From contig CAJAJL010000043.1 in NCBI GenBank assembly GCA_903940125.1, forward strand, positions 1 to 64,000: a DNA stretch of 64,000 nucleotides, given 5' to 3'. Each line of letters opens with the position of its first letter. The stretch's first letter is position 1. This document shows, one piece after another, positions 1 through 64,000 of this stretch. The stretch comes from an uncultured Chlorobiaceae bacterium (GTDB lineage: Bacteria; Bacteroidota; Chlorobiia; Chlorobiales; Chlorobiaceae). A program made the position numbers and the translations under genes. Below the pieces are notes generated by a model that was not told where the DNA came from, searched no databases, and worked only from the letters and a program-made list of their open reading frames with translations.

Positions 1-1401
1 ACCTTTGTCATTGAACTTTGCCTGAGCTGCCCAAAAGACATGAAGCGCGGGCGCGCTACTGCCTGATGTCGTCAGACGCTGGGTCAAACCTGAATCCCAA
101 AACGAATCGCTCAAGTATGCAGTTTCTACATCTTGGAGGACACGCTCAATACCTGATTCATTGATCTCTCTGATGTCGCTGTCAAATTTAGATTCCGGGG
201 AGCCGGAATAGCGACCAAGAAGAATGCTCATGACAAACCATCTCCGGACATAGCGCTCTATCAACGCATCTTCCATCCTGATTTCTTTCAGATGCAGAAA
301 AAGGACATAAGCGAAATTCAGAGCGTTCTGTGAACGCATCAATTTCGAATCAACAAATCCTGCAGATTTTATAATCATGACAAAACGCTTAAAAAGCGTC
401 TCGTTCATGAAGGTTATCACGGCTTCGCTGAGCCTCATAAAAGATGCTTCAGCAATGGAATCTTCATACGAACGGGTTTCGAAATTACGACCAGAAAGAA
501 GACTCACAAGATCACTGAGTTTACCGCGTTTAAACTTGTAACAGAACGCCACTCGAAGCATATCATTGTAGTCCGGATCATAGAGATCGTCGTTTTCATC
601 TCGTATCCACTTCATTTTGCTGAAGTAGTCGGTTTTGACGAACTCCTTATCGTTTTCGGAAATGTGAGTATAAAACTCAGGCTTTACCGCCATGTGACAG
701 AAGTAGTCGATAGCTTTGCGCAACACATTGCCGCCATAGGTTTCATTGGCAGCAATCTTTGACATTGCAAAATCAGCTTGGCTGAGAACAACTCCCTTGG
801 AATTGATGCGTATGAAAATCTCGGTCACTGTCTCGATTTCTAGATCATGGTTCAGCTCGATCATACCGATAGGACGCTGCACAATTGACTTGAGCCTTTG
901 AATATTGCGTTCCAAAGCGCTTTCGTTGGCATCAGGATTCTTTTCCTGATAGCTTCTTACGAACTGCAGGGTAGAGAACTCAGGTCTGATGATTTCAGCG
1001 ATATCATGAACCCATGCCTTGTCTTTTTGAATTGCTGGGTTCAGTACCTCAAAGCGTTCTTCAATAGGATGAAAAGCAATTTTGATAATGACTTTGTTGT
1101 ATGAATCATCTATAACTGGTTGACCAACCAGAGCGGTTGTAAGGGCTGTGACGCGTTGTTGACCATCAATCAATACCTTCTTACCCATTGAGAGCGTACC
1201 GTCCTTAAGCCTCACATCTGGGTTTCTCCAGGAAATGATATAGCCTACCGGGTAACCCTGATAAAGACTGTCCATAAGATCTCGAACTTTGGTGCTGTCC
1301 CAGACGAATGGTCGCTGGATTTCCGGAATGGCAATTTCACCGGACTTTACCCAGTTGACAATGTTGTCGATTGTATACTGGTTGACTTGATATTTTTGCA
1401 G
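1..1401 (-). CDS. DUF262 domain protein (GmrSD-like), partial
   Basis: The frame is open from the left window edge, so the C-terminus is missing. The N-terminal part reads as a DUF262 domain: a [26 protein letters not shown] segment is present in two parts, followed by DGQQR near 1156-1170, the ParB/Srx-fold nucleotide-binding motif of this family. DUF262 proteins are the specificity/NTPase part of GmrSD type IV restriction enzymes and related defence nucleases; whether a DUF1524 HNH part follows lies outside the window. The start is unclear: the frame is closed by a stop about 24 bases upstream of 1401 and contains no ATG before the conserved region. A CTG at 1401 is used here as the first possible start. 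A run of seven A lies just upstream. The gene opens a minus-strand group of accessory genes. The family is fairly sure; the exact role is inferred. Confidence 0.7.
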
Positions 1402-1556
1402 GTAGCTTTTTTTATCTTTCGGCTAATAATGAGCCTATTTATCTATGGAATAGTCACTTATACAAGGCCGGGCTTCAAATTGTGGAGTTTTAGGTGATAA
1501 ACACTCAGCGCCTATGCTTCCCCTTTTCCCATCGAATCTGGATAATTTTATATTGT

Positions 1557-2612
1557 CTATAGATGCTCAAAATCTTTTAATGCCTTTACTAATTCTTTTC
1601 CAGTTAGATGCATTGATTTTCTAATATATAAATATGCTATTGAATGATTCATGCAGAAGTTTTTTGTGCTTGAAAAAACATAATCATGAATATGCTGTTC
1701 ACTAATTTGGTCCACTTCTACTTTTGTTATTTTACAAATAGGGCAATGAGGATTTATTTCTGATTTCACAAAATATTTCGATAATACTGATTGTAAATGC
1801 ATTATAGAAAGTGCAAAGAGCAAGCTTTTGTCATCCTTTAGAGTTTTAGTTTTTTTTATATAGGTATATATACTTTTTATTGTGCCTAACGGAAAGACAG
1901 GGGTTAAAATACCCGCTACAGCACCAATTACATCTTCTGCTATAGAGGAAAAGTCAAACTTGTTTATTTTTTTAAAATCTACTTTAATTACCTCTAATAA
2001 TTTTTTTTGACTTAGTGATAATTGATCTTTTATTTCTAACCCCATTTCATGGGTAATGTAATAGCCGCCATCATACCTTGCTGTCAAATCATTGATACCA
2101 ACAAGAAGTTCCTTATAAATATCTGAATTTTTATATTCATATATTTCATTGACGAGCCCATTATTTATGTTGCCTTTTATTGATGGCAGGGCGTAAGTTA
2201 TTACAGTAGTTGCTATGTCGAGATTTAAAAATGACTTTTTGAGATGATTGATTGCACCGGGAAATTCTTCGCCATGTTCTGTTATATACTTTTCACGATC
2301 AACAGATGGAAGCCCAGTGCAATAACAGATATTATTGTCAACACAATAGCTTATCAACCTAAGAGTTACTTCTTTTATATCCGTCACCTCTTTATCCGTA
2401 ATCATATAATCGTGAATAATGGCATCTAACGGATAATCATGTATATTTATAATACTATTATATAGGTCACAGTTAGGTTCTTTAGATAATAAATATAAAT
2501 CATCATAACACAGTATAATCGTTAACCAGCTTTCATTTATTATTGGATTCTCTATGATGTAACTCGTCCCCAAAGTAATACTATAAGTAGTATCAAGAAG
2601 AGCAGATCTCAT
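1557..2612 (-). CDS. Hypothetical protein, AT-rich accessory gene
   Basis: This 351-residue protein is not recognised. What can be seen: a mostly soluble, Asn/Ile/Lys-rich chain; a Gly/Ala/Pro-rich hydrophobic stretch (VIGAVAGILTPVFPLG, about residue 231 on) that could be a membrane or core helix; and a C-terminal metal-binding-like pattern, HCPICK about 30 residues before CMNH, which could form a Cys2-Cys/His zinc site. The DNA is visibly much more AT-rich than the housekeeping genes around it, which suggests transfer from another genome. It lies between a DUF262 gene and a zinc-ribbon/NDT-like gene, all on the minus strand, so a defence-related role is possible but not shown. Confidence 0.6.
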   Translation of the reverse strand: MRSALLDTTYSITLGTSYIIENPIINESWLTIILCYDDLYLLSKEPNCDLYNSIINIHDYPLDAIIHDYMITDKEVTDIKEVTLRLISYCVDNNICYCTGLPSVDREKYITEHGEEFPGAINHLKKSFLNLDIATTVITYALPSIKGNINNGLVNEIYEYKNSDIYKELLVGINDLTARYDGGYYITHEMGLEIKDQLSLSQKKLLEVIKVDFKKINKFDFSSIAEDVIGAVAGILTPVFPLGTIKSIYTYIKKTKTLKDDKSLLFALSIMHLQSVLSKYFVKSEINPHCPICKITKVEVDQISEQHIHDYVFSSTKNFCMNHSIAYLYIRKSMHLTGKELVKALKDFEHL

Positions 2613-2734
2613 TAATCAAAAGGTTAAATTAAAAATTACCAACTAACATCGTGATTAATCGTTGGAAATACAATATGATTGTCATATTGCCGTTTGAGTG
2701 CTTCTATCCCTGTTTATTTTTCTACACTCTAATC

Positions 2735-3688
2735 TCAATCATTCATTTTCGCCAGATGAGGCAATGTGGCACGAATGGTTGCTTTTAATTGCTCTCCAGC
2801 CTTTGGAAGGTCAGACTCATCCCATAAGACCGTCAGGTGATGATTCGTGTCAAAATGAGTTTTTTCTGCATCAAATATTTGTTTTTTGCATGTGTAAATA
2901 ACTGGTTTACCTAATCCTTCAGCATAACCTGCTTCCCAATATGCTCCGGGATTAGCATGGGTCAGGTCAGCAATAAGAAAATCTGAATTCTGAATCTCAA
3001 CTCTCATTCTATTATCAATCAATCCCGCATGCGGCAACTCATCAAGCCTGACAAGGTCGAATCCTGTTTGTGCAACACTGGGCTTCAAAACATTATTGAA
3101 GACCTGATCAAGTGCTGATTCTCCATATTTCATGGCCATAAAAGCTTTTCGATATTTTCCGGCACCCTCACGAAGATTTTCATAATGCTCCCATCCCTTG
3201 AACGAAAGTGTAACATCAGCCTCACCATGCGAGCCCATTGTATTGTATAAATGCCCTGTAACCAACTCTTCCTCAAAGAGATGATTGACAACCAGTTCAA
3301 AACCAGCGGGTGTTTTTGCTCCAATTATTCCCATATGAGTTTCAGACGCAATACTCACAGTTTCGCCAGGACCAGGAATATTTTTAGCAATCCATCGGAT
3401 AAGAAAATCAGCTTGCTCCCTTGGGCGAGGAAGAGGCTTCTCAACTACAACATCAATTGAATCTATAGAAAATTCAACATCTGAATTACTCTCTTGAGCT
3501 CTTCGAAGGGCATGAGATACTTTCGCTACCGCATCATTTTTCAAAAGAATTGGAGGCAAATCATCAACAACTTCATCAGAGAGCACAAATACGCCACAAC
3601 GAGGGCAAGAGAATTTATTCCGGTTTCCAGCAGGCACACTTGGTCGTGTAAGTGAGCTTTTACATACAGGACAGTGTATATTTGTCAT
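2735..3688 (-). CDS. Zinc-ribbon protein with nucleoside 2-deoxyribosyltransferase-like domain
   Basis: The 317-residue protein starts with a zinc ribbon (CPVC near residue 6, CPRC near residue 29). The C-terminal third looks like the nucleoside 2-deoxyribosyltransferase (NDT) superfamily: FMAMKYG, then DFLIADLTHANPGAYWEAGYA and GLGKPVI, with a Glu in the E-x-G-Y-A position that carries the nucleophile in NDT enzymes. The middle part looks like a helical or winged-helix linker. NDT-fold and the related TIR-fold domains cleave N-glycosidic bonds of nucleotides and are common effectors in antiphage systems; that role here is inference from the fold and the neighbours. Substrate unknown. Confidence 0.7.
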   Translation of the reverse strand: MTNIHCPVCKSSLTRPSVPAGNRNKFSCPRCGVFVLSDEVVDDLPPILLKNDAVAKVSHALRRAQESNSDVEFSIDSIDVVVEKPLPRPREQADFLIRWIAKNIPGPGETVSIASETHMGIIGAKTPAGFELVVNHLFEEELVTGHLYNTMGSHGEADVTLSFKGWEHYENLREGAGKYRKAFMAMKYGESALDQVFNNVLKPSVAQTGFDLVRLDELPHAGLIDNRMRVEIQNSDFLIADLTHANPGAYWEAGYAEGLGKPVIYTCKKQIFDAEKTHFDTNHHLTVLWDESDLPKAGEQLKATIRATLPHLAKMND

Positions 3689-3986
3689 TTTTAAAAATGA
3701 ATATTTATTATGAAACGCCAGATTGCAACTCTATATAATCAAGAACCTTGAGGCAAGTTCCTGACGATCTTTCTCGGGATGACATAAGTTAATGAAATAA
3801 ATACAGCTCCATAATCGCGGCAAGCTCCTATATATTATTTTAAGATAATAATTTATGGGTTTAATGCCTGAATTGAGTTGTTATTTGTTTTTATTTTTCT
3901 CTGGAAAACTATTAAACTAATTGCAAGGCAACCCCATAACCTTAGAAGAAGTGTAATGGCGTATCAGACTTTTTCTGATATTTCGC

Positions 3987-4250
3987 TCAAGACTTTTCCA
4001 GTTGTGGCAAGTTGCCTTTTTTAATCTTTTTCAGATCCTGATGGATAAGAGCTTGGGCCTCAAGCTCCTGAAGAGATTCTCCAAGCTCAAACGATGGGTT
4101 AAACTGAAGGAGAGGTTCTGGTAAAAATATCCCTTTTTCAAAAGCATCTTTTACCTTCTCCTTTATGCGGACATCCCGGATATTAGTGAAGCTGTTAAGG
4201 TAGTTTTTGTAATCCTCAACGATCGCCTTATGAACTTTGAATGCCTGCAT
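3987..4250 (-). pseudogene. N-terminal stub of a large DEAD/DEAH-box helicase
   Basis: The 87-residue frame begins MQAFKVHKAIVEDYKNYL and contains FLPEPLLQFNPSF, a pattern I associate with the extreme N-terminus of long (over 1,000-residue) DEAD/DEAH helicases carrying DUF1998, as found in defence islands (DrmA-like). After DLKKI the similarity seems to stop and the frame ends within about 12 residues. No helicase motifs follow downstream on this strand, where only about 300 non-coding bases separate it from the NDT-like gene. It is therefore probably a truncated remnant. It could be a genuine small protein, but the family match argues against that. Identification is from memory of the family, without a search. 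Confidence 0.5.
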
Positions 4251-4699
4251 CAGCTTGGAAAGGGATGTGTTTTGACTTCTTTAAAAGAAGTTCTAAGGTA
4301 TAATGATACTCCGTTGTTTCAGGCTATCATCAGTATGATATTTACTAAATATTCACATCACATCAAATAAAAGAAATAAAACAGGTTACAGGTAAAATCC
4401 CCGAGCTTTTCATCGGAAATATACCGGAGCAGGCCTGATCAATTGCCTCCCCTGCGCAAAAGTGCTGAAAGATTTTGTACTCGGTCAGTTGCAACGGCGC
4501 GGCCTTGTGGGTAAGCAATGTGTTGAAAAATAAAGTGCTGAGTTAAGAGTACTGAGGGACGAGTGGTTGGTGCGGGTGTGTGACTTCATGTTGTAATGCG
4601 GCCGTTGCCCGCATGCAGCTTAAATTGTATTTTGGCAAGGATGGCATTAAGGGTCAGGGTCTCGTTCCAGCCGATCACTACTTTTAAGGGGTAAGCGAA
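4251..4699. other. Intergenic region without a recognised gene
   Basis: About 450 bases separate the helicase stub from the MutY-like gene. A short open stretch in 4440-4530 ends in a stop but has no start signal or recognised motif, so it may be a gene remnant. No tRNA, repeat array or clear terminator was seen. The stretch probably marks the boundary between the accessory patch on the left and the housekeeping region on the right. Confidence 0.4.
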
Positions 4700-5527
4700 T
4701 TGAAAAAGCAGGATATTGAACTTTTTCGTACGAAGATTTTAGATTTTTACCGGTTGTATGGAAGGTCATTTCCCTGGAGGAATACGACCGACCGGTATGC
4801 CGTAATGATCAGCGAAATCATGCTGCAGCAGACTCAGGCTGAAAGGGTGGTTCCGAGGTTTGAGGCATGGCTGCATCAATTTCCCGATATTGCCCGTCTT
4901 GCATCAGCTCCTCTTAAAGATGTACTTTCGCTGTGGAGCGGACTTGGCTATAATTCAAGAGCTCTAAGACTCCAGCGTTGTGCCGTTCTCATTATGGACT
5001 CTTTTGATGGAATAGTTCCTGGAGAGCCTTCGATTCTGAAAACCCTTCCCGGTATCGGGGAGTATACCTGTCGTTCCATTCCTGTGTTTGCCGATAATTT
5101 TGATACCGCTGCAGTTGATACCAATATTCGCAGAATCATAATTCATGAATTCGGTCTTCCTGAAGATATTGCTCCGGCTGTATTGCAACAGGAAGCTGAA
5201 GCGTTAGTACCGCCCGGGAGAAGCCGAGAGTGGCATAATGCATTGATGGATTACGGTTCTCTTGTACTGACCAGCAAAAAGACAGGGATACGCCCCTTGA
5301 CGAAGCAGTCAAAGTTTCAGGGCTCTAAGCGATGGTATCGTGGAAAAATCATTAAGGAACTTCTCAGTACGGATGGCATGTATTTTGAAGAGATCAGTGA
5401 AAAATATGCGGTATGTCCCTGGGATGTTGACGAAATTATCAGTGACCTTATTGCCGAAGGCATGGTTGAATGCCAGAAGAGCAGCAGTTCCGCTGCTCTT
5501 TCAATTCTTAAAATCAAAGGGAGCTGA
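4700..5527 (+). CDS. MutY/EndoIII-type HhH-GPD glycosylase lacking the Fe-S cluster
   Basis: Adenine DNA glycosylases remove A mispaired with 8-oxoguanine. The N-terminal 200 residues carry the HhH-GPD fold: SEIMLQQTQ with the catalytic Glu, the helix-hairpin-helix LPGIGEYT, and the catalytic Asp in AAVDTN. The Cys-x6-Cys-x2-Cys-x5-Cys cluster expected after ALMDYGSLVL is absent, and the C-terminal NUDIX-like domain that reads 8-oxoG is replaced by about 60 residues that look like a winged helix. At 275 residues it is shorter than typical MutY (about 350). The start is TTG at 4700 with AAGGGG 8 bases upstream. It is convergent with the acyl-CoA synthetase gene. Substrate could be A:8-oxoG or another mismatch. 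Confidence 0.8.
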   Translation: MKKQDIELFRTKILDFYRLYGRSFPWRNTTDRYAVMISEIMLQQTQAERVVPRFEAWLHQFPDIARLASAPLKDVLSLWSGLGYNSRALRLQRCAVLIMDSFDGIVPGEPSILKTLPGIGEYTCRSIPVFADNFDTAAVDTNIRRIIIHEFGLPEDIAPAVLQQEAEALVPPGRSREWHNALMDYGSLVLTSKKTGIRPLTKQSKFQGSKRWYRGKIIKELLSTDGMYFEEISEKYAVCPWDVDEIISDLIAEGMVECQKSSSSAALSILKIKGS

Positions 5528-5536
5528 TCAACCCTC

Positions 5537-7369
5537 TTATTCAGTGTTATAGACCATGTTAAGCGTCTTGTAGACTTTGTCGATTTCGGATGAATACTTT
5601 GTTATAATCTCTTTGCGTTTAAGTTTGAGGGTGGGGGTCAAGTGACCGTTTTCAATGGTGAATGCATCATCCACAAGCAGGAACTTGCGAACCTTTTCAT
5701 GGGTGGCAAGCTGACGTGAAACCGTGCGCATAAGTTTTTCAAAAATCTGCAGTACACTTTTATGCTGGATCAGCTCCTTGTTTGAGTTGAACTTAATACC
5801 CTCTGCAGCTGCAAATTCTTTGAGCTTGTTGAAATCAGGCACAATGATGGAGATCAGAAATGGCCTTTTTTCGCCGATTACAATGACCTGGTCCACATAT
5901 GGGCTCTCCGAAATAATGTTTTCAATAGGCATAGGGGCAATATTTTTACCCCCTGAGGTTACGATAATATGTTTTTTACGATCGGTAATTTTTAAATAGC
6001 CATCCTTGTCGATCTCTCCGATATCGCCGGAGTAAAACCAGCCATCTTTGATAACCTGCCGGGTAGCCTCTTCATCCTTCCAATACCCTTTCATAATATT
6101 AGGTCCTTTGAAGAGTATTTCGCCGTCTTCTGCAATTTTCAACTGGACGTTATCGACTGTTGGTCCGACGGTTCCATATTTTATTTTTTCGGGTCTGTTT
6201 ACATTGGTGATAGGTGATGTTTCAGTCAGACCGAATCCTTCCAGGATACTGATATCGAGCGCCTGGAAAAATTCACCGATCTTTTGAGGAAGTGCAGCTC
6301 CTCCTGAAACGAAATAACGAAGCTTTCCGCCTAACTTTGTTTTGATTTTTTTATAGACAAGCTTTTCGGCAAGAGCATGCTGTAACGAGACTAATGTTGA
6401 CGATTTTCCTTTAGTATTGATTTCCCGGTGATATTTTTCGCCAGTGCTGAGCGCCCAGTTAAATATTTTCTGCTTGATGGCATTCTCTGATGAAATCTGT
6501 TTAAGTATACTCATCTTGATGCGGTCGAACAGTCTTGGCACGGTAAAAATTATCGTGGGCCGTGCTTCTGACATGTTCAGTGAAATGGTTTCAACGCTCT
6601 CTGCCAGATAAATGCTCGCTCCGCATGAAAAAAGCAGGTAATATCCCCCGGTTCTTTCATAGGCATGGGATAAAGGCAGGAAAGAGAGCCCGCGGTCGGA
6701 TTCATCAAGACGAATAATTGAGGAGCTGGATTTTACATTTTCGCAAATGTTCCGATGCGTAAGCATAACACCTTTCGGAACTCCCGTCGTACCGGAGGTG
6801 TAGATAATGGTGGCAACATCGTCAGGTTCAACAGGTGCGGCTTCGAGGAGCCATGGTTTTTCTTCAAGAATTTTTTTCCCTTCATCTTTTGCCTGGTTCA
6901 GATCAAGAACATCTTCAATACTCTCCTCAAGACGGTTCATGACTATGACAAGGCACAATTCAGGAAGGTTCTGCCAGATTGAGATTATTTTGCCAAGCTG
7001 CAGCATATTTGATACGACAATTGCTTTGGCACTGCAGTTGTTGAGTATGAATTCAATTTGATTAGGGGGCAGAGAAGGGTAGAGGGGAACATTGATAGCT
7101 CCAAGGTTCAGGATAGCCATATCGGCCAGATACCAACCGGGTCTGTTTTCCGAGAGAATCGCTACGCGGTCTTTTGAGGCCACACCATTGTGTTTTAAAA
7201 AAGCAGAAAAATGGTGAACATCTTCTTCTAGCGTATGATACAAAATGGGTTCGTAAGCCCCGTTAATCTTTCTTGCGATCGGAAATGCAGACTCCTGTCC
7301 TCTGTAATGTGAAAAAACAGAGGAGAAGAGTTCGGGTAATGTCTGAAAGTCAGGATTGATAAGTCCCAT
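5537..7369 (-). CDS. Long-chain acyl-CoA synthetase (AMP-forming)
   Basis: The enzyme activates fatty acids with ATP and CoA through an acyl-adenylate. The AMP-binding P-loop [13 protein letters not shown] lies near residues 187-199. The downstream motifs are in order: GLTETSP (adenine-binding region), [11 protein letters not shown] (ribose-binding Asp) and the hinge [15 protein letters not shown]. Length 610 residues matches bacterial FadD15-like and eukaryotic-type long-chain ligases. The protein lacks a signal peptide and should be cytosolic or peripheral at the membrane. It is transcribed alone, convergent with the glycosylase gene 9 bases away. Chain-length preference cannot be read from the sequence. 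Confidence 0.9.
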
Positions 7370-7588
7370 CGGTAAGGAAGGTTTTCTTGTGGAAAAAGCC
7401 TTTTGTACGAAAATAACCAGAAATTGCGACAGGTTCAGAAGATGGGATAATTAGCAAATATTTAACAATTCACCATTAGAATAACAACTCATTCTGTTTA
7501 TTTGCCGCATTCAACATAACCAGGACAAAACAACAACAGGTAACGGGAAGAATGACTTGGATGTTGATTACTTATGAAACAAGTCCAA

Positions 7589-7615
7589 GGCAACCTTTCG
7601 TTCAGCAAGGTTGCC
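7589..7615 (-). terminator. Stem-loop downstream of pal
   Basis: GGCAACCTT at 7589-7597 pairs perfectly with AAGGTTGCC at 7607-7615 across a 9-base loop; three more pairs (CCA/TGG) form beyond one mismatch. It lies about 40 bases after the pal stop on the minus strand. No strong U-run follows, so it may be a terminator or an mRNA 3'-end stabiliser. Confidence 0.4.
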
Positions 7616-7652
7616 CTGGAAAACGATGAGCTTTCAGGAAAAGAGTGTCTTG

Positions 7653-8111
7653 CTATTCAGGAACAAAGTGAGCTCTTCGGTTCTGTGCCCATGCTTCTTC
7701 GTTGTGGCCTTGAGCAAAAGGTTTTTCTTCACCATAGCTGACAGTCTTAAGACGGGCAGGTTCGACCCCAAGATTAACAATATAATCTTTTGCACTGTTG
7801 GCACGACGCTCACCAAGCGCAAGATTATACTCATTGGTACCTCTTTCGTCACAATGACCTTCGATAATGACCTTTCTTCCTGCTTTGGCTTCTAACCAGC
7901 CGGCATTAGTTTTTAACTGTGCTACAGCATCTGTGCGGAGCTCAGACTTATCAAAATCAAAAAATACGTCTCCGAGAGAAGGGTGGATAACGACGGGAGG
8001 CGGTGGAAGGGGAGTTGGTGTTACAACGGCACTTTTATTACAGCAGCATGCACCAAGAAAGAGCATTCCAGGAATAAAAAGAGCTTGCACTATAGGTTTA
8101 CGAATCTGCAT
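7653..8111 (-). CDS. pal: Peptidoglycan-associated lipoprotein Pal (OmpA C-like)
   Basis: Pal anchors the outer membrane to peptidoglycan as part of the Tol-Pal system. The N-terminus has a lipoprotein signal peptide with lipobox LGAC and acylated Cys22, then a Thr/Pro linker. The OmpA-like domain follows: [11 protein letters not shown], then [22 protein letters not shown], the diaminopimelate-binding signature. The 152-residue length is usual for the family. The tol genes are not adjacent. It is divergent from the flippase-like gene at 8276, with about 160 bases between them. The product should sit in the inner leaflet of the outer membrane. Confidence 0.93.
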
Positions 8112-8221
8112 AATACTTTTTTATTTATTTTTTTTACTTGGAAGGCATAATAATAAAAACCGGTAATAGAACAAAAACAACAAAGGCGTTAAATCAGGAT
8201 TTTTTATATTCCAGCTTGCCT

Positions 8222-8253
8222 GCTCCAGCTGATCCCTGGAGCTTTCATTTTTT
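8222..8253 (+). terminator. Terminator-like hairpin in the leader of the flippase operon
   Basis: GCTCCAG (8222-8228) pairs with CTGGAGC (8236-8242) across a 7-base loop and is followed by a T-rich run on the plus strand. No plus-strand gene ends upstream; pal runs the other way. The hairpin sits 23-54 bases before the ATG of the operon's first gene, so it could attenuate that operon or stop antisense transcripts. Confidence 0.4.
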
Positions 8254-8275
8254 CAGCTTTGTTTCCTGATTTTTC

Positions 8276-9340
8276 ATGCAGATTTCTCAAAAATCCAGTT
8301 CTTCCTGGACTGGTTATGCCGGGCTTTGTCTTGGTATTGTCCTTATTGTCTATCTATTCAGCCAGGTTGACCTTCATGCGGCGATTGGAAGAATTTCGAA
8401 GATCGGCGTTTCGTCGGTTTTGATTCTTGTGCCTTATTTAGCGCTGCACCTTATCGAGACATTCACCTGGATGAAATTGTTTCCTCGAAGCATAACTGCA
8501 ATACCGTTTTTCAAGCTTCTTAAAATACAGATCATTACAGAAACCGTTTCAATGACCTTGCCGGCAGGAGTAGCCGTCGGTGAGCCTCTGCGTCCATTTC
8601 TCTGTTATCGGTTTCTGAAGATTCCTCTTCCAGCCGGTGTTGCGAGCGTCGCGATCCGCAAACTCATGCTTGGCATTGCTCAGGGTCTCTATACTCTTAT
8701 CGGTGCCATTGCAGGTTTTTCACTTCTGCAAAAAGCTTCTCTTCAGATGCTTGGGTTTGAGGGACTCGGTTATATTATGGCAGCCATAGGCACTGCTGTT
8801 TTTCTTTCTTTTCTTCTTCTTCTGATGCTTTTGCTCAACGGAAAAGCTGCGCACAATCTGCACGGTTTTTTGATGCGTATTCCATTCAAGAGGATTAAAA
8901 CATGGCTTATAGCGAAGGAATCCGGTTTTTACGATACCGATCAGGAACTCAAGAGTTATAAAGGTCCCTTTACTGGAAGGCTCTTTATGGTACTGCTGTT
9001 CTATATTCTTGCCTGGTTTACGCTTGCCATTGAGAGTTATATTATATTGACTTTGCTGGGTGTACCTATCTCATTCGTTCAGGTACTTGCCATAGATACT
9101 TCCATTACGATACTCCGCGGATTGTTTTTTTTCATTCCTTCGGGACTCGGGGTGCAGGATCTTGGTTATCTGGCATTTTTTCAAGCTCTTGGTTTGCAGG
9201 ACTTCCTTGCTTACGGTGCCGCATTTGTGCTCCTGAGGCGCTTTAAGGAGGTACTCTGGTATGCCGCCGGTTATGGGGTTATGTTTTTTTCAGGAGTGCA
9301 TCTCCATGATGCAGAAGGAGGAGTGAACGGAGATTCATGA
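8276..9340 (+). CDS. Flippase-like integral membrane protein (YbhN/AglD family)
   Basis: The 354-residue protein has about eight hydrophobic segments spread over its length and the family-typical region near its end, LRGLFFFIPSGLGVQDLGYLAF, which is seen in the lysylphosphatidylglycerol synthase transmembrane/UPF0104 family. It lacks the soluble aminoacyl-transferase domain of MprF, so it is not a lysyl-PG synthase. Family members are thought to move or help assemble lipid-linked molecules in the inner membrane. It is the first gene of a plus-strand operon and overlaps the next gene by ATGA (9337-9340). The surrounding genes point to an envelope glycolipid or lipopolysaccharide role. The ribosome binding site is weak. 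Confidence 0.8.
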   Translation: MQISQKSSSSWTGYAGLCLGIVLIVYLFSQVDLHAAIGRISKIGVSSVLILVPYLALHLIETFTWMKLFPRSITAIPFFKLLKIQIITETVSMTLPAGVAVGEPLRPFLCYRFLKIPLPAGVASVAIRKLMLGIAQGLYTLIGAIAGFSLLQKASLQMLGFEGLGYIMAAIGTAVFLSFLLLLMLLLNGKAAHNLHGFLMRIPFKRIKTWLIAKESGFYDTDQELKSYKGPFTGRLFMVLLFYILAWFTLAIESYIILTLLGVPISFVQVLAIDTSITILRGLFFFIPSGLGVQDLGYLAFFQALGLQDFLAYGAAFVLLRRFKEVLWYAAGYGVMFFSGVHLHDAEGGVNGDS

Positions 9341-10293
9341 AGAAAAAGATATTATTTGTTTGCGGTTCGATGAATCAGACGACCCAGATGCATCAGATTG
9401 CAGGGTACCTGACGGATTATGACCAGTATTTTTCATCATTTTTCAGCGATGGGATTCTTGGTTCAGCCAGTGAGGCAGGGCTGCTTGAATTTACGATTAT
9501 GGGCCGCAAACGCTCAGAACGTTCGCTCGAATATCTTCGTTCACATGATTTGAAGCTTGATGTCGGCGGTCTTCGGCATGAGTATGATCTTGTGGTGACA
9601 TGCACTGATCTTATAGTACCGAAACACATTCGACACTGGAAAATTGTGCTGGTTCAGGAGGGAATGACGGAACCTGAAACTCTTTTTTTTCATCTCGCAA
9701 AAAACTTTCAGTGGATTCCCCGATGGATTGCCGGCACATCAACGACAGGGTTATCAGATTCTTATGCCAAGTTCTGCGTTGCCAGTGAAGGCTACCGGGA
9801 ACTGTTCATTCGCAAGGGAGTAAATCCTTCCAAAATTGAGGTTACCAGTATCCCGAATTTTGACAACTGCGAGCAGTATCTGCGCAATGATTTTAAATAT
9901 CACGATTACGTTCTGGTCTGCACGTCTGACAACCGTGAAACGTTTATTTATGAAAATCGCGTTAAAAATATCAGGAAGTATCTTGACATGGCTGAAGGCA
10001 CTCAGCTTCTTTTCAAGCTGCATCCCAATGAAAATATTCAAAGGGCGATAAAGGAAATTGAGCAGTATGCACCTGACAGTCTTGTTTTCAGTGAAGGAAA
10101 GACCGAAGAGATGATAGCTAATTCACGGATGCTGATTGCACAGTTTTCATCCACTATTTTTGTGGGATCTGCTCTGAATAAAGTTGTCCATTGCGGTTTA
10201 CCTTCCGATGTGTTAAAATCGCTTACTCCTTTACAGAATAAATCCGCCGCAAAAAAGATTGCCGATGTCTGCCGGCAGGTCATAGACGGCTGA
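9337..10293 (+). CDS. Putative GT-B-fold glycosyl/glycerophosphate transferase
   Basis: The 318-residue soluble protein opens with KKKILFVCGSMNQTTQMHQIA, a Rossmann-like start typical of GT-B enzymes. The C-terminal half contains LLFKLHPNE followed by a later MIANSRMLIAQFSSTIFVGSAL; this KLHP...S.S pattern recalls the nucleotide-sugar-binding half of CDP-glycerol glycerophosphotransferase- and capsule polysaccharide synthase-like proteins. Donor and acceptor are unknown. The gene is translationally coupled to the flippase-like gene and precedes a CMP-sugar synthetase, so an activated CMP-sugar donor is plausible. That is inference. Confidence 0.6.
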   Translation: MKKKILFVCGSMNQTTQMHQIAGYLTDYDQYFSSFFSDGILGSASEAGLLEFTIMGRKRSERSLEYLRSHDLKLDVGGLRHEYDLVVTCTDLIVPKHIRHWKIVLVQEGMTEPETLFFHLAKNFQWIPRWIAGTSTTGLSDSYAKFCVASEGYRELFIRKGVNPSKIEVTSIPNFDNCEQYLRNDFKYHDYVLVCTSDNRETFIYENRVKNIRKYLDMAEGTQLLFKLHPNENIQRAIKEIEQYAPDSLVFSEGKTEEMIANSRMLIAQFSSTIFVGSALNKVVHCGLPSDVLKSLTPLQNKSAAKKIADVCRQVIDG

Positions 10294-10314
10294 AATAATA
10301 CCTGATTATTGTTT

Positions 10315-11016
10315 ATGCATACTGTAGCAGTCATACCTGCAAGAGGCGGGTCGAAGGGCCTGAAAAACAAAAACATTTACCCGGTGGCTGGAAAACCCCT
10401 GCTTGCATGGACTATTCTGCAGGCTTTGGCTTCAGCCAGCATTGAAAGGGTTTTTGTAACAACCGACGACCAGACGATAGCTGAGGTTGCATCAGAGTAC
10501 GGGGCAGAGGTGATTGTGCGTCCTCCTGAACTTTCAGGCGACAAGGCAACCTCGGAATCGGCAATTATCCATGCCGCAGGAGTTATTGAGCGCGACCACC
10601 ACATACCGATCGACATTATTGTTTTTCTGCAGGCAACTTCCCCTTTACGAAAACCACAGGATATTGATCGCGCGGTAGAGCTTTTTCTTCGGGAAGGTGC
10701 AGATTCGCTTATCTCTGTAACCAGAGCCGATGACCTTACGTTGTGGGAGTCAACAGGAGGAGAGTGGAAAAGCGTCAATTTTGATTACCGAAACCGCGGC
10801 ATGCGCCAGGATCGCCCGACGCAGTTCATAGAAAATGGTTCTATCTATATATTCAATCCTGAAACACTTACGGTTTTTGGCAACAGAATCGGTGAAAAGC
10901 TTTCAGCCTATGAAATGGAGTTTTGGCAGACCTGGGAGATTGATACTCTTGAGGAAATAGATTTAATTGAGTATTACATGAATAAAAAAAACCTTGCAGT
11001 TCAGGATGTGAACTAA
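10315..11016 (+). CDS. CMP-sugar synthetase (acylneuraminate cytidylyltransferase family)
   Basis: The protein couples CTP to an acidic sugar such as sialic acid, Kdo or a relative. It begins with [17 protein letters not shown], the nucleotide-binding loop of NeuA/KdsB-type enzymes, and continues with VFVTTDD, and FLQATSPLR as in NeuA. Length 233 residues from ATG 10315; a TTG two codons upstream is also possible. The next two genes are an iron-type alcohol dehydrogenase and a PLP aminotransferase. In Shewanella the pair KdnB/KdnA converts Kdo to 8-amino-Kdo, which is then activated by a dedicated cytidylyltransferase, so this gene could activate such an aminosugar. Sialic-acid-like sugars are the alternative. 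Confidence 0.85.
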
Positions 11017-11040
11017 TACAACCCTTAGATATCACTTGTT

Positions 11041-12171
11041 ATGAATTTTTTTTTATCCACCGATCTTGTTATCGGGGTTAATGAAGCACTGAACCTGAAG
11101 GAGCATTTAGCTCAGTTGGCAGTGCAGAAACCCGGTATCATCTATGATGCCAATGTGGCAGGAAGTCTTTATTTTCAGGATGTTCTGAAAAACCTTACCT
11201 CCGCGTATACCAACTCTGTGGTATACTGCAACGAATTCGGAGGTGAGCCAACCTATGCCCATCTTGAAAATGTTGCAGAATTTTTTCGGAGCAATCCGCC
11301 AGATGCCATTGTTGCCATAGGTGGCGGCAGTACTCTTGACCTCGGCAAAGGGGTTTCTCTGCTTATGACCAACAATGTTCCGGCACTATCACTCAAAGGT
11401 TTTCCTACAGGGGTGAATGATCCTCTACCGCTTGTGACTGTCCCCTCGCTTTTGGGCAGTGGAGCCGAAGTAAGCTTCAATGCTGTGTTTATTGACGAGG
11501 CGGAAGGCCGTAAACTTGGTATAAACAGTAAAAAAAACTTTCCCAAAAAAGCGATCATTGATCCACAACTCTCAATGACTGCTCCGGTTGAGAGTGTTGT
11601 AGCTTCAGCCATGGACAGTCTTGTCCATTGCGTTGACAGCTTCGGTTCGATTAAGCATACGGCGTTAAGCAGGATTTTTGCCATTGAGGGATTTCAGCGG
11701 ACTTTTTATGCCCTGCAGCAGAACCAGCTCGACCGTGCGGAATCGAGGCTCGACCTTGCCCTTGGCAGTGTTTGCGGTACGGTGGCTCTTATGAACTCCG
11801 GAGACGGGCCGACTAACGGTTTTGCCTACTATCTCGGCGTGAAGCATCGTGTACCGCATGGTCTTGCCGGTGCGATTTTTCTTAAGGAGGTGATGCGTTA
11901 CAACCATATCCATGGTTATGAAAAATATGCACTGCTTAACCCCATGCGTTCATCTCCCTCACCAAAAGAGGCCACCGCTGAACTGCTTGAAGAGATGGAT
12001 GAACTCTACAACCAGTTGAAGATACCTACGTTAGTCCCTTACGGTTACGGCAAGGGCAATGCCGCTGAATTCGCACACAACGCGTCGGAAGCCCTGAAAG
12101 GATCATTCTCAGGCAATCCCGTGGAGTTTACAGAAGAATCGGCAAGAGCCGTTGTTTTTCAATTAACTTAA
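11041..12171 (+). CDS. Iron-containing alcohol dehydrogenase, possibly KdnB-like
   Basis: The 376-residue protein has the NAD(P)-binding IVAIGGGSTLDLGKG, the substrate/metal region TVPSLLGSGAEVS, and the metal ligands expected of the iron-dependent family: an Asp and a His in AMDSLVHCVDSF and further His residues in KHRVPHGLAGA. The family oxidises alcohols or reduces aldehydes. Set between a CMP-sugar synthetase and a PLP aminotransferase, it most likely oxidises a sugar hydroxyl to a carbonyl for transamination, as KdnB does on C8 of Kdo. That substrate is an inference from gene order. The ribosome binding site is weak. Confidence 0.8.
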   Translation: MNFFLSTDLVIGVNEALNLKEHLAQLAVQKPGIIYDANVAGSLYFQDVLKNLTSAYTNSVVYCNEFGGEPTYAHLENVAEFFRSNPPDAIVAIGGGSTLDLGKGVSLLMTNNVPALSLKGFPTGVNDPLPLVTVPSLLGSGAEVSFNAVFIDEAEGRKLGINSKKNFPKKAIIDPQLSMTAPVESVVASAMDSLVHCVDSFGSIKHTALSRIFAIEGFQRTFYALQQNQLDRAESRLDLALGSVCGTVALMNSGDGPTNGFAYYLGVKHRVPHGLAGAIFLKEVMRYNHIHGYEKYALLNPMRSSPSPKEATAELLEEMDELYNQLKIPTLVPYGYGKGNAAEFAHNASEALKGSFSGNPVEFTEESARAVVFQLT

Positions 12172-12189
12172 AAAGAACAGGACAATATT

Positions 12190-13347
12190 ATGGCGGGTGC
12201 AGAACTTATCGGTCGTGAAGAGCTGGCCGAAATACAGGAACTTTTCAGCAGGGATAAGGTCAATCTCTATCGTTACGGCGGAGGTAATTATAAAGCGAGA
12301 GAGTTTGAGGAAAAATTTGCAGCATGGATAGGGGTGAAGTATGCCCATGCGGTGTCTTCGGGGACAGCTGCTATTCATTGTGCTCTTGCCGGTGCAGGAA
12401 TCGGGCCTGGTGATGAGGTCATAACAACGGCATGGACCTTTATTGCCCCTGTTGAGGCCATCAGCGCTCTCGGTGCAGTGCCAGTGCCGGTGGAACTTGA
12501 TGAAACCTACCATCTCGACCCCAGGGAAGTTGAAAAAGCTATTACTCCGGCAACTAAAGCAGTCGTTGCCATTCCGATGTGGGCTTCACCGAAAATGGAT
12601 GAGCTCTCCGAAATCTGCAAAAAGCACAACCTGATCCTCATCGAGGATGCCGCTCAGGCACTTGGAGCCTCCTACAAAGGCCAGAAGCTCGGTACCTTTG
12701 GCTCTGTAGCCTCATTTTCATTTGATGCAGGCAAGACTCTCCATACCGGCGAGGGCGGAATAATTGTCACCAACGACAAAGATATCTATGATCGGGCTGC
12801 AGAATTTTCCGATCACGGCCATATGCATCAGCCTGGTCTGCCGAGAGGTAAAGATCCACGGAGGGCAAAAGGTCTGAATTTGCGCATCAGCGAAGTGACT
12901 GCGGCAATCGGTCTTGCCCAGCTTGCCAAAATAGAGACCATTCTTTCAACAGCGAAAGAGAACAAGCGTAAAATCAAGGATGCAATCCGTCATGTTGATA
13001 ACATTATTCTGAGACCATTCAGTGATGAAGCCGGCTCGCAGGGGGATACCCTGATTTTCAGGGTCAGAAACCGTGAGGCTGCTCTCCAGTTCGAAGCTCA
13101 CCTGACCGAGCATGGTTTTGGAACCAAGATTCTGCCTGAGGCACTTGACTGGCATTATGCAGGAGTATGGGGTCACCTTCTTGGTGAATACGACCGGTAC
13201 AGTATTGCCGATCTTGAAACGCTCTGGCCGAAAACCGGCATCATGCTCCGCAGCAGTATCTGTCTCAATATTCCAGTGTTGATTGATGATGCGACAATTG
13301 ACAAACTTGTTAAAGCGATCATTTCCGGTGCGGCAATAATAGGATAG
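12190..13347 (+). CDS. DegT/DnrJ/EryC1/StrS aminotransferase, possibly KdnA-like
   Basis: This PLP enzyme family transaminates keto-sugars. Visible motifs: AVSSGTAAIHCAL and GDEVITTAWTF near the N-terminus, IEDAAQALGASYKG with the Asp that contacts the pyridine nitrogen, and SFDAGKTLHTGEGGIIVTN, where the Lys of DAGKT is the expected Schiff-base residue (the usual family form is S-x-x-x-x-K). Length 385 residues is normal. It is the last gene of the five-gene operon and is followed by a strong terminator at 13380-13406. Together with the preceding dehydrogenase it can replace a sugar hydroxyl by an amine; the exact sugar is not determined. Confidence 0.87.
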   Translation: MAGAELIGREELAEIQELFSRDKVNLYRYGGGNYKAREFEEKFAAWIGVKYAHAVSSGTAAIHCALAGAGIGPGDEVITTAWTFIAPVEAISALGAVPVPVELDETYHLDPREVEKAITPATKAVVAIPMWASPKMDELSEICKKHNLILIEDAAQALGASYKGQKLGTFGSVASFSFDAGKTLHTGEGGIIVTNDKDIYDRAAEFSDHGHMHQPGLPRGKDPRRAKGLNLRISEVTAAIGLAQLAKIETILSTAKENKRKIKDAIRHVDNIILRPFSDEAGSQGDTLIFRVRNREAALQFEAHLTEHGFGTKILPEALDWHYAGVWGHLLGEYDRYSIADLETLWPKTGIMLRSSICLNIPVLIDDATIDKLVKAIISGAAIIG

Positions 13348-13379
13348 ACGGGTCTTTTCTGGAAGATTTTCATGTAACG

Positions 13380-13406
13380 AAAAAGCCTGCGTAATGCAGG
13401 CTTTTT
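13380..13406. terminator. Bidirectional intrinsic terminator
   Basis: AAAAAGCCTGC (13380-13390) is perfectly complementary to GCAGGCTTTTT (13396-13406) across a five-base loop. The T run on either strand allows termination both of the aminosugar operon (plus strand) and of the tRNA-Cys transcript (minus strand). Confidence 0.9.
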
Positions 13407-13411
13407 GTTGC

Positions 13412-13485
13412 TGGAGGCGAAGAGCGGATTCGAACCGCTGTAGAAGGTTTTGCAGACCTCTGCCTAACCACTCGGCCACTTCGCC
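13412..13485 (-). tRNA. tRNA-Cys (anticodon GCA)
   Basis: On the minus strand a complete cloverleaf can be folded. The acceptor stem GGCGAAG pairs with CTTCGCC, the D-arm has the usual GTGGTTAGGC loop, the anticodon loop reads CTGCAAA, and the T-arm contains GGTTCGAATCC. The discriminator base is U and the CCA end is encoded at 13412-13414. A GCA anticodon with a U discriminator identifies a cysteine tRNA. It is convergent with the aminotransferase gene. Confidence 0.95.
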
Positions 13486-13660
13486 GTAACAGGATTGTTA
13501 AGGTAAGAAAAAGATGGTATCAAACAAAAGCTTTGCAAGGTTAAACGGTTTTTTTTCGGGATTTGCCGGAATACCTTTCAAACAGGTTCGCGCTTGTCGA
13601 TTGTGTGATATATTAAAACTCAATGTATGGATGAAGAACACTTAAGTATTGCAGAAGAGA

Positions 13661-14155
13661 ATGGTTCCGGATTATAAAATGACGCGAGTTCTCAAGATTG
13701 TAGCACTCTTTGAAACACTCAAAGGGTTTCTGGGGCTTTTTACCGGAATAGCTGTTTTTTTTATGACTCATCAGAATATTCAGGTCTATGCAGGTCATTT
13801 GGTACAGAATCTGCATCTCAATCCTGCACATTCATTCTCAAAAGTTATTATCGAAGCTGCAGGGAATCTGACCGATAACCGTATACGTTTTATTGTTCTT
13901 ATTGCCTTGCTTTATTCGCTCATGCGTTTTGTTGAAGCTTACGGATTATGGTTTGCAAGGCGATGGGCTGAATGGTTCGCTCTGATCAGCGGATGCGTCT
14001 ACCTTCCAATTGAGCTCTATGAGCTGGCAAAAGGCTTTACATGGCTAAAGATAGGGCTTGTCATGATCAACCTCATTGTGGTGCTTTACATGGCTTTTGT
14101 TCTTAAACATAACGAGCGGGCAAAATTGCTGAAAAAACATCTCGAAAAGTTGTGA
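13661..14155 (+). CDS. DUF2127 family membrane protein
   Basis: The 164-residue protein has four hydrophobic segments, matching small DUF2127 inner-membrane proteins. Typical features are the N-terminal LKIVALFETLKGFLGLF and the central YSLMRFVEAYGLWFARRWAEWFA, where a charged Arg/Glu pair sits at the membrane edge. No function is known for the family. The start could be ATG 13661, TTG 13649 or ATG 13679; none has a strong ribosome binding site. The RmuC gene follows 10 bases later. Confidence 0.8.
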   Translation: MVPDYKMTRVLKIVALFETLKGFLGLFTGIAVFFMTHQNIQVYAGHLVQNLHLNPAHSFSKVIIEAAGNLTDNRIRFIVLIALLYSLMRFVEAYGLWFARRWAEWFALISGCVYLPIELYELAKGFTWLKIGLVMINLIVVLYMAFVLKHNERAKLLKKHLEKL

Positions 14156-14165
14156 TTCTTTTTTT

Positions 14166-15377
14166 ATGACCGACATCCTCTTTTTTTCAATCCTGCTTCT
14201 GCTTGTTGCTCTGCTTGTTGTTGCGGTCATGCGCCTTAATTCGAAATCCCGGGAGCTTGAAAATCTCAGAATCAGACAGGCTCGCCTTGAAGCGGATCTT
14301 GCGAACGAGCAGCGGAGTGCCGCGGAAAAAACAGCCATGATGCAGGAATCTGAATCCCGTTTAAAAAAAGAGTTTGAAAACCTTTCCAACAGGATTTTTG
14401 AGGAGAAGGGGAGGGTGATCGGGCTGGAGAACCGTGAACGTATGGATGCCATTCTGCAGCCCCTTCGCGAGCAGATTGATACCTTCCGTAAAAGGGTTGA
14501 TGAGGTACACTCTATCGATACTGAGCTTTCAGGACGTCTTGTCGAGCAGGTGCGCCAACTGCAAGAGTTGAGCGGGAAGGTGAGTGACGATGCCAATCTG
14601 CTTGCACAAGCGATCAAGGGTGACTCCAAAAAACAGGGGGATTGGGGCGAAATGATTATCGAGCGGATTTTTGAAGCTTCCGGACTGGTCAAAGGTCGTG
14701 AATACTTGGCCCAGGAGAGCTTTCTGCATGAGGATGGATTGCTGAAACGTCCCGATTTTGTGGTATTGCTCCCTGCCGGCAAGGCTGTTATTGTTGACTC
14801 AAAGGTTTCCCTGACCGCCTATGAACGCTTTTGTCGCTGTGAAGAGGACGCTCAACGTCAACAGGCCATGAAAGAGCATGTAGGTTCTGTCCGTCGCCAT
14901 ATAGCCGAACTGCAGACAAAAGAGTACAGCGGTATCGGAGGCAACAGAACCCTTGACTTCGTCATCATGTGCATTCCTCTCGAACCGGCCTGGCATGCTG
15001 TCATGCAGGCTGATCCCGAACTGCTCTACGATCTTGCGGGGAAAAATGTTGTCGTGTGCGGCCCGACCACGCTTATGATAACTCTCAAGCTTATTTCGCA
15101 AATCTGGCGACGGGAGAATGAGAACCGTCATGCAGAGCTTATCGCCGAAAAGGCCGGGAAGATCTACGATCAGGTTTTTCTTGTCATTGAGGCTATGACG
15201 GATACACGAAAAAAGCTTTCGGGTGTATCGGACTCGTTTGATCTGGCGCTGAAACGCATCAAAGAGGGACGTGGTAATCTTGTGGGCAGGGTTGAGGAGA
15301 TACGCCGGCTAGGAGCCAAGGTTAACCGGCAGTTACCAAATGACCTTACTCAGGAAGCAGAAACCGATGCTGACTGA
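14166..15377 (+). CDS. rmuC: DNA recombination protein RmuC
   Basis: RmuC limits DNA inversions and rearrangements and is predicted to be a nuclease. The 403-residue protein has one N-terminal membrane helix (residues about 3-22), a long coiled coil rich in Glu/Arg (about 25-130), and the conserved RmuC core: KQGDWGEMIIERIFEASGL, LKRPDFVVLLPAGKAVIVDSKVSL (PD-(D/E)XK-like residues) and FVIMCIPLEPAW. Start ATG 14166 lies 10 bases after the DUF2127 gene. The order and length are typical. Confidence 0.92.
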   Translation: MTDILFFSILLLLVALLVVAVMRLNSKSRELENLRIRQARLEADLANEQRSAAEKTAMMQESESRLKKEFENLSNRIFEEKGRVIGLENRERMDAILQPLREQIDTFRKRVDEVHSIDTELSGRLVEQVRQLQELSGKVSDDANLLAQAIKGDSKKQGDWGEMIIERIFEASGLVKGREYLAQESFLHEDGLLKRPDFVVLLPAGKAVIVDSKVSLTAYERFCRCEEDAQRQQAMKEHVGSVRRHIAELQTKEYSGIGGNRTLDFVIMCIPLEPAWHAVMQADPELLYDLAGKNVVVCGPTTLMITLKLISQIWRRENENRHAELIAEKAGKIYDQVFLVIEAMTDTRKKLSGVSDSFDLALKRIKEGRGNLVGRVEEIRRLGAKVNRQLPNDLTQEAETDAD

Positions 15378-15495
15378 AATAGCCTTGCTGTCGAACTGAT
15401 TTTTTTTCCCTTCTGTCTCTTGATTCGATTTGTTGTGATGGATACTGTGCCTTACATTCTTACTTATAAGAAATTCTTACAATAAAGGAGCCAAC

Positions 15496-15720
15496 ATGCA
15501 CATCGCAAGAATCACTGCCAAAGGCCAAACAACCATCCCTGTCTCAATACGCAAAGCTGCCCATATGAACACTGGCGACACTCTAGCGTTTGAACTCAAA
15601 GGAGATCATGTAATTATCAGAAAAATCAAATCACCAGCAGATGAATATCTGAAAGGAATAGAGGAAACTCTTAGTGAATGGTCTTCACCCGAAGATGAGG
15701 AGGCATGGAATGCACTTTGA
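15496..15720 (+). CDS. AbrB/MazE-type antitoxin
   Basis: The 74-residue protein is a SpoVT-AbrB swapped-hairpin DNA-binding domain: ARITAKGQTTIPVSIRKA is the signature, followed by GDTLAFELKGDHVIIRK. The acidic C-terminal tail (SEWSSPEDEEAWNAL) would wrap the toxin. Good ribosome binding site AAAGGAG at 15485. The gene overlaps the toxin gene by 11 bases. Such proteins neutralise the partner toxin and repress their own promoter. The type II toxin-antitoxin assignment is well supported by the pair. Confidence 0.9.
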   Translation: MHIARITAKGQTTIPVSIRKAAHMNTGDTLAFELKGDHVIIRKIKSPADEYLKGIEETLSEWSSPEDEEAWNAL

Positions 15721-16048
15721 GCCGTTTGATGTTGTTATCGTTCCTTTTCCCTTTACCGAAAAACTGGCGGTAAAACGTCGCCCAGCATTGGTCGTTTCGG
15801 GTAACTCATTCAACAATCAGCATGATCATCTCATTCTGGCCATGATTACGACAGCAAAAAACAGTATATGGACTAGTGATATTCAATTGCATGACTGGAA
15901 GAGTGCAAATTTGATAGTCCCTTGCAAGGTTCGTTTCAAGCTTTTTACGCTTGACAAACAACTCATTACTGATCGCCATGGGATTCTGTCACAATCAGAT
16001 AAAGACGCTGTCAAGCTTGCCATGAAGCACTATCTGGCAATCGAGTAA
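15710..16048 (+). CDS. MazF/PemK-type endoribonuclease toxin
   Basis: The 112-residue protein begins MHFEPFDVVIVPFPFTE and continues KRRPALVVSGN, the MazF/PemK fold signature; these toxins cut mRNA at short sequences. Start ATG 15710 is chosen because GAGGAGG lies 6 bases upstream; a longer frame from 15674 is open but has no such site. It overlaps the AbrB-type antitoxin gene, giving translational coupling. It converges with the solitary higA-like gene 40 bases further on. Confidence 0.88.
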   Translation: MHFEPFDVVIVPFPFTEKLAVKRRPALVVSGNSFNNQHDHLILAMITTAKNSIWTSDIQLHDWKSANLIVPCKVRFKLFTLDKQLITDRHGILSQSDKDAVKLAMKHYLAIE

Positions 16049-16088
16049 AAGAGATATAGCCCCTTATTTATTGACATGAGTGAAAACC

Positions 16089-16397
16089 TTACAACCTTGA
16101 TTCGTCATAGGCCTTGATATCCCGTTCGATATTTAAGCCTTCGCTATTGAGGGCTACCTGAAGGTCATAATCCATCTGAAGTCCAAACCAGAAATGGGCG
16201 GGTGTGCCGAAATATCGTCCCAGCCGAAGGGCGGTTTCGGCCGTAATACTCCGTTTTCCTGCTATAATATCGTTGATGCGCCAAACCGGAATGTGGATAT
16301 CCTCTGCAATTCTCTTTTCGGTAAGGTTCATAGGTGTGATGTACTCCTCGAGGAGTACAGTTCCCGGATGAAGCGGTGCTATTTTCTTCACAATCAT
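16089..16397 (-). CDS. HigA-family antitoxin (HTH Xre), apparently without HigB
   Basis: The 102-residue protein matches the HigA/VapI addiction-module antidote family: HPGTVLLEEYITPMNLTEKRIAEDI, then the recognition helix region IPVWRINDIIAGKRSI and FGTPAHFWFGLQMDYDL. In the canonical locus the HigB toxin gene lies just upstream. Here the 385 bases upstream on this strand hold no open frame of toxin size (about 90 residues), so the antitoxin seems solitary. A perfect inverted repeat (16413-16459) lies directly upstream of the start and is a likely self-regulatory operator. Solitary antitoxins may be remnants or may have taken on independent regulation. Confidence 0.85.
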   Translation of the reverse strand: MIVKKIAPLHPGTVLLEEYITPMNLTEKRIAEDIHIPVWRINDIIAGKRSITAETALRLGRYFGTPAHFWFGLQMDYDLQVALNSEGLNIERDIKAYDESRL

Positions 16398-16412
16398 GAA
16401 TCAATTTCCTCA

Positions 16413-16459
16413 TAGTAACCTGAATTTGCAATCATAGAGCGGTGTACATCAGGTTACTA
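16413..16459 (-). promoter_or_regulatory. Inverted repeat upstream of higA (operator candidate)
   Basis: TAGTAACCTGA (16413-16423) is the exact reverse complement of TCAGGTTACTA (16449-16459); the arms are 25 bases apart, 36 bases centre to centre. The repeat begins 15 bases before the higA start. HigA proteins bind palindromes in their own promoters, so this is a plausible operator. Confidence 0.6.
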
Positions 16460-16582
16460 TTTTATTATTGATTTCATCTTCTTTTTTCTTCCAGTTCAAC
16501 TAAAATCAAGACATTATCTCTTCTTATTTTTTCCCCTTATCAAAAAAGCATCTTTATCACTTGCTCAAAGGAGGAGCTATAT

Positions 16583-16759
16583 TTGATTATTCCAATTTTA
16601 CTTTTAGAAGAGAAGTATCCTTGCGGGGGGAAGCGTTGTCGGAATTACCGGATTAATGGTGGAATTCAGGAACTATTTAATAAATTAGCTATTGGCAACT
16701 TTGTTTCTTGCTCCCTCGTTTGGAAAGCAGCTTCAGTGGTACGGTATTTCATTTTTTGA
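16583..16759 (+). CDS. Possible 58-residue small protein or leader peptide
   Basis: A TTG start at 16583 is preceded by AAAGGAGGAG (16567-16576), one of the strongest Shine-Dalgarno sequences in the window. The frame runs 58 codons to a TGA, ending 22 bases before the hybrid kinase start. The product has three Cys and no recognised motif. It could be a leader peptide coupled to the kinase gene, or the site could be chance. Composition gives no decisive support for coding. Confidence 0.25.
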   Translation: MIIPILLLEEKYPCGGKRCRNYRINGGIQELFNKLAIGNFVSCSLVWKAASVVRYFIF

Positions 16760-16781
16760 AGTAATGTGAGGTAATGCACTC

Positions 16782-19700
16782 ATGCCGCAAAAGCAACACA
16801 CCAGGAATAAATCAACCTTTTCATCTGATTTGAGATGTCTCGCTGAAGAGCGTCATCAACTTCTTCAAGTCAAAAAACCGGATTTCTCCTCTTCACCTGA
16901 GGAAATATTACGGATGATTCATGAGCTTGAGATTCATCAGATCGAACTCGAAATGCAGCAGGAGGAGCTGGAACAGTCAAAAATTAAGCTGGAGAAGAGT
17001 CTTAAACGGTATACCGATATTTATGATTTTTCCCCTCTCGGTTATCTGACGATAGCACGCGACAGTTCGATACTTGCATTGAACTTGACGGCTGCAAAGA
17101 TGCTTGGCACTGAACGCTCGCGGCTGCTGAATAAAAAACTGGTTTATTTTGTCGCTTCTGAAGACCATCATGCGTTTACTGCACTCATCAATAAGGTATT
17201 CCAAAATCCACAATCAAAACACTCTCAGTCACTTCGTTTGAAAGGAGCCGGAAGCTTTGATCTGCCCGTGAGTATTGATGCCGTCATCAGTGAAAACGGT
17301 GATGAATGCCAGGTTATCCTCTCTGATATCACCAGCTTTAAAGAGATAGAACATGCAATGCTTGTCACGAATGAACGTATGCATCTTATTATGGATGCAA
17401 CTCATTCCGGCACATGGGAGTGGGATTTAGAAACCAACAGACACATCTGGTCGGATAACGTTTGGTCAGCGATTGAAAGTTTTGGTTTGAAACAAGCTTC
17501 CCGTAATGCCACATTTGAGCTATGGAAAGAATTAATTGTGCCTGAGGACAGAGACATGATTGAAAAGATCGTGCTCGATGCTGTAAAAAAAGAGGAGGAA
17601 TTCACCATAGAATGGCGTGTCCGGGACAGTTCCGGCAGGGATCACTGGGTATTGTCCAAAGGCACACCTTTAAAAGGGGATGATGATAAGGTCACGCGTT
17701 ACGGAGGAATGCTTACCGATATAACAGAATTGAAAAAGGTTCAGGAAACATGCAATAAAGCGCAGGCGCTCAATAAAACCATTATCGACAGTATTCCCGG
17801 TCCTTTTTACATAATCGATGCGAAAGGCTTCTATGCAGGCTGGAATGCTTTTGACCGTGATGTCATTGCCGGGAAAACGGAAAGCGAGATGGCGAATATG
17901 CAGGTGATTGCAACCGTTCATCCAGAAGATCGGGCACTCATTCAGGACAAGATTACAGATGTATTTGAGCAAGGTGTTGACGTAAGTGTAGAGGGGAGAG
18001 TACTTCTTCGTGGCGGACCTGAATTTCGCTGGTTTGTAATGAGTGCGCGGAGAGTAATAATTGATGGTAATTCCTTTCTGATAGGTATAGGCACTGACAT
18101 CACGGCCCGTAAAAAAATTGAAGATGTGCTGCTGTTTCTATCACATACGAGCTACCTTTCGCAGGATGAACCGTTTTTTAATACCCTTGCCCGTTACCTT
18201 GCCGAGTGTCTCGACTTGGACCTTGCCTGTATTAACCTTCTTGAAGAAGACGGTTTGACAGCCAGAACACTTGCATTCTGGTGTGACAACCATTTCGAAG
18301 ATAATGAGGAATACAAACTGAAAGACACACCCTGTGGTGATGTCGTCAGAGATGATATCTGCTGTTTCCCTTCGGATGTCAGCCAGACTTTTCCACACGA
18401 TCAGTTACTTAGGGAGCTGCGAGCTGAAAGTTATGTCGGAGTAACTCTCAGGGATCACTCCGGTAACCCGATCGGTCTGATCGCCGTCATCGGACGACGC
18501 CCGCTTACCGATCACCTGATGGCTGAGGCTATTCTGAAAATGGTTTCAGTCCGTGCTTCCGGAGAACTGGAACGATTGCTGAACGAAAATGCATTACGGA
18601 AAAGTGAGAAAAAATACCGGGAGCTCTTTGAAAGAGTCCCGATTGGACTATATCAGATTACATTGGACGGCAAAATAATGAGCGCAAACCAGGGTTGTCT
18701 CGATCTAAGCAGATGCCCGGCTTCAGAAATAAACGCATGGTTTGAACAGGATACAACGAAATTCTACGTTCACCCGGAAGATGGCGTGCAACTGAGGGAT
18801 ATGATCCAGAAACAAGGCTTTGTGAATAATTTTGAAGCAGAGTTCGTTCGCATGGACGGCACGATTGCCTGGCTGAGTAACACTGCAAAATTTGTGCGAG
18901 GTGAAAATGGATACCCGGATGTTATCGCCGGCTCATTAATCGATGTCACCAAACGCAAACATGCCGAGGATGAGTTGAAAAAGCTGAGTGTTGCGATAAC
19001 GCAGAGCCCGGCGGTTGTTATGATTACTGATTATGAAGGAAATATCGAATATGTGAACCCTTCTTTTTCGCTGTTGACAGAGTACAGGATCGAAGAGGTG
19101 AAAGGAAAGAATCCCAAAATTCTTCAGTCAGGTCTGATGCCGAAAGATGTGTATAAAAATCTCTGGGACACAATTCTTTCAGGAAATATCTGGCAGGGTG
19201 AATTACAAAACAGGAAGAAAAACGGTGAACTTTACTGGGAACAGGCGGTCGTTTCGGCCATTAGAAATGAAAACGGCAAGATCACAAATTTTGTGGCAGT
19301 AAAGGAGGATATCACAGAAAAGAAAAAACTATGGGACGACCTTGTCGAGGCAAAAGAAAAAGCAGAGGAGAGCGACCATCTTAAAAGCGCGTTTCTGGCT
19401 AATATCAGCCATGAAATACGCACTCCGATGAACGGCATTCTCGGTTTTTCAGAACTGCTTAAGGAACCGCATCTGTCCGGCGATGAACAGCAGGAATATA
19501 TTGACATCATCCAACAGAGCGGCGAGCGTATGCTCAACCTCATTAATGATCTTATTGATATTTCCCGCATTGATGCCAAGGAGATTGTGCTGCGTCTATC
19601 TGAAACATCACTTAATAAGCAGCTTTATGATCTCTGTGCTTTTTTCAAACCCGACGCTGACAAAAAAGGATTGATGCTGAACTGCAGCTATGGACTTCCT

Positions 19701-20489
19701 GACAGCGAAAGCATCATAGAAACTGACGCTAAAAAACTTGAGCAGGTACTTACCAACCTTATACAGAATGCTCTAAAATTCACCAATGAAGGACACATTG
19801 ATATCGGGTATACGAGAACTGACGCTATGCTCGAGTTTTTTGTGGCAGATACCGGTATAGGTATTCCGGAGGAGATGAAAGAGAGCGTTTTCGACCGTTT
19901 CAGGCAGGTTAACAACTCTCTTTCCCGTCCCCATGAAGGAGCAGGTCTCGGACTGAGCATATCCAGGGCATTCGTTGAGATGCTTGGAGGCGCGATCAGG
20001 GTTGAGCCTGCAGAGAGCGGAGGTGCAAGATTTCTGTTCACACTTCCGTACACCCTTTCCGAATCCAAGGTATTACGATGTGATGAGGAAGATGGGAATA
20101 CTCATGGATCTACTGAGTTATTATCTCGATTGACTGTTCTTGTAGCTGAAGATGACGAAATATGCAGACAGCTTTTGCAAAACAGCCTGAAAGGTGAAAA
20201 TTTCACGATTCTGTTTGCCGGGAACGGAAGGGAAGCTCTTGAACTGATTGAGCAACATCCAGAAATAGATATCGTGCTTATGGACATCAAAATGCCTGAA
20301 ATGAACGGATATGATGCGACCAGGCTGATCAAGCAAACACATCCGGAGCTTCCTGTTATTGCCCAGACAGCATTTACATCACTCGAAGACAGAAAAAAAG
20401 CACGAGAAGCCGGCTGCGAATACTTTATTACCAAACCCATCAAGAAAAGCGAGCTTCTTGAAATTATGCAGAAACTGCTTCATCAGTAA
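16782..20489 (+). CDS. Hybrid sensor histidine kinase with multiple PAS, GAF and REC domains
   Basis: The 1,235-residue protein has no clear membrane segment and should be a cytosolic sensor. Order seen: a Glu/Gln-rich coiled coil (about 30-75); PAS-type domains near 75-190, 200-320 and 330-445, each ending in a PAC-like DIT motif; a GAF-like domain (about 450-605); two more PAS domains (about 615-735 and 740-860, with LIDVTKRK and VKEDITEK); HisKA with FLANISHEIRTPMNG, phospho-acceptor His877; HATPase with NLIQNALKF, DTGIGIPEE and GAGLGLSIS; and a C-terminal receiver with IVLMDIKMPEMNG, phospho-acceptor Asp1168, and conserved Lys in ITKPIKK. There is no DNA-binding output domain, so it probably passes phosphate to another protein. 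The stimulus is unknown. Confidence 0.92.
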   Translation: MPQKQHTRNKSTFSSDLRCLAEERHQLLQVKKPDFSSSPEEILRMIHELEIHQIELEMQQEELEQSKIKLEKSLKRYTDIYDFSPLGYLTIARDSSILALNLTAAKMLGTERSRLLNKKLVYFVASEDHHAFTALINKVFQNPQSKHSQSLRLKGAGSFDLPVSIDAVISENGDECQVILSDITSFKEIEHAMLVTNERMHLIMDATHSGTWEWDLETNRHIWSDNVWSAIESFGLKQASRNATFELWKELIVPEDRDMIEKIVLDAVKKEEEFTIEWRVRDSSGRDHWVLSKGTPLKGDDDKVTRYGGMLTDITELKKVQETCNKAQALNKTIIDSIPGPFYIIDAKGFYAGWNAFDRDVIAGKTESEMANMQVIATVHPEDRALIQDKITDVFEQGVDVSVEGRVLLRGGPEFRWFVMSARRVIIDGNSFLIGIGTDITARKKIEDVLLFLSHTSYLSQDEPFFNTLARYLAECLDLDLACINLLEEDGLTARTLAFWCDNHFEDNEEYKLKDTPCGDVVRDDICCFPSDVSQTFPHDQLLRELRAESYVGVTLRDHSGNPIGLIAVIGRRPLTDHLMAEAILKMVSVRASGELERLLNENALRKSEKKYRELFERVPIGLYQITLDGKIMSANQGCLDLSRCPASEINAWFEQDTTKFYVHPEDGVQLRDMIQKQGFVNNFEAEFVRMDGTIAWLSNTAKFVRGENGYPDVIAGSLIDVTKRKHAEDELKKLSVAITQSPAVVMITDYEGNIEYVNPSFSLLTEYRIEEVKGKNPKILQSGLMPKDVYKNLWDTILSGNIWQGELQNRKKNGELYWEQAVVSAIRNENGKITNFVAVKEDITEKKKLWDDLVEAKEKAEESDHLKSAFLANISHEIRTPMNGILGFSELLKEPHLSGDEQQEYIDIIQQSGERMLNLINDLIDISRIDAKEIVLRLSETSLNKQLYDLCAFFKPDADKKGLMLNCSYGLPDSESIIETDAKKLEQVLTNLIQNALKFTNEGHIDIGYTRTDAMLEFFVADTGIGIPEEMKESVFDRFRQVNNSLSRPHEGAGLGLSISRAFVEMLGGAIRVEPAESGGARFLFTLPYTLSESKVLRCDEEDGNTHGSTELLSRLTVLVAEDDEICRQLLQNSLKGENFTILFAGNGREALELIEQHPEIDIVLMDIKMPEMNGYDATRLIKQTHPELPVIAQTAFTSLEDRKKAREAGCEYFITKPIKKSELLEIMQKLLHQ

Positions 20490-20505
20490 ATCGCATTTTA
20501 TTTTA

Positions 20506-20535
20506 GGCAAATACTTGTGGGGCAAATACTTGTGG
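20506..20535. repeat. 15-bp perfect tandem duplication
   Basis: GGCAAATACTTGTGG occurs twice head to tail (20506-20520 and 20521-20535), between the converging kinase and 95-residue genes and outside both coding regions. It looks like a recent slippage or duplication event. Confidence 0.85.
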
Positions 20536-20549
20536 TCATCGTCCTGTCT

Positions 20550-20837
20550 TCAACGAAATGCTGCCACTGTTCTGCTGGTGCCGCCAATTACCATGGTGCC
20601 GTTCCAGAACCTGCTTGTTCCCGCTGGAGCTGTACTTCCTTCAAGCAGAACAATTACTGGTTTTATCCGTCGCGTATCGCATTCTGCAAACCTGGCATGG
20701 TTCAAGACTGAGAGATCATCCGCGGTAATTACTGTGCTGTCCTTGAACTCCGAGAAGAGGTTTTCCTCATCCTGCAGTGCCTGTGTTATTTGGTCGATGC
20801 TGAACTGGCCTGATATGTCGATGTAATACATGCTCAT
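20550..20837 (-). CDS. Hypothetical protein, 95 residues
   Basis: No family recognised. The chain begins MSMYYIDISGQFSIDQITQAL and has a central VITADDLSVLNHARF and PVIVLLEGS, a regular alternation of strands and helices that suggests a small globular cytoplasmic domain. No signal peptide. It lies 8 bases downstream of the lipoprotein gene on the same strand with GGAGG in the gap, so the two are probably one operon. Confidence 0.55.
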   Translation of the reverse strand: MSMYYIDISGQFSIDQITQALQDEENLFSEFKDSTVITADDLSVLNHARFAECDTRRIKPVIVLLEGSTAPAGTSRFWNGTMVIGGTSRTVAAFR

Positions 20838-20845
20838 ATTGCCTC

Positions 20846-21766
20846 CTAATTCACGAGGTGGTTATTCTTGAAGATGGTGAAAAGGTCCTGGATTTTAGTT
20901 TCATCGTGACCTCGCTCTCTGAGTATGGCTCTCAACTGTTTTTTAGCGGCCTGCAGATCTTTGAAACTCAACCCATTGAGGCCTAAATCGCTCAGTAAGG
21001 TCTGAGTTTTGGGAAGATCTTTGGTGATATCTGTAAGCCCCTCGATAGCATCTCCAATTTTTTTGTTCTGTGTGCGAGCTTGACTGGAAAGAAGTCGGGA
21101 AATTCTTGCCCGCGTGATACCCTCTATTTCTTCAGTGGCATTCTTTTCCTGGGCACTGGCCGTAACCTGGATTGCATTGATGGCACCGAACAACGTGCCT
21201 GCATAATAATATGAATCAAGTTCTGTTATTGCCTGTTCGACGCTATATATTTCAAGAGGTTTGCCCATGCCCTGCAAAATCGACAGGAGTACCTGTTTTC
21301 GCTGTGCATTCATAGCGGCAATGAGGGCCGGCATGGTCTTTTCATAATAATAGTGCTTGTCAATGGCACTCTTCGAGCCTGCAAGAGTGGCAGATATGGC
21401 CGAAAGCGCAGTTCTTGTACTGGCGGGTGTCAAGGCCGTCCCTGCGATGTTCAGCGACAGGATTGCTACATCGCTTGCAGAGTCGATGAACTGTCTTTCG
21501 GCGTTTAAGCTTTTAATGAACTGAAGATAGCGCAGATTCATCATTACCAGACGACCGGCAATCATTTTATCCCGTTTCTCAATTGTCGCACCGCCTTCGT
21601 ACACATTTTTGATAGCAACAGCACTGCTGAACTCGGTTTCAAGCGCTTTCAGATCCTGCATGACATCAAAGGATGGTACCGGACCTCCACCATCCCTTAC
21701 GGTTGAGCATCCGAACAAAGAAAATAAAACGATTACCAACAATGATAATGAAATGCCTCGACTCAT
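20846..21766 (-). CDS. Predicted lipoprotein of unknown function
   Basis: The 306-residue protein has a signal peptide ending in lipobox LFGC (Cys20), so it should be lipid-anchored. The rest is mainly helical, with long Ala/Leu/Ser-rich stretches (for example ALSAISATLAGSKSAIDKH) and no recognised domain. It heads an operon with the 95-residue gene. No homologue was recognised. Confidence 0.7.
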   Translation of the reverse strand: MSRGISLSLLVIVLFSLFGCSTVRDGGGPVPSFDVMQDLKALETEFSSAVAIKNVYEGGATIEKRDKMIAGRLVMMNLRYLQFIKSLNAERQFIDSASDVAILSLNIAGTALTPASTRTALSAISATLAGSKSAIDKHYYYEKTMPALIAAMNAQRKQVLLSILQGMGKPLEIYSVEQAITELDSYYYAGTLFGAINAIQVTASAQEKNATEEIEGITRARISRLLSSQARTQNKKIGDAIEGLTDITKDLPKTQTLLSDLGLNGLSFKDLQAAKKQLRAILRERGHDETKIQDLFTIFKNNHLVN

Positions 21767-22015
21767 ATTTATATCTCCTCAGTCAGTCAAAACGCCAGTA
21801 GTTATTGTTTAGACGTAAAAAAAACTTTTACCTGTTCTGCATGAAATATAATGGATTTTCATATGCGCAACGTGTAGATTTAAGCAAAATTTAAGAACCT
21901 TTTAATTGCCGTTTAAGATGCCTTGGAGTATTGTAACAGTTGTAGCTCAAAATATCGCACCTGCGATTGAAGCGTTACTTTAATAATCATCAATAGTCAA
22001 AAAACGAGGTAAACA

Positions 22016-22444
22016 ATGCATAATATTTTACGCGCTCTTTTTATTGCAATACTTTCTCTGGTGCTTTCCAATAATGCAGTATTTGCTGAAACTGATGCTA
22101 AAAGCTTTCTCATAAGCGGCGAGGCAAAGTTTAAAGCAAAGGATTACAATGGTGCTATTTCAGATTACACAAAAGCATTGGAACTTAAACCAAGATTTGC
22201 TGAGGCGTATCTCAATCGAGGGTTTGCCAAACGATCCATAGGTGATATCGAAGGAGCAAAAGGAGACTTTAAAAAATCTATAGATGTTGATCCCACCCCT
22301 AAAGATGCAGCAGCTTATTATCAACGTGCTCTTGCAAAATTCGCTCTCGGAGATAAAGATAGTGCCTTGTCAGACTTTAAAAGGGCGGCAGATCATGGAG
22401 ACAGCAACGCGAAAGCATGGTTAAAAGATAATGGGTATAAATAG
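22016..22444 (+). CDS. Exported TPR-repeat protein
   Basis: The 142-residue protein has a signal peptide (residues 1-24, cleavage after VFA) and about three tetratricopeptide repeats: KFKAKDYNGAISDYTKALELKPRFAEAYLNRG, the next GDIEGAKGDFKKSIDVDP, and GDKDSALSDFKRAADHG. TPR units bind partner proteins, here in the periplasm. The gene stands alone and ends at a strong terminator (22467-22497). A separate, cytosolic TPR gene of similar repeat sequence lies at 25351. Confidence 0.85.
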   Translation: MHNILRALFIAILSLVLSNNAVFAETDAKSFLISGEAKFKAKDYNGAISDYTKALELKPRFAEAYLNRGFAKRSIGDIEGAKGDFKKSIDVDPTPKDAAAYYQRALAKFALGDKDSALSDFKRAADHGDSNAKAWLKDNGYK

Positions 22445-22466
22445 TGGCAGATAGCTTAACAATCCG

Positions 22467-22497
22467 GCTTCGTTGATAACTCAACGAAGCTTTTTTT
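22467..22497 (+). terminator. Intrinsic terminator of the TPR gene
   Basis: GCTTCGTTGA (22467-22476) pairs perfectly with TCAACGAAGC (22481-22490) across a four-base loop and is followed by seven T (22491-22497). Confidence 0.93.
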
Positions 22498-22558
22498 GCT
22501 GTTGATTCTTGCGGAGATCTCGTTGAGTTTTATGCCGGTGGCAGCAGTCCAACTGGAT

Positions 22559-23794
22559 TCAGTTATTTATTCTGCGCAGATAGGCGGGTGTATCCGGCAA
22601 ACCTTTTTGAATTTTATCGGCGCTGAGTTCTTTAGTGCTTGTAAATAATGGATTTTGTTTCTGGGGATCTGCTTCATCAGTCGTTTTCTGCCTTCGGATA
22701 TATGCCGGAATGGAGTAATCAGTTGTGGAAGATGTCTTTGCGCCATGACCTGCAGTGTCTGATATAGGATGTTTTCCTGATCCTGGAGACTCCTGCCATG
22801 GCTCTTCAATCGTCTTTCTTTTGAATCCGGTTATTATCACCGTTACTCTTGTTTCACCCGAAATACCTGCTTTGTCAATGTAGCCGTTGATAATGGTACT
22901 TTCACTACCGACCTGCTCCTCAATATAGGTCATGGCCTCAGACATGTCTCTCATGGTGACTTCACCTGTAATGTTCACCAAGACACCTTTTGCGCCCTTC
23001 ACCAAAATGCCGTCAAGCTGCAGATTGTTGAAAGCATCGGTTGATGCTCTCAGGGCACGTCGTTCGCCCGATGCAACAGCCGTTCCGATAACTGCGTCGC
23101 CCGCTCCCTTCAAGAGACCGCACAGGTCACCAAAGTTGACATTGATATGTCCCCGGCTGTTGAGAATGTCCGCAATCCCTTTCGCAGTTCTGAACATGAC
23201 ATCATTCGCCAGATTGAAGGCTTCTTTGACGGTTGTGTTCTCCTCGGCGCCATTCATAATCTTTTCGTTATCGACCAGTATAATTGTGTCTATATAGTTG
23301 CGAAGCTCAGCAATGCCATCCTCAGCTGTCTTTGCTTTCATTTTACCTTCGCAGTTGAATGGCTTCGTTACAAGCCCAACGGTGAGAATGCCCATATTTC
23401 TTGCAATAAGGGCAATCAATGGGGCGGCCATGGTTCCGGTATCTTTACCCATACCTGCAGCAATAATGACAATATCCGCCCCGTGCAGTTGAGCTGCAAT
23501 GTGCTCCCGGTCATCTTCAGAAAACAGAGGGTTGTTCAAAGGGCTTTTCGTAAAAGTAACGCCAAAATCAATTCCATTCACTTCGTTATTACCGATTCTC
23601 ACTCGTACCGGAGCTTTGGAATTCAGCAGCTCCTGAGGCTCTGTATTGAATGCGATATATTCAACTCCGTTGATTTCATTCTCAATCATCGTGTTTAATG
23701 CATTGCAACCACAACCGCCGACACCGACGATTTTGATGGTTATTCCTTTGCATTCAGCGTTCTCAAACAATCCAGGGTCCAGTTCGAATGCCAT
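22559..23794 (-). CDS. Divergent FtsZ-family GTPase
   Basis: FtsZ polymerises into the division ring. This 411-residue protein has the FtsZ fold but departs from the consensus at key loops. The N-terminal loop reads GVGGCGCNALN (24-34) where GVGGGGxNAVN is usual. The tubulin signature (T4 loop, normally GGGTGTG) reads GKDTGTM (116-122). The T7 catalytic loop, usually NVDFADV, reads NVNFGDL (218-224), so the first catalytic Asp is Asn220 while Asp223 is kept. The tail carries two copies of the partner-binding motif: IPAYIRRQ (362-369) and TPAYLRRINN (402-411). It stands alone, outside any ftsA/mur cluster. It is probably a paralogue with altered GTPase behaviour; part of the deviation could be lineage-typical. 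Confidence 0.88.
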   Translation of the reverse strand: MAFELDPGLFENAECKGITIKIVGVGGCGCNALNTMIENEINGVEYIAFNTEPQELLNSKAPVRVRIGNNEVNGIDFGVTFTKSPLNNPLFSEDDREHIAAQLHGADIVIIAAGMGKDTGTMAAPLIALIARNMGILTVGLVTKPFNCEGKMKAKTAEDGIAELRNYIDTIILVDNEKIMNGAEENTTVKEAFNLANDVMFRTAKGIADILNSRGHINVNFGDLCGLLKGAGDAVIGTAVASGERRALRASTDAFNNLQLDGILVKGAKGVLVNITGEVTMRDMSEAMTYIEEQVGSESTIINGYIDKAGISGETRVTVIITGFKRKTIEEPWQESPGSGKHPISDTAGHGAKTSSTTDYSIPAYIRRQKTTDEADPQKQNPLFTSTKELSADKIQKGLPDTPAYLRRINN

Positions 23795-23929
23795 TTTTTA
23801 CAGCCTGTTTTTTTATGGTTGGTCTATGAAATAAATGTACTGAATGTAACGCAACTAACCCTTGCTTTCACTCTTATGAGGAAAAATACAGGCATGGAGG
23901 GATTATTAAAATAAAATATTGTTTTGTTC

Positions 23930-23958
23930 TTAATTGATACTATATTAATATCAATTAA
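23930..23958 (+). promoter_or_regulatory. Palindromic operator candidate upstream of the Rrf2 gene
   Basis: TTAATTGATA (23930-23939) and TATCAATTAA (23949-23958) form a perfect 10-bp inverted repeat with a 9-base spacer, ending 10 bases before the Rrf2 start codon. Rrf2 regulators of the NsrR/IscR type bind AT-rich palindromes of about this size, so self-control of the operon is likely. Confidence 0.7.
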
Positions 23959-23968
23959 AAGAACTGCT

Positions 23969-24394
23969 ATGAAAGTACTCACAAAAAATACGGATTACGC
24001 CATACGGGCCTTGCTGGCGCTTGCTGCAAAGAAGGGGAGGTATCTGTCGGCAAAGTCTATTGCTACTGAGAACGATATCCCTTACCAGTTTCTGCGTCGT
24101 CTGTTGCAGGAGATGATTCGCCACGACCTGATAGTTTCAAAAGAGGGTGTTCAGGGCGGTTTTATGATGGAAAAGGATCCGGATACCATAAGCGTGACAC
24201 AACTGATTGAAATTTTTCAGGGCAAGGTGCAGGTGTCGGAGTGCATGTTTCGCAAGCAGATTTGCGGCAATCGTGCACGCTGTGTTCTTCGCCATGAGAT
24301 TATGCGTATTGAGCAGGTTGTGCAGAGCGAGTTTGAAAAGGTTACCATCGGCAAACTGCTCAGGGATCTTGCAGGTGCGGCATTGAAACCATAA
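23969..24394 (+). CDS. Rrf2-family transcriptional regulator (NsrR/IscR-like)
   Basis: The 141-residue protein starts MKVLTKNTDYAIRALLALA, the typical winged-helix opening of Rrf2 proteins, with a recognition helix in IPYQFLRRLLQEM and the wing GVQGGFMM. Cys92, Cys99 and Cys105 (spacing x6, x5) are placed as the cluster ligands of NsrR/IscR, so it should bind an Fe-S cluster that senses NO or redox state. Start ATG 23969 fits the family; the longer frame from 23924 does not. It heads an operon with a ferredoxin-like gene, a TPR gene and the hybrid cluster protein, and a palindrome lies just upstream. Control of hcp in response to nitrosative stress is inferred. Confidence 0.88.
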   Translation: MKVLTKNTDYAIRALLALAAKKGRYLSAKSIATENDIPYQFLRRLLQEMIRHDLIVSKEGVQGGFMMEKDPDTISVTQLIEIFQGKVQVSECMFRKQICGNRARCVLRHEIMRIEQVVQSEFEKVTIGKLLRDLAGAALKP

Positions 24395-24411
24395 TAAAGG
24401 AGTTACCCACG

Positions 24412-25305
24412 ATGAAACGACAGATTATCACTATAGATGAAAAACGATGTACCGGATGCGGCGACTGTATTCCAGGTTGTCCCGAGGGGGCGCTGCAGGT
24501 GATTGACGGGAAAGCCCGTCTTATCAGCGACCTTTTTTGCGATGGACTTGGAGCCTGCATCGGCCACTGTCCGACAGGAGCGATGAAGATTGAAACCCGT
24601 GAGGCTGAACCCTATGACGAAAAGCGCGTCATGCATGAGAGCATTGCAAAGGGCGGCCCCAATGTCATAGCAGCTCATCTGCACCATCTGATGGATCACG
24701 GCCAGAGCGACTTTGTGCAGCAGGCGCTTGAATACCTCGAAGAGCAGGGAATTGTGAATCCGCTGGAACGTGAAGGCGCCCGCCAACCGGCAACGCAGCA
24801 TGCTCATGCAGGTCACCACCATGCCGCGCACGCCGGCGGATGTCCAGGCAGCAGGACCATAGACTTCAACGCTTATGGAAAATCCGATGCAGCGGTTGCT
24901 ACGAAGCCGGAAGCACCTGTTCAAAGCGCACTCCGCCAGTGGCCGATTCAGCTTCACCTTGTTTCACCTCAGGCTCCCTATTTCCAGGGTTCCGATCTCT
25001 TGCTGGCAGCCGATTGCTGCGCATTTGCTGTCGGCGACTTCCATGGCACCTTCATGAAGGGTAAAAGTCTTGCGATAGCCTGTCCTAAACTTGATTCAGA
25101 GATGGACATCTACATTGACAAACTTGCCGCCATGATCGATATGTCACATATCAATACCATCACCGTTGCCATCATGGAGGTGCCCTGCTGTGGCGGTCTG
25201 ATGTCGATTGTCGCCGAAGCGCAACGAAAAGCCAGGCGTAAGGTGCCGGTAAAAAAGGTGGTTATCAGTCTGCATGGTGAGACAATATCCGAAGAATGGG
25301 TATGA
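24412..25305 (+). CDS. Dicluster 4Fe-4S ferredoxin-type protein linked to hcp
   Basis: The 297-residue protein begins with two ferredoxin-like motifs: CTGCGDCIPGCP (13-24) and a second, unusually spaced one with CDGLGACIGHCP. A His-rich linker (HAHAGHHHAAHAGG) follows, then a conserved C-terminal domain with further Cys (DCCAF, ACPKL, VPCCGG). Genes of this type often lie beside hybrid cluster protein, where they probably deliver electrons to it. The His-rich stretch may bind metal. It starts 17 bases after the regulator gene with AAAGGAG upstream. Confidence 0.85.
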   Translation: MKRQIITIDEKRCTGCGDCIPGCPEGALQVIDGKARLISDLFCDGLGACIGHCPTGAMKIETREAEPYDEKRVMHESIAKGGPNVIAAHLHHLMDHGQSDFVQQALEYLEEQGIVNPLEREGARQPATQHAHAGHHHAAHAGGCPGSRTIDFNAYGKSDAAVATKPEAPVQSALRQWPIQLHLVSPQAPYFQGSDLLLAADCCAFAVGDFHGTFMKGKSLAIACPKLDSEMDIYIDKLAAMIDMSHINTITVAIMEVPCCGGLMSIVAEAQRKARRKVPVKKVVISLHGETISEEWV

Positions 25306-25350
25306 AACGGGTCTGCAATTTTGTTATAAAACAGTAATGAGGAAAGATCA

Positions 25351-25767
25351 ATGCTGAAAGATGCGATGGGTGGATACAGGGGAACGGCCACGGAGATCAG
25401 CCGTATCATTGCCGAACATCCTGAGAACGCCGAAGCATACTATGATCGGGGTAATGCCCGGAGCAGTTGCGAAGACTACGATGGCGCTATCGGTGATTTC
25501 ACCATGGCACTGAAAATAGGCCTCCGGTTCCGTGAAGCTATAACCGCATATGGGAATCGAGGTATGGCAAGGATGAAGAGTGGTGATCTGGATGGCGCCA
25601 TGCTGGATTTCAGCGAGATCATCGATCGAAAGCCAACCAACAGAAGGCTGTTGTGTACGGCGTATAAGAACAGGGCGATAGTGAAAGAAAAAATGGGTGA
25701 TGGCGAGGAAGCTGCAGGAGACAGGAAAATGGCTCTGATACTGTCACCGGATGGAAAGAAACAATAA
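25351..25767 (+). CDS. Small cytosolic TPR protein in the hcp operon
   Basis: The 138-residue protein contains about three TPR units: AEAYYDRGNARSSCEDYDGAIGDF, TAYGNRGMARMKSGDLDGAMLDF and AYKNRAIVKEKMGDGEEA. It has no signal peptide, unlike the related TPR protein at 22016. It lies between the ferredoxin-like gene and hcp, with AGGAAAG before the start, and may act as an adaptor for the Hcp redox partners; this is a guess from position. Confidence 0.75.
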   Translation: MLKDAMGGYRGTATEISRIIAEHPENAEAYYDRGNARSSCEDYDGAIGDFTMALKIGLRFREAITAYGNRGMARMKSGDLDGAMLDFSEIIDRKPTNRRLLCTAYKNRAIVKEKMGDGEEAAGDRKMALILSPDGKKQ

Positions 25768-25788
25768 CCAATAATGGAGGAAAGAACG

Positions 25789-27417
25789 ATGGGAATGTCA
25801 TGTAATCAATGTCAGGAAAGTGTCCATGGCACAGGTTGTACGGTGCGAGGGGTATGCGGAAAAGATGATTCTACGGCTCAACTTCAGGATGTGCTGGTCT
25901 ATGCGACCGAAGGCCTTGCACTGGCTGCCGAAAAAATGGAGGGAAGCATCTCAAGAAAGGCAGGTCAGCTCATCAGCGAGTCGCTCTTTGTCACGGTCAC
26001 CAACACCAATTTTGACGAGGATGCCATAGTAGCCCAGATTTGCAGGACTCTGGAGATGCGTGATGAACTGAACGCAACGCTCCATCATCTGCCACATCAT
26101 GATGCCGCACATTGGACCGGCACTACCGCGGATGATTTTTTTTCCAAAGCCCTTACCGTCGGAATCAAGAGCCTGAGTGAAAATGAAGATCTGCGCTCAT
26201 TGAAAAGCCTTGTGCTGTATGGTCTGAAGGGTCTTGCAGCCTATACCGACCACGCGGCAGTGCTCGACTATCATGATGACGACATCTATGCTTTTTATGT
26301 TAAAGGTCTTGCGGCACTCACCAAAGAGCTGTCGGCGGATGAACTGACCGGACTGGTGCTGGAGACCGGTGGCATAGCCGTTAAGGCAATGGCCCTGCTT
26401 GACAAAGCGAACAACACTACCTATGGACATCCTGAAATCACAACGGTAAAGACTGGTGTCGGCAACAACCCTGGTATACTGATTTCCGGCCATGACCTGC
26501 GCGATATGGAAGAGCTTCTGAAGCAGACAGCCGGTACAGGCGTTGATGTCTATACCCACTGTGAAATGCTTCCGGCTCACTACTACCCGGCATTCAAAAA
26601 GTATCCTCACTTCGTCGGCAACTATGGCGGCTCCTGGTGGCAGCAGGACAAAGAGTTCGCAACCTTCAACGGTCCGATCCTCATGACCACCAACTGCATT
26701 GTTCCTGTCCGTGAATCCTACCGCAACCGGATGTTTACCACCGGTATGGCCGGTTACCCGGGACTGAAGCATATCCCTGCAAGGCCTGATGGAGGTCAGA
26801 AAGACTTTTCAGTGCTTGTCAATCTGGCAAAAACGTGTCAGCCGCCGAAAGAGCTTGAAAATGGCACCATCACCGGCGGATTTGCACATCATCAGGTGCT
26901 TGCACTTGCCGACAAGGTGGTTGAAGCCGTCAAGAGCGGAGCTATCAAGCGTTTTGTGGTCATGGCCGGCTGTGACGGACGTCATGCTTCACGCAAGTAC
27001 TATACCGACGTTGCAGCAGCACTGCCGAATGACACGATCATCCTGACCGCGGGATGTGCCAAGTACCGCTACAACAAGCTTGAGCTTGGCGATATCGGCG
27101 GCATACCACGTGTGCTTGATGCCGGTCAGTGTAACGATTCCTATTCTCTGGCGGTAATTGCCCTGAAACTGCAGGAAGTTTTTGCACTTGATGATATCAA
27201 CGATCTGCCGATCTCCTTCGATATTGCCTGGTATGAGCAGAAGGCCGTCACAGTGCTGCTTGCCTTGCTCTATCTTGGGGTAAAAGGCATTCGTCTTGGA
27301 CCGACACTTCCCGAGTTCCTGACACCGAACGTGGCAGCCGTTCTGGTCGAAAAGTTCGGCATCAAGCCAATCGGCACTGTTGATGCTGATATTGAAGCCA
27401 TGATGGTTGGAGCCTGA
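25789..27417 (+). CDS. hcp: Hybrid cluster protein (hydroxylamine reductase / NO reductase)
   Basis: Hcp carries a [4Fe-4S] cluster and a [4Fe-2O-2S] hybrid cluster and acts in NO and hydroxylamine detoxification. The N-terminal cluster motif is [13 protein letters not shown] followed by VRGVCGK, the C-x2-C-x8-C-x6-C type. Later hybrid-cluster ligands can be seen in [30 protein letters not shown] and AGQCND. Length about 542 residues is typical. Start ATG 25789 follows GGAGGAAAG; an upstream ATG (25774) lies inside that site. Its stop codon directly abuts that of the converging YdcF gene, so the two transcripts must overlap. Confidence 0.95.
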
Positions 27418-28005
27418 TCAGTATACGATAGCGTAGAAGAGGTTTTTTTTGATTTCATTCATAACAAACTGAAAACTTTTTTCGTTGTTCCACCAGAACA
27501 GCGGGTTCCACCATAGAGGTTTTGTTGGCACCAGGATGAATTTCAGTGATGTTCCGTCAAGCGCCTTGCTCCAAGTCTGGTAAAGACGGAGCATGTGCGG
27601 CGGGTCACTAACGACGATTGCGCTTTTCCATCCTTGTTCTTCCATGGTGTCAGCAGTGTTCTCAGCCTCTTCCCAGGTCGTAGTGGACAAAGCATCGACC
27701 GTAATTGCCTTTTTCGGGACTCCAAGGGCCACCATTCGCCGTACCCGCCAGTTTGGATGACTGGGATGGTAAAATCGTTCGTCAATACCCGTAACAATAA
27801 CATGGGAGGCATATCCAGCATTGTACAATTCGGCTCCTTTGTGTACCCTGAGTCCGTTGTCTCCTCCCAGCACAATAATGACATCTGATTTTTCAGGATT
27901 TCCCGCATGATAGGAAACAATAAAACCAAGGCTTAAAAAAAAGATCACTGAGGCGGAGCATAGAGAGAGCAGTAAAATCAAAGTCAGTTTAAAAAAGACT
28001 TTCAT
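27418..28005 (-). CDS. YdcF/SanA-like DUF218 protein
   Basis: The 195-residue protein has an N-terminal membrane helix (about 6-30) and a DUF218 domain: SDVIIVLGGDNGLRVHKGAELYNAGYA, then VPKKAITVDALSTTTWEEAENT and KSAIVVSDPPHMLR. DUF218 proteins are thought to act at the envelope, in barrier function or in glycan metabolism; the reaction is not known. Convergent with hcp, with adjoining stop codons. Confidence 0.85.
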   Translation of the reverse strand: MKVFFKLTLILLLSLCSASVIFFLSLGFIVSYHAGNPEKSDVIIVLGGDNGLRVHKGAELYNAGYASHVIVTGIDERFYHPSHPNWRVRRMVALGVPKKAITVDALSTTTWEEAENTADTMEEQGWKSAIVVSDPPHMLRLYQTWSKALDGTSLKFILVPTKPLWWNPLFWWNNEKSFQFVMNEIKKNLFYAIVY

Positions 28006-28168
28006 AGCCTAAAAGGGGATGTTAAACATGCCGGATAATAATCATTTTTCGGAAACCTTACAGCAGCGTTGGGGCAGGTAAAAGAGGAATGTGGCAATTG
28101 TTCAAAATGTGAAAGAGGATCGACGGATAATCCGAGGAAAATCCGTCGATACGTATCAAAGCGTGATA

Positions 28169-28819
28169 TCAGGAAGGTTCGGTGATTTCGGCAGTGGCTT
28201 CTGGCGGGGCTGAGGGAACGGGCAATTTATCTGCATGAGGGTTAAGCAGCCGCACTGCCCCTGCAAAGCGTTTGTCGAAGTAACTTTGCTTTAATCTATC
28301 TTCGGTGATGCCTTTTGAGAGCGATGAATGAATAAAAGTATCGTTGCCGATGAATATCCCGACATGATTGATTTGCTGGCCATGTGTCTGAAAAAACACC
28401 AGATCTCCGGGTTGAAGATCATTCTTGGCGACTTTATTGCCGATTGCTGACATCTCTCTTGATGAACGGGGAAGGTGCATGTTGAATGCCTTGTCGTACA
28501 TGAAACGAACAAAACCCGAGCAGTCAAAACCGGAAGGGGTTTGGCCTCCAAATCTGTATCTTGTTCCGAAATAATGGATGACATCATTAAAAAACGTCCC
28601 CATGTGACCAAAGGTCTGATGGGATTGTTCGGAACTGTTTGTCGATTCTTGTGGTTTTACTGCTGTTTCTGATGGAAGGTCGCAAAAAGCGGTTGCCGGT
28701 TGTGCAAACTGAAGCGATGATAAAGCAAAGAAAAGAGCAAGATAACGGAATGGTTTGACTTTGGTTTTCAGAAAAATATTTGCACGAAAAGGTGAGGGTA
28801 GTGATGGATGCAAAGGCAT
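28169..28819 (-). CDS. NlpC/P60-family peptidoglycan endopeptidase
   Basis: Enzymes of this family cut gamma-D-glutamyl-diaminopimelate bonds in peptidoglycan stems. The 216-residue protein has an N-terminal export signal (hydrophobic core about 26-43) and then the catalytic domain: GFDCSGFVRFMYD with the nucleophile Cys, INHVGIFIGND with the His, and FIHSS with the third polar residue. LPRSSREMS fits the substrate groove. A C-terminal Pro/Glu-rich tail follows. The n-region before the signal is long, so the true start may be an internal codon. Confidence 0.88.
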   Translation of the reverse strand: MPLHPSLPSPFRANIFLKTKVKPFRYLALFFALSSLQFAQPATAFCDLPSETAVKPQESTNSSEQSHQTFGHMGTFFNDVIHYFGTRYRFGGQTPSGFDCSGFVRFMYDKAFNMHLPRSSREMSAIGNKVAKNDLQPGDLVFFQTHGQQINHVGIFIGNDTFIHSSLSKGITEDRLKQSYFDKRFAGAVRLLNPHADKLPVPSAPPEATAEITEPS

Positions 28820-28982
28820 AGGCTCTGTGTTTTAGGGTGTTCAGGGCTTTGTCTTATAATAAAAAAGTTATTCTTAAAGTATAAGCAGATATCAGGAAAT
28901 ATCCCAATGTTTTACGGTTAAAAAGGAGTTTTTCCTATTTAACATGAGGTAATGCTTTTCAAGATACTTCAGAAACCGACGC

Positions 28983-29801
28983 ATGAATAAGAGAAAGCCG
29001 GAACTCTCTCTGGGAGTTGTGATCACCGGAGGAAGTGCAGGGCTTGGTTATGCTCTGGCTTCAGCGTTTCTTTCGGCGGGTGACCGTGTTGTGATTTGCG
29101 GGAGAAACCTGCATAGGCTTGAAATGGCATTGCAGTCGCTCCATCAGGCTTTTCCGAGGGGAGAGGTTTATGGAATGGTGTGTGATGTTGGATGTCCTGA
29201 TGGAGGAAGTGCACTTGCAGGGTTTGCTTCGCATCGTTTAGGAAGAGTTGACCGATGGATTAATAATGCCGGTACAGCGGGGCAATTGAAACGACCTTTA
29301 TGGGATCTTGATTCAGAGGATATTATGGAAACCTGTACGACAAATCTTTCCGGATCCATAGTGATGTGTGCGGAAGCTGTTAAACTTATGATGAATCAAC
29401 CGCCTTCACCACAAGCGATCTACCATATTTTCAACATGGGTTTTTCACCCATCGGAGCGGCCTTTTCGCGTTCCGCATTGCATCATAAAGCTTCGAAAAG
29501 GGGAGTGGCGGAATTGACACATTTTCTTTCCGGAGAGTTGAAGAGTGCTGGGCAAACAAGTATAGGAGTTCATCAACTCAGTCCGGGACTTGTGTTGACT
29601 GAACTTCTGCTTAAAGATGCATCACCAGAAGCCAAAAGGTTTTTCGGAGTTGTTGCAGAAAGCCCGTATAAGGTTGCAGATACTCTTATGCCAAAAATAC
29701 GATCGATTACCGGCCGCAATCGTACTATCAGATATCAGCCATTGATGGTGACGCTTCTCCGGGCGATAACCGGAATTTCAGGTTATTATCGGAGGTCATA
29801 G
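28983..29801 (+). CDS. Short-chain dehydrogenase related to chlorophyll b reductase (NYC1/NOL-like)
   Basis: The cofactor motif ITGGSAGLGYAL (14-25) and NNAG (94-97) mark a classical SDR. The C-terminal LSPGLVLTELLLKDAS resembles the SPGMVLTELLL region of plant NYC1/NOL chlorophyll b reductases, so a role in chlorophyll or bacteriochlorophyll metabolism is plausible in a green sulfur bacterium. The catalytic Y-x3-K is changed: Lys172 is present but the Tyr position is His168, which would alter or abolish normal SDR chemistry. Length 272 residues. It is a single gene with a weak ribosome binding site. Confidence 0.78.
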   Translation: MNKRKPELSLGVVITGGSAGLGYALASAFLSAGDRVVICGRNLHRLEMALQSLHQAFPRGEVYGMVCDVGCPDGGSALAGFASHRLGRVDRWINNAGTAGQLKRPLWDLDSEDIMETCTTNLSGSIVMCAEAVKLMMNQPPSPQAIYHIFNMGFSPIGAAFSRSALHHKASKRGVAELTHFLSGELKSAGQTSIGVHQLSPGLVLTELLLKDASPEAKRFFGVVAESPYKVADTLMPKIRSITGRNRTIRYQPLMVTLLRAITGISGYYRRS

Positions 29802-29897
29802 CGTAAAATACCTTTCATTTTTTGCCGGAGTTTTCATAAATTACAAAACTGATAATTTACAGGAGTCTGAAGCCTCGCGCAATCTTTTTTCAAGCCA

Positions 29898-30944
29898 ATG
29901 ATGAAGCATTCGTGCTCTATTCTTTTATTGATGTTCTTCCTTTTTGCGGGTTGTTCCGGAAAGAACGTTGAAAAGACAGGAAAAGAGCATGCTCTGAATC
30001 GCCAGTTAAAGATCGGTCTGGTTTTTGACGTCGGCGGAAGAGGAGATAAATCATTCAATGATTCAGCATATAACGGACTGGAACTTGCCAAGCAAAAACA
30101 TGGTATAACTTTTCTTTATGTTGAACCGCAGGGAGAGGGAGCAGACAGAGAGGCCGCGTTGCGCCAGATGGCTGCAGATCCGGATATCGGTTTGATTATT
30201 GGAGTTGGTCTTCTGTTCAGCGATGACATTACCGCTATTGCAGCTGAATTTCCCGATAAAAAATTTGCCTGTATCGACTATATACCAAAACATGGTGTTT
30301 CCATACCAAACAACCTTCAGGGTTTAGTTTTTGAAGAGAAAAAAGGTTCTTATCTGGCAGGAGCGCTTGCCGGACTGGTTACCAAAACAAAAACAGTCGG
30401 GTTTATAGGGGGGATGGAATCGAACATCATCAAAAAATTTGAGACCGGTTTTATTGAAGGTGTTCACTCTGTCAATCCTGCGGTGAGAGTCATTTCGGGT
30501 TATATCGGTATGACAGGAGCTGCGTTTGCCAATCCCGCTAAAGGTAAGGAACTTGCGCTTGGTCAATACGGCAGGGGAGCGGATATAGTCTATCAGGCAG
30601 CAGGAGCTAGTGGACTCGGCGTTATTGAGGCCGCCAGGGAGAGTAAAAGGCTGGTGATATGCACTGATCGTGATCAGGAAGCGGAAGCGCCGGGATTTGT
30701 GTTATCAAGTATGATCAAGGCTGTCGACAGGGCAGTTCTGAAAACAGTTGAAAATGTTCTGGATGGAAGCTTTAAAGGTGGCGGCGTCTCTGTATTCGGA
30801 CTTTCCGACCGCTATACCGATTATGTGTACAACAATAAAAACGCATCTCTGATCGGTGTGAAAAATCATGAACAGGTTGAGGAGATTCGGAAAAAAATTG
30901 TTGAAGGGAAAATTGTTGTCGATGAGACCGCCGTTGGACAATAA
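29898..30944 (+). CDS. BMP/Med-family substrate-binding lipoprotein
   Basis: This family binds purine nucleosides or similar compounds for ABC uptake (BmpA, PnrA). The 348-residue protein has a lipoprotein signal with lipobox FAGC (Cys19), then the family features KIGLVFDVGGRGDKSFNDSAYNGL near the mature N-terminus, FACIDY, SYLAGALAGL and GFIGGMESNIIKKFETGF. Matching ABC ATPase and permease genes are not next to it in this window, so its transporter must be encoded elsewhere or be missing. The ligand is not known. Confidence 0.88.
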   Translation: MMKHSCSILLLMFFLFAGCSGKNVEKTGKEHALNRQLKIGLVFDVGGRGDKSFNDSAYNGLELAKQKHGITFLYVEPQGEGADREAALRQMAADPDIGLIIGVGLLFSDDITAIAAEFPDKKFACIDYIPKHGVSIPNNLQGLVFEEKKGSYLAGALAGLVTKTKTVGFIGGMESNIIKKFETGFIEGVHSVNPAVRVISGYIGMTGAAFANPAKGKELALGQYGRGADIVYQAAGASGLGVIEAARESKRLVICTDRDQEAEAPGFVLSSMIKAVDRAVLKTVENVLDGSFKGGGVSVFGLSDRYTDYVYNNKNASLIGVKNHEQVEEIRKKIVEGKIVVDETAVGQ

Positions 30945-31035
30945 TGGTTGATAAACCGATAATGAGCCACTGCGACAGGTCTTGCGGTAAGCGGAAAATT
31001 GGATTGATTGTTAATTGACTGAAGGTACACTACTG

Positions 31036-32031
31036 GTGAATAAAAAAATTCTTGTGACCGGCGCAACCGGTTTTATTGGTTCGGTTCTTGTACGAAAACT
31101 GGCTTATACTAATGATGACGTTGCGATTCTTGTTCGGAAAAGCTCTGATTTAACCTCTCTTTCGGATGTTCTTGACAGGGTCAGGCTTGTTTATGGTGAT
31201 ATTACCGACAGAGCCTCTCTTGATAACGCATTACAAGGAATTGATTTAGTCTATCACTCTGCAGGTCTGACCTATATGGGGGATAAAAAAAACGAGCTTC
31301 TCTACAAGATCAATGTTGAAGGTACCCGTAATGTTATGCAAGCCTCTCTTGCCGCCGGTGTTAAGAGGGTTGTGCATGTGAGCTCTATAACCGCAGTAGG
31401 AATTGCTTTCGATAAAAAGCCGCTCAACGAATCCTCAGAATGGAATTTCACATCGATAAACCTTGAATATGCCAGGACAAAACATCTTTCTGAAATCGAA
31501 GTTGCTGATGCGGTAAAAAAAGGACTGGATTGTGTCATCGTCAATCCAGCTTTTGTTTTCGGGGCCGGTGACATTAATTTCAATGCCGGACGGATCATCA
31601 AGGATATTTACAATAGAAAGCTTCCTTTTTATCCACTTGGGGGAGTCTGTGTCGTCGATGTTGAAAATGTTGCCGATACCATAATGACTGCCATGGAAAA
31701 AGGAAAAACAGGGGAGCGCTATATCATCGGTGGTGAAAACGTATCCTACAAGCAGCTTGCTGACACTATTTCACGGATAACCGGGGCACCGAAAGTACGG
31801 TTCCCTCTGCCATTCTGGATGGCAAAGATACTCAGATCAATTCTGGATCTTTACAAGAACAAGAACCGTGTGTCTAAACTGTTCAATCTTTCAATGTTCA
31901 GAGTCGCGTCAGAGTTCCTTTATTACGATTCATCCAAGGCAAGACGTGAATTGAACTTGCGTTCGGAACCACATGCCAAGAGCATTCAGAATGCCTATGA
32001 ATGGTATCGGGATCGTAACATGCTTCATTGA
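31036..32031 (+). CDS. NAD(P)-dependent epimerase/reductase, extended SDR (HpnA/DFR-like)
   Basis: The protein begins with KILVTGATGFIGSVL, the extended-SDR Rossmann motif, and has YARTKHLSE as the catalytic Y-x3-K. DVENVADTI is typical of dihydroflavonol-reductase-like/HpnA proteins. Length is 331 residues from GTG 31036, preferred because the family starts directly at the Rossmann strand and GAAGG lies upstream; TTG 31015 is an alternative. Substrates in this family are diverse (sterol, flavonoid, hopanoid, sugar), so no reaction is assigned. Convergent with the methyltransferase gene. Confidence 0.85.
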   Translation: MNKKILVTGATGFIGSVLVRKLAYTNDDVAILVRKSSDLTSLSDVLDRVRLVYGDITDRASLDNALQGIDLVYHSAGLTYMGDKKNELLYKINVEGTRNVMQASLAAGVKRVVHVSSITAVGIAFDKKPLNESSEWNFTSINLEYARTKHLSEIEVADAVKKGLDCVIVNPAFVFGAGDINFNAGRIIKDIYNRKLPFYPLGGVCVVDVENVADTIMTAMEKGKTGERYIIGGENVSYKQLADTISRITGAPKVRFPLPFWMAKILRSILDLYKNKNRVSKLFNLSMFRVASEFLYYDSSKARRELNLRSEPHAKSIQNAYEWYRDRNMLH

Positions 32032-32062
32032 AAAGATAAGCCAAGTTGAGGCTCAGTCGGCG

Positions 32063-32851
32063 TTAGGGTTTTCGGCAGAAGATCATCATTCGAGGCGAAT
32101 CATTTTCCGTAAAAGAGTCACCCTGATAGTTGCCTACTATTCCGGTCACAGTAAAGCCCTCATCCTTCAACAGTGCATATATTTCCTTCTTACTGTATAA
32201 TCTTACTGATTCACTGAAGGTAAGTTTTTCGCCTGCAGGGGGGGAGATGGTAATGGTTTTTGTAATTTTATCCTCATGAAACGCCCGTTGTTCCAGCAGT
32301 GAAAGGTTTCCAACGGTTCGTCTGGTCTCCGTGACAAGGTTTCCGGCAAGATGAACGGGATTGATAAGATCGAGCACATACCATCCACCGTTTTTTAGCG
32401 TACTGTATACCTTGCTGAGCACCATCCGGTCATCCTCTTTCGAATCGAAATAGCCGAAACTTGTAAAAAGCTGTACGATAAGATCAAAACGTTCATTGCC
32501 TGGAATATGCCTCATATCGCAGCAGGTCAGATCAAGCTGCAGCCTGCAGTTTGCCGCTTCTTTCCTGGCCTCTTCAAGCAGAAATGGCGAAAGGTCGTTT
32601 CCAGTAACACAGTAGCCGAGTCGGGCAAGTTCATGCGCGTGCCTTCCTGCACCACAGGCAATATCGAGTACGGATATCGACGCCGGATCTTTCAGCTCAA
32701 GACCTGATACGGATAGAATAGTATGAATGCAGCGTGCAGCTTCATCCTGATCTCTATGGCTGTATACTTCCAGATACAATGGGTGGTTAAACCATGTTTC
32801 AAACCACTGAGGCGATTCGTTCGTTTCTGAACTATCGTGACTCTCTACCAT
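32063..32851 (-). CDS. Class I SAM-dependent methyltransferase
   Basis: The 262-residue protein has the SAM-binding motif VLDIACGAGRHAHELARLGYCVTGNDLSP, then DLIVQLFTSFGYFDSKED and the Gly/Trp-rich LKNGGWYVLDLINP, a set common in small-molecule methyltransferases. The C-terminal region VRLYSKKEIYALLKDEGF matches UbiE/Methyltransf_11-25 type proteins. The substrate is unknown. It marks the left chromosomal neighbour of the BREX locus and is transcribed away from it. Confidence 0.85.
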   Translation of the reverse strand: MVESHDSSETNESPQWFETWFNHPLYLEVYSHRDQDEAARCIHTILSVSGLELKDPASISVLDIACGAGRHAHELARLGYCVTGNDLSPFLLEEARKEAANCRLQLDLTCCDMRHIPGNERFDLIVQLFTSFGYFDSKEDDRMVLSKVYSTLKNGGWYVLDLINPVHLAGNLVTETRRTVGNLSLLEQRAFHEDKITKTITISPPAGEKLTFSESVRLYSKKEIYALLKDEGFTVTGIVGNYQGDSFTENDSPRMMIFCRKP

Positions 32852-33333
32852 GTTTTTATGAGAAAATGAAAGTGATAAGGGAAAATGTATAGATAATTTA
32901 AGACACGGTTTATTTGAGGATGCATGTCATTGTGTCCTCTGTTGTCTGTGTACTGATACGTTCAGAGTTCTTCCAGTGCCTCGGATTGTTCCTATTATAC
33001 GGTATTTCATGTTAAGGAAAAACACATGAAGTTTATCGCATGCACATTAGCTCTTAAGGATTTTGATTTTTTCCTTTGACTTCGTGCAGGTAGAAATATG
33101 GGTAGATACCACTTTACCAAGAGGTGCAAAGGATGATGTTTATATCCATCAAAATACTGATATAAGCTGTGATATAATATCGGCTTATATCAGGCAAAAT
33201 CGCTTCTACAGGCGCAATAGATTTGTATATTTGTAAATGTTTTCCTTAGACAGTCAACAAGTTCAGAAAGGATAAGGTTTTCAAGTGAAAGAAGAAGCGA
33301 AATAGAATACATAAAAAAGAATTCAGATCAGGA
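32852..33333. other. Divergent intergenic region at the left end of the BREX locus
   Basis: About 480 bases between the methyltransferase gene and brxA. It contains no open frame of note, no tRNA and no transposase fragment. A perfect inverted repeat around a TATAAT (33157-33193) is the only clear element. A WYL-type regulator gene (brxR), often found upstream of BREX loci, is absent. Confidence 0.6.
33157..33193 (+). promoter_or_regulatory. Operator-like inverted repeat around a -10-like box, upstream of brxA
   Basis: CTGATATAAGC (33157-33167) is the exact reverse complement of GCTTATATCAG (33183-33193), with 15 bases between. The spacer holds TATAAT (33173-33178), so a bound dimer would cover a -10 element. 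It is 140 bases upstream of brxA. No convincing -35 box was found. It is a good candidate for the site controlling the whole BREX operon. Confidence 0.55.
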
Positions 33334-33948
33334 ATGAACAGCAAAAGATACAGCATGGCTTTTACTACAGGCGGTCTTTTTCACCGGGATTCCGTGAAGT
33401 TGGCAGTGTTGTATCTGGATCTCAAGAACTGGAATAGTGTTCGAAATAAGGTTTTTTCCGAAAACCTTTTACAGTCAAGAACTCTCAATTCGTTAACACG
33501 TGTATCCCGTGAAATTATCTCAAGATTGAAAACGCTTGAAGCCGATGAGTTGGATTTACTGATTTCAGGTTCTACGCAGGAGCAGAAATATCTGCTGTGG
33601 CTCGCTGTTTGCCGTCGTTACCGCTTTATTGCTGATTTTGCGAAAGAGGTTATTCGAGAGCGGTATATCAGCCTGAAGTTCGACCTTCCATACGAAGAGT
33701 TTGATTGCTTTTTCAACAAAAAGTCAGAGTGGCATCCTGAGCTTGAAGAAATAAAGCCAACAACCAGAAATAAGCTGCGTCAGGTATTGTTCAAAATATT
33801 ACGGGAAGCAGAGCTTTTGGCAACAGATCGCTCTATCAAAGGATCAATGTTGAGTAAGCGGTTTCTTGATGCCATACCTCAGGAACGACGTCAAGATGTC
33901 TTTTTTTTTCCTGCTTTTGAATCCTGTAAAACCGGGGTCGCAGAATGA
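33334..33948 (+). CDS. brxA: BREX protein BrxA (DUF1819)
   Basis: BrxA is a small, helical DNA-binding protein and one of the six core genes of type 1 BREX, which blocks phage replication and marks host DNA by methylation. The 204-residue sequence matches family layout: YSMAFTTGGLFHRDSVKLAVLYLDLKNW at the N-terminus (DUF1819), FIADFAKEVIRERYISLKFDLPYEEFDCFFNKK in the middle, and LREAELLATDR near the C-terminus. It is the first gene of the locus. Its stop overlaps the brxB start (ATGA, 33945-33948). Identification also rests on the ordered neighbours brxB and brxC. Confidence 0.93.
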   Translation: MNSKRYSMAFTTGGLFHRDSVKLAVLYLDLKNWNSVRNKVFSENLLQSRTLNSLTRVSREIISRLKTLEADELDLLISGSTQEQKYLLWLAVCRRYRFIADFAKEVIRERYISLKFDLPYEEFDCFFNKKSEWHPELEEIKPTTRNKLRQVLFKILREAELLATDRSIKGSMLSKRFLDAIPQERRQDVFFFPAFESCKTGVAE

Positions 33949-34553
33949 GCGCAGAGATTAAAAAAAAGCCTGAAGAGCGTTTGCAACATTTATTCAGCGT
34001 GATTTCAGGGAGGCGTTTTTTAGAAAAAACAGCATTGAATGGCGAGATCCCATTTTATGTCTGCGCTTACCCTCCCGAGGAGTCAGTTGAAATGGAGCGG
34101 GTTCAACGTCAGCTTATCAATCGCCTTGAGCATAGTGGCGTGAGAGTTCTGGAAATCAACCTCTATGACCTTTCAATTGAAATCCTCAAACAGCGGGGGA
34201 TCTGGGAGCAAATACTCGAAATGGAAACCTCAGTATCCAAGGAGCAGCTTAAAGAGTTGCTTCAAGGGGTATTGGATCCTGAAGCGCATCTCGTCCCGGC
34301 GATTGCCGCCCAGCTTGCTGACAGCGAGTTTGATGTTCTTTTTCTTTCAGGGGTTGGAGCGGTCTTTCCTTACATCCGTTCGCATAATGTTTTGAACAAC
34401 TTGCAAAGCACGGCAAAAGAAAAACCAACAGTCATGTTTTTTCCCGGCACCTACGAGCATTGCCAGGAATCAGGTGCTTCACTTGATCTTTTCGGTATGT
34501 TGCATGACGACAAGTACTACAGGGCATTCGACATTTTTCATTGCGAAGCATAA
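33945..34553 (+). CDS. brxB: BREX protein BrxB (DUF1788)
   Basis: The 202-residue protein matches DUF1788: FYVCAYPPEE at the N-terminus, then AQLADSEFDVLFLSGVGAVFPYIRSHNVLNNLQ and PTVMFFPGTYE near the C-terminus. BrxB is essential in type 1 BREX, but its biochemical role is not established; it is thought to help bring BrxC and PglX/PglZ together. It overlaps brxA by four bases and lies just before brxC, the standard order. Confidence 0.93.
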   Translation: MSAEIKKKPEERLQHLFSVISGRRFLEKTALNGEIPFYVCAYPPEESVEMERVQRQLINRLEHSGVRVLEINLYDLSIEILKQRGIWEQILEMETSVSKEQLKELLQGVLDPEAHLVPAIAAQLADSEFDVLFLSGVGAVFPYIRSHNVLNNLQSTAKEKPTVMFFPGTYEHCQESGASLDLFGMLHDDKYYRAFDIFHCEA

Positions 34554-34567
34554 ACGAAAATAACGGC

Positions 34568-37500
34568 ATGATACTCAAGACTATTTTCAAAAAGCCGGTT
34601 GACCGCCCTATTGAAGGGGTCATCAAAGCTGATGATGAAGCCAGTCTTCGGCTTGAAATCGAAGAGTATGTTCTGACAAATGAGGTCGAAAAACGTCTGG
34701 AAGCATTTCTTGATGCCTACAACAACTATGAAGGAGCTAATGGAGTCTGGATCTCAGGTTTCTTTGGTTCAGGTAAATCACACCTGCTGAAAATACTTGC
34801 CATACTTCTTGAAGACCGGGAAATTGATGGTGTTCGTTCACTTGATCTGTTTCTGCCTAAATGTATCGATAACGAGATTCTTCGAGCAGATCTCAAGCGC
34901 GCTGTAAGCATACCCTCCAAGAGTATTCTTTTCAATATCGACCAGAAAGCTGACGTTATCAGCAAATCGCAGTTCGATGCTCTTCTCGCGGTATTTGTCA
35001 AGGTTTTTGACGAGATGTGCGGTTACTATGGAAAGCAGGGTCACATTGCCCAGTTTGAACGGGATCTTGATAGCCGGGGACTCTACAACAAGTTCACAGC
35101 AGCCTACCATTCTCAGGCTGGAAAAGAGTGGCAAAAAGGGCGTGAGCAGGCGCTGCTTGAATCACAGAATATCGCCAAGGCGTATGCTGAGGCTACTGGA
35201 GAAAGTGACTCTGTCGCAATTGGAATTCTTGATAAATACAGAAACCAGTACAGAGTCTCGATTGAGGATTTTGCCGACCAGGTCAATGCCTATATCAATA
35301 AGCAATCAAAAGAATTCCGTCTGAACTTCTTTGTTGATGAGGTAGGTCAGTATATCGCCGAAAATGTGAAGCTGATGACCAACCTTCAAACCATTGCTGA
35401 GAGTCTCGCCACCAAGAGTCGTGGCCGTGCATGGATTATTGTTACCTCCCAGAACGACATGAGTACAGTTCTCGGCGAAATGAACCGCCAGCAGAGCAAT
35501 GATTTCTCGAAAATTATGGGTCGCTTTGCCACTAAAATGCCGCTGACCAGCACCAATGTGGCAATTGTCATTCAGAAGAGGCTGTTAGCCAAGACGGAAG
35601 ATGGAGCGGAACTTGTGTCTGATCTCTATCACAGGGAGTCAAATAACTTCGGAACACTTTTTAGTTTCACCGATGGCTCCCGCGATTACAAGAACTTTAA
35701 GGACAGAGAGGAGTTCATTCAGAGCTATCCCTTTGTTCCCTATCAATTTGAACTGTTTCAGTCTGCAATAGAGAATCTCTCACGGCACAATGCCTTTGAA
35801 GGAAAACATAGCTCTGTCGGTGAGCGTTCAATGCTCGGTGTGTTCCAACAAGTGGCCATGCAGATCTGTGGTTATGAAATTGGTCAACTGGCATCATTTG
35901 ACCTGATGTTTGAAGGTATTCAAACGGCATTAAAGGCCCAGACACAGAAAGCGGTTCTTGCGGCAGAGCGGCAATTGGGTAATGATTTTGCCTTAAAAGT
36001 GCTTAAAGCTCTTTTTCTTGTCAAATACGTCAAGGAGTTCAAACCGTCTCACAGAAATCTCTGTGTTTTGATGCTCGATGCGTTCAACAAAGAGTTGCCC
36101 GAGTTGCGTAAGAAGGTTGAAGAGGCTCTGAATTACCTTGAACAGCAGATATACATCAAGCGCAATGGTGAGCTTTATGAATACCTCACCGATGAGGAAA
36201 AGGATATCGAAAAGGAGATCAAAAACACTGAGGTTGACGCAACCGAAGTCGCGGCTGAGCTGGAGAAAATTGTTTTCGATCTTGTCATCAAAACGAGGAA
36301 AATCCGCTTCGACAATAACGGTCAGGATTACCCCTATTCCCGAAAGCTTGATGACCGCCTGCACGGTCGTGAATACGAGCTTGCTATTCACGTCGTAACT
36401 CCGTTCCACGAAAATGCTGAAAATGAAACCATACTTCGCATGCAGAGTATGGGACGTGACGAGCTGCTGGTTCTCATGCCTCCTGACGATCGGCTCATGC
36501 GCGATATCATTTTATATAAACAGACTGAAAAATATATCCGCCAGAATAGCACGACCGCCCAGCAAGAGGCCGTTAACCACATACTTGCCAACAAAGGTGA
36601 TCAGAATCGGGATAGATACCGGGCATTACAGTTGCGAGTACAAACCCTTCTTGGCCGTGCAAAACTTTTTGTGGGTGGCAGTGAAATTGAAATAGGTGGC
36701 GAAGAGGCTCAGAGTAGAATCACTCAGGGGTTTCGTCAGCTTGTTATTCAGGCTTATCCTAATCTTCGCATGCTTCGCGGAATTACCTATACCGAAAACG
36801 ATATTGCGAGTTGTCTCAAGCAGACTCAAGAGGGATTGTTCAAAACTGATGTTGCTTCACTGGCGGAATCCGAGCAGGAGGTGCTGGCTTTCATCCAGAG
36901 CAATAACCGGAGTGGGGTTCGAACAACGCTGAAGCTGCTGCTGGAAAAATTTGAGCACAAACCAAATGGCTGGTACTATGCCGCTATCCTATGCACCCTT
37001 GCCAAATTGTGTGCCCGAGGAAAGGTAGAGGTTCGCTCCGACAGCAATACCCTTGAAGATGATGAACTCGAGCGTGCTTTGCGCAATACCCACGGCCATG
37101 GCAATGTGATTCTGGTGCCTCAAGCCGATTTTACCGCATCGCAGGTTCGCAGCCTTAAAGAATTTTATGAAGAGTTTTTCGACTCAACTCCACTCGCCAG
37201 TGAAGCAAGGGCTCTTGGAAAGGAAACAGGTGAAGCTTTACAGAAATCAAGAGATGAACTGGCCCCATTGGCCGCACAAGCACCACTCTATCCATTCCTT
37301 AATGCACTAAATCCTGTTCTTGAAAAGCTGAAGGCGGAGATTGGAAAACCATACACATGGTACCTTACTGACTTTTTGAAAGAGTCGGACGTTCTGCTTG
37401 GCCTCAAGGAAACGGTTATCGACCCGATACGCAAGTTTATGAGCGGGTCGCAAAAAAGCATTTTCGACAGCGCCCGTAAAATGGTTCAGGTTCAGCAGCC

Positions 37501-38107
37501 AAATTTCTCATATATCTTTGGAGATGAATCCGCGAAACTTAAAGATGCGTTGCTTGATCCGGAATGCTTCAAGGGTAATCGCATGCAGCAGATTAAAACC
37601 CTTGTAGCTACCATAGAGGAAAAAATAAATACGGAAATCGAAAGAGAAATTTCCCATGCCATAGATACATCAAGGCAACATCAGGAGCGCCTTTGCAGCA
37701 TGGCCGAATATTCTGCACTCTCCCCAAAACAGCAGGAAGAGATCATTCAGCCATTCAATGAATTCGCACAATCCGTGCGAGATCAAAAGCTTATTGCTGT
37801 TATTCACGACATGCAACGACGATTTGAAGAAACGGAGTACCAGGCGCTGTTATCCCAATTGACTATCCTGTCGCAGCCAAAACAGCAAGAGGCGACTCCA
37901 GCAAAGAGAGATGAAACGTCAAAGCAAGCGCCAACCTTATATCCTGCTGTAGCTGAACCAAAAGTAGAGTACGTTCCAGGTCGTTCAATCAAAATACCTT
38001 TCAATAAAGCGTGGCTGGCTGATGAGTCTGACGTAGAACGTTATCTGGAATCCATGCGTGAGGTCATGCTTGCCGAGATCCGAAATGGGAAAAGAATCCA
38101 AATATAG
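34568..38107 (+). CDS. brxC: BREX protein BrxC (PglY-like large ATPase)
   Basis: BrxC is the giant AAA+ ATPase of BREX. The 1,179-residue protein starts MILKTIFKKPVDRPIEGVIKADD, the family opening, which fixes the start at ATG 34568 rather than the upstream TTG. Walker A is GFFGSGKSHLL (from residue 64) and a Walker B-like FFVDEVGQYI lies near 260. The C-terminal half is long, helical and rich in Glu/Gln/Lys, with coiled-coil character. Length is usual (about 1,200). The gene is intact. An AlbA_2-type gene follows within 10 bases instead of pglX. Confidence 0.94.
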   Translation: MILKTIFKKPVDRPIEGVIKADDEASLRLEIEEYVLTNEVEKRLEAFLDAYNNYEGANGVWISGFFGSGKSHLLKILAILLEDREIDGVRSLDLFLPKCIDNEILRADLKRAVSIPSKSILFNIDQKADVISKSQFDALLAVFVKVFDEMCGYYGKQGHIAQFERDLDSRGLYNKFTAAYHSQAGKEWQKGREQALLESQNIAKAYAEATGESDSVAIGILDKYRNQYRVSIEDFADQVNAYINKQSKEFRLNFFVDEVGQYIAENVKLMTNLQTIAESLATKSRGRAWIIVTSQNDMSTVLGEMNRQQSNDFSKIMGRFATKMPLTSTNVAIVIQKRLLAKTEDGAELVSDLYHRESNNFGTLFSFTDGSRDYKNFKDREEFIQSYPFVPYQFELFQSAIENLSRHNAFEGKHSSVGERSMLGVFQQVAMQICGYEIGQLASFDLMFEGIQTALKAQTQKAVLAAERQLGNDFALKVLKALFLVKYVKEFKPSHRNLCVLMLDAFNKELPELRKKVEEALNYLEQQIYIKRNGELYEYLTDEEKDIEKEIKNTEVDATEVAAELEKIVFDLVIKTRKIRFDNNGQDYPYSRKLDDRLHGREYELAIHVVTPFHENAENETILRMQSMGRDELLVLMPPDDRLMRDIILYKQTEKYIRQNSTTAQQEAVNHILANKGDQNRDRYRALQLRVQTLLGRAKLFVGGSEIEIGGEEAQSRITQGFRQLVIQAYPNLRMLRGITYTENDIASCLKQTQEGLFKTDVASLAESEQEVLAFIQSNNRSGVRTTLKLLLEKFEHKPNGWYYAAILCTLAKLCARGKVEVRSDSNTLEDDELERALRNTHGHGNVILVPQADFTASQVRSLKEFYEEFFDSTPLASEARALGKETGEALQKSRDELAPLAAQAPLYPFLNALNPVLEKLKAEIGKPYTWYLTDFLKESDVLLGLKETVIDPIRKFMSGSQKSIFDSARKMVQVQQPNFSYIFGDESAKLKDALLDPECFKGNRMQQIKTLVATIEEKINTEIEREISHAIDTSRQHQERLCSMAEYSALSPKQQEEIIQPFNEFAQSVRDQKLIAVIHDMQRRFEETEYQALLSQLTILSQPKQQEATPAKRDETSKQAPTLYPAVAEPKVEYVPGRSIKIPFNKAWLADESDVERYLESMREVMLAEIRNGKRIQI

Positions 38108-38116
38108 GTATTGCCA

Positions 38117-39787
38117 ATGAGCGAGACAGATCAAGAACTTAGTAAGCTGATCAGCCAGGGGGAAACTCTGACAGTGGAATTCAAGAGCGATCTGAAAATT
38201 CTGCCGGATCGCGATTTGTTGGCTGCAGTGGTTTCACTGGCTAATACCGATGGCGGTTTACTGCTGCTCGGCGTTGAGGACGATGGACAGATCACTGGTT
38301 TACATGCAAATCATCTCAATGTTTCTGGGATTCCTTCTCTGGTTGCAAACAAGACAAATCCTGCGATCTCCATAAGAGTGGAGCGTTTTGAGTTGCATGG
38401 CAAATCAATAGCTCGGATCAGTGTGCCGAAGTCGAGGCAACTGGTCTCAACCTCTGAGGGTCTTCTGGTCCGTCGTCGTCTCAAGCTCGACGGAACACCG
38501 GAGGCTGTTCCTTTCTATCCTCATGAGTTTTTACAACGCCAGTCCTCTCTGGGATTGGTCGATCCCTCTGCCATGTTGATGGAACAGATTTCGGTTGAGC
38601 AATTGGACCCACTTCAACGTCTTCGTCTTCGAAATGCCATCAAAAAATACGGGGGCGAACAATCCCTGTTTTCGCTGGCGGACGAAGAGCTGGATGGTGC
38701 CCTGGGGTTGGTCATGGACCATCAAGGGAAAAAATGCCCCACGGTTGCAGGCGTGCTTATTTTGGGAAGTGAAACTCTATTGCGCCGATACTTGCCTGCT
38801 TATGAAGTTGCATTTCAGGTACTGCGAGGCACCGATGTTCGTGTTAACGAGTTTTACCGAAAGCCCCTGCTGGAGGCTTTTGAGGAGGTTGAATTGCAGT
38901 TCAAGCCGTGGATTGTTGAAGAGGAAATTCAGGTAGGATTGTTTCGTGTACCAGTTCCGAACTATGATCGCAGGGCCTTCCGTGAAGCCTTTGTGAATGC
39001 GTTGGTTCACCGTGATTTCAGTACACTTGGGGCGGTTCACATCAAACTCGACGATGATGGTTTGAGCATCAGCAGCCCTGGAGGATTTATCGAGGGCGTG
39101 AATCTCAATAATCTGCTCGTGGCGCCTCCGCGCTCGCGTAATCCGTTATTGGCCGACATTATCAAGCGGATCGGTCTTGCTGAACGAACCGGTCGAGGCA
39201 TTGACCGCATTTACGAAGGTATGTTACGCTATGGTCGCCCGGCACCAGATTATTTTCTCTCCAATGCCTACACCGTCAGTCTTTTTCTTTCAAATGCTTC
39301 CGCCGATCTCGATTTTCTCAAGATGGTCGTGGAACAGGAGGATAAGCTTGGAACCATGCCGATCGATTCATTGATCATCCTTTCTCGTCTTCGAGAAGAA
39401 CGTCGTTTGACAACGACTGATCTTGCTCCATCAGTGCAAAAGCCGGAAGCCAATGTGCGGGCTACACTGGAAAAACTGGTCGAAACCGGGTTTCTTGAGC
39501 CACACGGAACCGGTCGAGGTAGATCCTACATCCTGAGTGCACGGATGTACCAGAAGGCAGGCCAGCGTGCAGAATATATCCGTCAGGCAGGGTTTGATTC
39601 CATCCAGCAGGAGCAGATGGTGCTCAATTATATTGGCAAGCATGGCAGTATAAAAAGGGCCGAAGCAGTCGAACTCTGTTGTCTTAGCCCGGATCAAGCG
39701 TATAAGCTGTTGTTAAGACTAAAACAACGTGGTGAAATCGAACAAATAGGGGAAAGAAAGGGGGCTTTCTATGAGCGAAAGCGTTAA
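38117..39787 (+). CDS. AlbA_2 (Schlafen-like) DNA-binding protein with GHKL ATPase and winged-helix domains
   Basis: The 556-residue protein has three parts: AlbA_2/Schlafen-type domain (LTVEFKSDLKILPDRDLLAAVVSLANTDGG, GVEDDGQITGL), a GHKL ATPase domain of the HATPase_c_4 type (FREAFVNALVHRDFS as N-box, GRGIDRI as a later Gly motif), and winged helices near the C-terminus (LRATLEKLVETGFLE-like region, then YIGKHGSIKRAEAVELCCLSPDQAYKLLLRL). Such proteins are often annotated as regulators. Lying between brxC and pglX, immediately before the repeat-rich pglX leader (39788-39840), it could regulate pglX or be an added defence effector. Start ATG 38117; TTG 38111 is the alternative. Confidence 0.85.
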   Translation: MSETDQELSKLISQGETLTVEFKSDLKILPDRDLLAAVVSLANTDGGLLLLGVEDDGQITGLHANHLNVSGIPSLVANKTNPAISIRVERFELHGKSIARISVPKSRQLVSTSEGLLVRRRLKLDGTPEAVPFYPHEFLQRQSSLGLVDPSAMLMEQISVEQLDPLQRLRLRNAIKKYGGEQSLFSLADEELDGALGLVMDHQGKKCPTVAGVLILGSETLLRRYLPAYEVAFQVLRGTDVRVNEFYRKPLLEAFEEVELQFKPWIVEEEIQVGLFRVPVPNYDRRAFREAFVNALVHRDFSTLGAVHIKLDDDGLSISSPGGFIEGVNLNNLLVAPPRSRNPLLADIIKRIGLAERTGRGIDRIYEGMLRYGRPAPDYFLSNAYTVSLFLSNASADLDFLKMVVEQEDKLGTMPIDSLIILSRLREERRLTTTDLAPSVQKPEANVRATLEKLVETGFLEPHGTGRGRSYILSARMYQKAGQRAEYIRQAGFDSIQQEQMVLNYIGKHGSIKRAEAVELCCLSPDQAYKLLLRLKQRGEIEQIGERKGAFYERKR

Positions 39788-39840
39788 TTTATGCGTCAGG
39801 CGCAAATATATACGCCCGTTTATGCGTCAGGCGTATATAT
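39788..39840 (+). promoter_or_regulatory. Direct and inverted repeats upstream of pglX (operator/promoter candidate)
   Basis: The 15-bp sequence TTTATGCGTCAGGCG occurs twice, at 39788-39802 and 39819-39833, 31 bases apart (about three helical turns). Overlapping it, ATATATACGCC (39806-39816) is the exact reverse complement of GGCGTATATAT (39830-39840). The block lies right after the AlbA_2-type gene and 43 bases before the pglX-N start. It is the only substantial gap among the genes from brxA to the specificity half of pglX, and looks like a specific protein binding site or a regulated promoter. Confidence 0.7.
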
Positions 39841-39882
39841 CCAATTGAACCTACAACATAGCAAGGAGTTGGATAGATTTTG

Positions 39883-41676
39883 ATGGAAACAGCTAAACTC
39901 AAAAAGTTTGCTCAGTTTGCCCGTCGTAGTCTGATTGAGCAAATATCGGCAAAGCTGAATCTTGTGCTGGCCGAGAGCAGTGCCGCTCGGCGTGAAGAGG
40001 CAAAAGCGATAGCTGAGCTTGAAAAGCAGATTCAGGGTCATGGCAGAGAACAGGTGATCGAGCGGATAGCATACATCTGGTTCAACCGCTTCTGTGCCCT
40101 GCGCTTTATGGATGTCAACCGTTACACTCGTATCGGTATCATAACGCCTGCCGAAGGACAGTTTCAGCCTGAAATTTTGGCTGAAGCTAAAATGGGGCAT
40201 ATCGATGAAGAAATGGTGGCGGAGAAAACCCGTGAACAGATATTCGCTTTACTCGGTGGATCATCTCCAAGCCGTGATCCACAGTCCGAGGCTTACTGTT
40301 TATTAGTGGTTGCCGCCTGCAACGACTTCAACAAGTCGATGCCATACCTGTTTGAAAAAATTGCTGATTATACCGAGTTGTTGATGCCCGATGACCTTCT
40401 TTCGGGCAATTCTATTCTTGCCTATACTCGCGAGGCAATGACGCCTGACGTCTGCCAGGATGTCGAGGTTATTGGCTGGCTCTACCAGTTCTATATATCC
40501 GAGAAAAAGGACAAGGTATTTGATGATTTAAAGAAGAACAAGAAGATTACTCCGGAGAACATACCCGCAGCCACCCAGCTTTTCACGCCGCACTGGATTG
40601 TCCGCTACCTGGTAGAGAACTCACTGGGTCGTCTCTGGATGCTCAACCGCCCAAATTCGAAGCTGGTTGAGCAGATGGAGTACTACATCAAACCCGAGCA
40701 GGTAGAGAGTGACTTTTTGCATATCGGCAAGCCGGAGGATATCAAAATGTGTGACCCTGCCTGTGGTTCGGGCCATATTCTTACCTACACCTTTGATCTG
40801 CTTTACGCCATCTATGAAGAAGAAGGGTACGACCCGTTTGAAATACCGGAAAAGATACTGATGCATAACCTCTACGGTATTGAGATTGATGAACGGGCTG
40901 GAGAGTTGGCGGCATTTGCTTTGACCATGAAGGCCCGTGCAAGGCAGCGTCGGTTTTTCAATAAAGGTGTCAAGCCGAATATCTGCGTGCTCGAAAATAT
41001 CCACTTCAATGAGAGCGAGCTAAAAGACTACATGGATTTCATCGGGCGTGATCTGTTCACCGCACCACTGCAGACTACCCTCAAGCAGTTTGAAGAGGCC
41101 GACAATTTTGGCTCCCTGATTCGACCAGCCGTCAATGATGTTTCGGGTATGCTGAATATTCTGGAGTCTAAAAATGTCTCAGGACAACTGTTCCTGAGCC
41201 CAACCCATCAGAAGGTTTTGCAAGCCCTGCAGCAGGCCGATTACCTCAGTCCTAAATACCATGTAGTTGTTGCCAACCCGCCGTATATGGGTGGAAAGGG
41301 AATGAATCCCAGCCTTGCCGCATGGGTAAAAGAGAACTACCCTGAGAGTAAATCCGATCTTTTTGCCATGTTTATTGAGCGCAATCTCGATTTGACGCAA
41401 AAGCATGGAGCTGTAGGGATGATAACCATGCAGAGCTGGATGTTTCTCTCAAGCTTTGAGAAACTTCGGGCGAAACTGCTCGACAATGCGACTATTCTCT
41501 CGATGGCTCATTTGGGTGCCCGTGCCTTTGACAGTATTGGAGGTGAAGTGGTTTCGACGACGGCGTTTGTTCTGGACAACGGATATATTCCCGACTTTAA
41601 AGGCGCGTTTGTCCGCCTTGTTGATGGTAAAAGTGAAGCTGAAAAAGATCGTATGTTGAAGGAGGCTATTCAATGA
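39883..41676 (+). CDS. pglX: BREX methyltransferase PglX, N-terminal (catalytic) polypeptide
   Basis: PglX is the N6-adenine methyltransferase of BREX. This 597-residue polypeptide covers the N-terminal helical region and the entire catalytic domain: SAM-binding DPACGSGHILTYTFDLLY (from residue 291) and the catalytic NPPY (465-468) in VVVANPPYMGGKGMNPSL. It stops after GKSEAEKDRMLKEAIQ, whereas a complete PglX (about 1,200 residues) continues directly into the specificity region, encoded here about 1.15 kb further on. The stop codon overlaps the next start as ATGA (41673-41676). Start ATG 39883 is preferred over TTG 39880. The enzyme may be rebuilt from two chains, like HsdM and HsdS. Confidence 0.92.
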   Translation: METAKLKKFAQFARRSLIEQISAKLNLVLAESSAARREEAKAIAELEKQIQGHGREQVIERIAYIWFNRFCALRFMDVNRYTRIGIITPAEGQFQPEILAEAKMGHIDEEMVAEKTREQIFALLGGSSPSRDPQSEAYCLLVVAACNDFNKSMPYLFEKIADYTELLMPDDLLSGNSILAYTREAMTPDVCQDVEVIGWLYQFYISEKKDKVFDDLKKNKKITPENIPAATQLFTPHWIVRYLVENSLGRLWMLNRPNSKLVEQMEYYIKPEQVESDFLHIGKPEDIKMCDPACGSGHILTYTFDLLYAIYEEEGYDPFEIPEKILMHNLYGIEIDERAGELAAFALTMKARARQRRFFNKGVKPNICVLENIHFNESELKDYMDFIGRDLFTAPLQTTLKQFEEADNFGSLIRPAVNDVSGMLNILESKNVSGQLFLSPTHQKVLQALQQADYLSPKYHVVVANPPYMGGKGMNPSLAAWVKENYPESKSDLFAMFIERNLDLTQKHGAVGMITMQSWMFLSSFEKLRAKLLDNATILSMAHLGARAFDSIGGEVVSTTAFVLDNGYIPDFKGAFVRLVDGKSEAEKDRMLKEAIQ

Positions 41677-42755
41677 GCACCTTTTTGAATAACCTCCTTA
41701 CTCAACCCGAATTTGATGCCTTACCCATGCCTGACCTTGCTATGGAAGCGCTTGACCTGCCTGCCATTCGGTCTGACTTTGCTGATAGAACCCCGGATGA
41801 ACGGATGCTGCAAAGCCTCAAGATTTTGGTACGCGATCAGGAACGACTGGTTCCCAGCAAGGGTGGTATCCTGCTTTACGGTCATGATCGGCGCTTCTAT
41901 TTTGATGATGCATGGATTCAGTGTGGCCGTTTTATCGGCAACGATAAGGGCGACATCTTCGACCATATCGATATTCACGACCCGCTGCCCAAGGCGGTGG
42001 AGAGCATCATGCTGTTTCTCAAGAAACACGCCATGCGGGGTGCCGATTTTTCCGAGATTCGGCGCAAGGATCGCTGGAGTATTCCAATCAACATTCTACG
42101 TGAAGTTGTTATTAATGCGCTGGTTCATGCCGATTACTCCCAGCGTGGCACCCCAATTCGCATCGCTTTTTACGATAACCGTATTGAGGTTGAGAGCCCG
42201 GGGTTGCTGCTGCCGGGCCTCACTGTTGAGGAGATGAAACAAGGTATTTCGCAAATCCGCAATCCGGTCATCGCTCGGGTGTTCCGTGAGCTGGATCTGA
42301 TTGAACAGTGGGGGAGCGGCATCCCCGGTATTTTCAGGGAAGCCAGAGCCAGCAATTTGCCTGAGCCGACCATAGAAGAGCTGGCAGGACGAGTACGTTT
42401 CACTGTGCCCCTATCGGAAATTTTGCCACTCTCCCGCGAACAGTCGCGGAAATCCGAATCGACCCAGTTGGCTCAAGTCAGTGAGCAAGTCAGTGAGCAA
42501 GTCAGTGAGCAGATGTTGTGTATGTTGCGATCCTGTCTGGCAGAATCACAAAGCAGGTTTGACTTGCTCATTGCCGCAGGTTTGAGCGATGCGTACATGA
42601 ACTACAGGCGTCATCTGTTACCGTTGGTTGTGCAGGGACTGATCGAACGAACCATCCCGGATAAGCCAAACAGCCGGTTGCAGAAGTATCGGTTGAGCGG
42701 AAAAGGCAGGGCTTTGTTAACTTCGGCAGGCAAGGATAAGGGGAGCCAAGCATGA
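41673..42755 (+). CDS. GHKL (HATPase_c_4) ATP-binding protein inserted within pglX
   Basis: The 360-residue protein has a GHKL ATPase domain with LREVVINALVHADYSQRGTPIRI (N-box and following strand), VESPGLLLPG, and QWGSGIPGIFREA (Gly-rich lid), as in the 38117 gene. It lacks the usual AlbA_2 domain at the N-terminus, although ILLYGHDRRFYFDDA remains of the linker region. The C-terminus has a QVSE tetrapeptide three times and a winged-helix-like end. It splits pglX: it starts on the stop codon of the catalytic half, with GGAGG well placed, and is followed after 70 bases by the specificity half. It may be a regulator, or a helper protein for the split enzyme. Confidence 0.85.
   Translation: MSTFLNNLLTQPEFDALPMPDLAMEALDLPAIRSDFADRTPDERMLQSLKILVRDQERLVPSKGGILLYGHDRRFYFDDAWIQCGRFIGNDKGDIFDHIDIHDPLPKAVESIMLFLKKHAMRGADFSEIRRKDRWSIPINILREVVINALVHADYSQRGTPIRIAFYDNRIEVESPGLLLPGLTVEEMKQGISQIRNPVIARVFRELDLIEQWGSGIPGIFREARASNLPEPTIEELAGRVRFTVPLSEILPLSREQSRKSESTQLAQVSEQVSEQVSEQMLCMLRSCLAESQSRFDLLIAAGLSDAYMNYRRHLLPLVVQGLIERTIPDKPNSRLQKYRLSGKGRALLTSAGKDKGSQA
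42474..42509 (+). repeat. 12-bp in-frame tandem repeat (three copies)
   Basis: CAAGTCAGTGAG occurs three times head to tail (42474-42485, 42486-42497, 42498-42509), encoding QVSE repeats in the ATPase gene inserted in pglX. Copy-number change would alter linker length without changing the frame. Confidence 0.9.
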
Positions 42756-42823
42756 AGGTAAATGAATGCAAATATGAAAAGATTGCCGATAAGACTTGCT
42801 TAAAGCAGAGCCCAAGGGAATAA
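42752..42823 (+). CDS. Possible 23-residue micro-ORF between the inserted gene and pglX-C
   Basis: ATG at 42752 overlaps the preceding stop as ATGA and has GGGGAG about 8 bases upstream. The frame gives MKVNECKYEKIADKTCLKQ and a few more residues, ending 3 bases before the ATG of the specificity half of pglX. It may be a translational bridge between the two genes or the leftover start of a lost gene. No homologue recognised. Confidence 0.3.
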   Translation: MKVNECKYEKIADKTCLKQSPRE

Positions 42824-42825
42824 TC

Positions 42826-44595
42826 ATGAATAACGAAGAACAAATACTTTCTGATAAAAAGGCCGAACACTTTTTCTTTCGAGCCTCTACCGCCGATTTT
42901 AAGAAAATCCCAGGTAGTCCGATTGCGTATTGGGTAAGCGATCGCCTAAGAAATTCCTTTATAGAAAGTAGTTCATTGAAAGATATTGCTCAACCTCGCA
43001 AAGGAATAACGACTGCTGATAATGAGAAGTATATGAGAAATTGGTTTGAAGTAGAATTAGGAAAAGCGGCTTTGAAAGATGGCGTTGATGGTATCAAATG
43101 GCACCCTGTGAATAAAGGTGGAAATTTTCGGAAATGGAATGGCAATAAAGAAATTGTTATTAACTGGAAAAACGATGGTGAAGAAATAAAAAAATTCGAT
43201 AACTCCGTAATTCGCAATCCATCCTTTTATTTTAAAGAAGGTATGACTTGGAATGATATTTCATCTGGAAAATTTGCAATGAGATATTCAGACGGACGGG
43301 CAATGTTTGAGGGAAAAGGGCCAATGGCTTTTGCAGAGAATAGTGATAAGCTAATAAACTTAATTTCATTTTTTAATTCAATAGTTTCGGCATCAATTTT
43401 GTCGTTCCTATGTCCAACGCTTAATTTTAACATCGGCGACATTGCTAAAACTCCAATATCTTCTAACATATTAGAATGTAAAACAATAAAAGAAAACGGT
43501 AAAGTTTGCATAATTCTAAGCAAAGAAGACTGGGACTCATACGAAACTTCTTGGGAATTCACCAGCTTACCACTTTTGCAATCTGATTTTCGTCGGCCAA
43601 CGCTGAAAGCCACCTATCATGACCTCCGGGCCAACTGGCAGAAGATGACGATACAGATGTTGCGACTCGAAGAGGAAAACAACCGCATTTTCATCGAAGC
43701 CTACGGTTTGCTGGATGAATTGACGCCCGAAGTGCCGCTGAATGAAATTACTCTGACCTGCAACCCGCATTATCGATACAGCAATAGCAAAAACGCGGTA
43801 GAGCTTGAATTGCTGCTGCTGGCTGACACCATGAAGGAGTTTATCTCCTATGCTGTTGGGTGCATGTTTGGCCGTTACTCGCTCGATAAACCCGGATTGA
43901 TCCTTGCCAATCAAGGCGAAACTATCGAGGACTATTGGAAAAATGTCAGGGCCGACCAAAAACTGCCAACTGCCAACTGCCCACTGTCTACTGATTCCGT
44001 CTTCCTCCCCGACGCTGACAACGTCATCCCCATCCTCGATGGAGACTGGTTCACTGACGATGTCTCCGAGCGGTTCCGCAAGTTCTTGCGCATCACCTTT
44101 GGCGATGAGCATTATGAGGAAAACCTGAAGTTTATTGAGGTTGCGCTTGGCAAGGATATCCGTAAGTATTTCCTGAAGGATTTTTACAGCGATCATGTGC
44201 GTCGATATAAGAAGCGCCCTATTTACTGGCTTTTCAGCAGTCCCAAGGGCAGTTTCAACGCGCTGATCTACATGCACCGTTACCGTTCGGATACGGTGAG
44301 TGTGGTGCTCAACTACCTCCGCGAGTTTCGCATAAAGCTGACCACAGAGAAGAACCATCTCGAAGCGGTAAGTATCAGCGCCAGCGCATCTCCGGGGGAG
44401 AAAACCAAGGCATTGAAAGAGATCGAGAGTCTCAGGAAAATGATCGAAGAGCTCGACAGTTACGAACGAGAAATCCTTTACCCGCTTGCCACTGAACAGC
44501 TTGAAATAGACCTCGACGATGGTGTAAAAGTGAATTACCAGAAATTCGGCCCGGCTCTCAGGAAGATTCCCGGCCTTGATACAAAAGAGGAGTGA
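42826..44595 (+). CDS. pglX: BREX methyltransferase PglX, C-terminal (specificity) polypeptide
   Basis: This 589-residue polypeptide resumes PglX: FRASTADFKKIPGSPIAYWVS is the segment that follows the catalytic domain in full-length PglX. A target-recognition-like region follows (about residues 45-245) and then the conserved C-terminal part RPTLKATYHDLRANWQKM, LEEENNRIF, VGCMFGRYS and LDGDWFTDDVSERFRKFL. DNA encoding the recognition region (about 42900-43560) is strongly AT-rich, while the part after 43570 returns to normal composition. A new N-terminal stretch (MNNEEQILSDKKAEH) replaces the usual linker. Start ATG 42826 has AAGGGA upstream; TTG 42796 is an alternative. A 7-bp tandem repeat lies inside at 43961-43981. 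Confidence 0.9.
   Translation: MNNEEQILSDKKAEHFFFRASTADFKKIPGSPIAYWVSDRLRNSFIESSSLKDIAQPRKGITTADNEKYMRNWFEVELGKAALKDGVDGIKWHPVNKGGNFRKWNGNKEIVINWKNDGEEIKKFDNSVIRNPSFYFKEGMTWNDISSGKFAMRYSDGRAMFEGKGPMAFAENSDKLINLISFFNSIVSASILSFLCPTLNFNIGDIAKTPISSNILECKTIKENGKVCIILSKEDWDSYETSWEFTSLPLLQSDFRRPTLKATYHDLRANWQKMTIQMLRLEEENNRIFIEAYGLLDELTPEVPLNEITLTCNPHYRYSNSKNAVELELLLLADTMKEFISYAVGCMFGRYSLDKPGLILANQGETIEDYWKNVRADQKLPTANCPLSTDSVFLPDADNVIPILDGDWFTDDVSERFRKFLRITFGDEHYEENLKFIEVALGKDIRKYFLKDFYSDHVRRYKKRPIYWLFSSPKGSFNALIYMHRYRSDTVSVVLNYLREFRIKLTTEKNHLEAVSISASASPGEKTKALKEIESLRKMIEELDSYEREILYPLATEQLEIDLDDGVKVNYQKFGPALRKIPGLDTKEE
43961..43981 (+). repeat. Heptanucleotide tandem repeat inside pglX-C
   Basis: AACTGCC is repeated three times exactly (43961-43967, 43968-43974, 43975-43981), followed by a degenerate CACTGTC. 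It encodes KLPTANCPLST in a linker between two conserved blocks. Because 7 is not a multiple of 3, gain or loss of one unit would shift the reading frame and truncate the protein. Confidence 0.85.
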
Positions 44596-44602
44596 ACAAT
44601 GG
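44527..44602 (+). repeat. 76-bp repeat, copy 1 (true 3' end of pglX plus following start codon)
   Basis: This copy is the functional end of pglX-C, from the codons for KVNYQKFGPALRKIPGLD to the stop, the ribosome binding site GAGGAG and the ATGG of the Septu-like ATPase gene. It matches 46504-46579 at about 70 of 76 positions. Confidence 0.9.
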
Positions 44603-45876
44603 AAATAAGAACATTGCGGATAACGAATTATCGGGGGGTGACCTCTCTGAAACTCGATTTACATAAACGACTGAACGTCTTTTATGGCGTGAATGGTTCT
44701 GGAAAATCGACAATGCTTGATGCTGTTGCAGTTATGCTTTCGTGGGTTGTAAGTCGGCTTCGATTTGCTCGTTCATCTGGTCGTCCAATTATAGAACCGG
44801 AAATTTCTAATGGCAAATCATTTTCCACTATTGAAATTGAGTGTAAGAAGGGAGATTTGCCGATCAGATGGACCTTAACAAAAAATCGGAAAGGCCATTT
44901 TGCAAATGATGATCGCAGTGATTTTGCTAATCTGAATGAGTTTATAAAAATTTTACTGTTAGATATCCTTCATAAAGGACAGAAAGTCAATCTCCCTTTA
45001 TTTTCGTACTACCCAGTCAATCGCGCTGTGCTCGATATTCCGCTTCGCATAAGGGAAAAACACAGTTTTAATATTTTTACTGCTTATGATAACGCGTTGA
45101 CAGGTGGGACAAATTTTAGGACATTTTTTGAGTGGTTTCGTGAGCGTGAAGACCTTGAGAATGAGAATCGCAGATATATTGATTACCTGTTAAAACCGGA
45201 AGGATTTCAGTTTCCTGATTCGCAGCTTGAAGCTGTTCGTAAAGCATTGTTGTCTTTTTTGCCGGATTTCAAGAATTTGACTGTTCGGCGGAATCCTCTT
45301 CGCATGGAAGTTGAAAAAAATGGTAAACGTTTGACGGTCAACCAGCTTTCAGATGGTGAGAAGTGTTTGATTGCCATGATAGGCGATCTTGCACGACGAA
45401 TGTCAATTGCTAACCCTGCGCGAGAAAATCCGCTGGAGGGCGAGGGTATTATCCTAATTGATGAAATTGACCTGCACCTTCATCCAAAGTGGCAAAGGAT
45501 GATTATACCAAAGCTTCTTGAGGTGTTTCCGAATGCTCAGTTTATCATCTCTACTCATTCTCCGCATGTTATTACTCAAGTGCAGCCGGAGAGTCTGTTC
45601 CTTCTCAAGCAAACCGATTCAGGCATAGTTGCTGAACAACCCATTGAGTCTTATGGAAAGAGTGTAGAGAGGATTCTCGAGGACTTGATGGGACTTGAGA
45701 CGACCCGACCAGATGAAGTCAGTGTAAAACTTCATGATATTTATTCTTCCATTGATCAAAACCACATAGAAGAAGCTCGTCGGTCAATTGCCGTAATGAA
45801 AGAGGAAATTGGCGAAGATCCTGAACTGATGAAAGCTGAAATTCTCATCAGGCGTAAGGAGATTATCGGTAAATGA
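44599..45876 (+). CDS. Septu PtuA-like AAA/ABC-type ATPase
   Basis: The 425-residue protein has Walker A GVNGSGKST (30-38), the ABC-like signature NQLSDGEKCL, Walker B GIILIDEIDLHLHPKW and a D-loop/H-loop region FIISTHSPHVI, the layout of OLD/SMC-like ATPases used in Septu (PtuA) and retron-associated defence. The next gene overlaps it by ATGA (45873-45876) and encodes an HNH protein of the PtuB/TIGR02646 type, so the pair is Septu-like. No reverse transcriptase is present. Its ribosome binding site is part of the pglX 3' end. Expected role: senses infection and controls the nuclease partner. Confidence 0.87.
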   Translation: MEIRTLRITNYRGVTSLKLDLHKRLNVFYGVNGSGKSTMLDAVAVMLSWVVSRLRFARSSGRPIIEPEISNGKSFSTIEIECKKGDLPIRWTLTKNRKGHFANDDRSDFANLNEFIKILLLDILHKGQKVNLPLFSYYPVNRAVLDIPLRIREKHSFNIFTAYDNALTGGTNFRTFFEWFREREDLENENRRYIDYLLKPEGFQFPDSQLEAVRKALLSFLPDFKNLTVRRNPLRMEVEKNGKRLTVNQLSDGEKCLIAMIGDLARRMSIANPARENPLEGEGIILIDEIDLHLHPKWQRMIIPKLLEVFPNAQFIISTHSPHVITQVQPESLFLLKQTDSGIVAEQPIESYGKSVERILEDLMGLETTRPDEVSVKLHDIYSSIDQNHIEEARRSIAVMKEEIGEDPELMKAEILIRRKEIIGK

Positions 45877-46496
45877 AGTACATCGTCAAACAGAATGAAC
45901 CAGAGGATTTTACCAAGTGGAAAGCTCTCAAGAATGAAGAGTGGACGCCCACTTATGACAAGCTGAGTGGAGTTGTTAAAATCGCTGTTAGACAGGCACT
46001 GATGACTGAACAAGGTTATATTTGTTGTTATTGTGAACGCAGGTTAACTGACAATGACTCTCATATCGAGCATTTCAGACCTCAGGAGAATAAATCAACA
46101 GACCCGCTGGATTTTAAGAACATGCTTTGTTCTTGTCAGCAGAGATTGAAAAAAGGAGATCCACGCCATTGTGGCAATCGTAAAGATGACTGGTTTGATG
46201 AGCAACTGTTGGTATCTCCATTTGATTCAGGAAGTGAGAAGAGGTTTACTTTTACCGGAGACGGATACATCAGTTCTGCTCAATCGGCTGATAGAGCTGC
46301 AACCGAAACAGTATTAAGGCTTGGTCTTGATATTCCAAAACTCAGAAGCTTGAGAAAGAGTGCGATTGAACCCTTTTTGGATGAATCTTTGAGTCAGGAT
46401 GAAGCGACTCGTTTTGTTTCGGGATATCTTCAACTGGATAGTCGCGGTATGTACGGAGAGTTCTGGACAACTATCCGCTATCTTTTTGGAGACTGA
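45873..46496 (+). CDS. Septu PtuB-like HNH nuclease (TIGR02646-type)
   Basis: The 207-residue protein has the HNH motif CCYCERRL (51-58) and HIEHFRPQ (64-71), then CSCQQRLKKGDPRHCGNRK, which fits the retron/Septu HNH family. The family acts as the nuclease partner of a PtuA-type ATPase and probably cuts DNA or RNA on infection. It overlaps the ATPase gene by four bases. Right after its stop, at 46504-46579, comes a second copy of the pglX 3' end, which marks the right border of the inserted cassette. Confidence 0.87.
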   Translation: MKYIVKQNEPEDFTKWKALKNEEWTPTYDKLSGVVKIAVRQALMTEQGYICCYCERRLTDNDSHIEHFRPQENKSTDPLDFKNMLCSCQQRLKKGDPRHCGNRKDDWFDEQLLVSPFDSGSEKRFTFTGDGYISSAQSADRAATETVLRLGLDIPKLRSLRKSAIEPFLDESLSQDEATRFVSGYLQLDSRGMYGEFWTTIRYLFGD

Positions 46497-46503
46497 CTCG
46501 TTG

Positions 46504-46579
46504 AAAGTGAACTATCAAAAATTCGGCCCGGCTCTCAGGAAGATTCCCGGCCTGGATGCAAAAGAGGAGTGAACCATGG
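46504..46579 (+). repeat. 76-bp repeat, copy 2 (orphan pglX 3' end)
   Basis: This duplicate of the pglX tail (KVNYQKFGPALRKIPGLDAKEE-like reading, shown here only by position) is non-functional as pglX but still supplies GAGGAG and the start codon to the DUF262-DUF1524 gene. It differs from copy 1 at about six positions; most coding differences are silent (AAT/AAC, TAC/TAT, CAG/CAA, CTT/CTG), with one Thr/Ala change. That pattern implies that the copies diverged as separate functional pglX genes before being brought together. Confidence 0.9.
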
Positions 46580-48309
46580 CAATAATGAATTTCAATACGA
46601 CCAATTCTACTTTCCGTCAGTTGCTCGGTAACGGCTTGAGCTACCATGTCCCTCCTTTTCAACGAGATTATTCTTGGACGGAAGACGAATGGGATGATTT
46701 TTGGCAAGATATCCATGGCTTGTTCGAAGAGGACGGTGAATTGGCTCACTACATGGGCTATCTGGTATTGCAGTCTTCCGATAACAAGCGGTTTGATATC
46801 ATTGATGGTCAACAGCGGCTTACGACAATAAGTATTATGATTCTTTCCGGCTTGCAGCATCTCCAGGAGCTGGCTGCTGCCGGATTTGATGCCGACAATA
46901 ACATCAAGCGTAAAGAACAGCTTCAGAGCGGTTACATCGGCTATCTTGACCCTGTAAGTCTGGTATCGCGCTCAAAATTGGAGTTGAATCGCCATAATAA
47001 CCGTTTTTATCAGACCTATCTGGTGACGCTTGAAGCACTGCCGCAAAGAGGACTGAACTCATCAGAGCATCAACTTCGAAAATCTTTCAACTGGTTTAAG
47101 GAGCGCATTAAAACCCGCTTTGGGATGAACGACGCAAGCGGAAAGGAGCTGACCGTTTTTCTTGATGGGTTGGTTGATAAACTGTTTTTCACGGTTATTA
47201 CGGTGACTGACGAATTGAATGCATTTAAAGTATTTGAGACTCTTAATGCGAGAGGTGTTCGTCTTTCAGCAACTGACCTGCTGAAAAATTATCTCTTTTC
47301 GATTATCAGTACGCATGACACGCATGAGACCGAATTGAAGGCTCTGGAGGATCGCTGGGAGCGGATTACAGGTTTGTTGGGGAGTGAAAGTTTTCCTGAA
47401 TTTCTCAGGATATTTTGGAACAGCCGTAACAAGCTGGTAAGGAAGTCGGACCTTTTCAAGACCATCCGAAAACGAATCAGTGACCGTGAAGCTGCATTTG
47501 ATTTGCTTCGAGATCTCGATCAATCAGCAGCCATTTATGCGGCTCTCCGTGATCCTCAGGATGCTGCGTGGAACAGTGAAGAAAAACTTTGCCTTAAACA
47601 GTTGCTGATGTTCAATGTCCGGCAGCCACTGGCTATGCTGATGGCCTGCCATGCAAGGTTCTATGAGCATGACAGAGCTGCCTTTACTCGCTTGATGAAA
47701 GCAGTGGCGGTCGTGTCATTTCGCTATAACGTCATTTGTAACTTTCAGGCACATGAGCAGGAACGATTGTATAATGACATCGCTTTAAAAGTATCAGGAG
47801 GCACTTATTCACGCTTTACGGAGATTATCAGTGCATTGCGGGAGGTTTATCCCGACGACGTGCAGTTTAAAGCGGCATTCAGTGAGAAGGAACTTTGTAC
47901 CACAAATAGTCGCAACAAAAAAGTGGTGCGGTATATCCTTTTTGAAATTGAGCGCCAGCAATCTGGTCAGGATTTCGATTTTGAAAGTGCTACGTACAAT
48001 ATCGAGCACATCCTCCCGGAACATCCATCTGAAATTTGGTCTTACATAGAGGAAGCCAAACAGGATCATCTGATTTATCGTCTTGGCAATATTACACCTC
48101 TTGAAACCAATAGAAACCGAGCGTTGGGTAATGGAGATTACGCATCCAAGCGGCCTGTTTATCAAGATAGCGCCTTTCAGATAACCAATGCGGTTGCGGT
48201 GCACTATGACAGTTGGGATGAACAGAAAATCGAAGCTCGGCAAAAGCAGTTGGCGACTGTTGCATCAGGAATATGGAAAATTGATTCGGCTTATTTTCAA
48301 GATCACTGA
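46576..48309 (+). CDS. DUF262-DUF1524 endonuclease (GmrSD/BrxU-like)
   Basis: The 577-residue protein has an N-terminal DUF262 domain: PPFQRDYSWTEDEWDDFW, then FDIIDGQQRLTT (DGQQR at 77-81), and a C-terminal DUF1524 domain with the His-Asn-His-like motif NIEHILPEHP (His478) and RLGNITPLETNRN. This fused S-D layout matches GmrSD type IV enzymes that cut modified phage DNA. BrxU, a GmrSD-type enzyme encoded within a BREX locus, is a known partner that complements BREX against phages with modified DNA. The start ATG lies in the duplicated pglX tail. Confidence 0.9.
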   Translation: MAIMNFNTTNSTFRQLLGNGLSYHVPPFQRDYSWTEDEWDDFWQDIHGLFEEDGELAHYMGYLVLQSSDNKRFDIIDGQQRLTTISIMILSGLQHLQELAAAGFDADNNIKRKEQLQSGYIGYLDPVSLVSRSKLELNRHNNRFYQTYLVTLEALPQRGLNSSEHQLRKSFNWFKERIKTRFGMNDASGKELTVFLDGLVDKLFFTVITVTDELNAFKVFETLNARGVRLSATDLLKNYLFSIISTHDTHETELKALEDRWERITGLLGSESFPEFLRIFWNSRNKLVRKSDLFKTIRKRISDREAAFDLLRDLDQSAAIYAALRDPQDAAWNSEEKLCLKQLLMFNVRQPLAMLMACHARFYEHDRAAFTRLMKAVAVVSFRYNVICNFQAHEQERLYNDIALKVSGGTYSRFTEIISALREVYPDDVQFKAAFSEKELCTTNSRNKKVVRYILFEIERQQSGQDFDFESATYNIEHILPEHPSEIWSYIEEAKQDHLIYRLGNITPLETNRNRALGNGDYASKRPVYQDSAFQITNAVAVHYDSWDEQKIEARQKQLATVASGIWKIDSAYFQDH

Positions 48310-48474
48310 TGTTGTGACGACTTTGATGTTTGGTGAATTTTACAAAACGAACCCATTTGTGACGTTTCTGTAATACACAAAGATCTAATTTGCGAGGCAA
48401 AGGTGCATTTTTGCTGATTACTTAAAGAAATTTTGCTGACGATGGAACAAAGAACGAACAACAACGGAACTCGT

Positions 48475-49587
48475 ATGAAGCTGAAGTTAATTGACCTGAA
48501 AGGGTTCAAGGCTATTGATGGTCACTCTGGACAAAAAATTCCGTTGGGGGATGTCACTATACTGCTTGGGGCGAATGGTTCCGGGAAAAGCAATGTCGTG
48601 TCATTTTTCAAAATGCTGAACTCCCTTACTACCGGTGTACTGCAGAATTATGTGGGGAAGCAAGGTGTGAGTCAGCTTTTGTTCTATGGATCAAAAGTTA
48701 CCGATTCTATTTTTTTTACACTTCACTTTTCGTCGGATGATATTACCGACACATATGAAGTCAAACTGACGTATGGTTTACCGGATCGTTTGTTTATTAG
48801 CGGTGAAAAGGTGACATGCCAGAAAAATGGAAAAGAAAAACCTCAAGAGAACTATCTGGAAAGTGGTGGAGCTGAGTCTGGATTAGGCAAGGATGAAAGC
48901 AATACAAGCAAGGTTGTTTACAATCTTCTCTCCGGGATTCGTGCCTTTCATTTCCATGATACATCAGATACGGCACCCATTAAAGATCGTCGTTATGTTG
49001 ACGATGCGAAATATCTTCGTCATGATGCAGGAAACCTGGCTGCTTTTCTGAAAATGCTCAAAGAGCTTGACGAATACAAGCGCTACTACGATCGGATTGT
49101 TCGGCATATTCAGCGTGTAATGCCACAGTTTGGTGATTTTTCTTTGGATACCTTGCCTGGAAATGAGAAATATGTTCGCCTCAATTGGGTGGACACCTAT
49201 GGAAGCGAATACCTTTTTGGGCCGGATCAAATTTCGGATGGGTCACTCCGTTTCATGGCTTTGACAACGTTATTATTGCAGCCCCCGGAACTGTTGCCGA
49301 AGTTCATTGTTCTTGATGAGCCGGAGCTTGGTTTACATCCTGCCGCGATAGCTGAGTTGGCTGGGATGATTCATACGGTAGCACAAAAAACCCAGATTCT
49401 TGTGGCTACGCAATCTACCCGTTTTGTGGATGAGTTCAGCCCTGATGATCTGGTTATTGTTGATCGTGACGAGACGAATCGTTGTTCGGTTTTCAAAAAG
49501 TTGGATGCCGAGCAGCTTCATGATTGGTTGAAAAGCTATAGTCTTTCAGAGTTATGGGAGAAAAATGTGCTGGGAGGTCAGCCATGA
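48475..49587 (+). CDS. AAA ATPase (AAA_21/OLD-like), partner of DUF4276 protein
   Basis: The 370-residue protein begins MKLKLIDLKGFKAI and has Walker A GANGSGKS (32-39) and FIVLDEPELGLHP as signature/Walker B, then ILVATQSTRFVDEF. This is the OLD/RecF-like ATPase layout. Its stop overlaps the start of the DUF4276 gene (ATGA, 49584-49587). ATPase plus a small nuclease-like partner is the logic of PARIS (AriA/AriB), Septu and similar abortive systems. Starts at 48442 or 48433 would add 11-14 residues; ATG 48475 fits the family's N-terminus best. The 165 bases before it hold no gene. Confidence 0.85.
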   Translation: MKLKLIDLKGFKAIDGHSGQKIPLGDVTILLGANGSGKSNVVSFFKMLNSLTTGVLQNYVGKQGVSQLLFYGSKVTDSIFFTLHFSSDDITDTYEVKLTYGLPDRLFISGEKVTCQKNGKEKPQENYLESGGAESGLGKDESNTSKVVYNLLSGIRAFHFHDTSDTAPIKDRRYVDDAKYLRHDAGNLAAFLKMLKELDEYKRYYDRIVRHIQRVMPQFGDFSLDTLPGNEKYVRLNWVDTYGSEYLFGPDQISDGSLRFMALTTLLLQPPELLPKFIVLDEPELGLHPAAIAELAGMIHTVAQKTQILVATQSTRFVDEFSPDDLVIVDRDETNRCSVFKKLDAEQLHDWLKSYSLSELWEKNVLGGQP

Positions 49588-50264
49588 TTCGCCTGCATGT
49601 AATTGCTGAAGGCCAGACTGAGCAGGCTTTTGTAAAAAAGGTGTTAGCTCCGCACTTTGCGCAGTCGGGTATTTTTGCCGATGCTCGTTGTGTGTTGACG
49701 AGTAAAGATAAACGAGCAGCAAAAGAATATCGGGGTGGATTGCTGCACTATCAGAAAGCAAAAAACGATATTCTGACCTGGCTGAAAGAAGACTTCAATG
49801 CAGAGTGTCGTTTTACCACCATGTTTGATCTCTATGCTTTACCATCTGACTTTCCTGATTATCAGGAAGCTTTGAGGCAGACCGATCCCTACAAGCGATG
49901 TGAAATACTGGAGGATGCTTTATACAAGGATATCGGAGACCACCGATTCATTCCCTACATTCAGCTCCATGAGTTTGAAGCCCTTATACTTGCTGACCCG
50001 AAGAAGTTAGACTGGGAATACATGGAGCATCATGTTCCTATCAAGAATCTGTTACAAATGGTTGACGAGCAGAATCCTGAATTGATCAATGATGGGCGGG
50101 AGACTGCTCCGTCAAAACGGATTATCAAAGAAATCCCTGAATATGATAAAGTAAGTTCAGGTGTATTGGTGACAGAGAAAATCGGGCTTCCTGTTTTGCG
50201 GAGTAAATGCCGACATTTTCATGAATGGCTGATTCGAATTGAGACGCTTGGAGAAATAACGTGA
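49584..50264 (+). CDS. DUF4276 protein, partner of the AAA ATPase
   Basis: The 226-residue protein starts MIRLHVIAEGQTEQAFVKK, where IAEGQTE is the conserved acidic opening of DUF4276, and continues with MFDLYALPSDFP and IQLHEFEALILADP. The acidic pattern E...D-x-D/HEFEAL is reminiscent of TOPRIM-like nucleases, but a fold assignment is inference. GGGAGG precedes the start. It overlaps the ATPase gene by ATGA and pglZ by GTGA (50261-50264), so it is translationally coupled on both sides and firmly built into the BREX operon. Proposed role: effector nuclease controlled by the ATPase. Confidence 0.85.
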   Translation: MIRLHVIAEGQTEQAFVKKVLAPHFAQSGIFADARCVLTSKDKRAAKEYRGGLLHYQKAKNDILTWLKEDFNAECRFTTMFDLYALPSDFPDYQEALRQTDPYKRCEILEDALYKDIGDHRFIPYIQLHEFEALILADPKKLDWEYMEHHVPIKNLLQMVDEQNPELINDGRETAPSKRIIKEIPEYDKVSSGVLVTEKIGLPVLRSKCRHFHEWLIRIETLGEIT

Positions 50265-52795
50265 ACAACCGCATCACCCAGGCTCTAAATCGCATCTTCG
50301 ATCGTCATCGCATTGTCTTCTGGAATGACGTAAAGCAGGAGTTGCGCACCGCATTCGAAGCCTTGCAGCTTGAAGGCGTTGAAAAGATTGAACTTGCCAA
50401 CAACGAGTTTGGGGTGAAGTATCGGATTCTGCGGGAACATCCTGAACAGAAATTCCTGCTCTATCGTGAAGGGGCTCAGCCTGAAAAGCTGGATAACTGG
50501 CTGCTGGATGTAGAGCTTGCTTATGGTGATTTCCATGCTGATCAGGTTGGATTATGGCTCTCCGAACTGGAACTTGGCCATGAGTTTCAGGACGTGGTTA
50601 AAGATCATCCAGAATTCTACCGCTCTACCAAGCGGATTGAGAGCCTCCGGCAATTGCTCAAGCAGGACGATACACCCGGTATAATCCGTTTAAAGATGCT
50701 TGGAGTTTGTGCCGGATCAGAACCACGGCTCGATATTGTGGTGGAGCACCTGCTGGACGAGTTGGCGGGGAACGCTTCGAAAGAAAAACAATTGGGCCTT
50801 GAATTTCAGGATGGCGACAAGTATCGTCTGATTGAACGGTGCCGTCTGGATGGGTATTTCTGGGAGCTTATGAAGCGGAGCTATGGCTACGAATCATCTG
50901 ACCCTGGTATGAAGGATTTTGTTATTGAACTTTTCAAGTTCGGCTTTGCAGTGGGAATTGGTGGAAAGGGAGTGCTGGCCAGTGATGCGCTGGTATTCCT
51001 GAAGCGCTGGAAAGACAGTCGCCAATTTGAAAAATGCTTTGATGCGCTTGCTGAAGAGTGTGGAGAGATCCTGCGGATTGAACAAAAGCTGGAAGAGCTG
51101 GATTTCCGTCAACTTATTGAGCTCGATTATTTTCGGTTGATTGACAAGAAAATTATCCGAGATCTTGTTCGGGCTCTTGTAACTCAAACGGCGTTCATCC
51201 ATGAGGTCATGCAATGGATACGCCATCGCCGACAAGGCCACTGGTATAAAGAGTTTCAACACCATTACGAAGGTGTAGAATATGCCGCGCATTTTATGCA
51301 GGCATTCGAAGAGGCAAAACTCGAAATGCACTCTATGGCTGATGGCGTGCAACTTTATAGCCGCTATTGGTTTCGGCTCGATCAAAGCTATCGGAAATTT
51401 ATTTACCATGTCAGCATGTCCGGGCAGGTTTCGCTGATGGCGGAACTGGCTGATAAAATTGAAAATCTTTACTCCAACAACTATCTCCTGAAATTGAACG
51501 ACCGGTGGCAGGCATTTGTGGACAAAACCGATACATGGGAGGCCCCTCCTGTACCCTTGCAGAGAAGTGTTTTTGAACGTTTTATAGAGCCATTTCTCTT
51601 AAAGAACAATAAGATCTGTGTCATTATTTCAGATGCATTGCGCTACGAAATTGGCGATGAACTGCTCACTCTTATACGGCAGGAAGACCGATTTGATGCT
51701 ACTATAGAGCCTGCTCTATCAATGCTGCCGAGCTATACACAGCTTGGTATGGCCGCGCTTCTCCCAAATAAAGTCCTGACTTTTGCCGACAACGATACAG
51801 GAGCGGTGTTAGCGGATAATTTTAATTCTCAAGGCACGGCGAATCGCTATAGAATTCTCAACCGGACAGCTTCATGGAAGGGTGCTGCCGTAAAGGCTGA
51901 AGAGGTTATGGCCCTCAAAGCTGATGAGTGTCGGACATTGTTACGTGAGCACGATGTGATTTATGTTTACCATAATCGCATTGACATAACCGGTGATAAG
52001 CGTGAATCGGAAGAACGGGTGTTCGAGGCTGTTGAGGATACCTTGCAGGATATTGTCAAGCTTATCAAGAAGCTTACCGGGGCTAACGCAAATAACCTAC
52101 TGGTTACGGCTGACCATGGTTTTATCTATCAGAATCGGGCTCTTGACGAGAGCGATTTTGCGGGAAATGAAGCTGATGGAGAGGAGATCCTCTTTCGTGA
52201 CCGGCGATTTGTGCTTGGCAAAGGACTCAAAGAGAGTTCAAGCCTGCGGAAGTTCAGCTCCTCTCAGCTTGGATTGTCGGGAAAGATGGAGGTACTGATT
52301 CCGAAATCGATCAATCGGCTGCGCCTCAAAGGTTCTGGCAGTCGTTTTGTTCACGGTGGCGCATCGTTGCAGGAGGTGGTGATTCCCCTCATCAGGATTA
52401 ACAAGAAGCGCCAGAGTGACCTCTCTACCGTTGATGTGGATATTATTCGTGGAACAAGTTCAGTTATTACATCAGGCCAGTTGGCTGTTGTACTGTATCA
52501 ATCGCAGCCGGTTACCGAAAAAGTTCAGGCAAGGACTTTTGCTGCAGGTATTTATACCCTTGCTGGAGAGCTAATTTCTGATTCACATACTCTTGTTTTT
52601 GATGTTACTTCCGACAATTCTCGGGATCGTGAGCGGCAGGTACGATTTATTTTTACCAGCAAGGCTGATGAGGTGAATGGTCAGGAGGTTATTTTGAGGC
52701 TGGATGAAAAATACCCAGGCACTTCCCACTACAGGGAATACAAGTCGATCCGTTATCTGATGCGGCGGTCATTTACGAGCGATTTTGATTTTTAA
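50261..52795 (+). CDS. pglZ: BREX phosphatase-like protein PglZ
   Basis: PglZ is a core BREX protein with an alkaline-phosphatase-superfamily domain. The 844-residue protein shows CVIISDALRYEIGDEL with the metal/nucleophile-region Asp458, LPSYTQLGMAALLP, and TADHGFIYQ with Asp618 and His619 as metal ligands. The C-terminal part (HGGASLQEVVIPLIRI) is the usual end of this domain, followed by an Ig-like stretch. Start GTG 50261 overlaps the DUF4276 stop (GTGA). Length is normal. In standard loci it follows pglX directly; here five accessory genes intervene. It probably interacts with PglX to license methylation. Confidence 0.93.
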   Translation: MNNRITQALNRIFDRHRIVFWNDVKQELRTAFEALQLEGVEKIELANNEFGVKYRILREHPEQKFLLYREGAQPEKLDNWLLDVELAYGDFHADQVGLWLSELELGHEFQDVVKDHPEFYRSTKRIESLRQLLKQDDTPGIIRLKMLGVCAGSEPRLDIVVEHLLDELAGNASKEKQLGLEFQDGDKYRLIERCRLDGYFWELMKRSYGYESSDPGMKDFVIELFKFGFAVGIGGKGVLASDALVFLKRWKDSRQFEKCFDALAEECGEILRIEQKLEELDFRQLIELDYFRLIDKKIIRDLVRALVTQTAFIHEVMQWIRHRRQGHWYKEFQHHYEGVEYAAHFMQAFEEAKLEMHSMADGVQLYSRYWFRLDQSYRKFIYHVSMSGQVSLMAELADKIENLYSNNYLLKLNDRWQAFVDKTDTWEAPPVPLQRSVFERFIEPFLLKNNKICVIISDALRYEIGDELLTLIRQEDRFDATIEPALSMLPSYTQLGMAALLPNKVLTFADNDTGAVLADNFNSQGTANRYRILNRTASWKGAAVKAEEVMALKADECRTLLREHDVIYVYHNRIDITGDKRESEERVFEAVEDTLQDIVKLIKKLTGANANNLLVTADHGFIYQNRALDESDFAGNEADGEEILFRDRRFVLGKGLKESSSLRKFSSSQLGLSGKMEVLIPKSINRLRLKGSGSRFVHGGASLQEVVIPLIRINKKRQSDLSTVDVDIIRGTSSVITSGQLAVVLYQSQPVTEKVQARTFAAGIYTLAGELISDSHTLVFDVTSDNSRDRERQVRFIFTSKADEVNGQEVILRLDEKYPGTSHYREYKSIRYLMRRSFTSDFDF

Positions 52796-52812
52796 ACAGC
52801 CAATTGCGGACT

Positions 52813-54864
52813 ATGAAAAGCCTTGATCAGAAAATAAACTCTTATTTCTCCGGACTCGTTGTCCGCAAGGATCTTGTCAAGACCGTCAAAGGCAACGCTA
52901 TTGTTCCAACGTATGTTCTTGAATATCTGTTGGGTCAATATTGCGCGACAAGTGACGAGGCTTCGATTCAAACCGGCATAGAGACTGTTAAGGAGATTCT
53001 GAGAAAACACTATGTGCATCGTAATGAAGCCGGGTTGGTCCGATCCAATATCAAGGAGAAAGGCCGATATAAGGTTATAGATAAGATAAGTGTTGCGCTG
53101 AATGACAAAACCGATGCATATGAGGCTGAGTTTTCAAATCTCGGCATCAAAAAGGTGCTGGTTGATTCCGGGACAATAAAGAGCCATCCAAAACTACTGG
53201 TCGGGGGAGTATGGTGCATTGCCGATATCGAGTACGAATTCAAGGAAGAGAAGAACGCGATACCGTGGATCATGTCGACACTGAAACCCATCCAGCTCTC
53301 TCATTTCGATTTCGAAGGGTATGTCGAAGCCCGAAAACAATTCACCACTGATGAGTGGATTGATCTGCTTATCCAGAGCATAGGTTTCAATCCTGAGCTG
53401 TTTGGCAAGCGCAGCAAGCTGACGCAACTTATCAGGTTGATTCCTTACTGTGAACGCAATTATAACCTTATTGAACTTGGTCCGAAGGGGACAGGGAAGT
53501 CTCATATTTATTCAGAGTTCTCCCCGCATGGTATTCTTATTTCCGGTGGAGAGGTGACTGTGCCCAAGCTTTTTGTGAGTAACTCTTCTGGTAAAATCGG
53601 CCTGGTAGGGTATTGGGATGTCGTCGCCTTTGATGAGTTTGCAGGCAAGCAGAAGCGTGTCGATAAAGCGCTTGTTGATATCATGAAAAACTACATGGCC
53701 AACAAGTCCTTCTCCCGTGGCGTTGAAACCCTTGGCGCAGAAGCTTCCATGGTTTTTGTTGGGAATACCCAGCATACCGTACCCTTTATGCTCAAGCACT
53801 CAAATCTGTTTGATGAACTGCCAGAAAAATTTTATGACTCAGCATTTCTTGACCGTATCCATTTTTATGCTCCAGGCTGGGAAATAGATATTATTCGAGG
53901 AGAAATGTTCTCCAGTGGATATGGATTTGTGGTTGATTATCTTGCAGAAATACTTCGCTCAATGCGCAACCACGACTATTCGGATAGATATAAAGAACAA
54001 TTTTCACTTTCGTCCGATATCTCAACACGTGATAGAGATGGCATTAATAAGACCTTCTCTGGCCTTATGAAAATCCTTTTCCCACAAGGAGGAGCTTCAA
54101 AGGATGAGATTGAAGAGATGCTTGCGTTCGCAATCGAAGGAAGAAAACGGGTAAAAGATCAGGTCATGCGTATTGATACTACGTACCCGACAGTTCATTT
54201 TGCCTATACTGATGTCTTTGGTCAATCAAGAACGGTTAAAACGCTCGAAGAAGAGACCTATCCTCATTACTACAATAAAACCGTAGGTGAACCAGACGAT
54301 GTTATTCCTCAGGCTGAAAGCATTGAACTTGATTTTCCGAAGGCGACAATCAAAGGGCAGCATCTGACTTTTCAGGAGAATCAGCGTGGAGTTTCTTATG
54401 ATACCCTTTTTGGTCACTACCTGAGCGGGGCAGGCAGAATAGTTGTCACCGATCCTTATATCCGGCTTTTCTATCAGGTTCGAAATTTCATGGAGTTCCT
54501 TGAAACAGTACTGAAGTTTAAACCTATTGAGGATGAGGTCGCGGTTCATTTAATCACAACAGAAGACGATTTCAAGGGTGAACAGCAGAAAGAAAACTTC
54601 GAAAAAATCAAGGAGTCCTGCGACACAGCTGGTATTGCTTTTACCTGGGAGTTTGATACAACCGGCACGATTCACGCACGCCATATCGAGACTGACAATG
54701 GATGGAAAATCCTGCTTGATCGCGGACTGGATATTTTTCAGCACTATGAAATGAACGATGCGTTCACGTTTAATAATCGCCTTCAGCAGTTCCGCCCATG
54801 CAAAGCGTTTGATGTGACGTTTTTAAAAGTACAGGGATCTAAAACAGGAGCTGAGAAAGAATAA
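52813..54864 (+). CDS. brxL: BREX protein BrxL (Lon-like AAA+ protein)
   Basis: BrxL forms a hexameric AAA+ ring related to MCM/Lon and binds DNA in BREX. The 683-residue protein starts MKSLDQKINSYFSGLVVRKDL, typical of the family, so ATG 52813 is preferred over TTG 52804. Walker A is GPKGTGKSH (from residue 223); Walker B is VVAFDEFAG; FVGNTQHTV is the sensor region. The C-terminal part from GVSYDTLFGHYLSGAGRIVVTDPYIR resembles the MIT_C phospholipase D-like domain known in BrxL. It is the last gene of the locus and converges with a small housekeeping gene. Confidence 0.93.
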   Translation: MKSLDQKINSYFSGLVVRKDLVKTVKGNAIVPTYVLEYLLGQYCATSDEASIQTGIETVKEILRKHYVHRNEAGLVRSNIKEKGRYKVIDKISVALNDKTDAYEAEFSNLGIKKVLVDSGTIKSHPKLLVGGVWCIADIEYEFKEEKNAIPWIMSTLKPIQLSHFDFEGYVEARKQFTTDEWIDLLIQSIGFNPELFGKRSKLTQLIRLIPYCERNYNLIELGPKGTGKSHIYSEFSPHGILISGGEVTVPKLFVSNSSGKIGLVGYWDVVAFDEFAGKQKRVDKALVDIMKNYMANKSFSRGVETLGAEASMVFVGNTQHTVPFMLKHSNLFDELPEKFYDSAFLDRIHFYAPGWEIDIIRGEMFSSGYGFVVDYLAEILRSMRNHDYSDRYKEQFSLSSDISTRDRDGINKTFSGLMKILFPQGGASKDEIEEMLAFAIEGRKRVKDQVMRIDTTYPTVHFAYTDVFGQSRTVKTLEEETYPHYYNKTVGEPDDVIPQAESIELDFPKATIKGQHLTFQENQRGVSYDTLFGHYLSGAGRIVVTDPYIRLFYQVRNFMEFLETVLKFKPIEDEVAVHLITTEDDFKGEQQKENFEKIKESCDTAGIAFTWEFDTTGTIHARHIETDNGWKILLDRGLDIFQHYEMNDAFTFNNRLQQFRPCKAFDVTFLKVQGSKTGAEKE

Positions 54865-54915
54865 AAGTATCTGTGTCGGCGAGATTTGCAGGAGGCTGAT
54901 GATTATTGTCTCTGT

Positions 54916-54949
54916 TTCCTTGTTTCGTTCCGAGATACAAAACAAGGAA
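54916..54949 (+). terminator. Stem-loop after brxL
   Basis: TTCCTTGTTT (54916-54925) pairs perfectly with AAACAAGGAA (54940-54949) across a 14-base loop, about 50 bases after the brxL stop. It lacks a long T-run, so it is a possible rather than certain end of the BREX transcript. Confidence 0.4.
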
Positions 54950-55024
54950 CAAAAACTTGTTCCATTGCCTAATAAAACTTATTCAATGGTGTTTGGCTTT
55001 GAAGTGCGATAACAGGTTAACTGA

Positions 55025-55219
55025 TTATTTTGCGTAATCAGAAATTGCTTTGGCAAGAATCACCTGATCATTTTCTCCGTTGGGAATACGGACGTTTTTT
55101 TCAATGAATTTCCATGCATTGGTTTTCTCTGATTTTACTGAAAAAATCACTTTAGCGCATTTGAAATCACTGGTACCGGATTTTTTGCCTTTATCTGCAA
55201 ACGATTGTTTCTTTGCCAT
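55025..55219 (-). CDS. Small basic protein of unknown function, 64 residues
   Basis: The chain (MAKKQSFADKGKKSGTSDFK at its start) is Lys-rich at the N-terminus and ends in a compact region with IEKNVRIPNGENDQVILAKAI. I have an impression of a conserved small protein in green sulfur bacteria but cannot name a function. It is preceded by a possible ribosome binding site (AAAAGAACTACC region, weak). It marks the first chromosomal gene to the right of the BREX locus. Confidence 0.65.
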   Translation of the reverse strand: MAKKQSFADKGKKSGTSDFKCAKVIFSVKSEKTNAWKFIEKNVRIPNGENDQVILAKAISDYAK

Positions 55220-55327
55220 GACTCGTAGGTAGTTCTTTTGGTTAAGTCGCTGTACTCTTGTTTTTACTTAAAATGAACATGAAAGTAATAAAAAAATTAC
55301 CGATAACCAAGAGCACTCATGAAGGAA

Positions 55328-56662
55328 TTACTTCTGCAGAAGCTCTGTTTCATGCAGGTTTCCCTTATGGAAAATTCCTGTTGCCTTTCCTTTCAAAGAG
55401 CGGTTTAGAAACGGTGTGTTTGATGATTTAGATTGAAGCGAGCTGGAGGTAACAGTCCACACTGCCTCAGGGTCGATGATAGAGAAATTAGCCTGTTCTC
55501 CCGGTGTGAAACGAATCGGTTTGAGGTTCAGGATTTTTCTTGGATTGACCGACATCAGTTCAATGGCACGGGAAATGGTAATGACCTTTTTTTCAACAAG
55601 TTCGGTTATGGTCAGACCGAGTGAGGTTTCAAGGCCGATAATACCGAAAGCTGCCTGGTCGGCAGGGCACTCTTTTTCGTGTGAGGCATGGGGTGCATGG
55701 TCTGTCGCAATGGCATCAATAGTTCCGTCTTCAAGAGCTTCAAGCAGAGCTTCACGATTTTCAACGGAGGAGAGCGGGGGTTTCATGATATAGTTGCCTT
55801 TTCTGTCGGCATGAAACAGGTCTTCATCCGTGAGGGTGAAATGGTGCGGTGTTACTTCGCAGGTGACCTGAAGACCGTCCTGTTTGGCCTTGCGGACAAG
55901 GTCAAGAGCTGCTTTTGTACTGATATGTGCTACATGGTAGCGCGGTCGTTTAAGAGGAGCATGCAGTTTATGCTGTTCCAGATAGTGCATCAGAAGAAGA
56001 TCTCTGCTGAGTGTTATGGCCTCGGACACATCGGGAATACCTTTCAGACCGAGTTTGGTCGAAAACAATCCTTCATTCATCACGGCTTTTTCGGTAAGCG
56101 ATTTTTCTTCACAGTGCTGAATGATGAGCAGATCAAAGTTGGAAGCATACTCAAAGGCTAACCGCATGATCTGGCTGTTCTGAATGGCGGAGCCATCATC
56201 CGAAACGGCGGTGACTCCGTAAGAGCGGAACTTTCCAAACGGCGCAAGATGTTCACCTTTGCTTCCTTCCGTCATTGCCCCGATGACTTCGAGATCTACG
56301 GGGAGCATCGTCGAGTGATGGCGGATATAGGCAACACCAAGAGGGCTGTCAATGACCGGTCTGGTGTTCGGCATAAGGGCGACGCCGGTAAATCCGCCTG
56401 CAACGGCTGCCTTTGAACCGCTTTCAAGAGTCTCTTTGTATTCCTGTCCAGGCTCCCTGAAATGGCAGTGCATATCGAACAGTCCGGGAGCAAGTATCTG
56501 GCCGCCAAGATCAAGTATCCTGTCATCCGGCGAGACGGGAACGTCCTCATTACCAAAAACGACAGTTTCGATGGTACCGTCATTGGCCACTTTTATCGAC
56601 CCTGTGGCATCGAGATGTTCAAGAGGATTAAGAATACGGGCATTCTGAAAAATAAAGCTCAT
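55328..56662 (-). CDS. pyrC: Dihydroorotase, class I
   Basis: The enzyme cyclises carbamoyl-aspartate to dihydroorotate in pyrimidine synthesis. The 444-residue protein has the metal-binding DMHCHFREPGQEYKETLESG, the conserved GGFTGVALMPNTRPVID, HCEEKSL, the YHVAHIS metal His and IATDHAPH with the catalytic Asp. Length and motifs match the PyrC2/class I type found in many Bacteroidota-related lineages. Its start lies 21 bases after the stop of the FAH-family gene on the same strand, so the two may be one operon. Cytosolic. Confidence 0.94.
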   Translation of the reverse strand: MSFIFQNARILNPLEHLDATGSIKVANDGTIETVVFGNEDVPVSPDDRILDLGGQILAPGLFDMHCHFREPGQEYKETLESGSKAAVAGGFTGVALMPNTRPVIDSPLGVAYIRHHSTMLPVDLEVIGAMTEGSKGEHLAPFGKFRSYGVTAVSDDGSAIQNSQIMRLAFEYASNFDLLIIQHCEEKSLTEKAVMNEGLFSTKLGLKGIPDVSEAITLSRDLLLMHYLEQHKLHAPLKRPRYHVAHISTKAALDLVRKAKQDGLQVTCEVTPHHFTLTDEDLFHADRKGNYIMKPPLSSVENREALLEALEDGTIDAIATDHAPHASHEKECPADQAAFGIIGLETSLGLTITELVEKKVITISRAIELMSVNPRKILNLKPIRFTPGEQANFSIIDPEAVWTVTSSSLQSKSSNTPFLNRSLKGKATGIFHKGNLHETELLQK

Positions 56663-56683
56663 GGCTCATGAAAAATTATAACG

Positions 56684-57403
56684 TTAGATAACTTGTGCCT
56701 TAAGGCTGACAAGCTCCCGTCGACGCTGAGTGCTGTTTTCCAGTATGGAAAGTACTGCCTTCAACATGTCACCGGAAGAAACCCTGCCTACACCGGCGGG
56801 TGTTCCGGTAAATATAAGGTCACCGCGGCGTAGTCCGTAAAGATACGACAAATAATGGATAAGCGCGGCTGGAGTATGGAGCATTTCCGATACATTTCCC
56901 TGCTGAACCTGTGAGCCATTCAGATTAAGTGATATTTCGAGATCCTTCGGAAATATGGTGTCATTGAAGGGTGCAAAATCAGAAATCAGGGCGCTTTTTC
57001 TGAAACCCTTGCTTTTCAGCCATGGGTTTCCGGCTTTTTTGGCAGCAAGCTGAACATCACGCAGCGTCATGTCGAGACCCGCTCCGAAGCCGGCAATGTA
57101 TGTCGGTGCTTCCTCAATCGAGCATCCGTCACACGATTGCCCTATAAGCAGAACTATTTCAGCCTCATAGTGCATGTTTGCCGAGAGGGGACGACCTTGA
57201 AATTCAGGTATGGCAATCACTCCTTCAGTTTCAAGGGCAGTGGGAGGTTTCATGAAAATGATCGGTTCACCATCATCCTCTGGGGGGATGCCCGCAATGG
57301 CTCCTTCAAGCTGCTGCATTTCCCTGGCATGCTCCCTGTAGTTTTTTCCGACACAATAAATGGCACCAGGAAGAATAGTTCTGCGATCAAGAAGTGATTC
57401 CAT
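56684..57403 (-). CDS. Fumarylacetoacetate hydrolase family protein
   Basis: The 239-residue protein is the FAH C-terminal domain type: IYCVGKNYREHAREM at the start, PIIFMKPPTAL, then MHYEAEIVLLIG with the metal-binding Glu, and GDLIFTGTPAGVGRV at the C-terminus. The family includes hydrolases, decarboxylases and isomerases of 2-oxo acids (YcgM, MhpD-like), so the substrate is not assigned. It is divergent from the 5-formyl-THF cyclo-ligase gene and upstream of pyrC in the same direction. Confidence 0.87.
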   Translation of the reverse strand: MESLLDRRTILPGAIYCVGKNYREHAREMQQLEGAIAGIPPEDDGEPIIFMKPPTALETEGVIAIPEFQGRPLSANMHYEAEIVLLIGQSCDGCSIEEAPTYIAGFGAGLDMTLRDVQLAAKKAGNPWLKSKGFRKSALISDFAPFNDTIFPKDLEISLNLNGSQVQQGNVSEMLHTPAALIHYLSYLYGLRRGDLIFTGTPAGVGRVSSGDMLKAVLSILENSTQRRRELVSLKAQVI

Positions 57404-57476
57404 CTTCTATTTTATTATTTTAGTTCAAGGTAATGTACTCTATCTGATAAAATTGTTCGACGGGAAATTTCACGCG

Positions 57477-58097
57477 ATGACAGGTATGGCGACAGGGGAG
57501 CAAGATACAGCTGTTGCTTTTCAAAAAGCAGCGCTCAGAGCAAGAATGCTTGCGTCAAGGCGTCTGATTCCGGAACCATCGCGCGCGGAAATGAGTCACT
57601 CTATTGCCGGGTATGTTTTGAGGTTACCTGAAATTCTCACTGCCCGCAGCATTCATCTCTATCTTTCCATTCCTGTTCATGCAGAGGTGGATACTGCTCC
57701 AATTATTGAGGGGCTTGGTGCCTTGGGGAAAGCGATTTTGGTACCGGTTATCAGGGATGGCAAACTCTTTTCGGCTGCTTTTCGGAAAGGGGATCCTCTC
57801 CTGCCTGGACAATTCGGACAGCCTGAACCTGAAGTGGTCTCGATTGTCGAAGAATCATATCTTGATGTAGTTCTTATGCCACTTCTGGCATTTGATGGAA
57901 GCGGATATCGTCTCGGATATGGCAAAGGGTATTATGATTTTTTTCTTCAGCGGCTTTCAAAGCTGGGAAGGAACCCTTGCCGTATCGGTCTGTCGTTCAG
58001 CCAGCAGATGGTTGATGAGATTCCTGCCAACGAATGGGATGAAGTGCTTGATGGAGTTGTTCATGAACAGGGAATTATGCGGTTTTCTAAATCATAA
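57477..58097 (+). CDS. 5-formyltetrahydrofolate cyclo-ligase
   Basis: The enzyme converts 5-formyl-THF to 5,10-methenyl-THF using ATP. The C-terminal signature GSGYRLGYGKGYYDFFL is the folate/nucleotide-binding loop of the family; LYLSIPVHAEVDT and ILVPVIRDG occur earlier. The protein is 206 residues from ATG 57477, a usual length; ATG 57486 is possible, and the longer frame from 57360 overlaps the divergent gene and is unlikely. The ppk gene follows within 16 bases. Confidence 0.9.
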   Translation: MTGMATGEQDTAVAFQKAALRARMLASRRLIPEPSRAEMSHSIAGYVLRLPEILTARSIHLYLSIPVHAEVDTAPIIEGLGALGKAILVPVIRDGKLFSAAFRKGDPLLPGQFGQPEPEVVSIVEESYLDVVLMPLLAFDGSGYRLGYGKGYYDFFLQRLSKLGRNPCRIGLSFSQQMVDEIPANEWDEVLDGVVHEQGIMRFSKS

Positions 58098-58112
58098 TTT
58101 TTGATCTCTTTT

Positions 58113-60224
58113 ATGCTGACAGGGATTGAAACGAACGGAAAGGCGTCTTCGCTTAAATTTTTTAATACTTCTCTCTATGTCAACAGGGAGTTAAGCTGGA
58201 TTGATTTCAATCAGAGGGTGCTTGAGGAAGCGCTCAATCCTGAAGCGCATCCGCTTCTGGAGAGGGTGAAATTCATCTCGATTTTCAGCTCAAACCTCGA
58301 TGAATATTTTATGATCCGGGTTGCCGGTATCGAGGATCAGTATGAGGCCGGCATTCAGGATCGGACAATCGATGGGCTTACACCTACCGAGCAGCTTGAA
58401 AAGATCCGCGAGATGGTTCTGCAGCAGCTTACCCTGCGTAATGACTGCCTTTATCATGACCTCCTGCCTGCCTTGCAGAAAGAGGGAATAGAGTTTCTCA
58501 GGGTATCTGAACTTTCAGCAACAGGGCAGCGGGCCTTGAGTCATTATTTTCGCAAAGAAATTTATCCTGTTCTCACACCTCTTGCCTTCGATACCGGCCA
58601 TCCATTTCCTTTTATGTCGAACCTGTCGCTGAACCTCGCTATCGAACTTGAGGATGAGGAGAGCGGATCTCTGAAGTTTGCCCGCGTGAAGGTTCCGAAT
58701 ATTCTTCCTCGGCTTCTTCGACTCAATGATATTAAAGGGTTTAATGATGAGGATGGAATCATTCGCTTTATCTGGCTTGAAGACCTCATTGAAAACAATC
58801 TGTCACACCTTTTTCCGAAGATGACGATTACAAAATCGCATCTGTTCAGATTGATTCGTGATGCTGATATTGAGATTGAGGAAGATGAAGCCGGCGATCT
58901 GCTTAAGACCATTGAGAAGGGGCTCAGGTCACGCCGTTACGGCAAAGTTGTCCGGCTTGACATCACTCCGGCTATGCCTCAGTCGGTAAGAAAACTACTC
59001 ATGAAAAATCTGGACGTTGCAAAAAGAAACGTCTATGAAATAGATGGGGCGCTGGGACTCAGCTGTCTTATTGATCTTTTGAAGATAGAACGTCCTAATT
59101 TGAAAGATGAGCCGTTTGTGCCGAGTAACCGCATTGAAGAGCAGTTCGGTGCTGATATATTCAGTGCGATCAGGGTTAAGGATCAACTGCTCTATCATCC
59201 CTATGACTCGTTTCAGCCGGTCGTCGATTTTATCAACCAGGCCGCTATCGATCCTGACGTTCTCTCGATAAAGCAGACACTCTACCGGGTCGGAAGCAAC
59301 TCGCCTATTGTCAAGGCATTGATGAAGGCAGCCGAAGAGGGTAAACAGGTCGCTGTACTTGTGGAACTCAAGGCAAGGTTTGACGAAGAGAACAACATTG
59401 TCTGGGCAAGGGCACTTGAGGATGTCGGGGTGCATGTAGCCTATGGTCTGCCCGGTCTGAAGACCCATGCAAAACTTACCCTTGTTGTTCGTCGTGAACA
59501 AAAAAAGCTGAAACGCTATCTGCACCTTGGTACAGGTAACTACAACCCTGCAACAGGAAAGATCTACACGGACTACAGCCTCTTCACGGTTAACGAACAA
59601 CTTGCCAATGAAGTGGCTGAACTGTTCAATGCCTTGACCGGCTATTCAAAACATACCGCGTATAAAAAGCTGCTTGTTTCGCCGATCAATACCAGAGAGA
59701 GGCTTATCGAGATGATCGAGCGGGAAATTGAGTGGTGCAGACAGGAAGGAAAGGGAAGGATAATAATGAAAATGAACGCCCTTGTCGATGCCAAAACCAT
59801 ACGGGCACTCTACAGGGCATCCTGTGAGGGTGTGACCATTGATCTTATTGTTCGCGGCATTTGCTGTCTGAAGCCCGGCATCCGCGGGATAAGCGACAAT
59901 ATCCGTGTTATCAGCGTCATTGGTCGTTTTCTTGAACACAGCAGGGCTTACTACTTTCGTAATGGAGGGAAGGAGGAACTCTATCTCGGCAGTGCCGACA
60001 TCATGCCCAGAAATCTCGACGATCGGGTTGAAACTCTTTTTCCTGTGTTTGATAAATCCCTTATCCAGATTGTGTTAGCCGATCTTGATCTGATTTTAAG
60101 TGATAATATGAAGGCATGGCAGATGAACTCTGATGGATTCTATTTAAAAATCAACAATGATGCGCCGAAAGTTAATAGTCAGGCTCTCTTTTTAACACGA
60201 TCAGTCTTTAAAAAAATTATGTAA
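58113..60224 (+). CDS. ppk1: Polyphosphate kinase 1
   Basis: PPK1 makes polyphosphate from ATP. The 703-residue protein has the N-terminal domain opening [53 protein letters not shown], and the phospholipase D-like catalytic domains with [10 protein letters not shown], the phosphohistidine region [13 protein letters not shown] and [18 protein letters not shown], then [19 protein letters not shown]. Length is normal. ATG 58113 is chosen over TTG 58101 from family comparison. It is followed by rpiB 18 bases later. Confidence 0.95.
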
Positions 60225-60242
60225 ATTCAAAGTAAACAAATT

Positions 60243-60677
60243 ATGAAAATTGCAGTTGGAAGCGATCATGCGGGAGTTGCATTAAAGAAAACCGTTATTT
60301 CCTGGCTTGAACAGCATGGTCATGAATATAATGATATGGGGCCTTATACTGATGAATCAGTTGATTACCCTGATTATGCCCGTAAAGTTGCAATTGCTGT
60401 TGCTGATGGGCTTTATGATCAAGGGGTGCTGCTGTGCGGCACTGGTATCGGGGTTTCAATTTCGGCAAACAAAATTAAAGGTATTCGTGCGGCGCTTTGC
60501 TGCAACCCTGAATTCGCAACACTTGCCCGGCAGCATAATAATGCCAATATTATCTGCTTATCCGCCCGCTTCAGTGATAAAGAGGGGATTGAACAAAGTC
60601 TTCAGAATTGGTTTGACGCTGATTTTGAAGGAGGAAGGCATGAACGAAGAGTGAATAAAATCGAACCATGTTGTTAA
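60243..60677 (+). CDS. rpiB: Ribose-5-phosphate isomerase B
   Basis: RpiB interconverts ribose 5-phosphate and ribulose 5-phosphate, needed for the reductive and oxidative pentose routes. The 144-residue protein has the family motif MKIAVGSDHAGVALKK, DYPDYARKVA, GVLLCGTGIGVSISANK with the catalytic Cys region, and RQHNNANIICLSAR. Its 3' end overlaps the CBS-domain gene by 10 bases, so the two are coupled. Cytosolic. Confidence 0.95.
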   Translation: MKIAVGSDHAGVALKKTVISWLEQHGHEYNDMGPYTDESVDYPDYARKVAIAVADGLYDQGVLLCGTGIGVSISANKIKGIRAALCCNPEFATLARQHNNANIICLSARFSDKEGIEQSLQNWFDADFEGGRHERRVNKIEPCC

Positions 60678-61357
60678 ATGAATGCTTGGAGAGTTGTCTT
60701 GATACGACATATCCGTTTTTTGCGGATGATGCTGATATTGCGAATGTCATCACTGTGATGCAGAAGGGCCGCTTTGAATGTGTTCCTGTTCTGCACGATG
60801 GAAAAGTCGCGGCAATGTTAACCGTGCTGGACCTTTTGCCCTTATTTCATTCCAGAAAAATGGATAAACTTTGCCTGAGGGATCTGAAACTTAAGCCCGC
60901 TGACAGTATTGGACGACATGAGCATCTTTTTGATGTTTTTTCAAGGATACGATTGTTTTCCGGCACTCTCATTCCCGTGTCCGAAGAGGATGGCAGCTAT
61001 ATCGGAATTATTGAAAAAGTGCTTCTTCTTGAGAAAATTGCCACTGTTTTTCACTTGAGAGGAGAGGGTATGACGCTTGAGCTGGATGTTCCGGCATTTG
61101 AACTGAAGCTTTCCGAGGTTATTGCAACACTTGAAAAAAATGATGCCACCGTGTTGAGTTTCGGCATGTACCGTTCTACTTCGGACAACGACAGCAGGGT
61201 CGTCACTTTCAGGGTTGAGACTCATGACCTTTTCCGTCTTGTAAAAAATATGGAAAAATACGGCTATCTGATTCGCTACTCGTCACCATTCTTCAAAGAG
61301 AGAGATGATGAACTCAGAGAGAAGGCTCTTGAGTTTATTCACTTTATGGATATGTAG
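60668..61357 (+). CDS. CBS-pair domain protein with ACT-like C-terminus (AcuB-like)
   Basis: The 229-residue protein has two CBS repeats (about residues 8-60 and 75-135; FECVPVLHDGKVAAMLTVLDL and GTLIPVSEEDGSYIGIIEK) and a C-terminal region (LSEVIATLEKNDATVLSFGMYRS, VVTFRVET) that reads like an ACT domain. Such AcuB-like proteins bind adenine nucleotides and probably act as regulators; the target is unknown. It overlaps rpiB and is followed 22 bases later by the amidohydrolase gene. Confidence 0.82.
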   Translation: MLLNECLESCLDTTYPFFADDADIANVITVMQKGRFECVPVLHDGKVAAMLTVLDLLPLFHSRKMDKLCLRDLKLKPADSIGRHEHLFDVFSRIRLFSGTLIPVSEEDGSYIGIIEKVLLLEKIATVFHLRGEGMTLELDVPAFELKLSEVIATLEKNDATVLSFGMYRSTSDNDSRVVTFRVETHDLFRLVKNMEKYGYLIRYSSPFFKERDDELREKALEFIHFMDM

Positions 61358-61379
61358 TTACCTTAATACCGAACATCCA

Positions 61380-62603
61380 ATGTCAATAGAACACTTTTCT
61401 GCGCTTGCCGCACGGATTCGGGAGCGTGCAGCAGATATATTTCCTGAAGTTCTTGCTTTGCGCAGGGATATACATCTTCACCCTGAACTCTCTTTTGAAG
61501 AGGTAAGGACTACAGCGCTCATAACTGACTATCTTCTTGGTCTCGGCATCACACCTGAGCCACCTTTGCTGCAGACAGGAGTCGTTGCTCTGATCAAGGG
61601 TGGAAATGCGTCTGGAAAGGCCACTGTTATTGCACTGCGGGCTGATATAGATGCTTTGCCGCTTAATGAAGAAAACCTGCACAATTTCTGTTCGCTTGAA
61701 TCAGGAAAAATGCATGCATGTGGTCATGATATGCATACGGCAATGCTTCTTGGCGCAGCTAACATACTTGCAGGAATGAAGGATACACTGCAAGGTGATG
61801 TGCTTCTTATTTTTCAGCCAGCCGAAGAAAAATCTCCCGGCGGAGCAAAACCACTGCTTGATGCAGGACTTTTCAAACGCTTCAATCCATCGGCCATTAT
61901 AGGACAGCATTGTTTTCCAAATGTTGAAACAGGCAAAGTTGCTTTGTGCAAGGGCAGTTTTATGGCTGCGGCTGATGAATTGTACTTTACGGTGACAGGG
62001 CAGGGGGGGCATGCATCGGCTCCGCATAAGGCAGCTGACCCGGTTCTTGCTGCAGCTCACATTATTACCGCAGCGCAGCATCTTGTCAGCAGGGTTGCGC
62101 CCCCTCATGAGCCCGCAGTGGTCTCAATAGCGTCAATTCATGGCGGTAATGCTCCCAATGTCATTCCTCGACAGGTTACAATGTCGGGTACGATGAGGAC
62201 CATGAACGAGGAGTTGCGGTCTCTGGTGCAGGATAAGCTGCGCCAGACTGTAAGGCATGTTGCTGAAGGACTTGGAGTTGAGGGTGACGTTGAAATCAGG
62301 AAAGGATATCCGGTACTCTATAACGATCCGGCAGTGACAGAACAGGCGGCGGTTGTCTGCAGCGAGTATCTTGGGAGCGAACATGTACTCGAAAGCGAAC
62401 CTATCATGACGGCTGAAGATTTTGCCTACTATCTGCTGGAGTGCCCAGGTACGTTCTGGCAGATTGGTACAGGTTCACCGATATCTGAAAAAGGCAATAC
62501 CCTGCACTCTCCAACCTTCAATCCAGAGGAGCGAGCTCTTGAAATCGGCAGTGGCCTTCTTGCTTATAGCGCATTCCGGTTTCTTGATTTGTTGAAGGCA
62601 TGA
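61380..62603 (+). CDS. M20D amidohydrolase (HipO/IAA-amino acid hydrolase family)
   Basis: The 407-residue protein carries the M20 metal-binding motifs: LRADIDALPLNEEN, MHACGHDMHTAMLLGAA, FQPAEEKSPGGAKPLLDAG, and later QGGHASAPHKAADPVLAA from the dimerisation domain, and MTAEDFAYYL. Family members cleave N-acyl amino acids (hippurate, N-acetyl-diaminopimelate, conjugated auxin-type substrates), so the exact substrate is open. Start ATG 61380 fits the family; the longer frame from 61305 overlaps the CBS-domain gene. It ends at a bidirectional terminator. Confidence 0.92.
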   Translation: MSIEHFSALAARIRERAADIFPEVLALRRDIHLHPELSFEEVRTTALITDYLLGLGITPEPPLLQTGVVALIKGGNASGKATVIALRADIDALPLNEENLHNFCSLESGKMHACGHDMHTAMLLGAANILAGMKDTLQGDVLLIFQPAEEKSPGGAKPLLDAGLFKRFNPSAIIGQHCFPNVETGKVALCKGSFMAAADELYFTVTGQGGHASAPHKAADPVLAAAHIITAAQHLVSRVAPPHEPAVVSIASIHGGNAPNVIPRQVTMSGTMRTMNEELRSLVQDKLRQTVRHVAEGLGVEGDVEIRKGYPVLYNDPAVTEQAAVVCSEYLGSEHVLESEPIMTAEDFAYYLLECPGTFWQIGTGSPISEKGNTLHSPTFNPEERALEIGSGLLAYSAFRFLDLLKA

Positions 62604-62604
62604 T

Positions 62605-62640
62605 TCAACAAAAAGGCGCTTTTAAGCGCCTTTTTGTTGA
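62605..62640. terminator. Bidirectional intrinsic terminator
   Basis: The 17 bases from 62605 are the exact reverse complement of the 17 bases ending at 62640, with GGCGCTT/AAGCGCC as the stem core and A-runs/T-runs on the flanks. It serves both the amidohydrolase gene (plus) and the aldolase gene (minus). Confidence 0.93.
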
Positions 62641-62658
62641 GCAACTGTGCTGTTGAAA

Positions 62659-63633
62659 TTATGCTTTTCCGTTGGAACCAAGAACATTGATGATTTTGTG
62701 GATGTAAAGTTTCTTGAGAGCTTCACGGGCAGGTCCAAGATATTTTCTTGGGTCGAACTCTTCAGGCTTCTCATCCAGCACTTTGCGTATAGCAGCAGTC
62801 ATTGCAAGACGACCGTCAGAATCAATGTTGATTTTACAGACAGCAGACTTGGCTGCAAGACGAAGTTGATCTTCGCTTATACCGATTGCATCTTTCAGTT
62901 TTCCACCATGTTCATTGATAATTTTAACCAGCTCCTGCGGAACTGAAGAGGCTCCATGCAGAACGATAGGGAATCCAGGGATACGCTCTTCAATTTCGGA
63001 AAGGATGTCGAGGCGGATTTTCGGATCTTCACCGGGCTTGAATTTGAATGCGCCATGTGATGTGCCGATGGAAATAGCAAGACTGTCAACACCTGTCTTT
63101 GCAACAAAGTCTTCAACTTCTTCGGGCCGGGTATAGGTATGGGCTGCTGCAGAAACCTCATCTTCAATACCTGCAAGCACTCCGAGTTCTCCCTCAACCG
63201 TCACATCAAATTGATGGGCATAAGCAACAACTTTTTTGGTCAGTTCGATGTTCTCTTCATATGAGAGATGTGATCCGTCGATCATTACTGAAGAAAATCC
63301 GGAATCAATACAGTCCTTGCAGAGTTCAAAGCTGTCTCCGTGATCAAGGTGGAGGACAATCGGAACCGGTGTTCCGAGTTCAGCAGCATAGGCTACAGCT
63401 CCCTGTGCAAGATAGCGAAGGAGGGTTTCATTGGCGTAGCTTCTGGCTCCTTTTGATACCTGCAGAATAACAGGAGAGCTGGTTTCAGCACATGCAAGTA
63501 TAATTGCCTGCATCTGCTCAAGATTATTGAAGTTATAGGCTGGAATCGCATAACCGCCTGTCACAGCTTTTTTAAAAAGCTCCCTACTGTTGCACAGCCC
63601 AAGTTCTTTGTAGCTGATATTTTTCTTTTCCAT
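62659..63633 (-). CDS. fba: Class II fructose-bisphosphate aldolase
   Basis: The enzyme makes or cleaves fructose 1,6-bisphosphate with a Zn ion. The 324-residue protein has AVTGGYAIPAYNFNNLEQMQAI, VLHLDHGDSFELCKDCIDSGFSSVMIDGSHLSYEENI with the Asp/His zinc ligands, the ELGVLAGIED turn, SIGTSHGAFKF and VLHGASSVP with the last His ligand. A strong AAAGGAGAG precedes the start, and AT-rich promoter-like sequence lies upstream. In autotrophic green sulfur bacteria it serves gluconeogenesis. Cytosolic. Confidence 0.95.
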   Translation of the reverse strand: MEKKNISYKELGLCNSRELFKKAVTGGYAIPAYNFNNLEQMQAIILACAETSSPVILQVSKGARSYANETLLRYLAQGAVAYAAELGTPVPIVLHLDHGDSFELCKDCIDSGFSSVMIDGSHLSYEENIELTKKVVAYAHQFDVTVEGELGVLAGIEDEVSAAAHTYTRPEEVEDFVAKTGVDSLAISIGTSHGAFKFKPGEDPKIRLDILSEIEERIPGFPIVLHGASSVPQELVKIINEHGGKLKDAIGISEDQLRLAAKSAVCKINIDSDGRLAMTAAIRKVLDEKPEEFDPRKYLGPAREALKKLYIHKIINVLGSNGKA

Positions 63634-63740
63634 TGAAAAGCTCTCCTTTTATTGTTATAATATGCCGTATTTTCTACATAGGATACCATCCCGTAACGAT
63701 ATACCTCACGTTCTTAAATATAGATATAATTATAATCCCA

Positions 63741-63770
63741 TTCAACAACAGCTTGGATGCTGTTGTTGAA
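63741..63770 (+). promoter_or_regulatory. Strong hairpin in the leader of the last gene
   Basis: TTCAACAACAGC (63741-63752) pairs perfectly with GCTGTTGTTGAA (63759-63770) across the six-base loop TTGGAT. It ends 22 bases before the ATG at 63793. No gene ends upstream on this strand, so it probably belongs to the mRNA leader or is a protein-binding palindrome between two divergent promoters. Confidence 0.6.
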
Positions 63771-63792
63771 CCTTTGATGATCATACAAAATA

Positions 63793-64000
63793 ATGTTTAG
63801 AAAAAGTCTGCTTCTCACCATTGTTCTCCTGGGAAGTACTGAGTCCGTATTTGCAACTACCGCTCTTAAATCTGTGACGGCAGAAGCCGTTATTACGCTC
63901 AAACCGACAGCGTCTGAGGAAGAGGCGGGTAAGTATGTCACTCAAAATCTGTTGTTGAATCACTTCAGAAAGGTTTCAGTCAATGACTCTCTTGCTCAGC
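63793..64000 (+). CDS. Exported protein, partial; possibly tail-specific protease-like
   Basis: The frame is cut by the right window edge after 69 codons. Residues 1-21 form a signal peptide (MFRKSLLLTIVLLGSTESVFA), so the product is exported. The next part, VTAEAVITLKPTASEEEAGKYVTQNLLLNHFRKVSVNDSLAQ in two segments, recalls the N-terminal domain of carboxy-terminal processing proteases (Prc/Tsp), where a helical YxxxxxxDSLS pattern precedes the PDZ domain. That is a weak impression; the catalytic parts lie outside the window. Confidence 0.55.
   Translation, partial: MFRKSLLLTIVLLGSTESVFATTALKSVTAEAVITLKPTASEEEAGKYVTQNLLLNHFRKVSVNDSLAQ

Follow-up and report, generated by a model that had tools for sequence, protein, structure and literature searches.

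The locus described here raises the question of whether a pglX gene that is present as two open reading frames, with another gene in between, is a broken gene or encodes a methyltransferase made as two polypeptides. It resides in a 64,000-nucleotide stretch of a contig from an uncultured Chlorobiaceae bacterium (CAJAJL010000043.1), hereafter the window, in which all features are given on the plus strand. We consider it probable that the PglX of the type I BREX locus in the window is a two-polypeptide enzyme, which would be made in this way because defence genes were inserted at the hinge codons of pglX, and that pglX tolerates this slot since the lobes can assemble all the same.

The BREX locus

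The gene order of the locus is brxA, brxB, brxC, Schlafen-HATPase, pglX, ptuAB, GmrSD-type nuclease, HEC-01 pair, pglZ and brxL. The products BrxA (33334..33948; Pfam, PADLOC), BrxB (33945..34553; PADLOC), BrxC (1188 aa, 34541..38107; PADLOC, NCBIfam), PglZ (844 aa, 50261..52795; NCBIfam) and BrxL (686 aa, 52804..54864; NCBIfam) are all full length, as is PglX, which is present as two genes. Upstream of pglX lies a full-length Schlafen(AlbA_2)-HATPase gene (556 aa, 38117..39787; Pfam PF04326 and PF13749), separate from the gene within pglX. A Septu cassette encoding PtuA and PtuB (44599..46496; PADLOC) immediately follows the 3' end of pglX, and further downstream are located a GmrSD-type nuclease gene (46576..48309; PADLOC HEC-06/Orf5) and the candidate defence pair HEC-01A/B (48433..50264). 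Among the window genes scanned, from 31015 to 60221, the families are those of BREX and other defence systems, and no HsdR was found. Promoter and terminator scans gave no signal exceeding that of shuffled sequences. The same genome (G000, contig C107, locus L114) harbors another BREX locus, whose PglX is fused (1238 aa) and belongs to a distant subfamily, with the end of BrxC located 5' of pglX and a YhcG gene 3' of it; thus, the split locus does not encode the only BREX methyltransferase of this genome.

The two halves of PglX and the position of the cut

The upstream pglX gene (39883..41676; ATG at 39883, TGA at 41674-41676) is predicted to supply the N-terminal helical domain and the methyltransferase domain in a product of 597 aa that ends in EAEKDRMLKEAIQ (LKEAIQ) and matches positions 1-590 of the 607 of PADLOC model PDLC02525. 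The downstream gene (42826..44595), starting at its own ATG at 42826 with the N-terminus MNNEEQILSDKKAEHFFFRASTADFKKIPGSP, would supply the target recognition domain (TRD), the spacer helices and the C-terminal domain (CTD) in 589 aa (PDLC02516, 22-591 of 593). Its leader MNNEEQILSDKKAEH stands in place of the linker of fused proteins, in which residues such as HQAIQ-NPNCGWLYYASSDDF span the joint. Both genes are intact, in agreement with the initial annotation, which had described separate methyltransferase and recognition genes around an ATPase gene. It had also credited the C half with its own start and ribosome binding site; the start codon is there, while the site, AAGGGA, located in a short spacer (42756..42825), is of moderate quality only.

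The NCBIfam profile BREX_1_MTaseX (NF033452, 1210 positions) is covered without a gap, from 1 to 645 by the N half (777 bits) and from 642 to 1209 by the C half (686 bits). Each half separately exceeds the cut-off of this profile, 500 bits, so that annotation may list such loci merely as two pglX genes. Similarly, in an alignment with Salmonella PglX (PDB 8c45) the N half corresponds to residues 68-636 and the C half to residues 639-1215, indicating that no residues are missing at the junction. The proposal that the two lengths combine to a full PglX, for which an alignment with the full-length protein had been named as a check, thus holds. The methyltransferase motifs DPACGSG and NPPY are both found, and the two halves jointly account for these motifs, the TRD, the spacer, the CTD and the full profile; what is not found in the window is a single polypeptide of ~1200 aa. 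Domains, motifs and their order are the same as in the type I PglX/BrxX proteins of Salmonella (8c45) and E. coli HS (9ewz). The enzyme of the window differs from them in that its chain is divided at the hinge and its two genes enclose further defence genes. In an alignment with 12 relatives four C-half residues (D396, D398, D412 and Y497) are invariant, and by our reading of the alignments they are putative counterparts of the BrxX metal site (PMC11842806). An AlphaFold model of the C half, built with 12 homologues, had a mean pLDDT of 45, which is too low for use.

The cut falls at BrxX residues 636-639. In E. coli BrxX the hinge loops that join the methyltransferase and target recognition domains comprise residues 638-675 (PMC11842806). 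The break therefore lies where it had been placed initially, between catalytic and recognition regions, at the hinge between the lobes of the solved PglX/BrxX structures. In two further genomes (G048 and G645; L049, L087) the N region of pglX is broken at residue 272-275, possibly a second insertion point; as this is a different place from the hinge, both were left out of the count of splits. Two other candidates were rejected: the presumed N half on Acinetobacter plasmid pA0137 is a disrupted gene with a transposase-like ORF behind it, and the short pglX of G654 is a fused gene running off its contig.

Relation to known systems

As in type I restriction-modification systems with HsdM and HsdS, the methyltransferase and recognition parts reside on separate polypeptides, and the CTD of PglX structurally resembles HsdS (PMC11341690). 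Unlike HsdM and HsdS, the halves derive from a split PglX, as which both score (PADLOC, NCBIfam), and their partners would be BrxC and PglZ instead of HsdR. PglX itself has been described as a methyltransferase with a built-in recognition domain, unlike HsdM/HsdS (EcoSal review PMC12707154). Judged from sequence, the split is best understood as an enzyme made of two polypeptides. Most likely, the halves would associate non-covalently and, together with BrxB, BrxC and PglZ, form a functional complex, as HsdM does with HsdS, and this complex would then place m6A in an asymmetric 6-bp site, as expected of BREX-1 PglX, and defend. Counting against separate halves, attempts to express the CTD of Salmonella PglX on its own failed (PMC11341690).

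Half-length PglX models exist in PADLOC (PDLC02525, 607 aa; PDLC02516, 593 aa), indicating that split sequences are already in the databases. In Ca. Regnicoccus frigidus (PMC9716671), two pieces likewise sum to a full-length pglX; they were reported as an interruption, and the passages considered mention neither a slot for cargo nor a hinge location nor selection. Accessory defence genes are also embedded between the genes of other BREX loci, but the cargo in the window interrupts a BREX gene itself, where two domains meet. No description of a hinge slot was found in the literature on split pglX, the scope of which did not extend to the founding BREX paper of 2015 (EMBO J), and the word 'split' was not found in the 2026 BREX survey (PMC12839542). 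If selection does maintain such a hinge split in nature, the lobes of PglX need not be joined in one chain in order to act. Split PglX might then serve as a tool for asking why PglX alone fails to methylate in vitro and for combining different recognition halves, and the content between two pglX annotations, as an intragenic defence hotspot, could reveal new defence modules.

Exchange of target recognition domains

It had further been suggested that the arrangement allows specificity subunits to be exchanged. Recognition does change among the relatives: in most pairs TRDs are only 34-45% identical next to CTDs of 79-95% identity, the window and G071 share N halves of 95% identity with TRDs of 34%, and the GC content is 35% in the TRD versus 50% in the CTD. 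This pattern might be taken to mean that the split exists for an HsdS-like exchange of subunits, a reading that we regard as unlikely. The unit that is swapped is the TRD and not the entire C half, and fused genes take part as well, as the fused gene of G085 has the TRD of the split genes of G064 (98% identity) and G056 (94%). Since TRD alleles are common to split and fused genes, the split is not what permits the exchange; recognition domains are shuffled in both alike. Thus, the swapping part of the suggestion stands, and the role of the split as its enabler does not.

Conservation and distribution of the split

Among 98 genomes of the class, nine of the genus have an N half as an open frame of ~573-642 aa, and three have a fused frame of 1177-1241 aa. 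The C half is present in all nine split genomes, being open at 590-664 aa in eight and ended by the contig in one, and no half has an internal stop; decay in related strains had been named at the outset as one of the observations that would refute a stable enzyme. Most relatives are metagenome bins, and in three split genomes of the Chlorobium group (G067, G079, G037) the halves are on separate contigs. Between split members dN/dS ranges from 0.03 to 0.25 for the N half and from 0.12 to 0.31 for the C half, with many dS values saturated; for the closest pairs it is 0.046 (N half, G071) and 0.118 (C half, G066).

Outside Chlorobium, PglX is fused in 12 of 12 Bacteroidota genomes (among 394 genomes of the phylum) and in at least 255 of 265 plasmid records, where a single place covers most of the fused query. 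In Pseudomonadota, where numbers are small, three of the ten genomes with a match are split (G907, G870 and G1025), and a fourth split (G1164) comes from the order of G1025. The split of G1025 resides on a 3.55-Mb contig and is therefore not an assembly break; for G907, whose contig ends within the slot, nothing beyond the N half and a portion of the slot gene was recovered. The search of other BREX loci that had been proposed at the outset thus recovered the identical cut in nine genomes of the genus and in four Pseudomonadota. In a tree of N halves, the splits occupy at least four separate places and fused members are nested within the Chlorobium group; these positions may stem from separate splitting events or from transfer accompanied by recombination.

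These data bear on the possibility that an insertion broke pglX, that this BREX has lost its activity or is in decay and that the second, fused BREX does the work. Such a second locus does exist in the genome, and the cyanobacterial pair of truncated pglX genes was interpreted as an interruption (PMC9716671). Nevertheless, we hold this reading to be quite unlikely: the halves are intact with low dN/dS across nine genomes, the identical cut recurs in four Pseudomonadota, BrxA, BrxB, BrxC, PglZ and BrxL of the window are full length, and the slot genes identified include no transposase or integrase. The sequence data thus argue strongly against a broken gene, and the split is a conserved arrangement and not decay, as the initial annotation had proposed.

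The gene between the halves and its replacements

The middle gene (41673..42755; 360 aa) encodes HATPase_c_4 (Pfam PF13749) and a Fic-like wHTH (PF21247). Its ATG at 41673 overlaps the stop codon of the N half via a shared ATGA, and AAGGAGG is located close 5' of it within the final N-half codons, as expected from the original description of a gene starting on the stop codon with a good ribosome binding site. Given the single gene direction and the overlapping or close stops and starts, both halves and the middle gene are probably translated together. Alignment with the copies of G066, G056 and G870 identifies the gene as an N-terminally shortened Schlafen-HATPase-wHTH gene that has lost ~131 residues in frame after MSTFLNNLLTQPE, and with them the Schlafen domain. 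All three domains (SLFN_AlbA_2, HATPase_c_4 and wHTH) are present in the slot genes of G066 and G870. Schlafen-HK-wHTH genes are common BREX auxiliaries in the 2026 survey (PMC12839542); the slot gene shares the architecture of this auxiliary, and the copy in the window differs from it by the absence of SLFN_AlbA_2 and by its location inside pglX. Compared with the G056 copy (dN 0.069, dS 0.560) the remaining part is under selection, so that the gene may have kept a function, perhaps a regulatory one. Between its HATPase and wHTH regions, at 42480-42515, is a VSEQ repeat that varies in copy number among relatives, with up to approximately nine VGEQ/VSEQ units in G056.

The cargo between the halves changes from one genome to another, that of the window being a Schlafen-HATPase-wHTH gene minus its nuclease domain. 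In the genus, the slot contains Schlafen-HATPase-wHTH in G066 and G037, the same with a KilA-N gene in G056 and probably in G079 (read from two contigs), KilA-N alone in G074, a remnant with SIR2 and HerA in G071, YhcG with a UG5 RT-nitrilase in G064, and YhcG with SIR2 and HerA in G067 (two contigs). In Pseudomonadota it contains Schlafen-HATPase-wHTH with an AAA ATPase and an AriB-like protein (a PARIS-like pair) in G870 and a UG5 RT-nitrilase in G1025 and G1164, which is 48-52% identical to that of G064. All slot genes identified are oriented as pglX, overlaps with neighbours being frequent. A UG5 RT-nitrilase thus occurs in the pglX hinge of both the Chlorobium group and Pseudomonadota (L043, L085, L101); a link between UG5-nitrilase and BREX was not found in the literature. 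The spacer sequence CCCAAGGGAATAATC / CCCAAGGGAATAATCATGA 5' of the C half in the window matches the 3' end of the G064 RT-nitrilase gene, which weakly suggests an earlier RT occupant of this slot.

Because slot content varies between genomes, the middle gene, judged by these comparisons, is replaceable cargo and not a likely subunit. That the HATPase protein is a third subunit bridging or regulating the halves seems very improbable, despite the start-stop overlap with the N half, the recurrence of the gene family in the slots of the Chlorobium group and two Pseudomonadota, and the selection seen against the G056 copy. No full copy is present in the slots of G064, G067, G071, G074, G1025 and G1164, in Desulfogranum (L015) the gene comes after a fused pglX, and similar Schlafen-HK-wHTH genes are auxiliary RNase effectors of BREX loci in at least 1017 taxa (PMC12839542). 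The earlier idea that the middle ATPase is part of the complex is therefore not upheld, the slot of G074 having a KilA-N gene only. It is hardly credible that one half alone works, such as the N half in the role of a subunit lacking sequence recognition, while the other is a passenger, as both halves occur in 9 of 9 split genomes of the Chlorobium group and are open in 3 of 4 split Pseudomonadota, with purifying selection on both, and the one genome with a single half (G907) has a contig that ends in the slot.

Returning to a PglX made as two polypeptides, we think it fairly likely that the hinge codons are a recurrent docking site used across phyla, that the two-subunit methyltransferase works and that unrelated defence modules are swapped through the slot.

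Origin of the slot

The slot likely originated by homology-based insertion. The Septu cassette sits between the 3' end of pglX (44527-44595) and a 69-bp copy of that end (46504..46572; 93% identity, direct repeat); a repeat of this kind was not found at the hinge slot. Partial copies of the 5' end of pglX (42-77 codons) upstream of the full gene in L040, L041, L044, L045 and L050 suggest that the region between brxC and pglX has received insertions accompanied by partial duplication. The tail of pglX is also repeated 3' of ptuB in L042, L008, L013 and L113.
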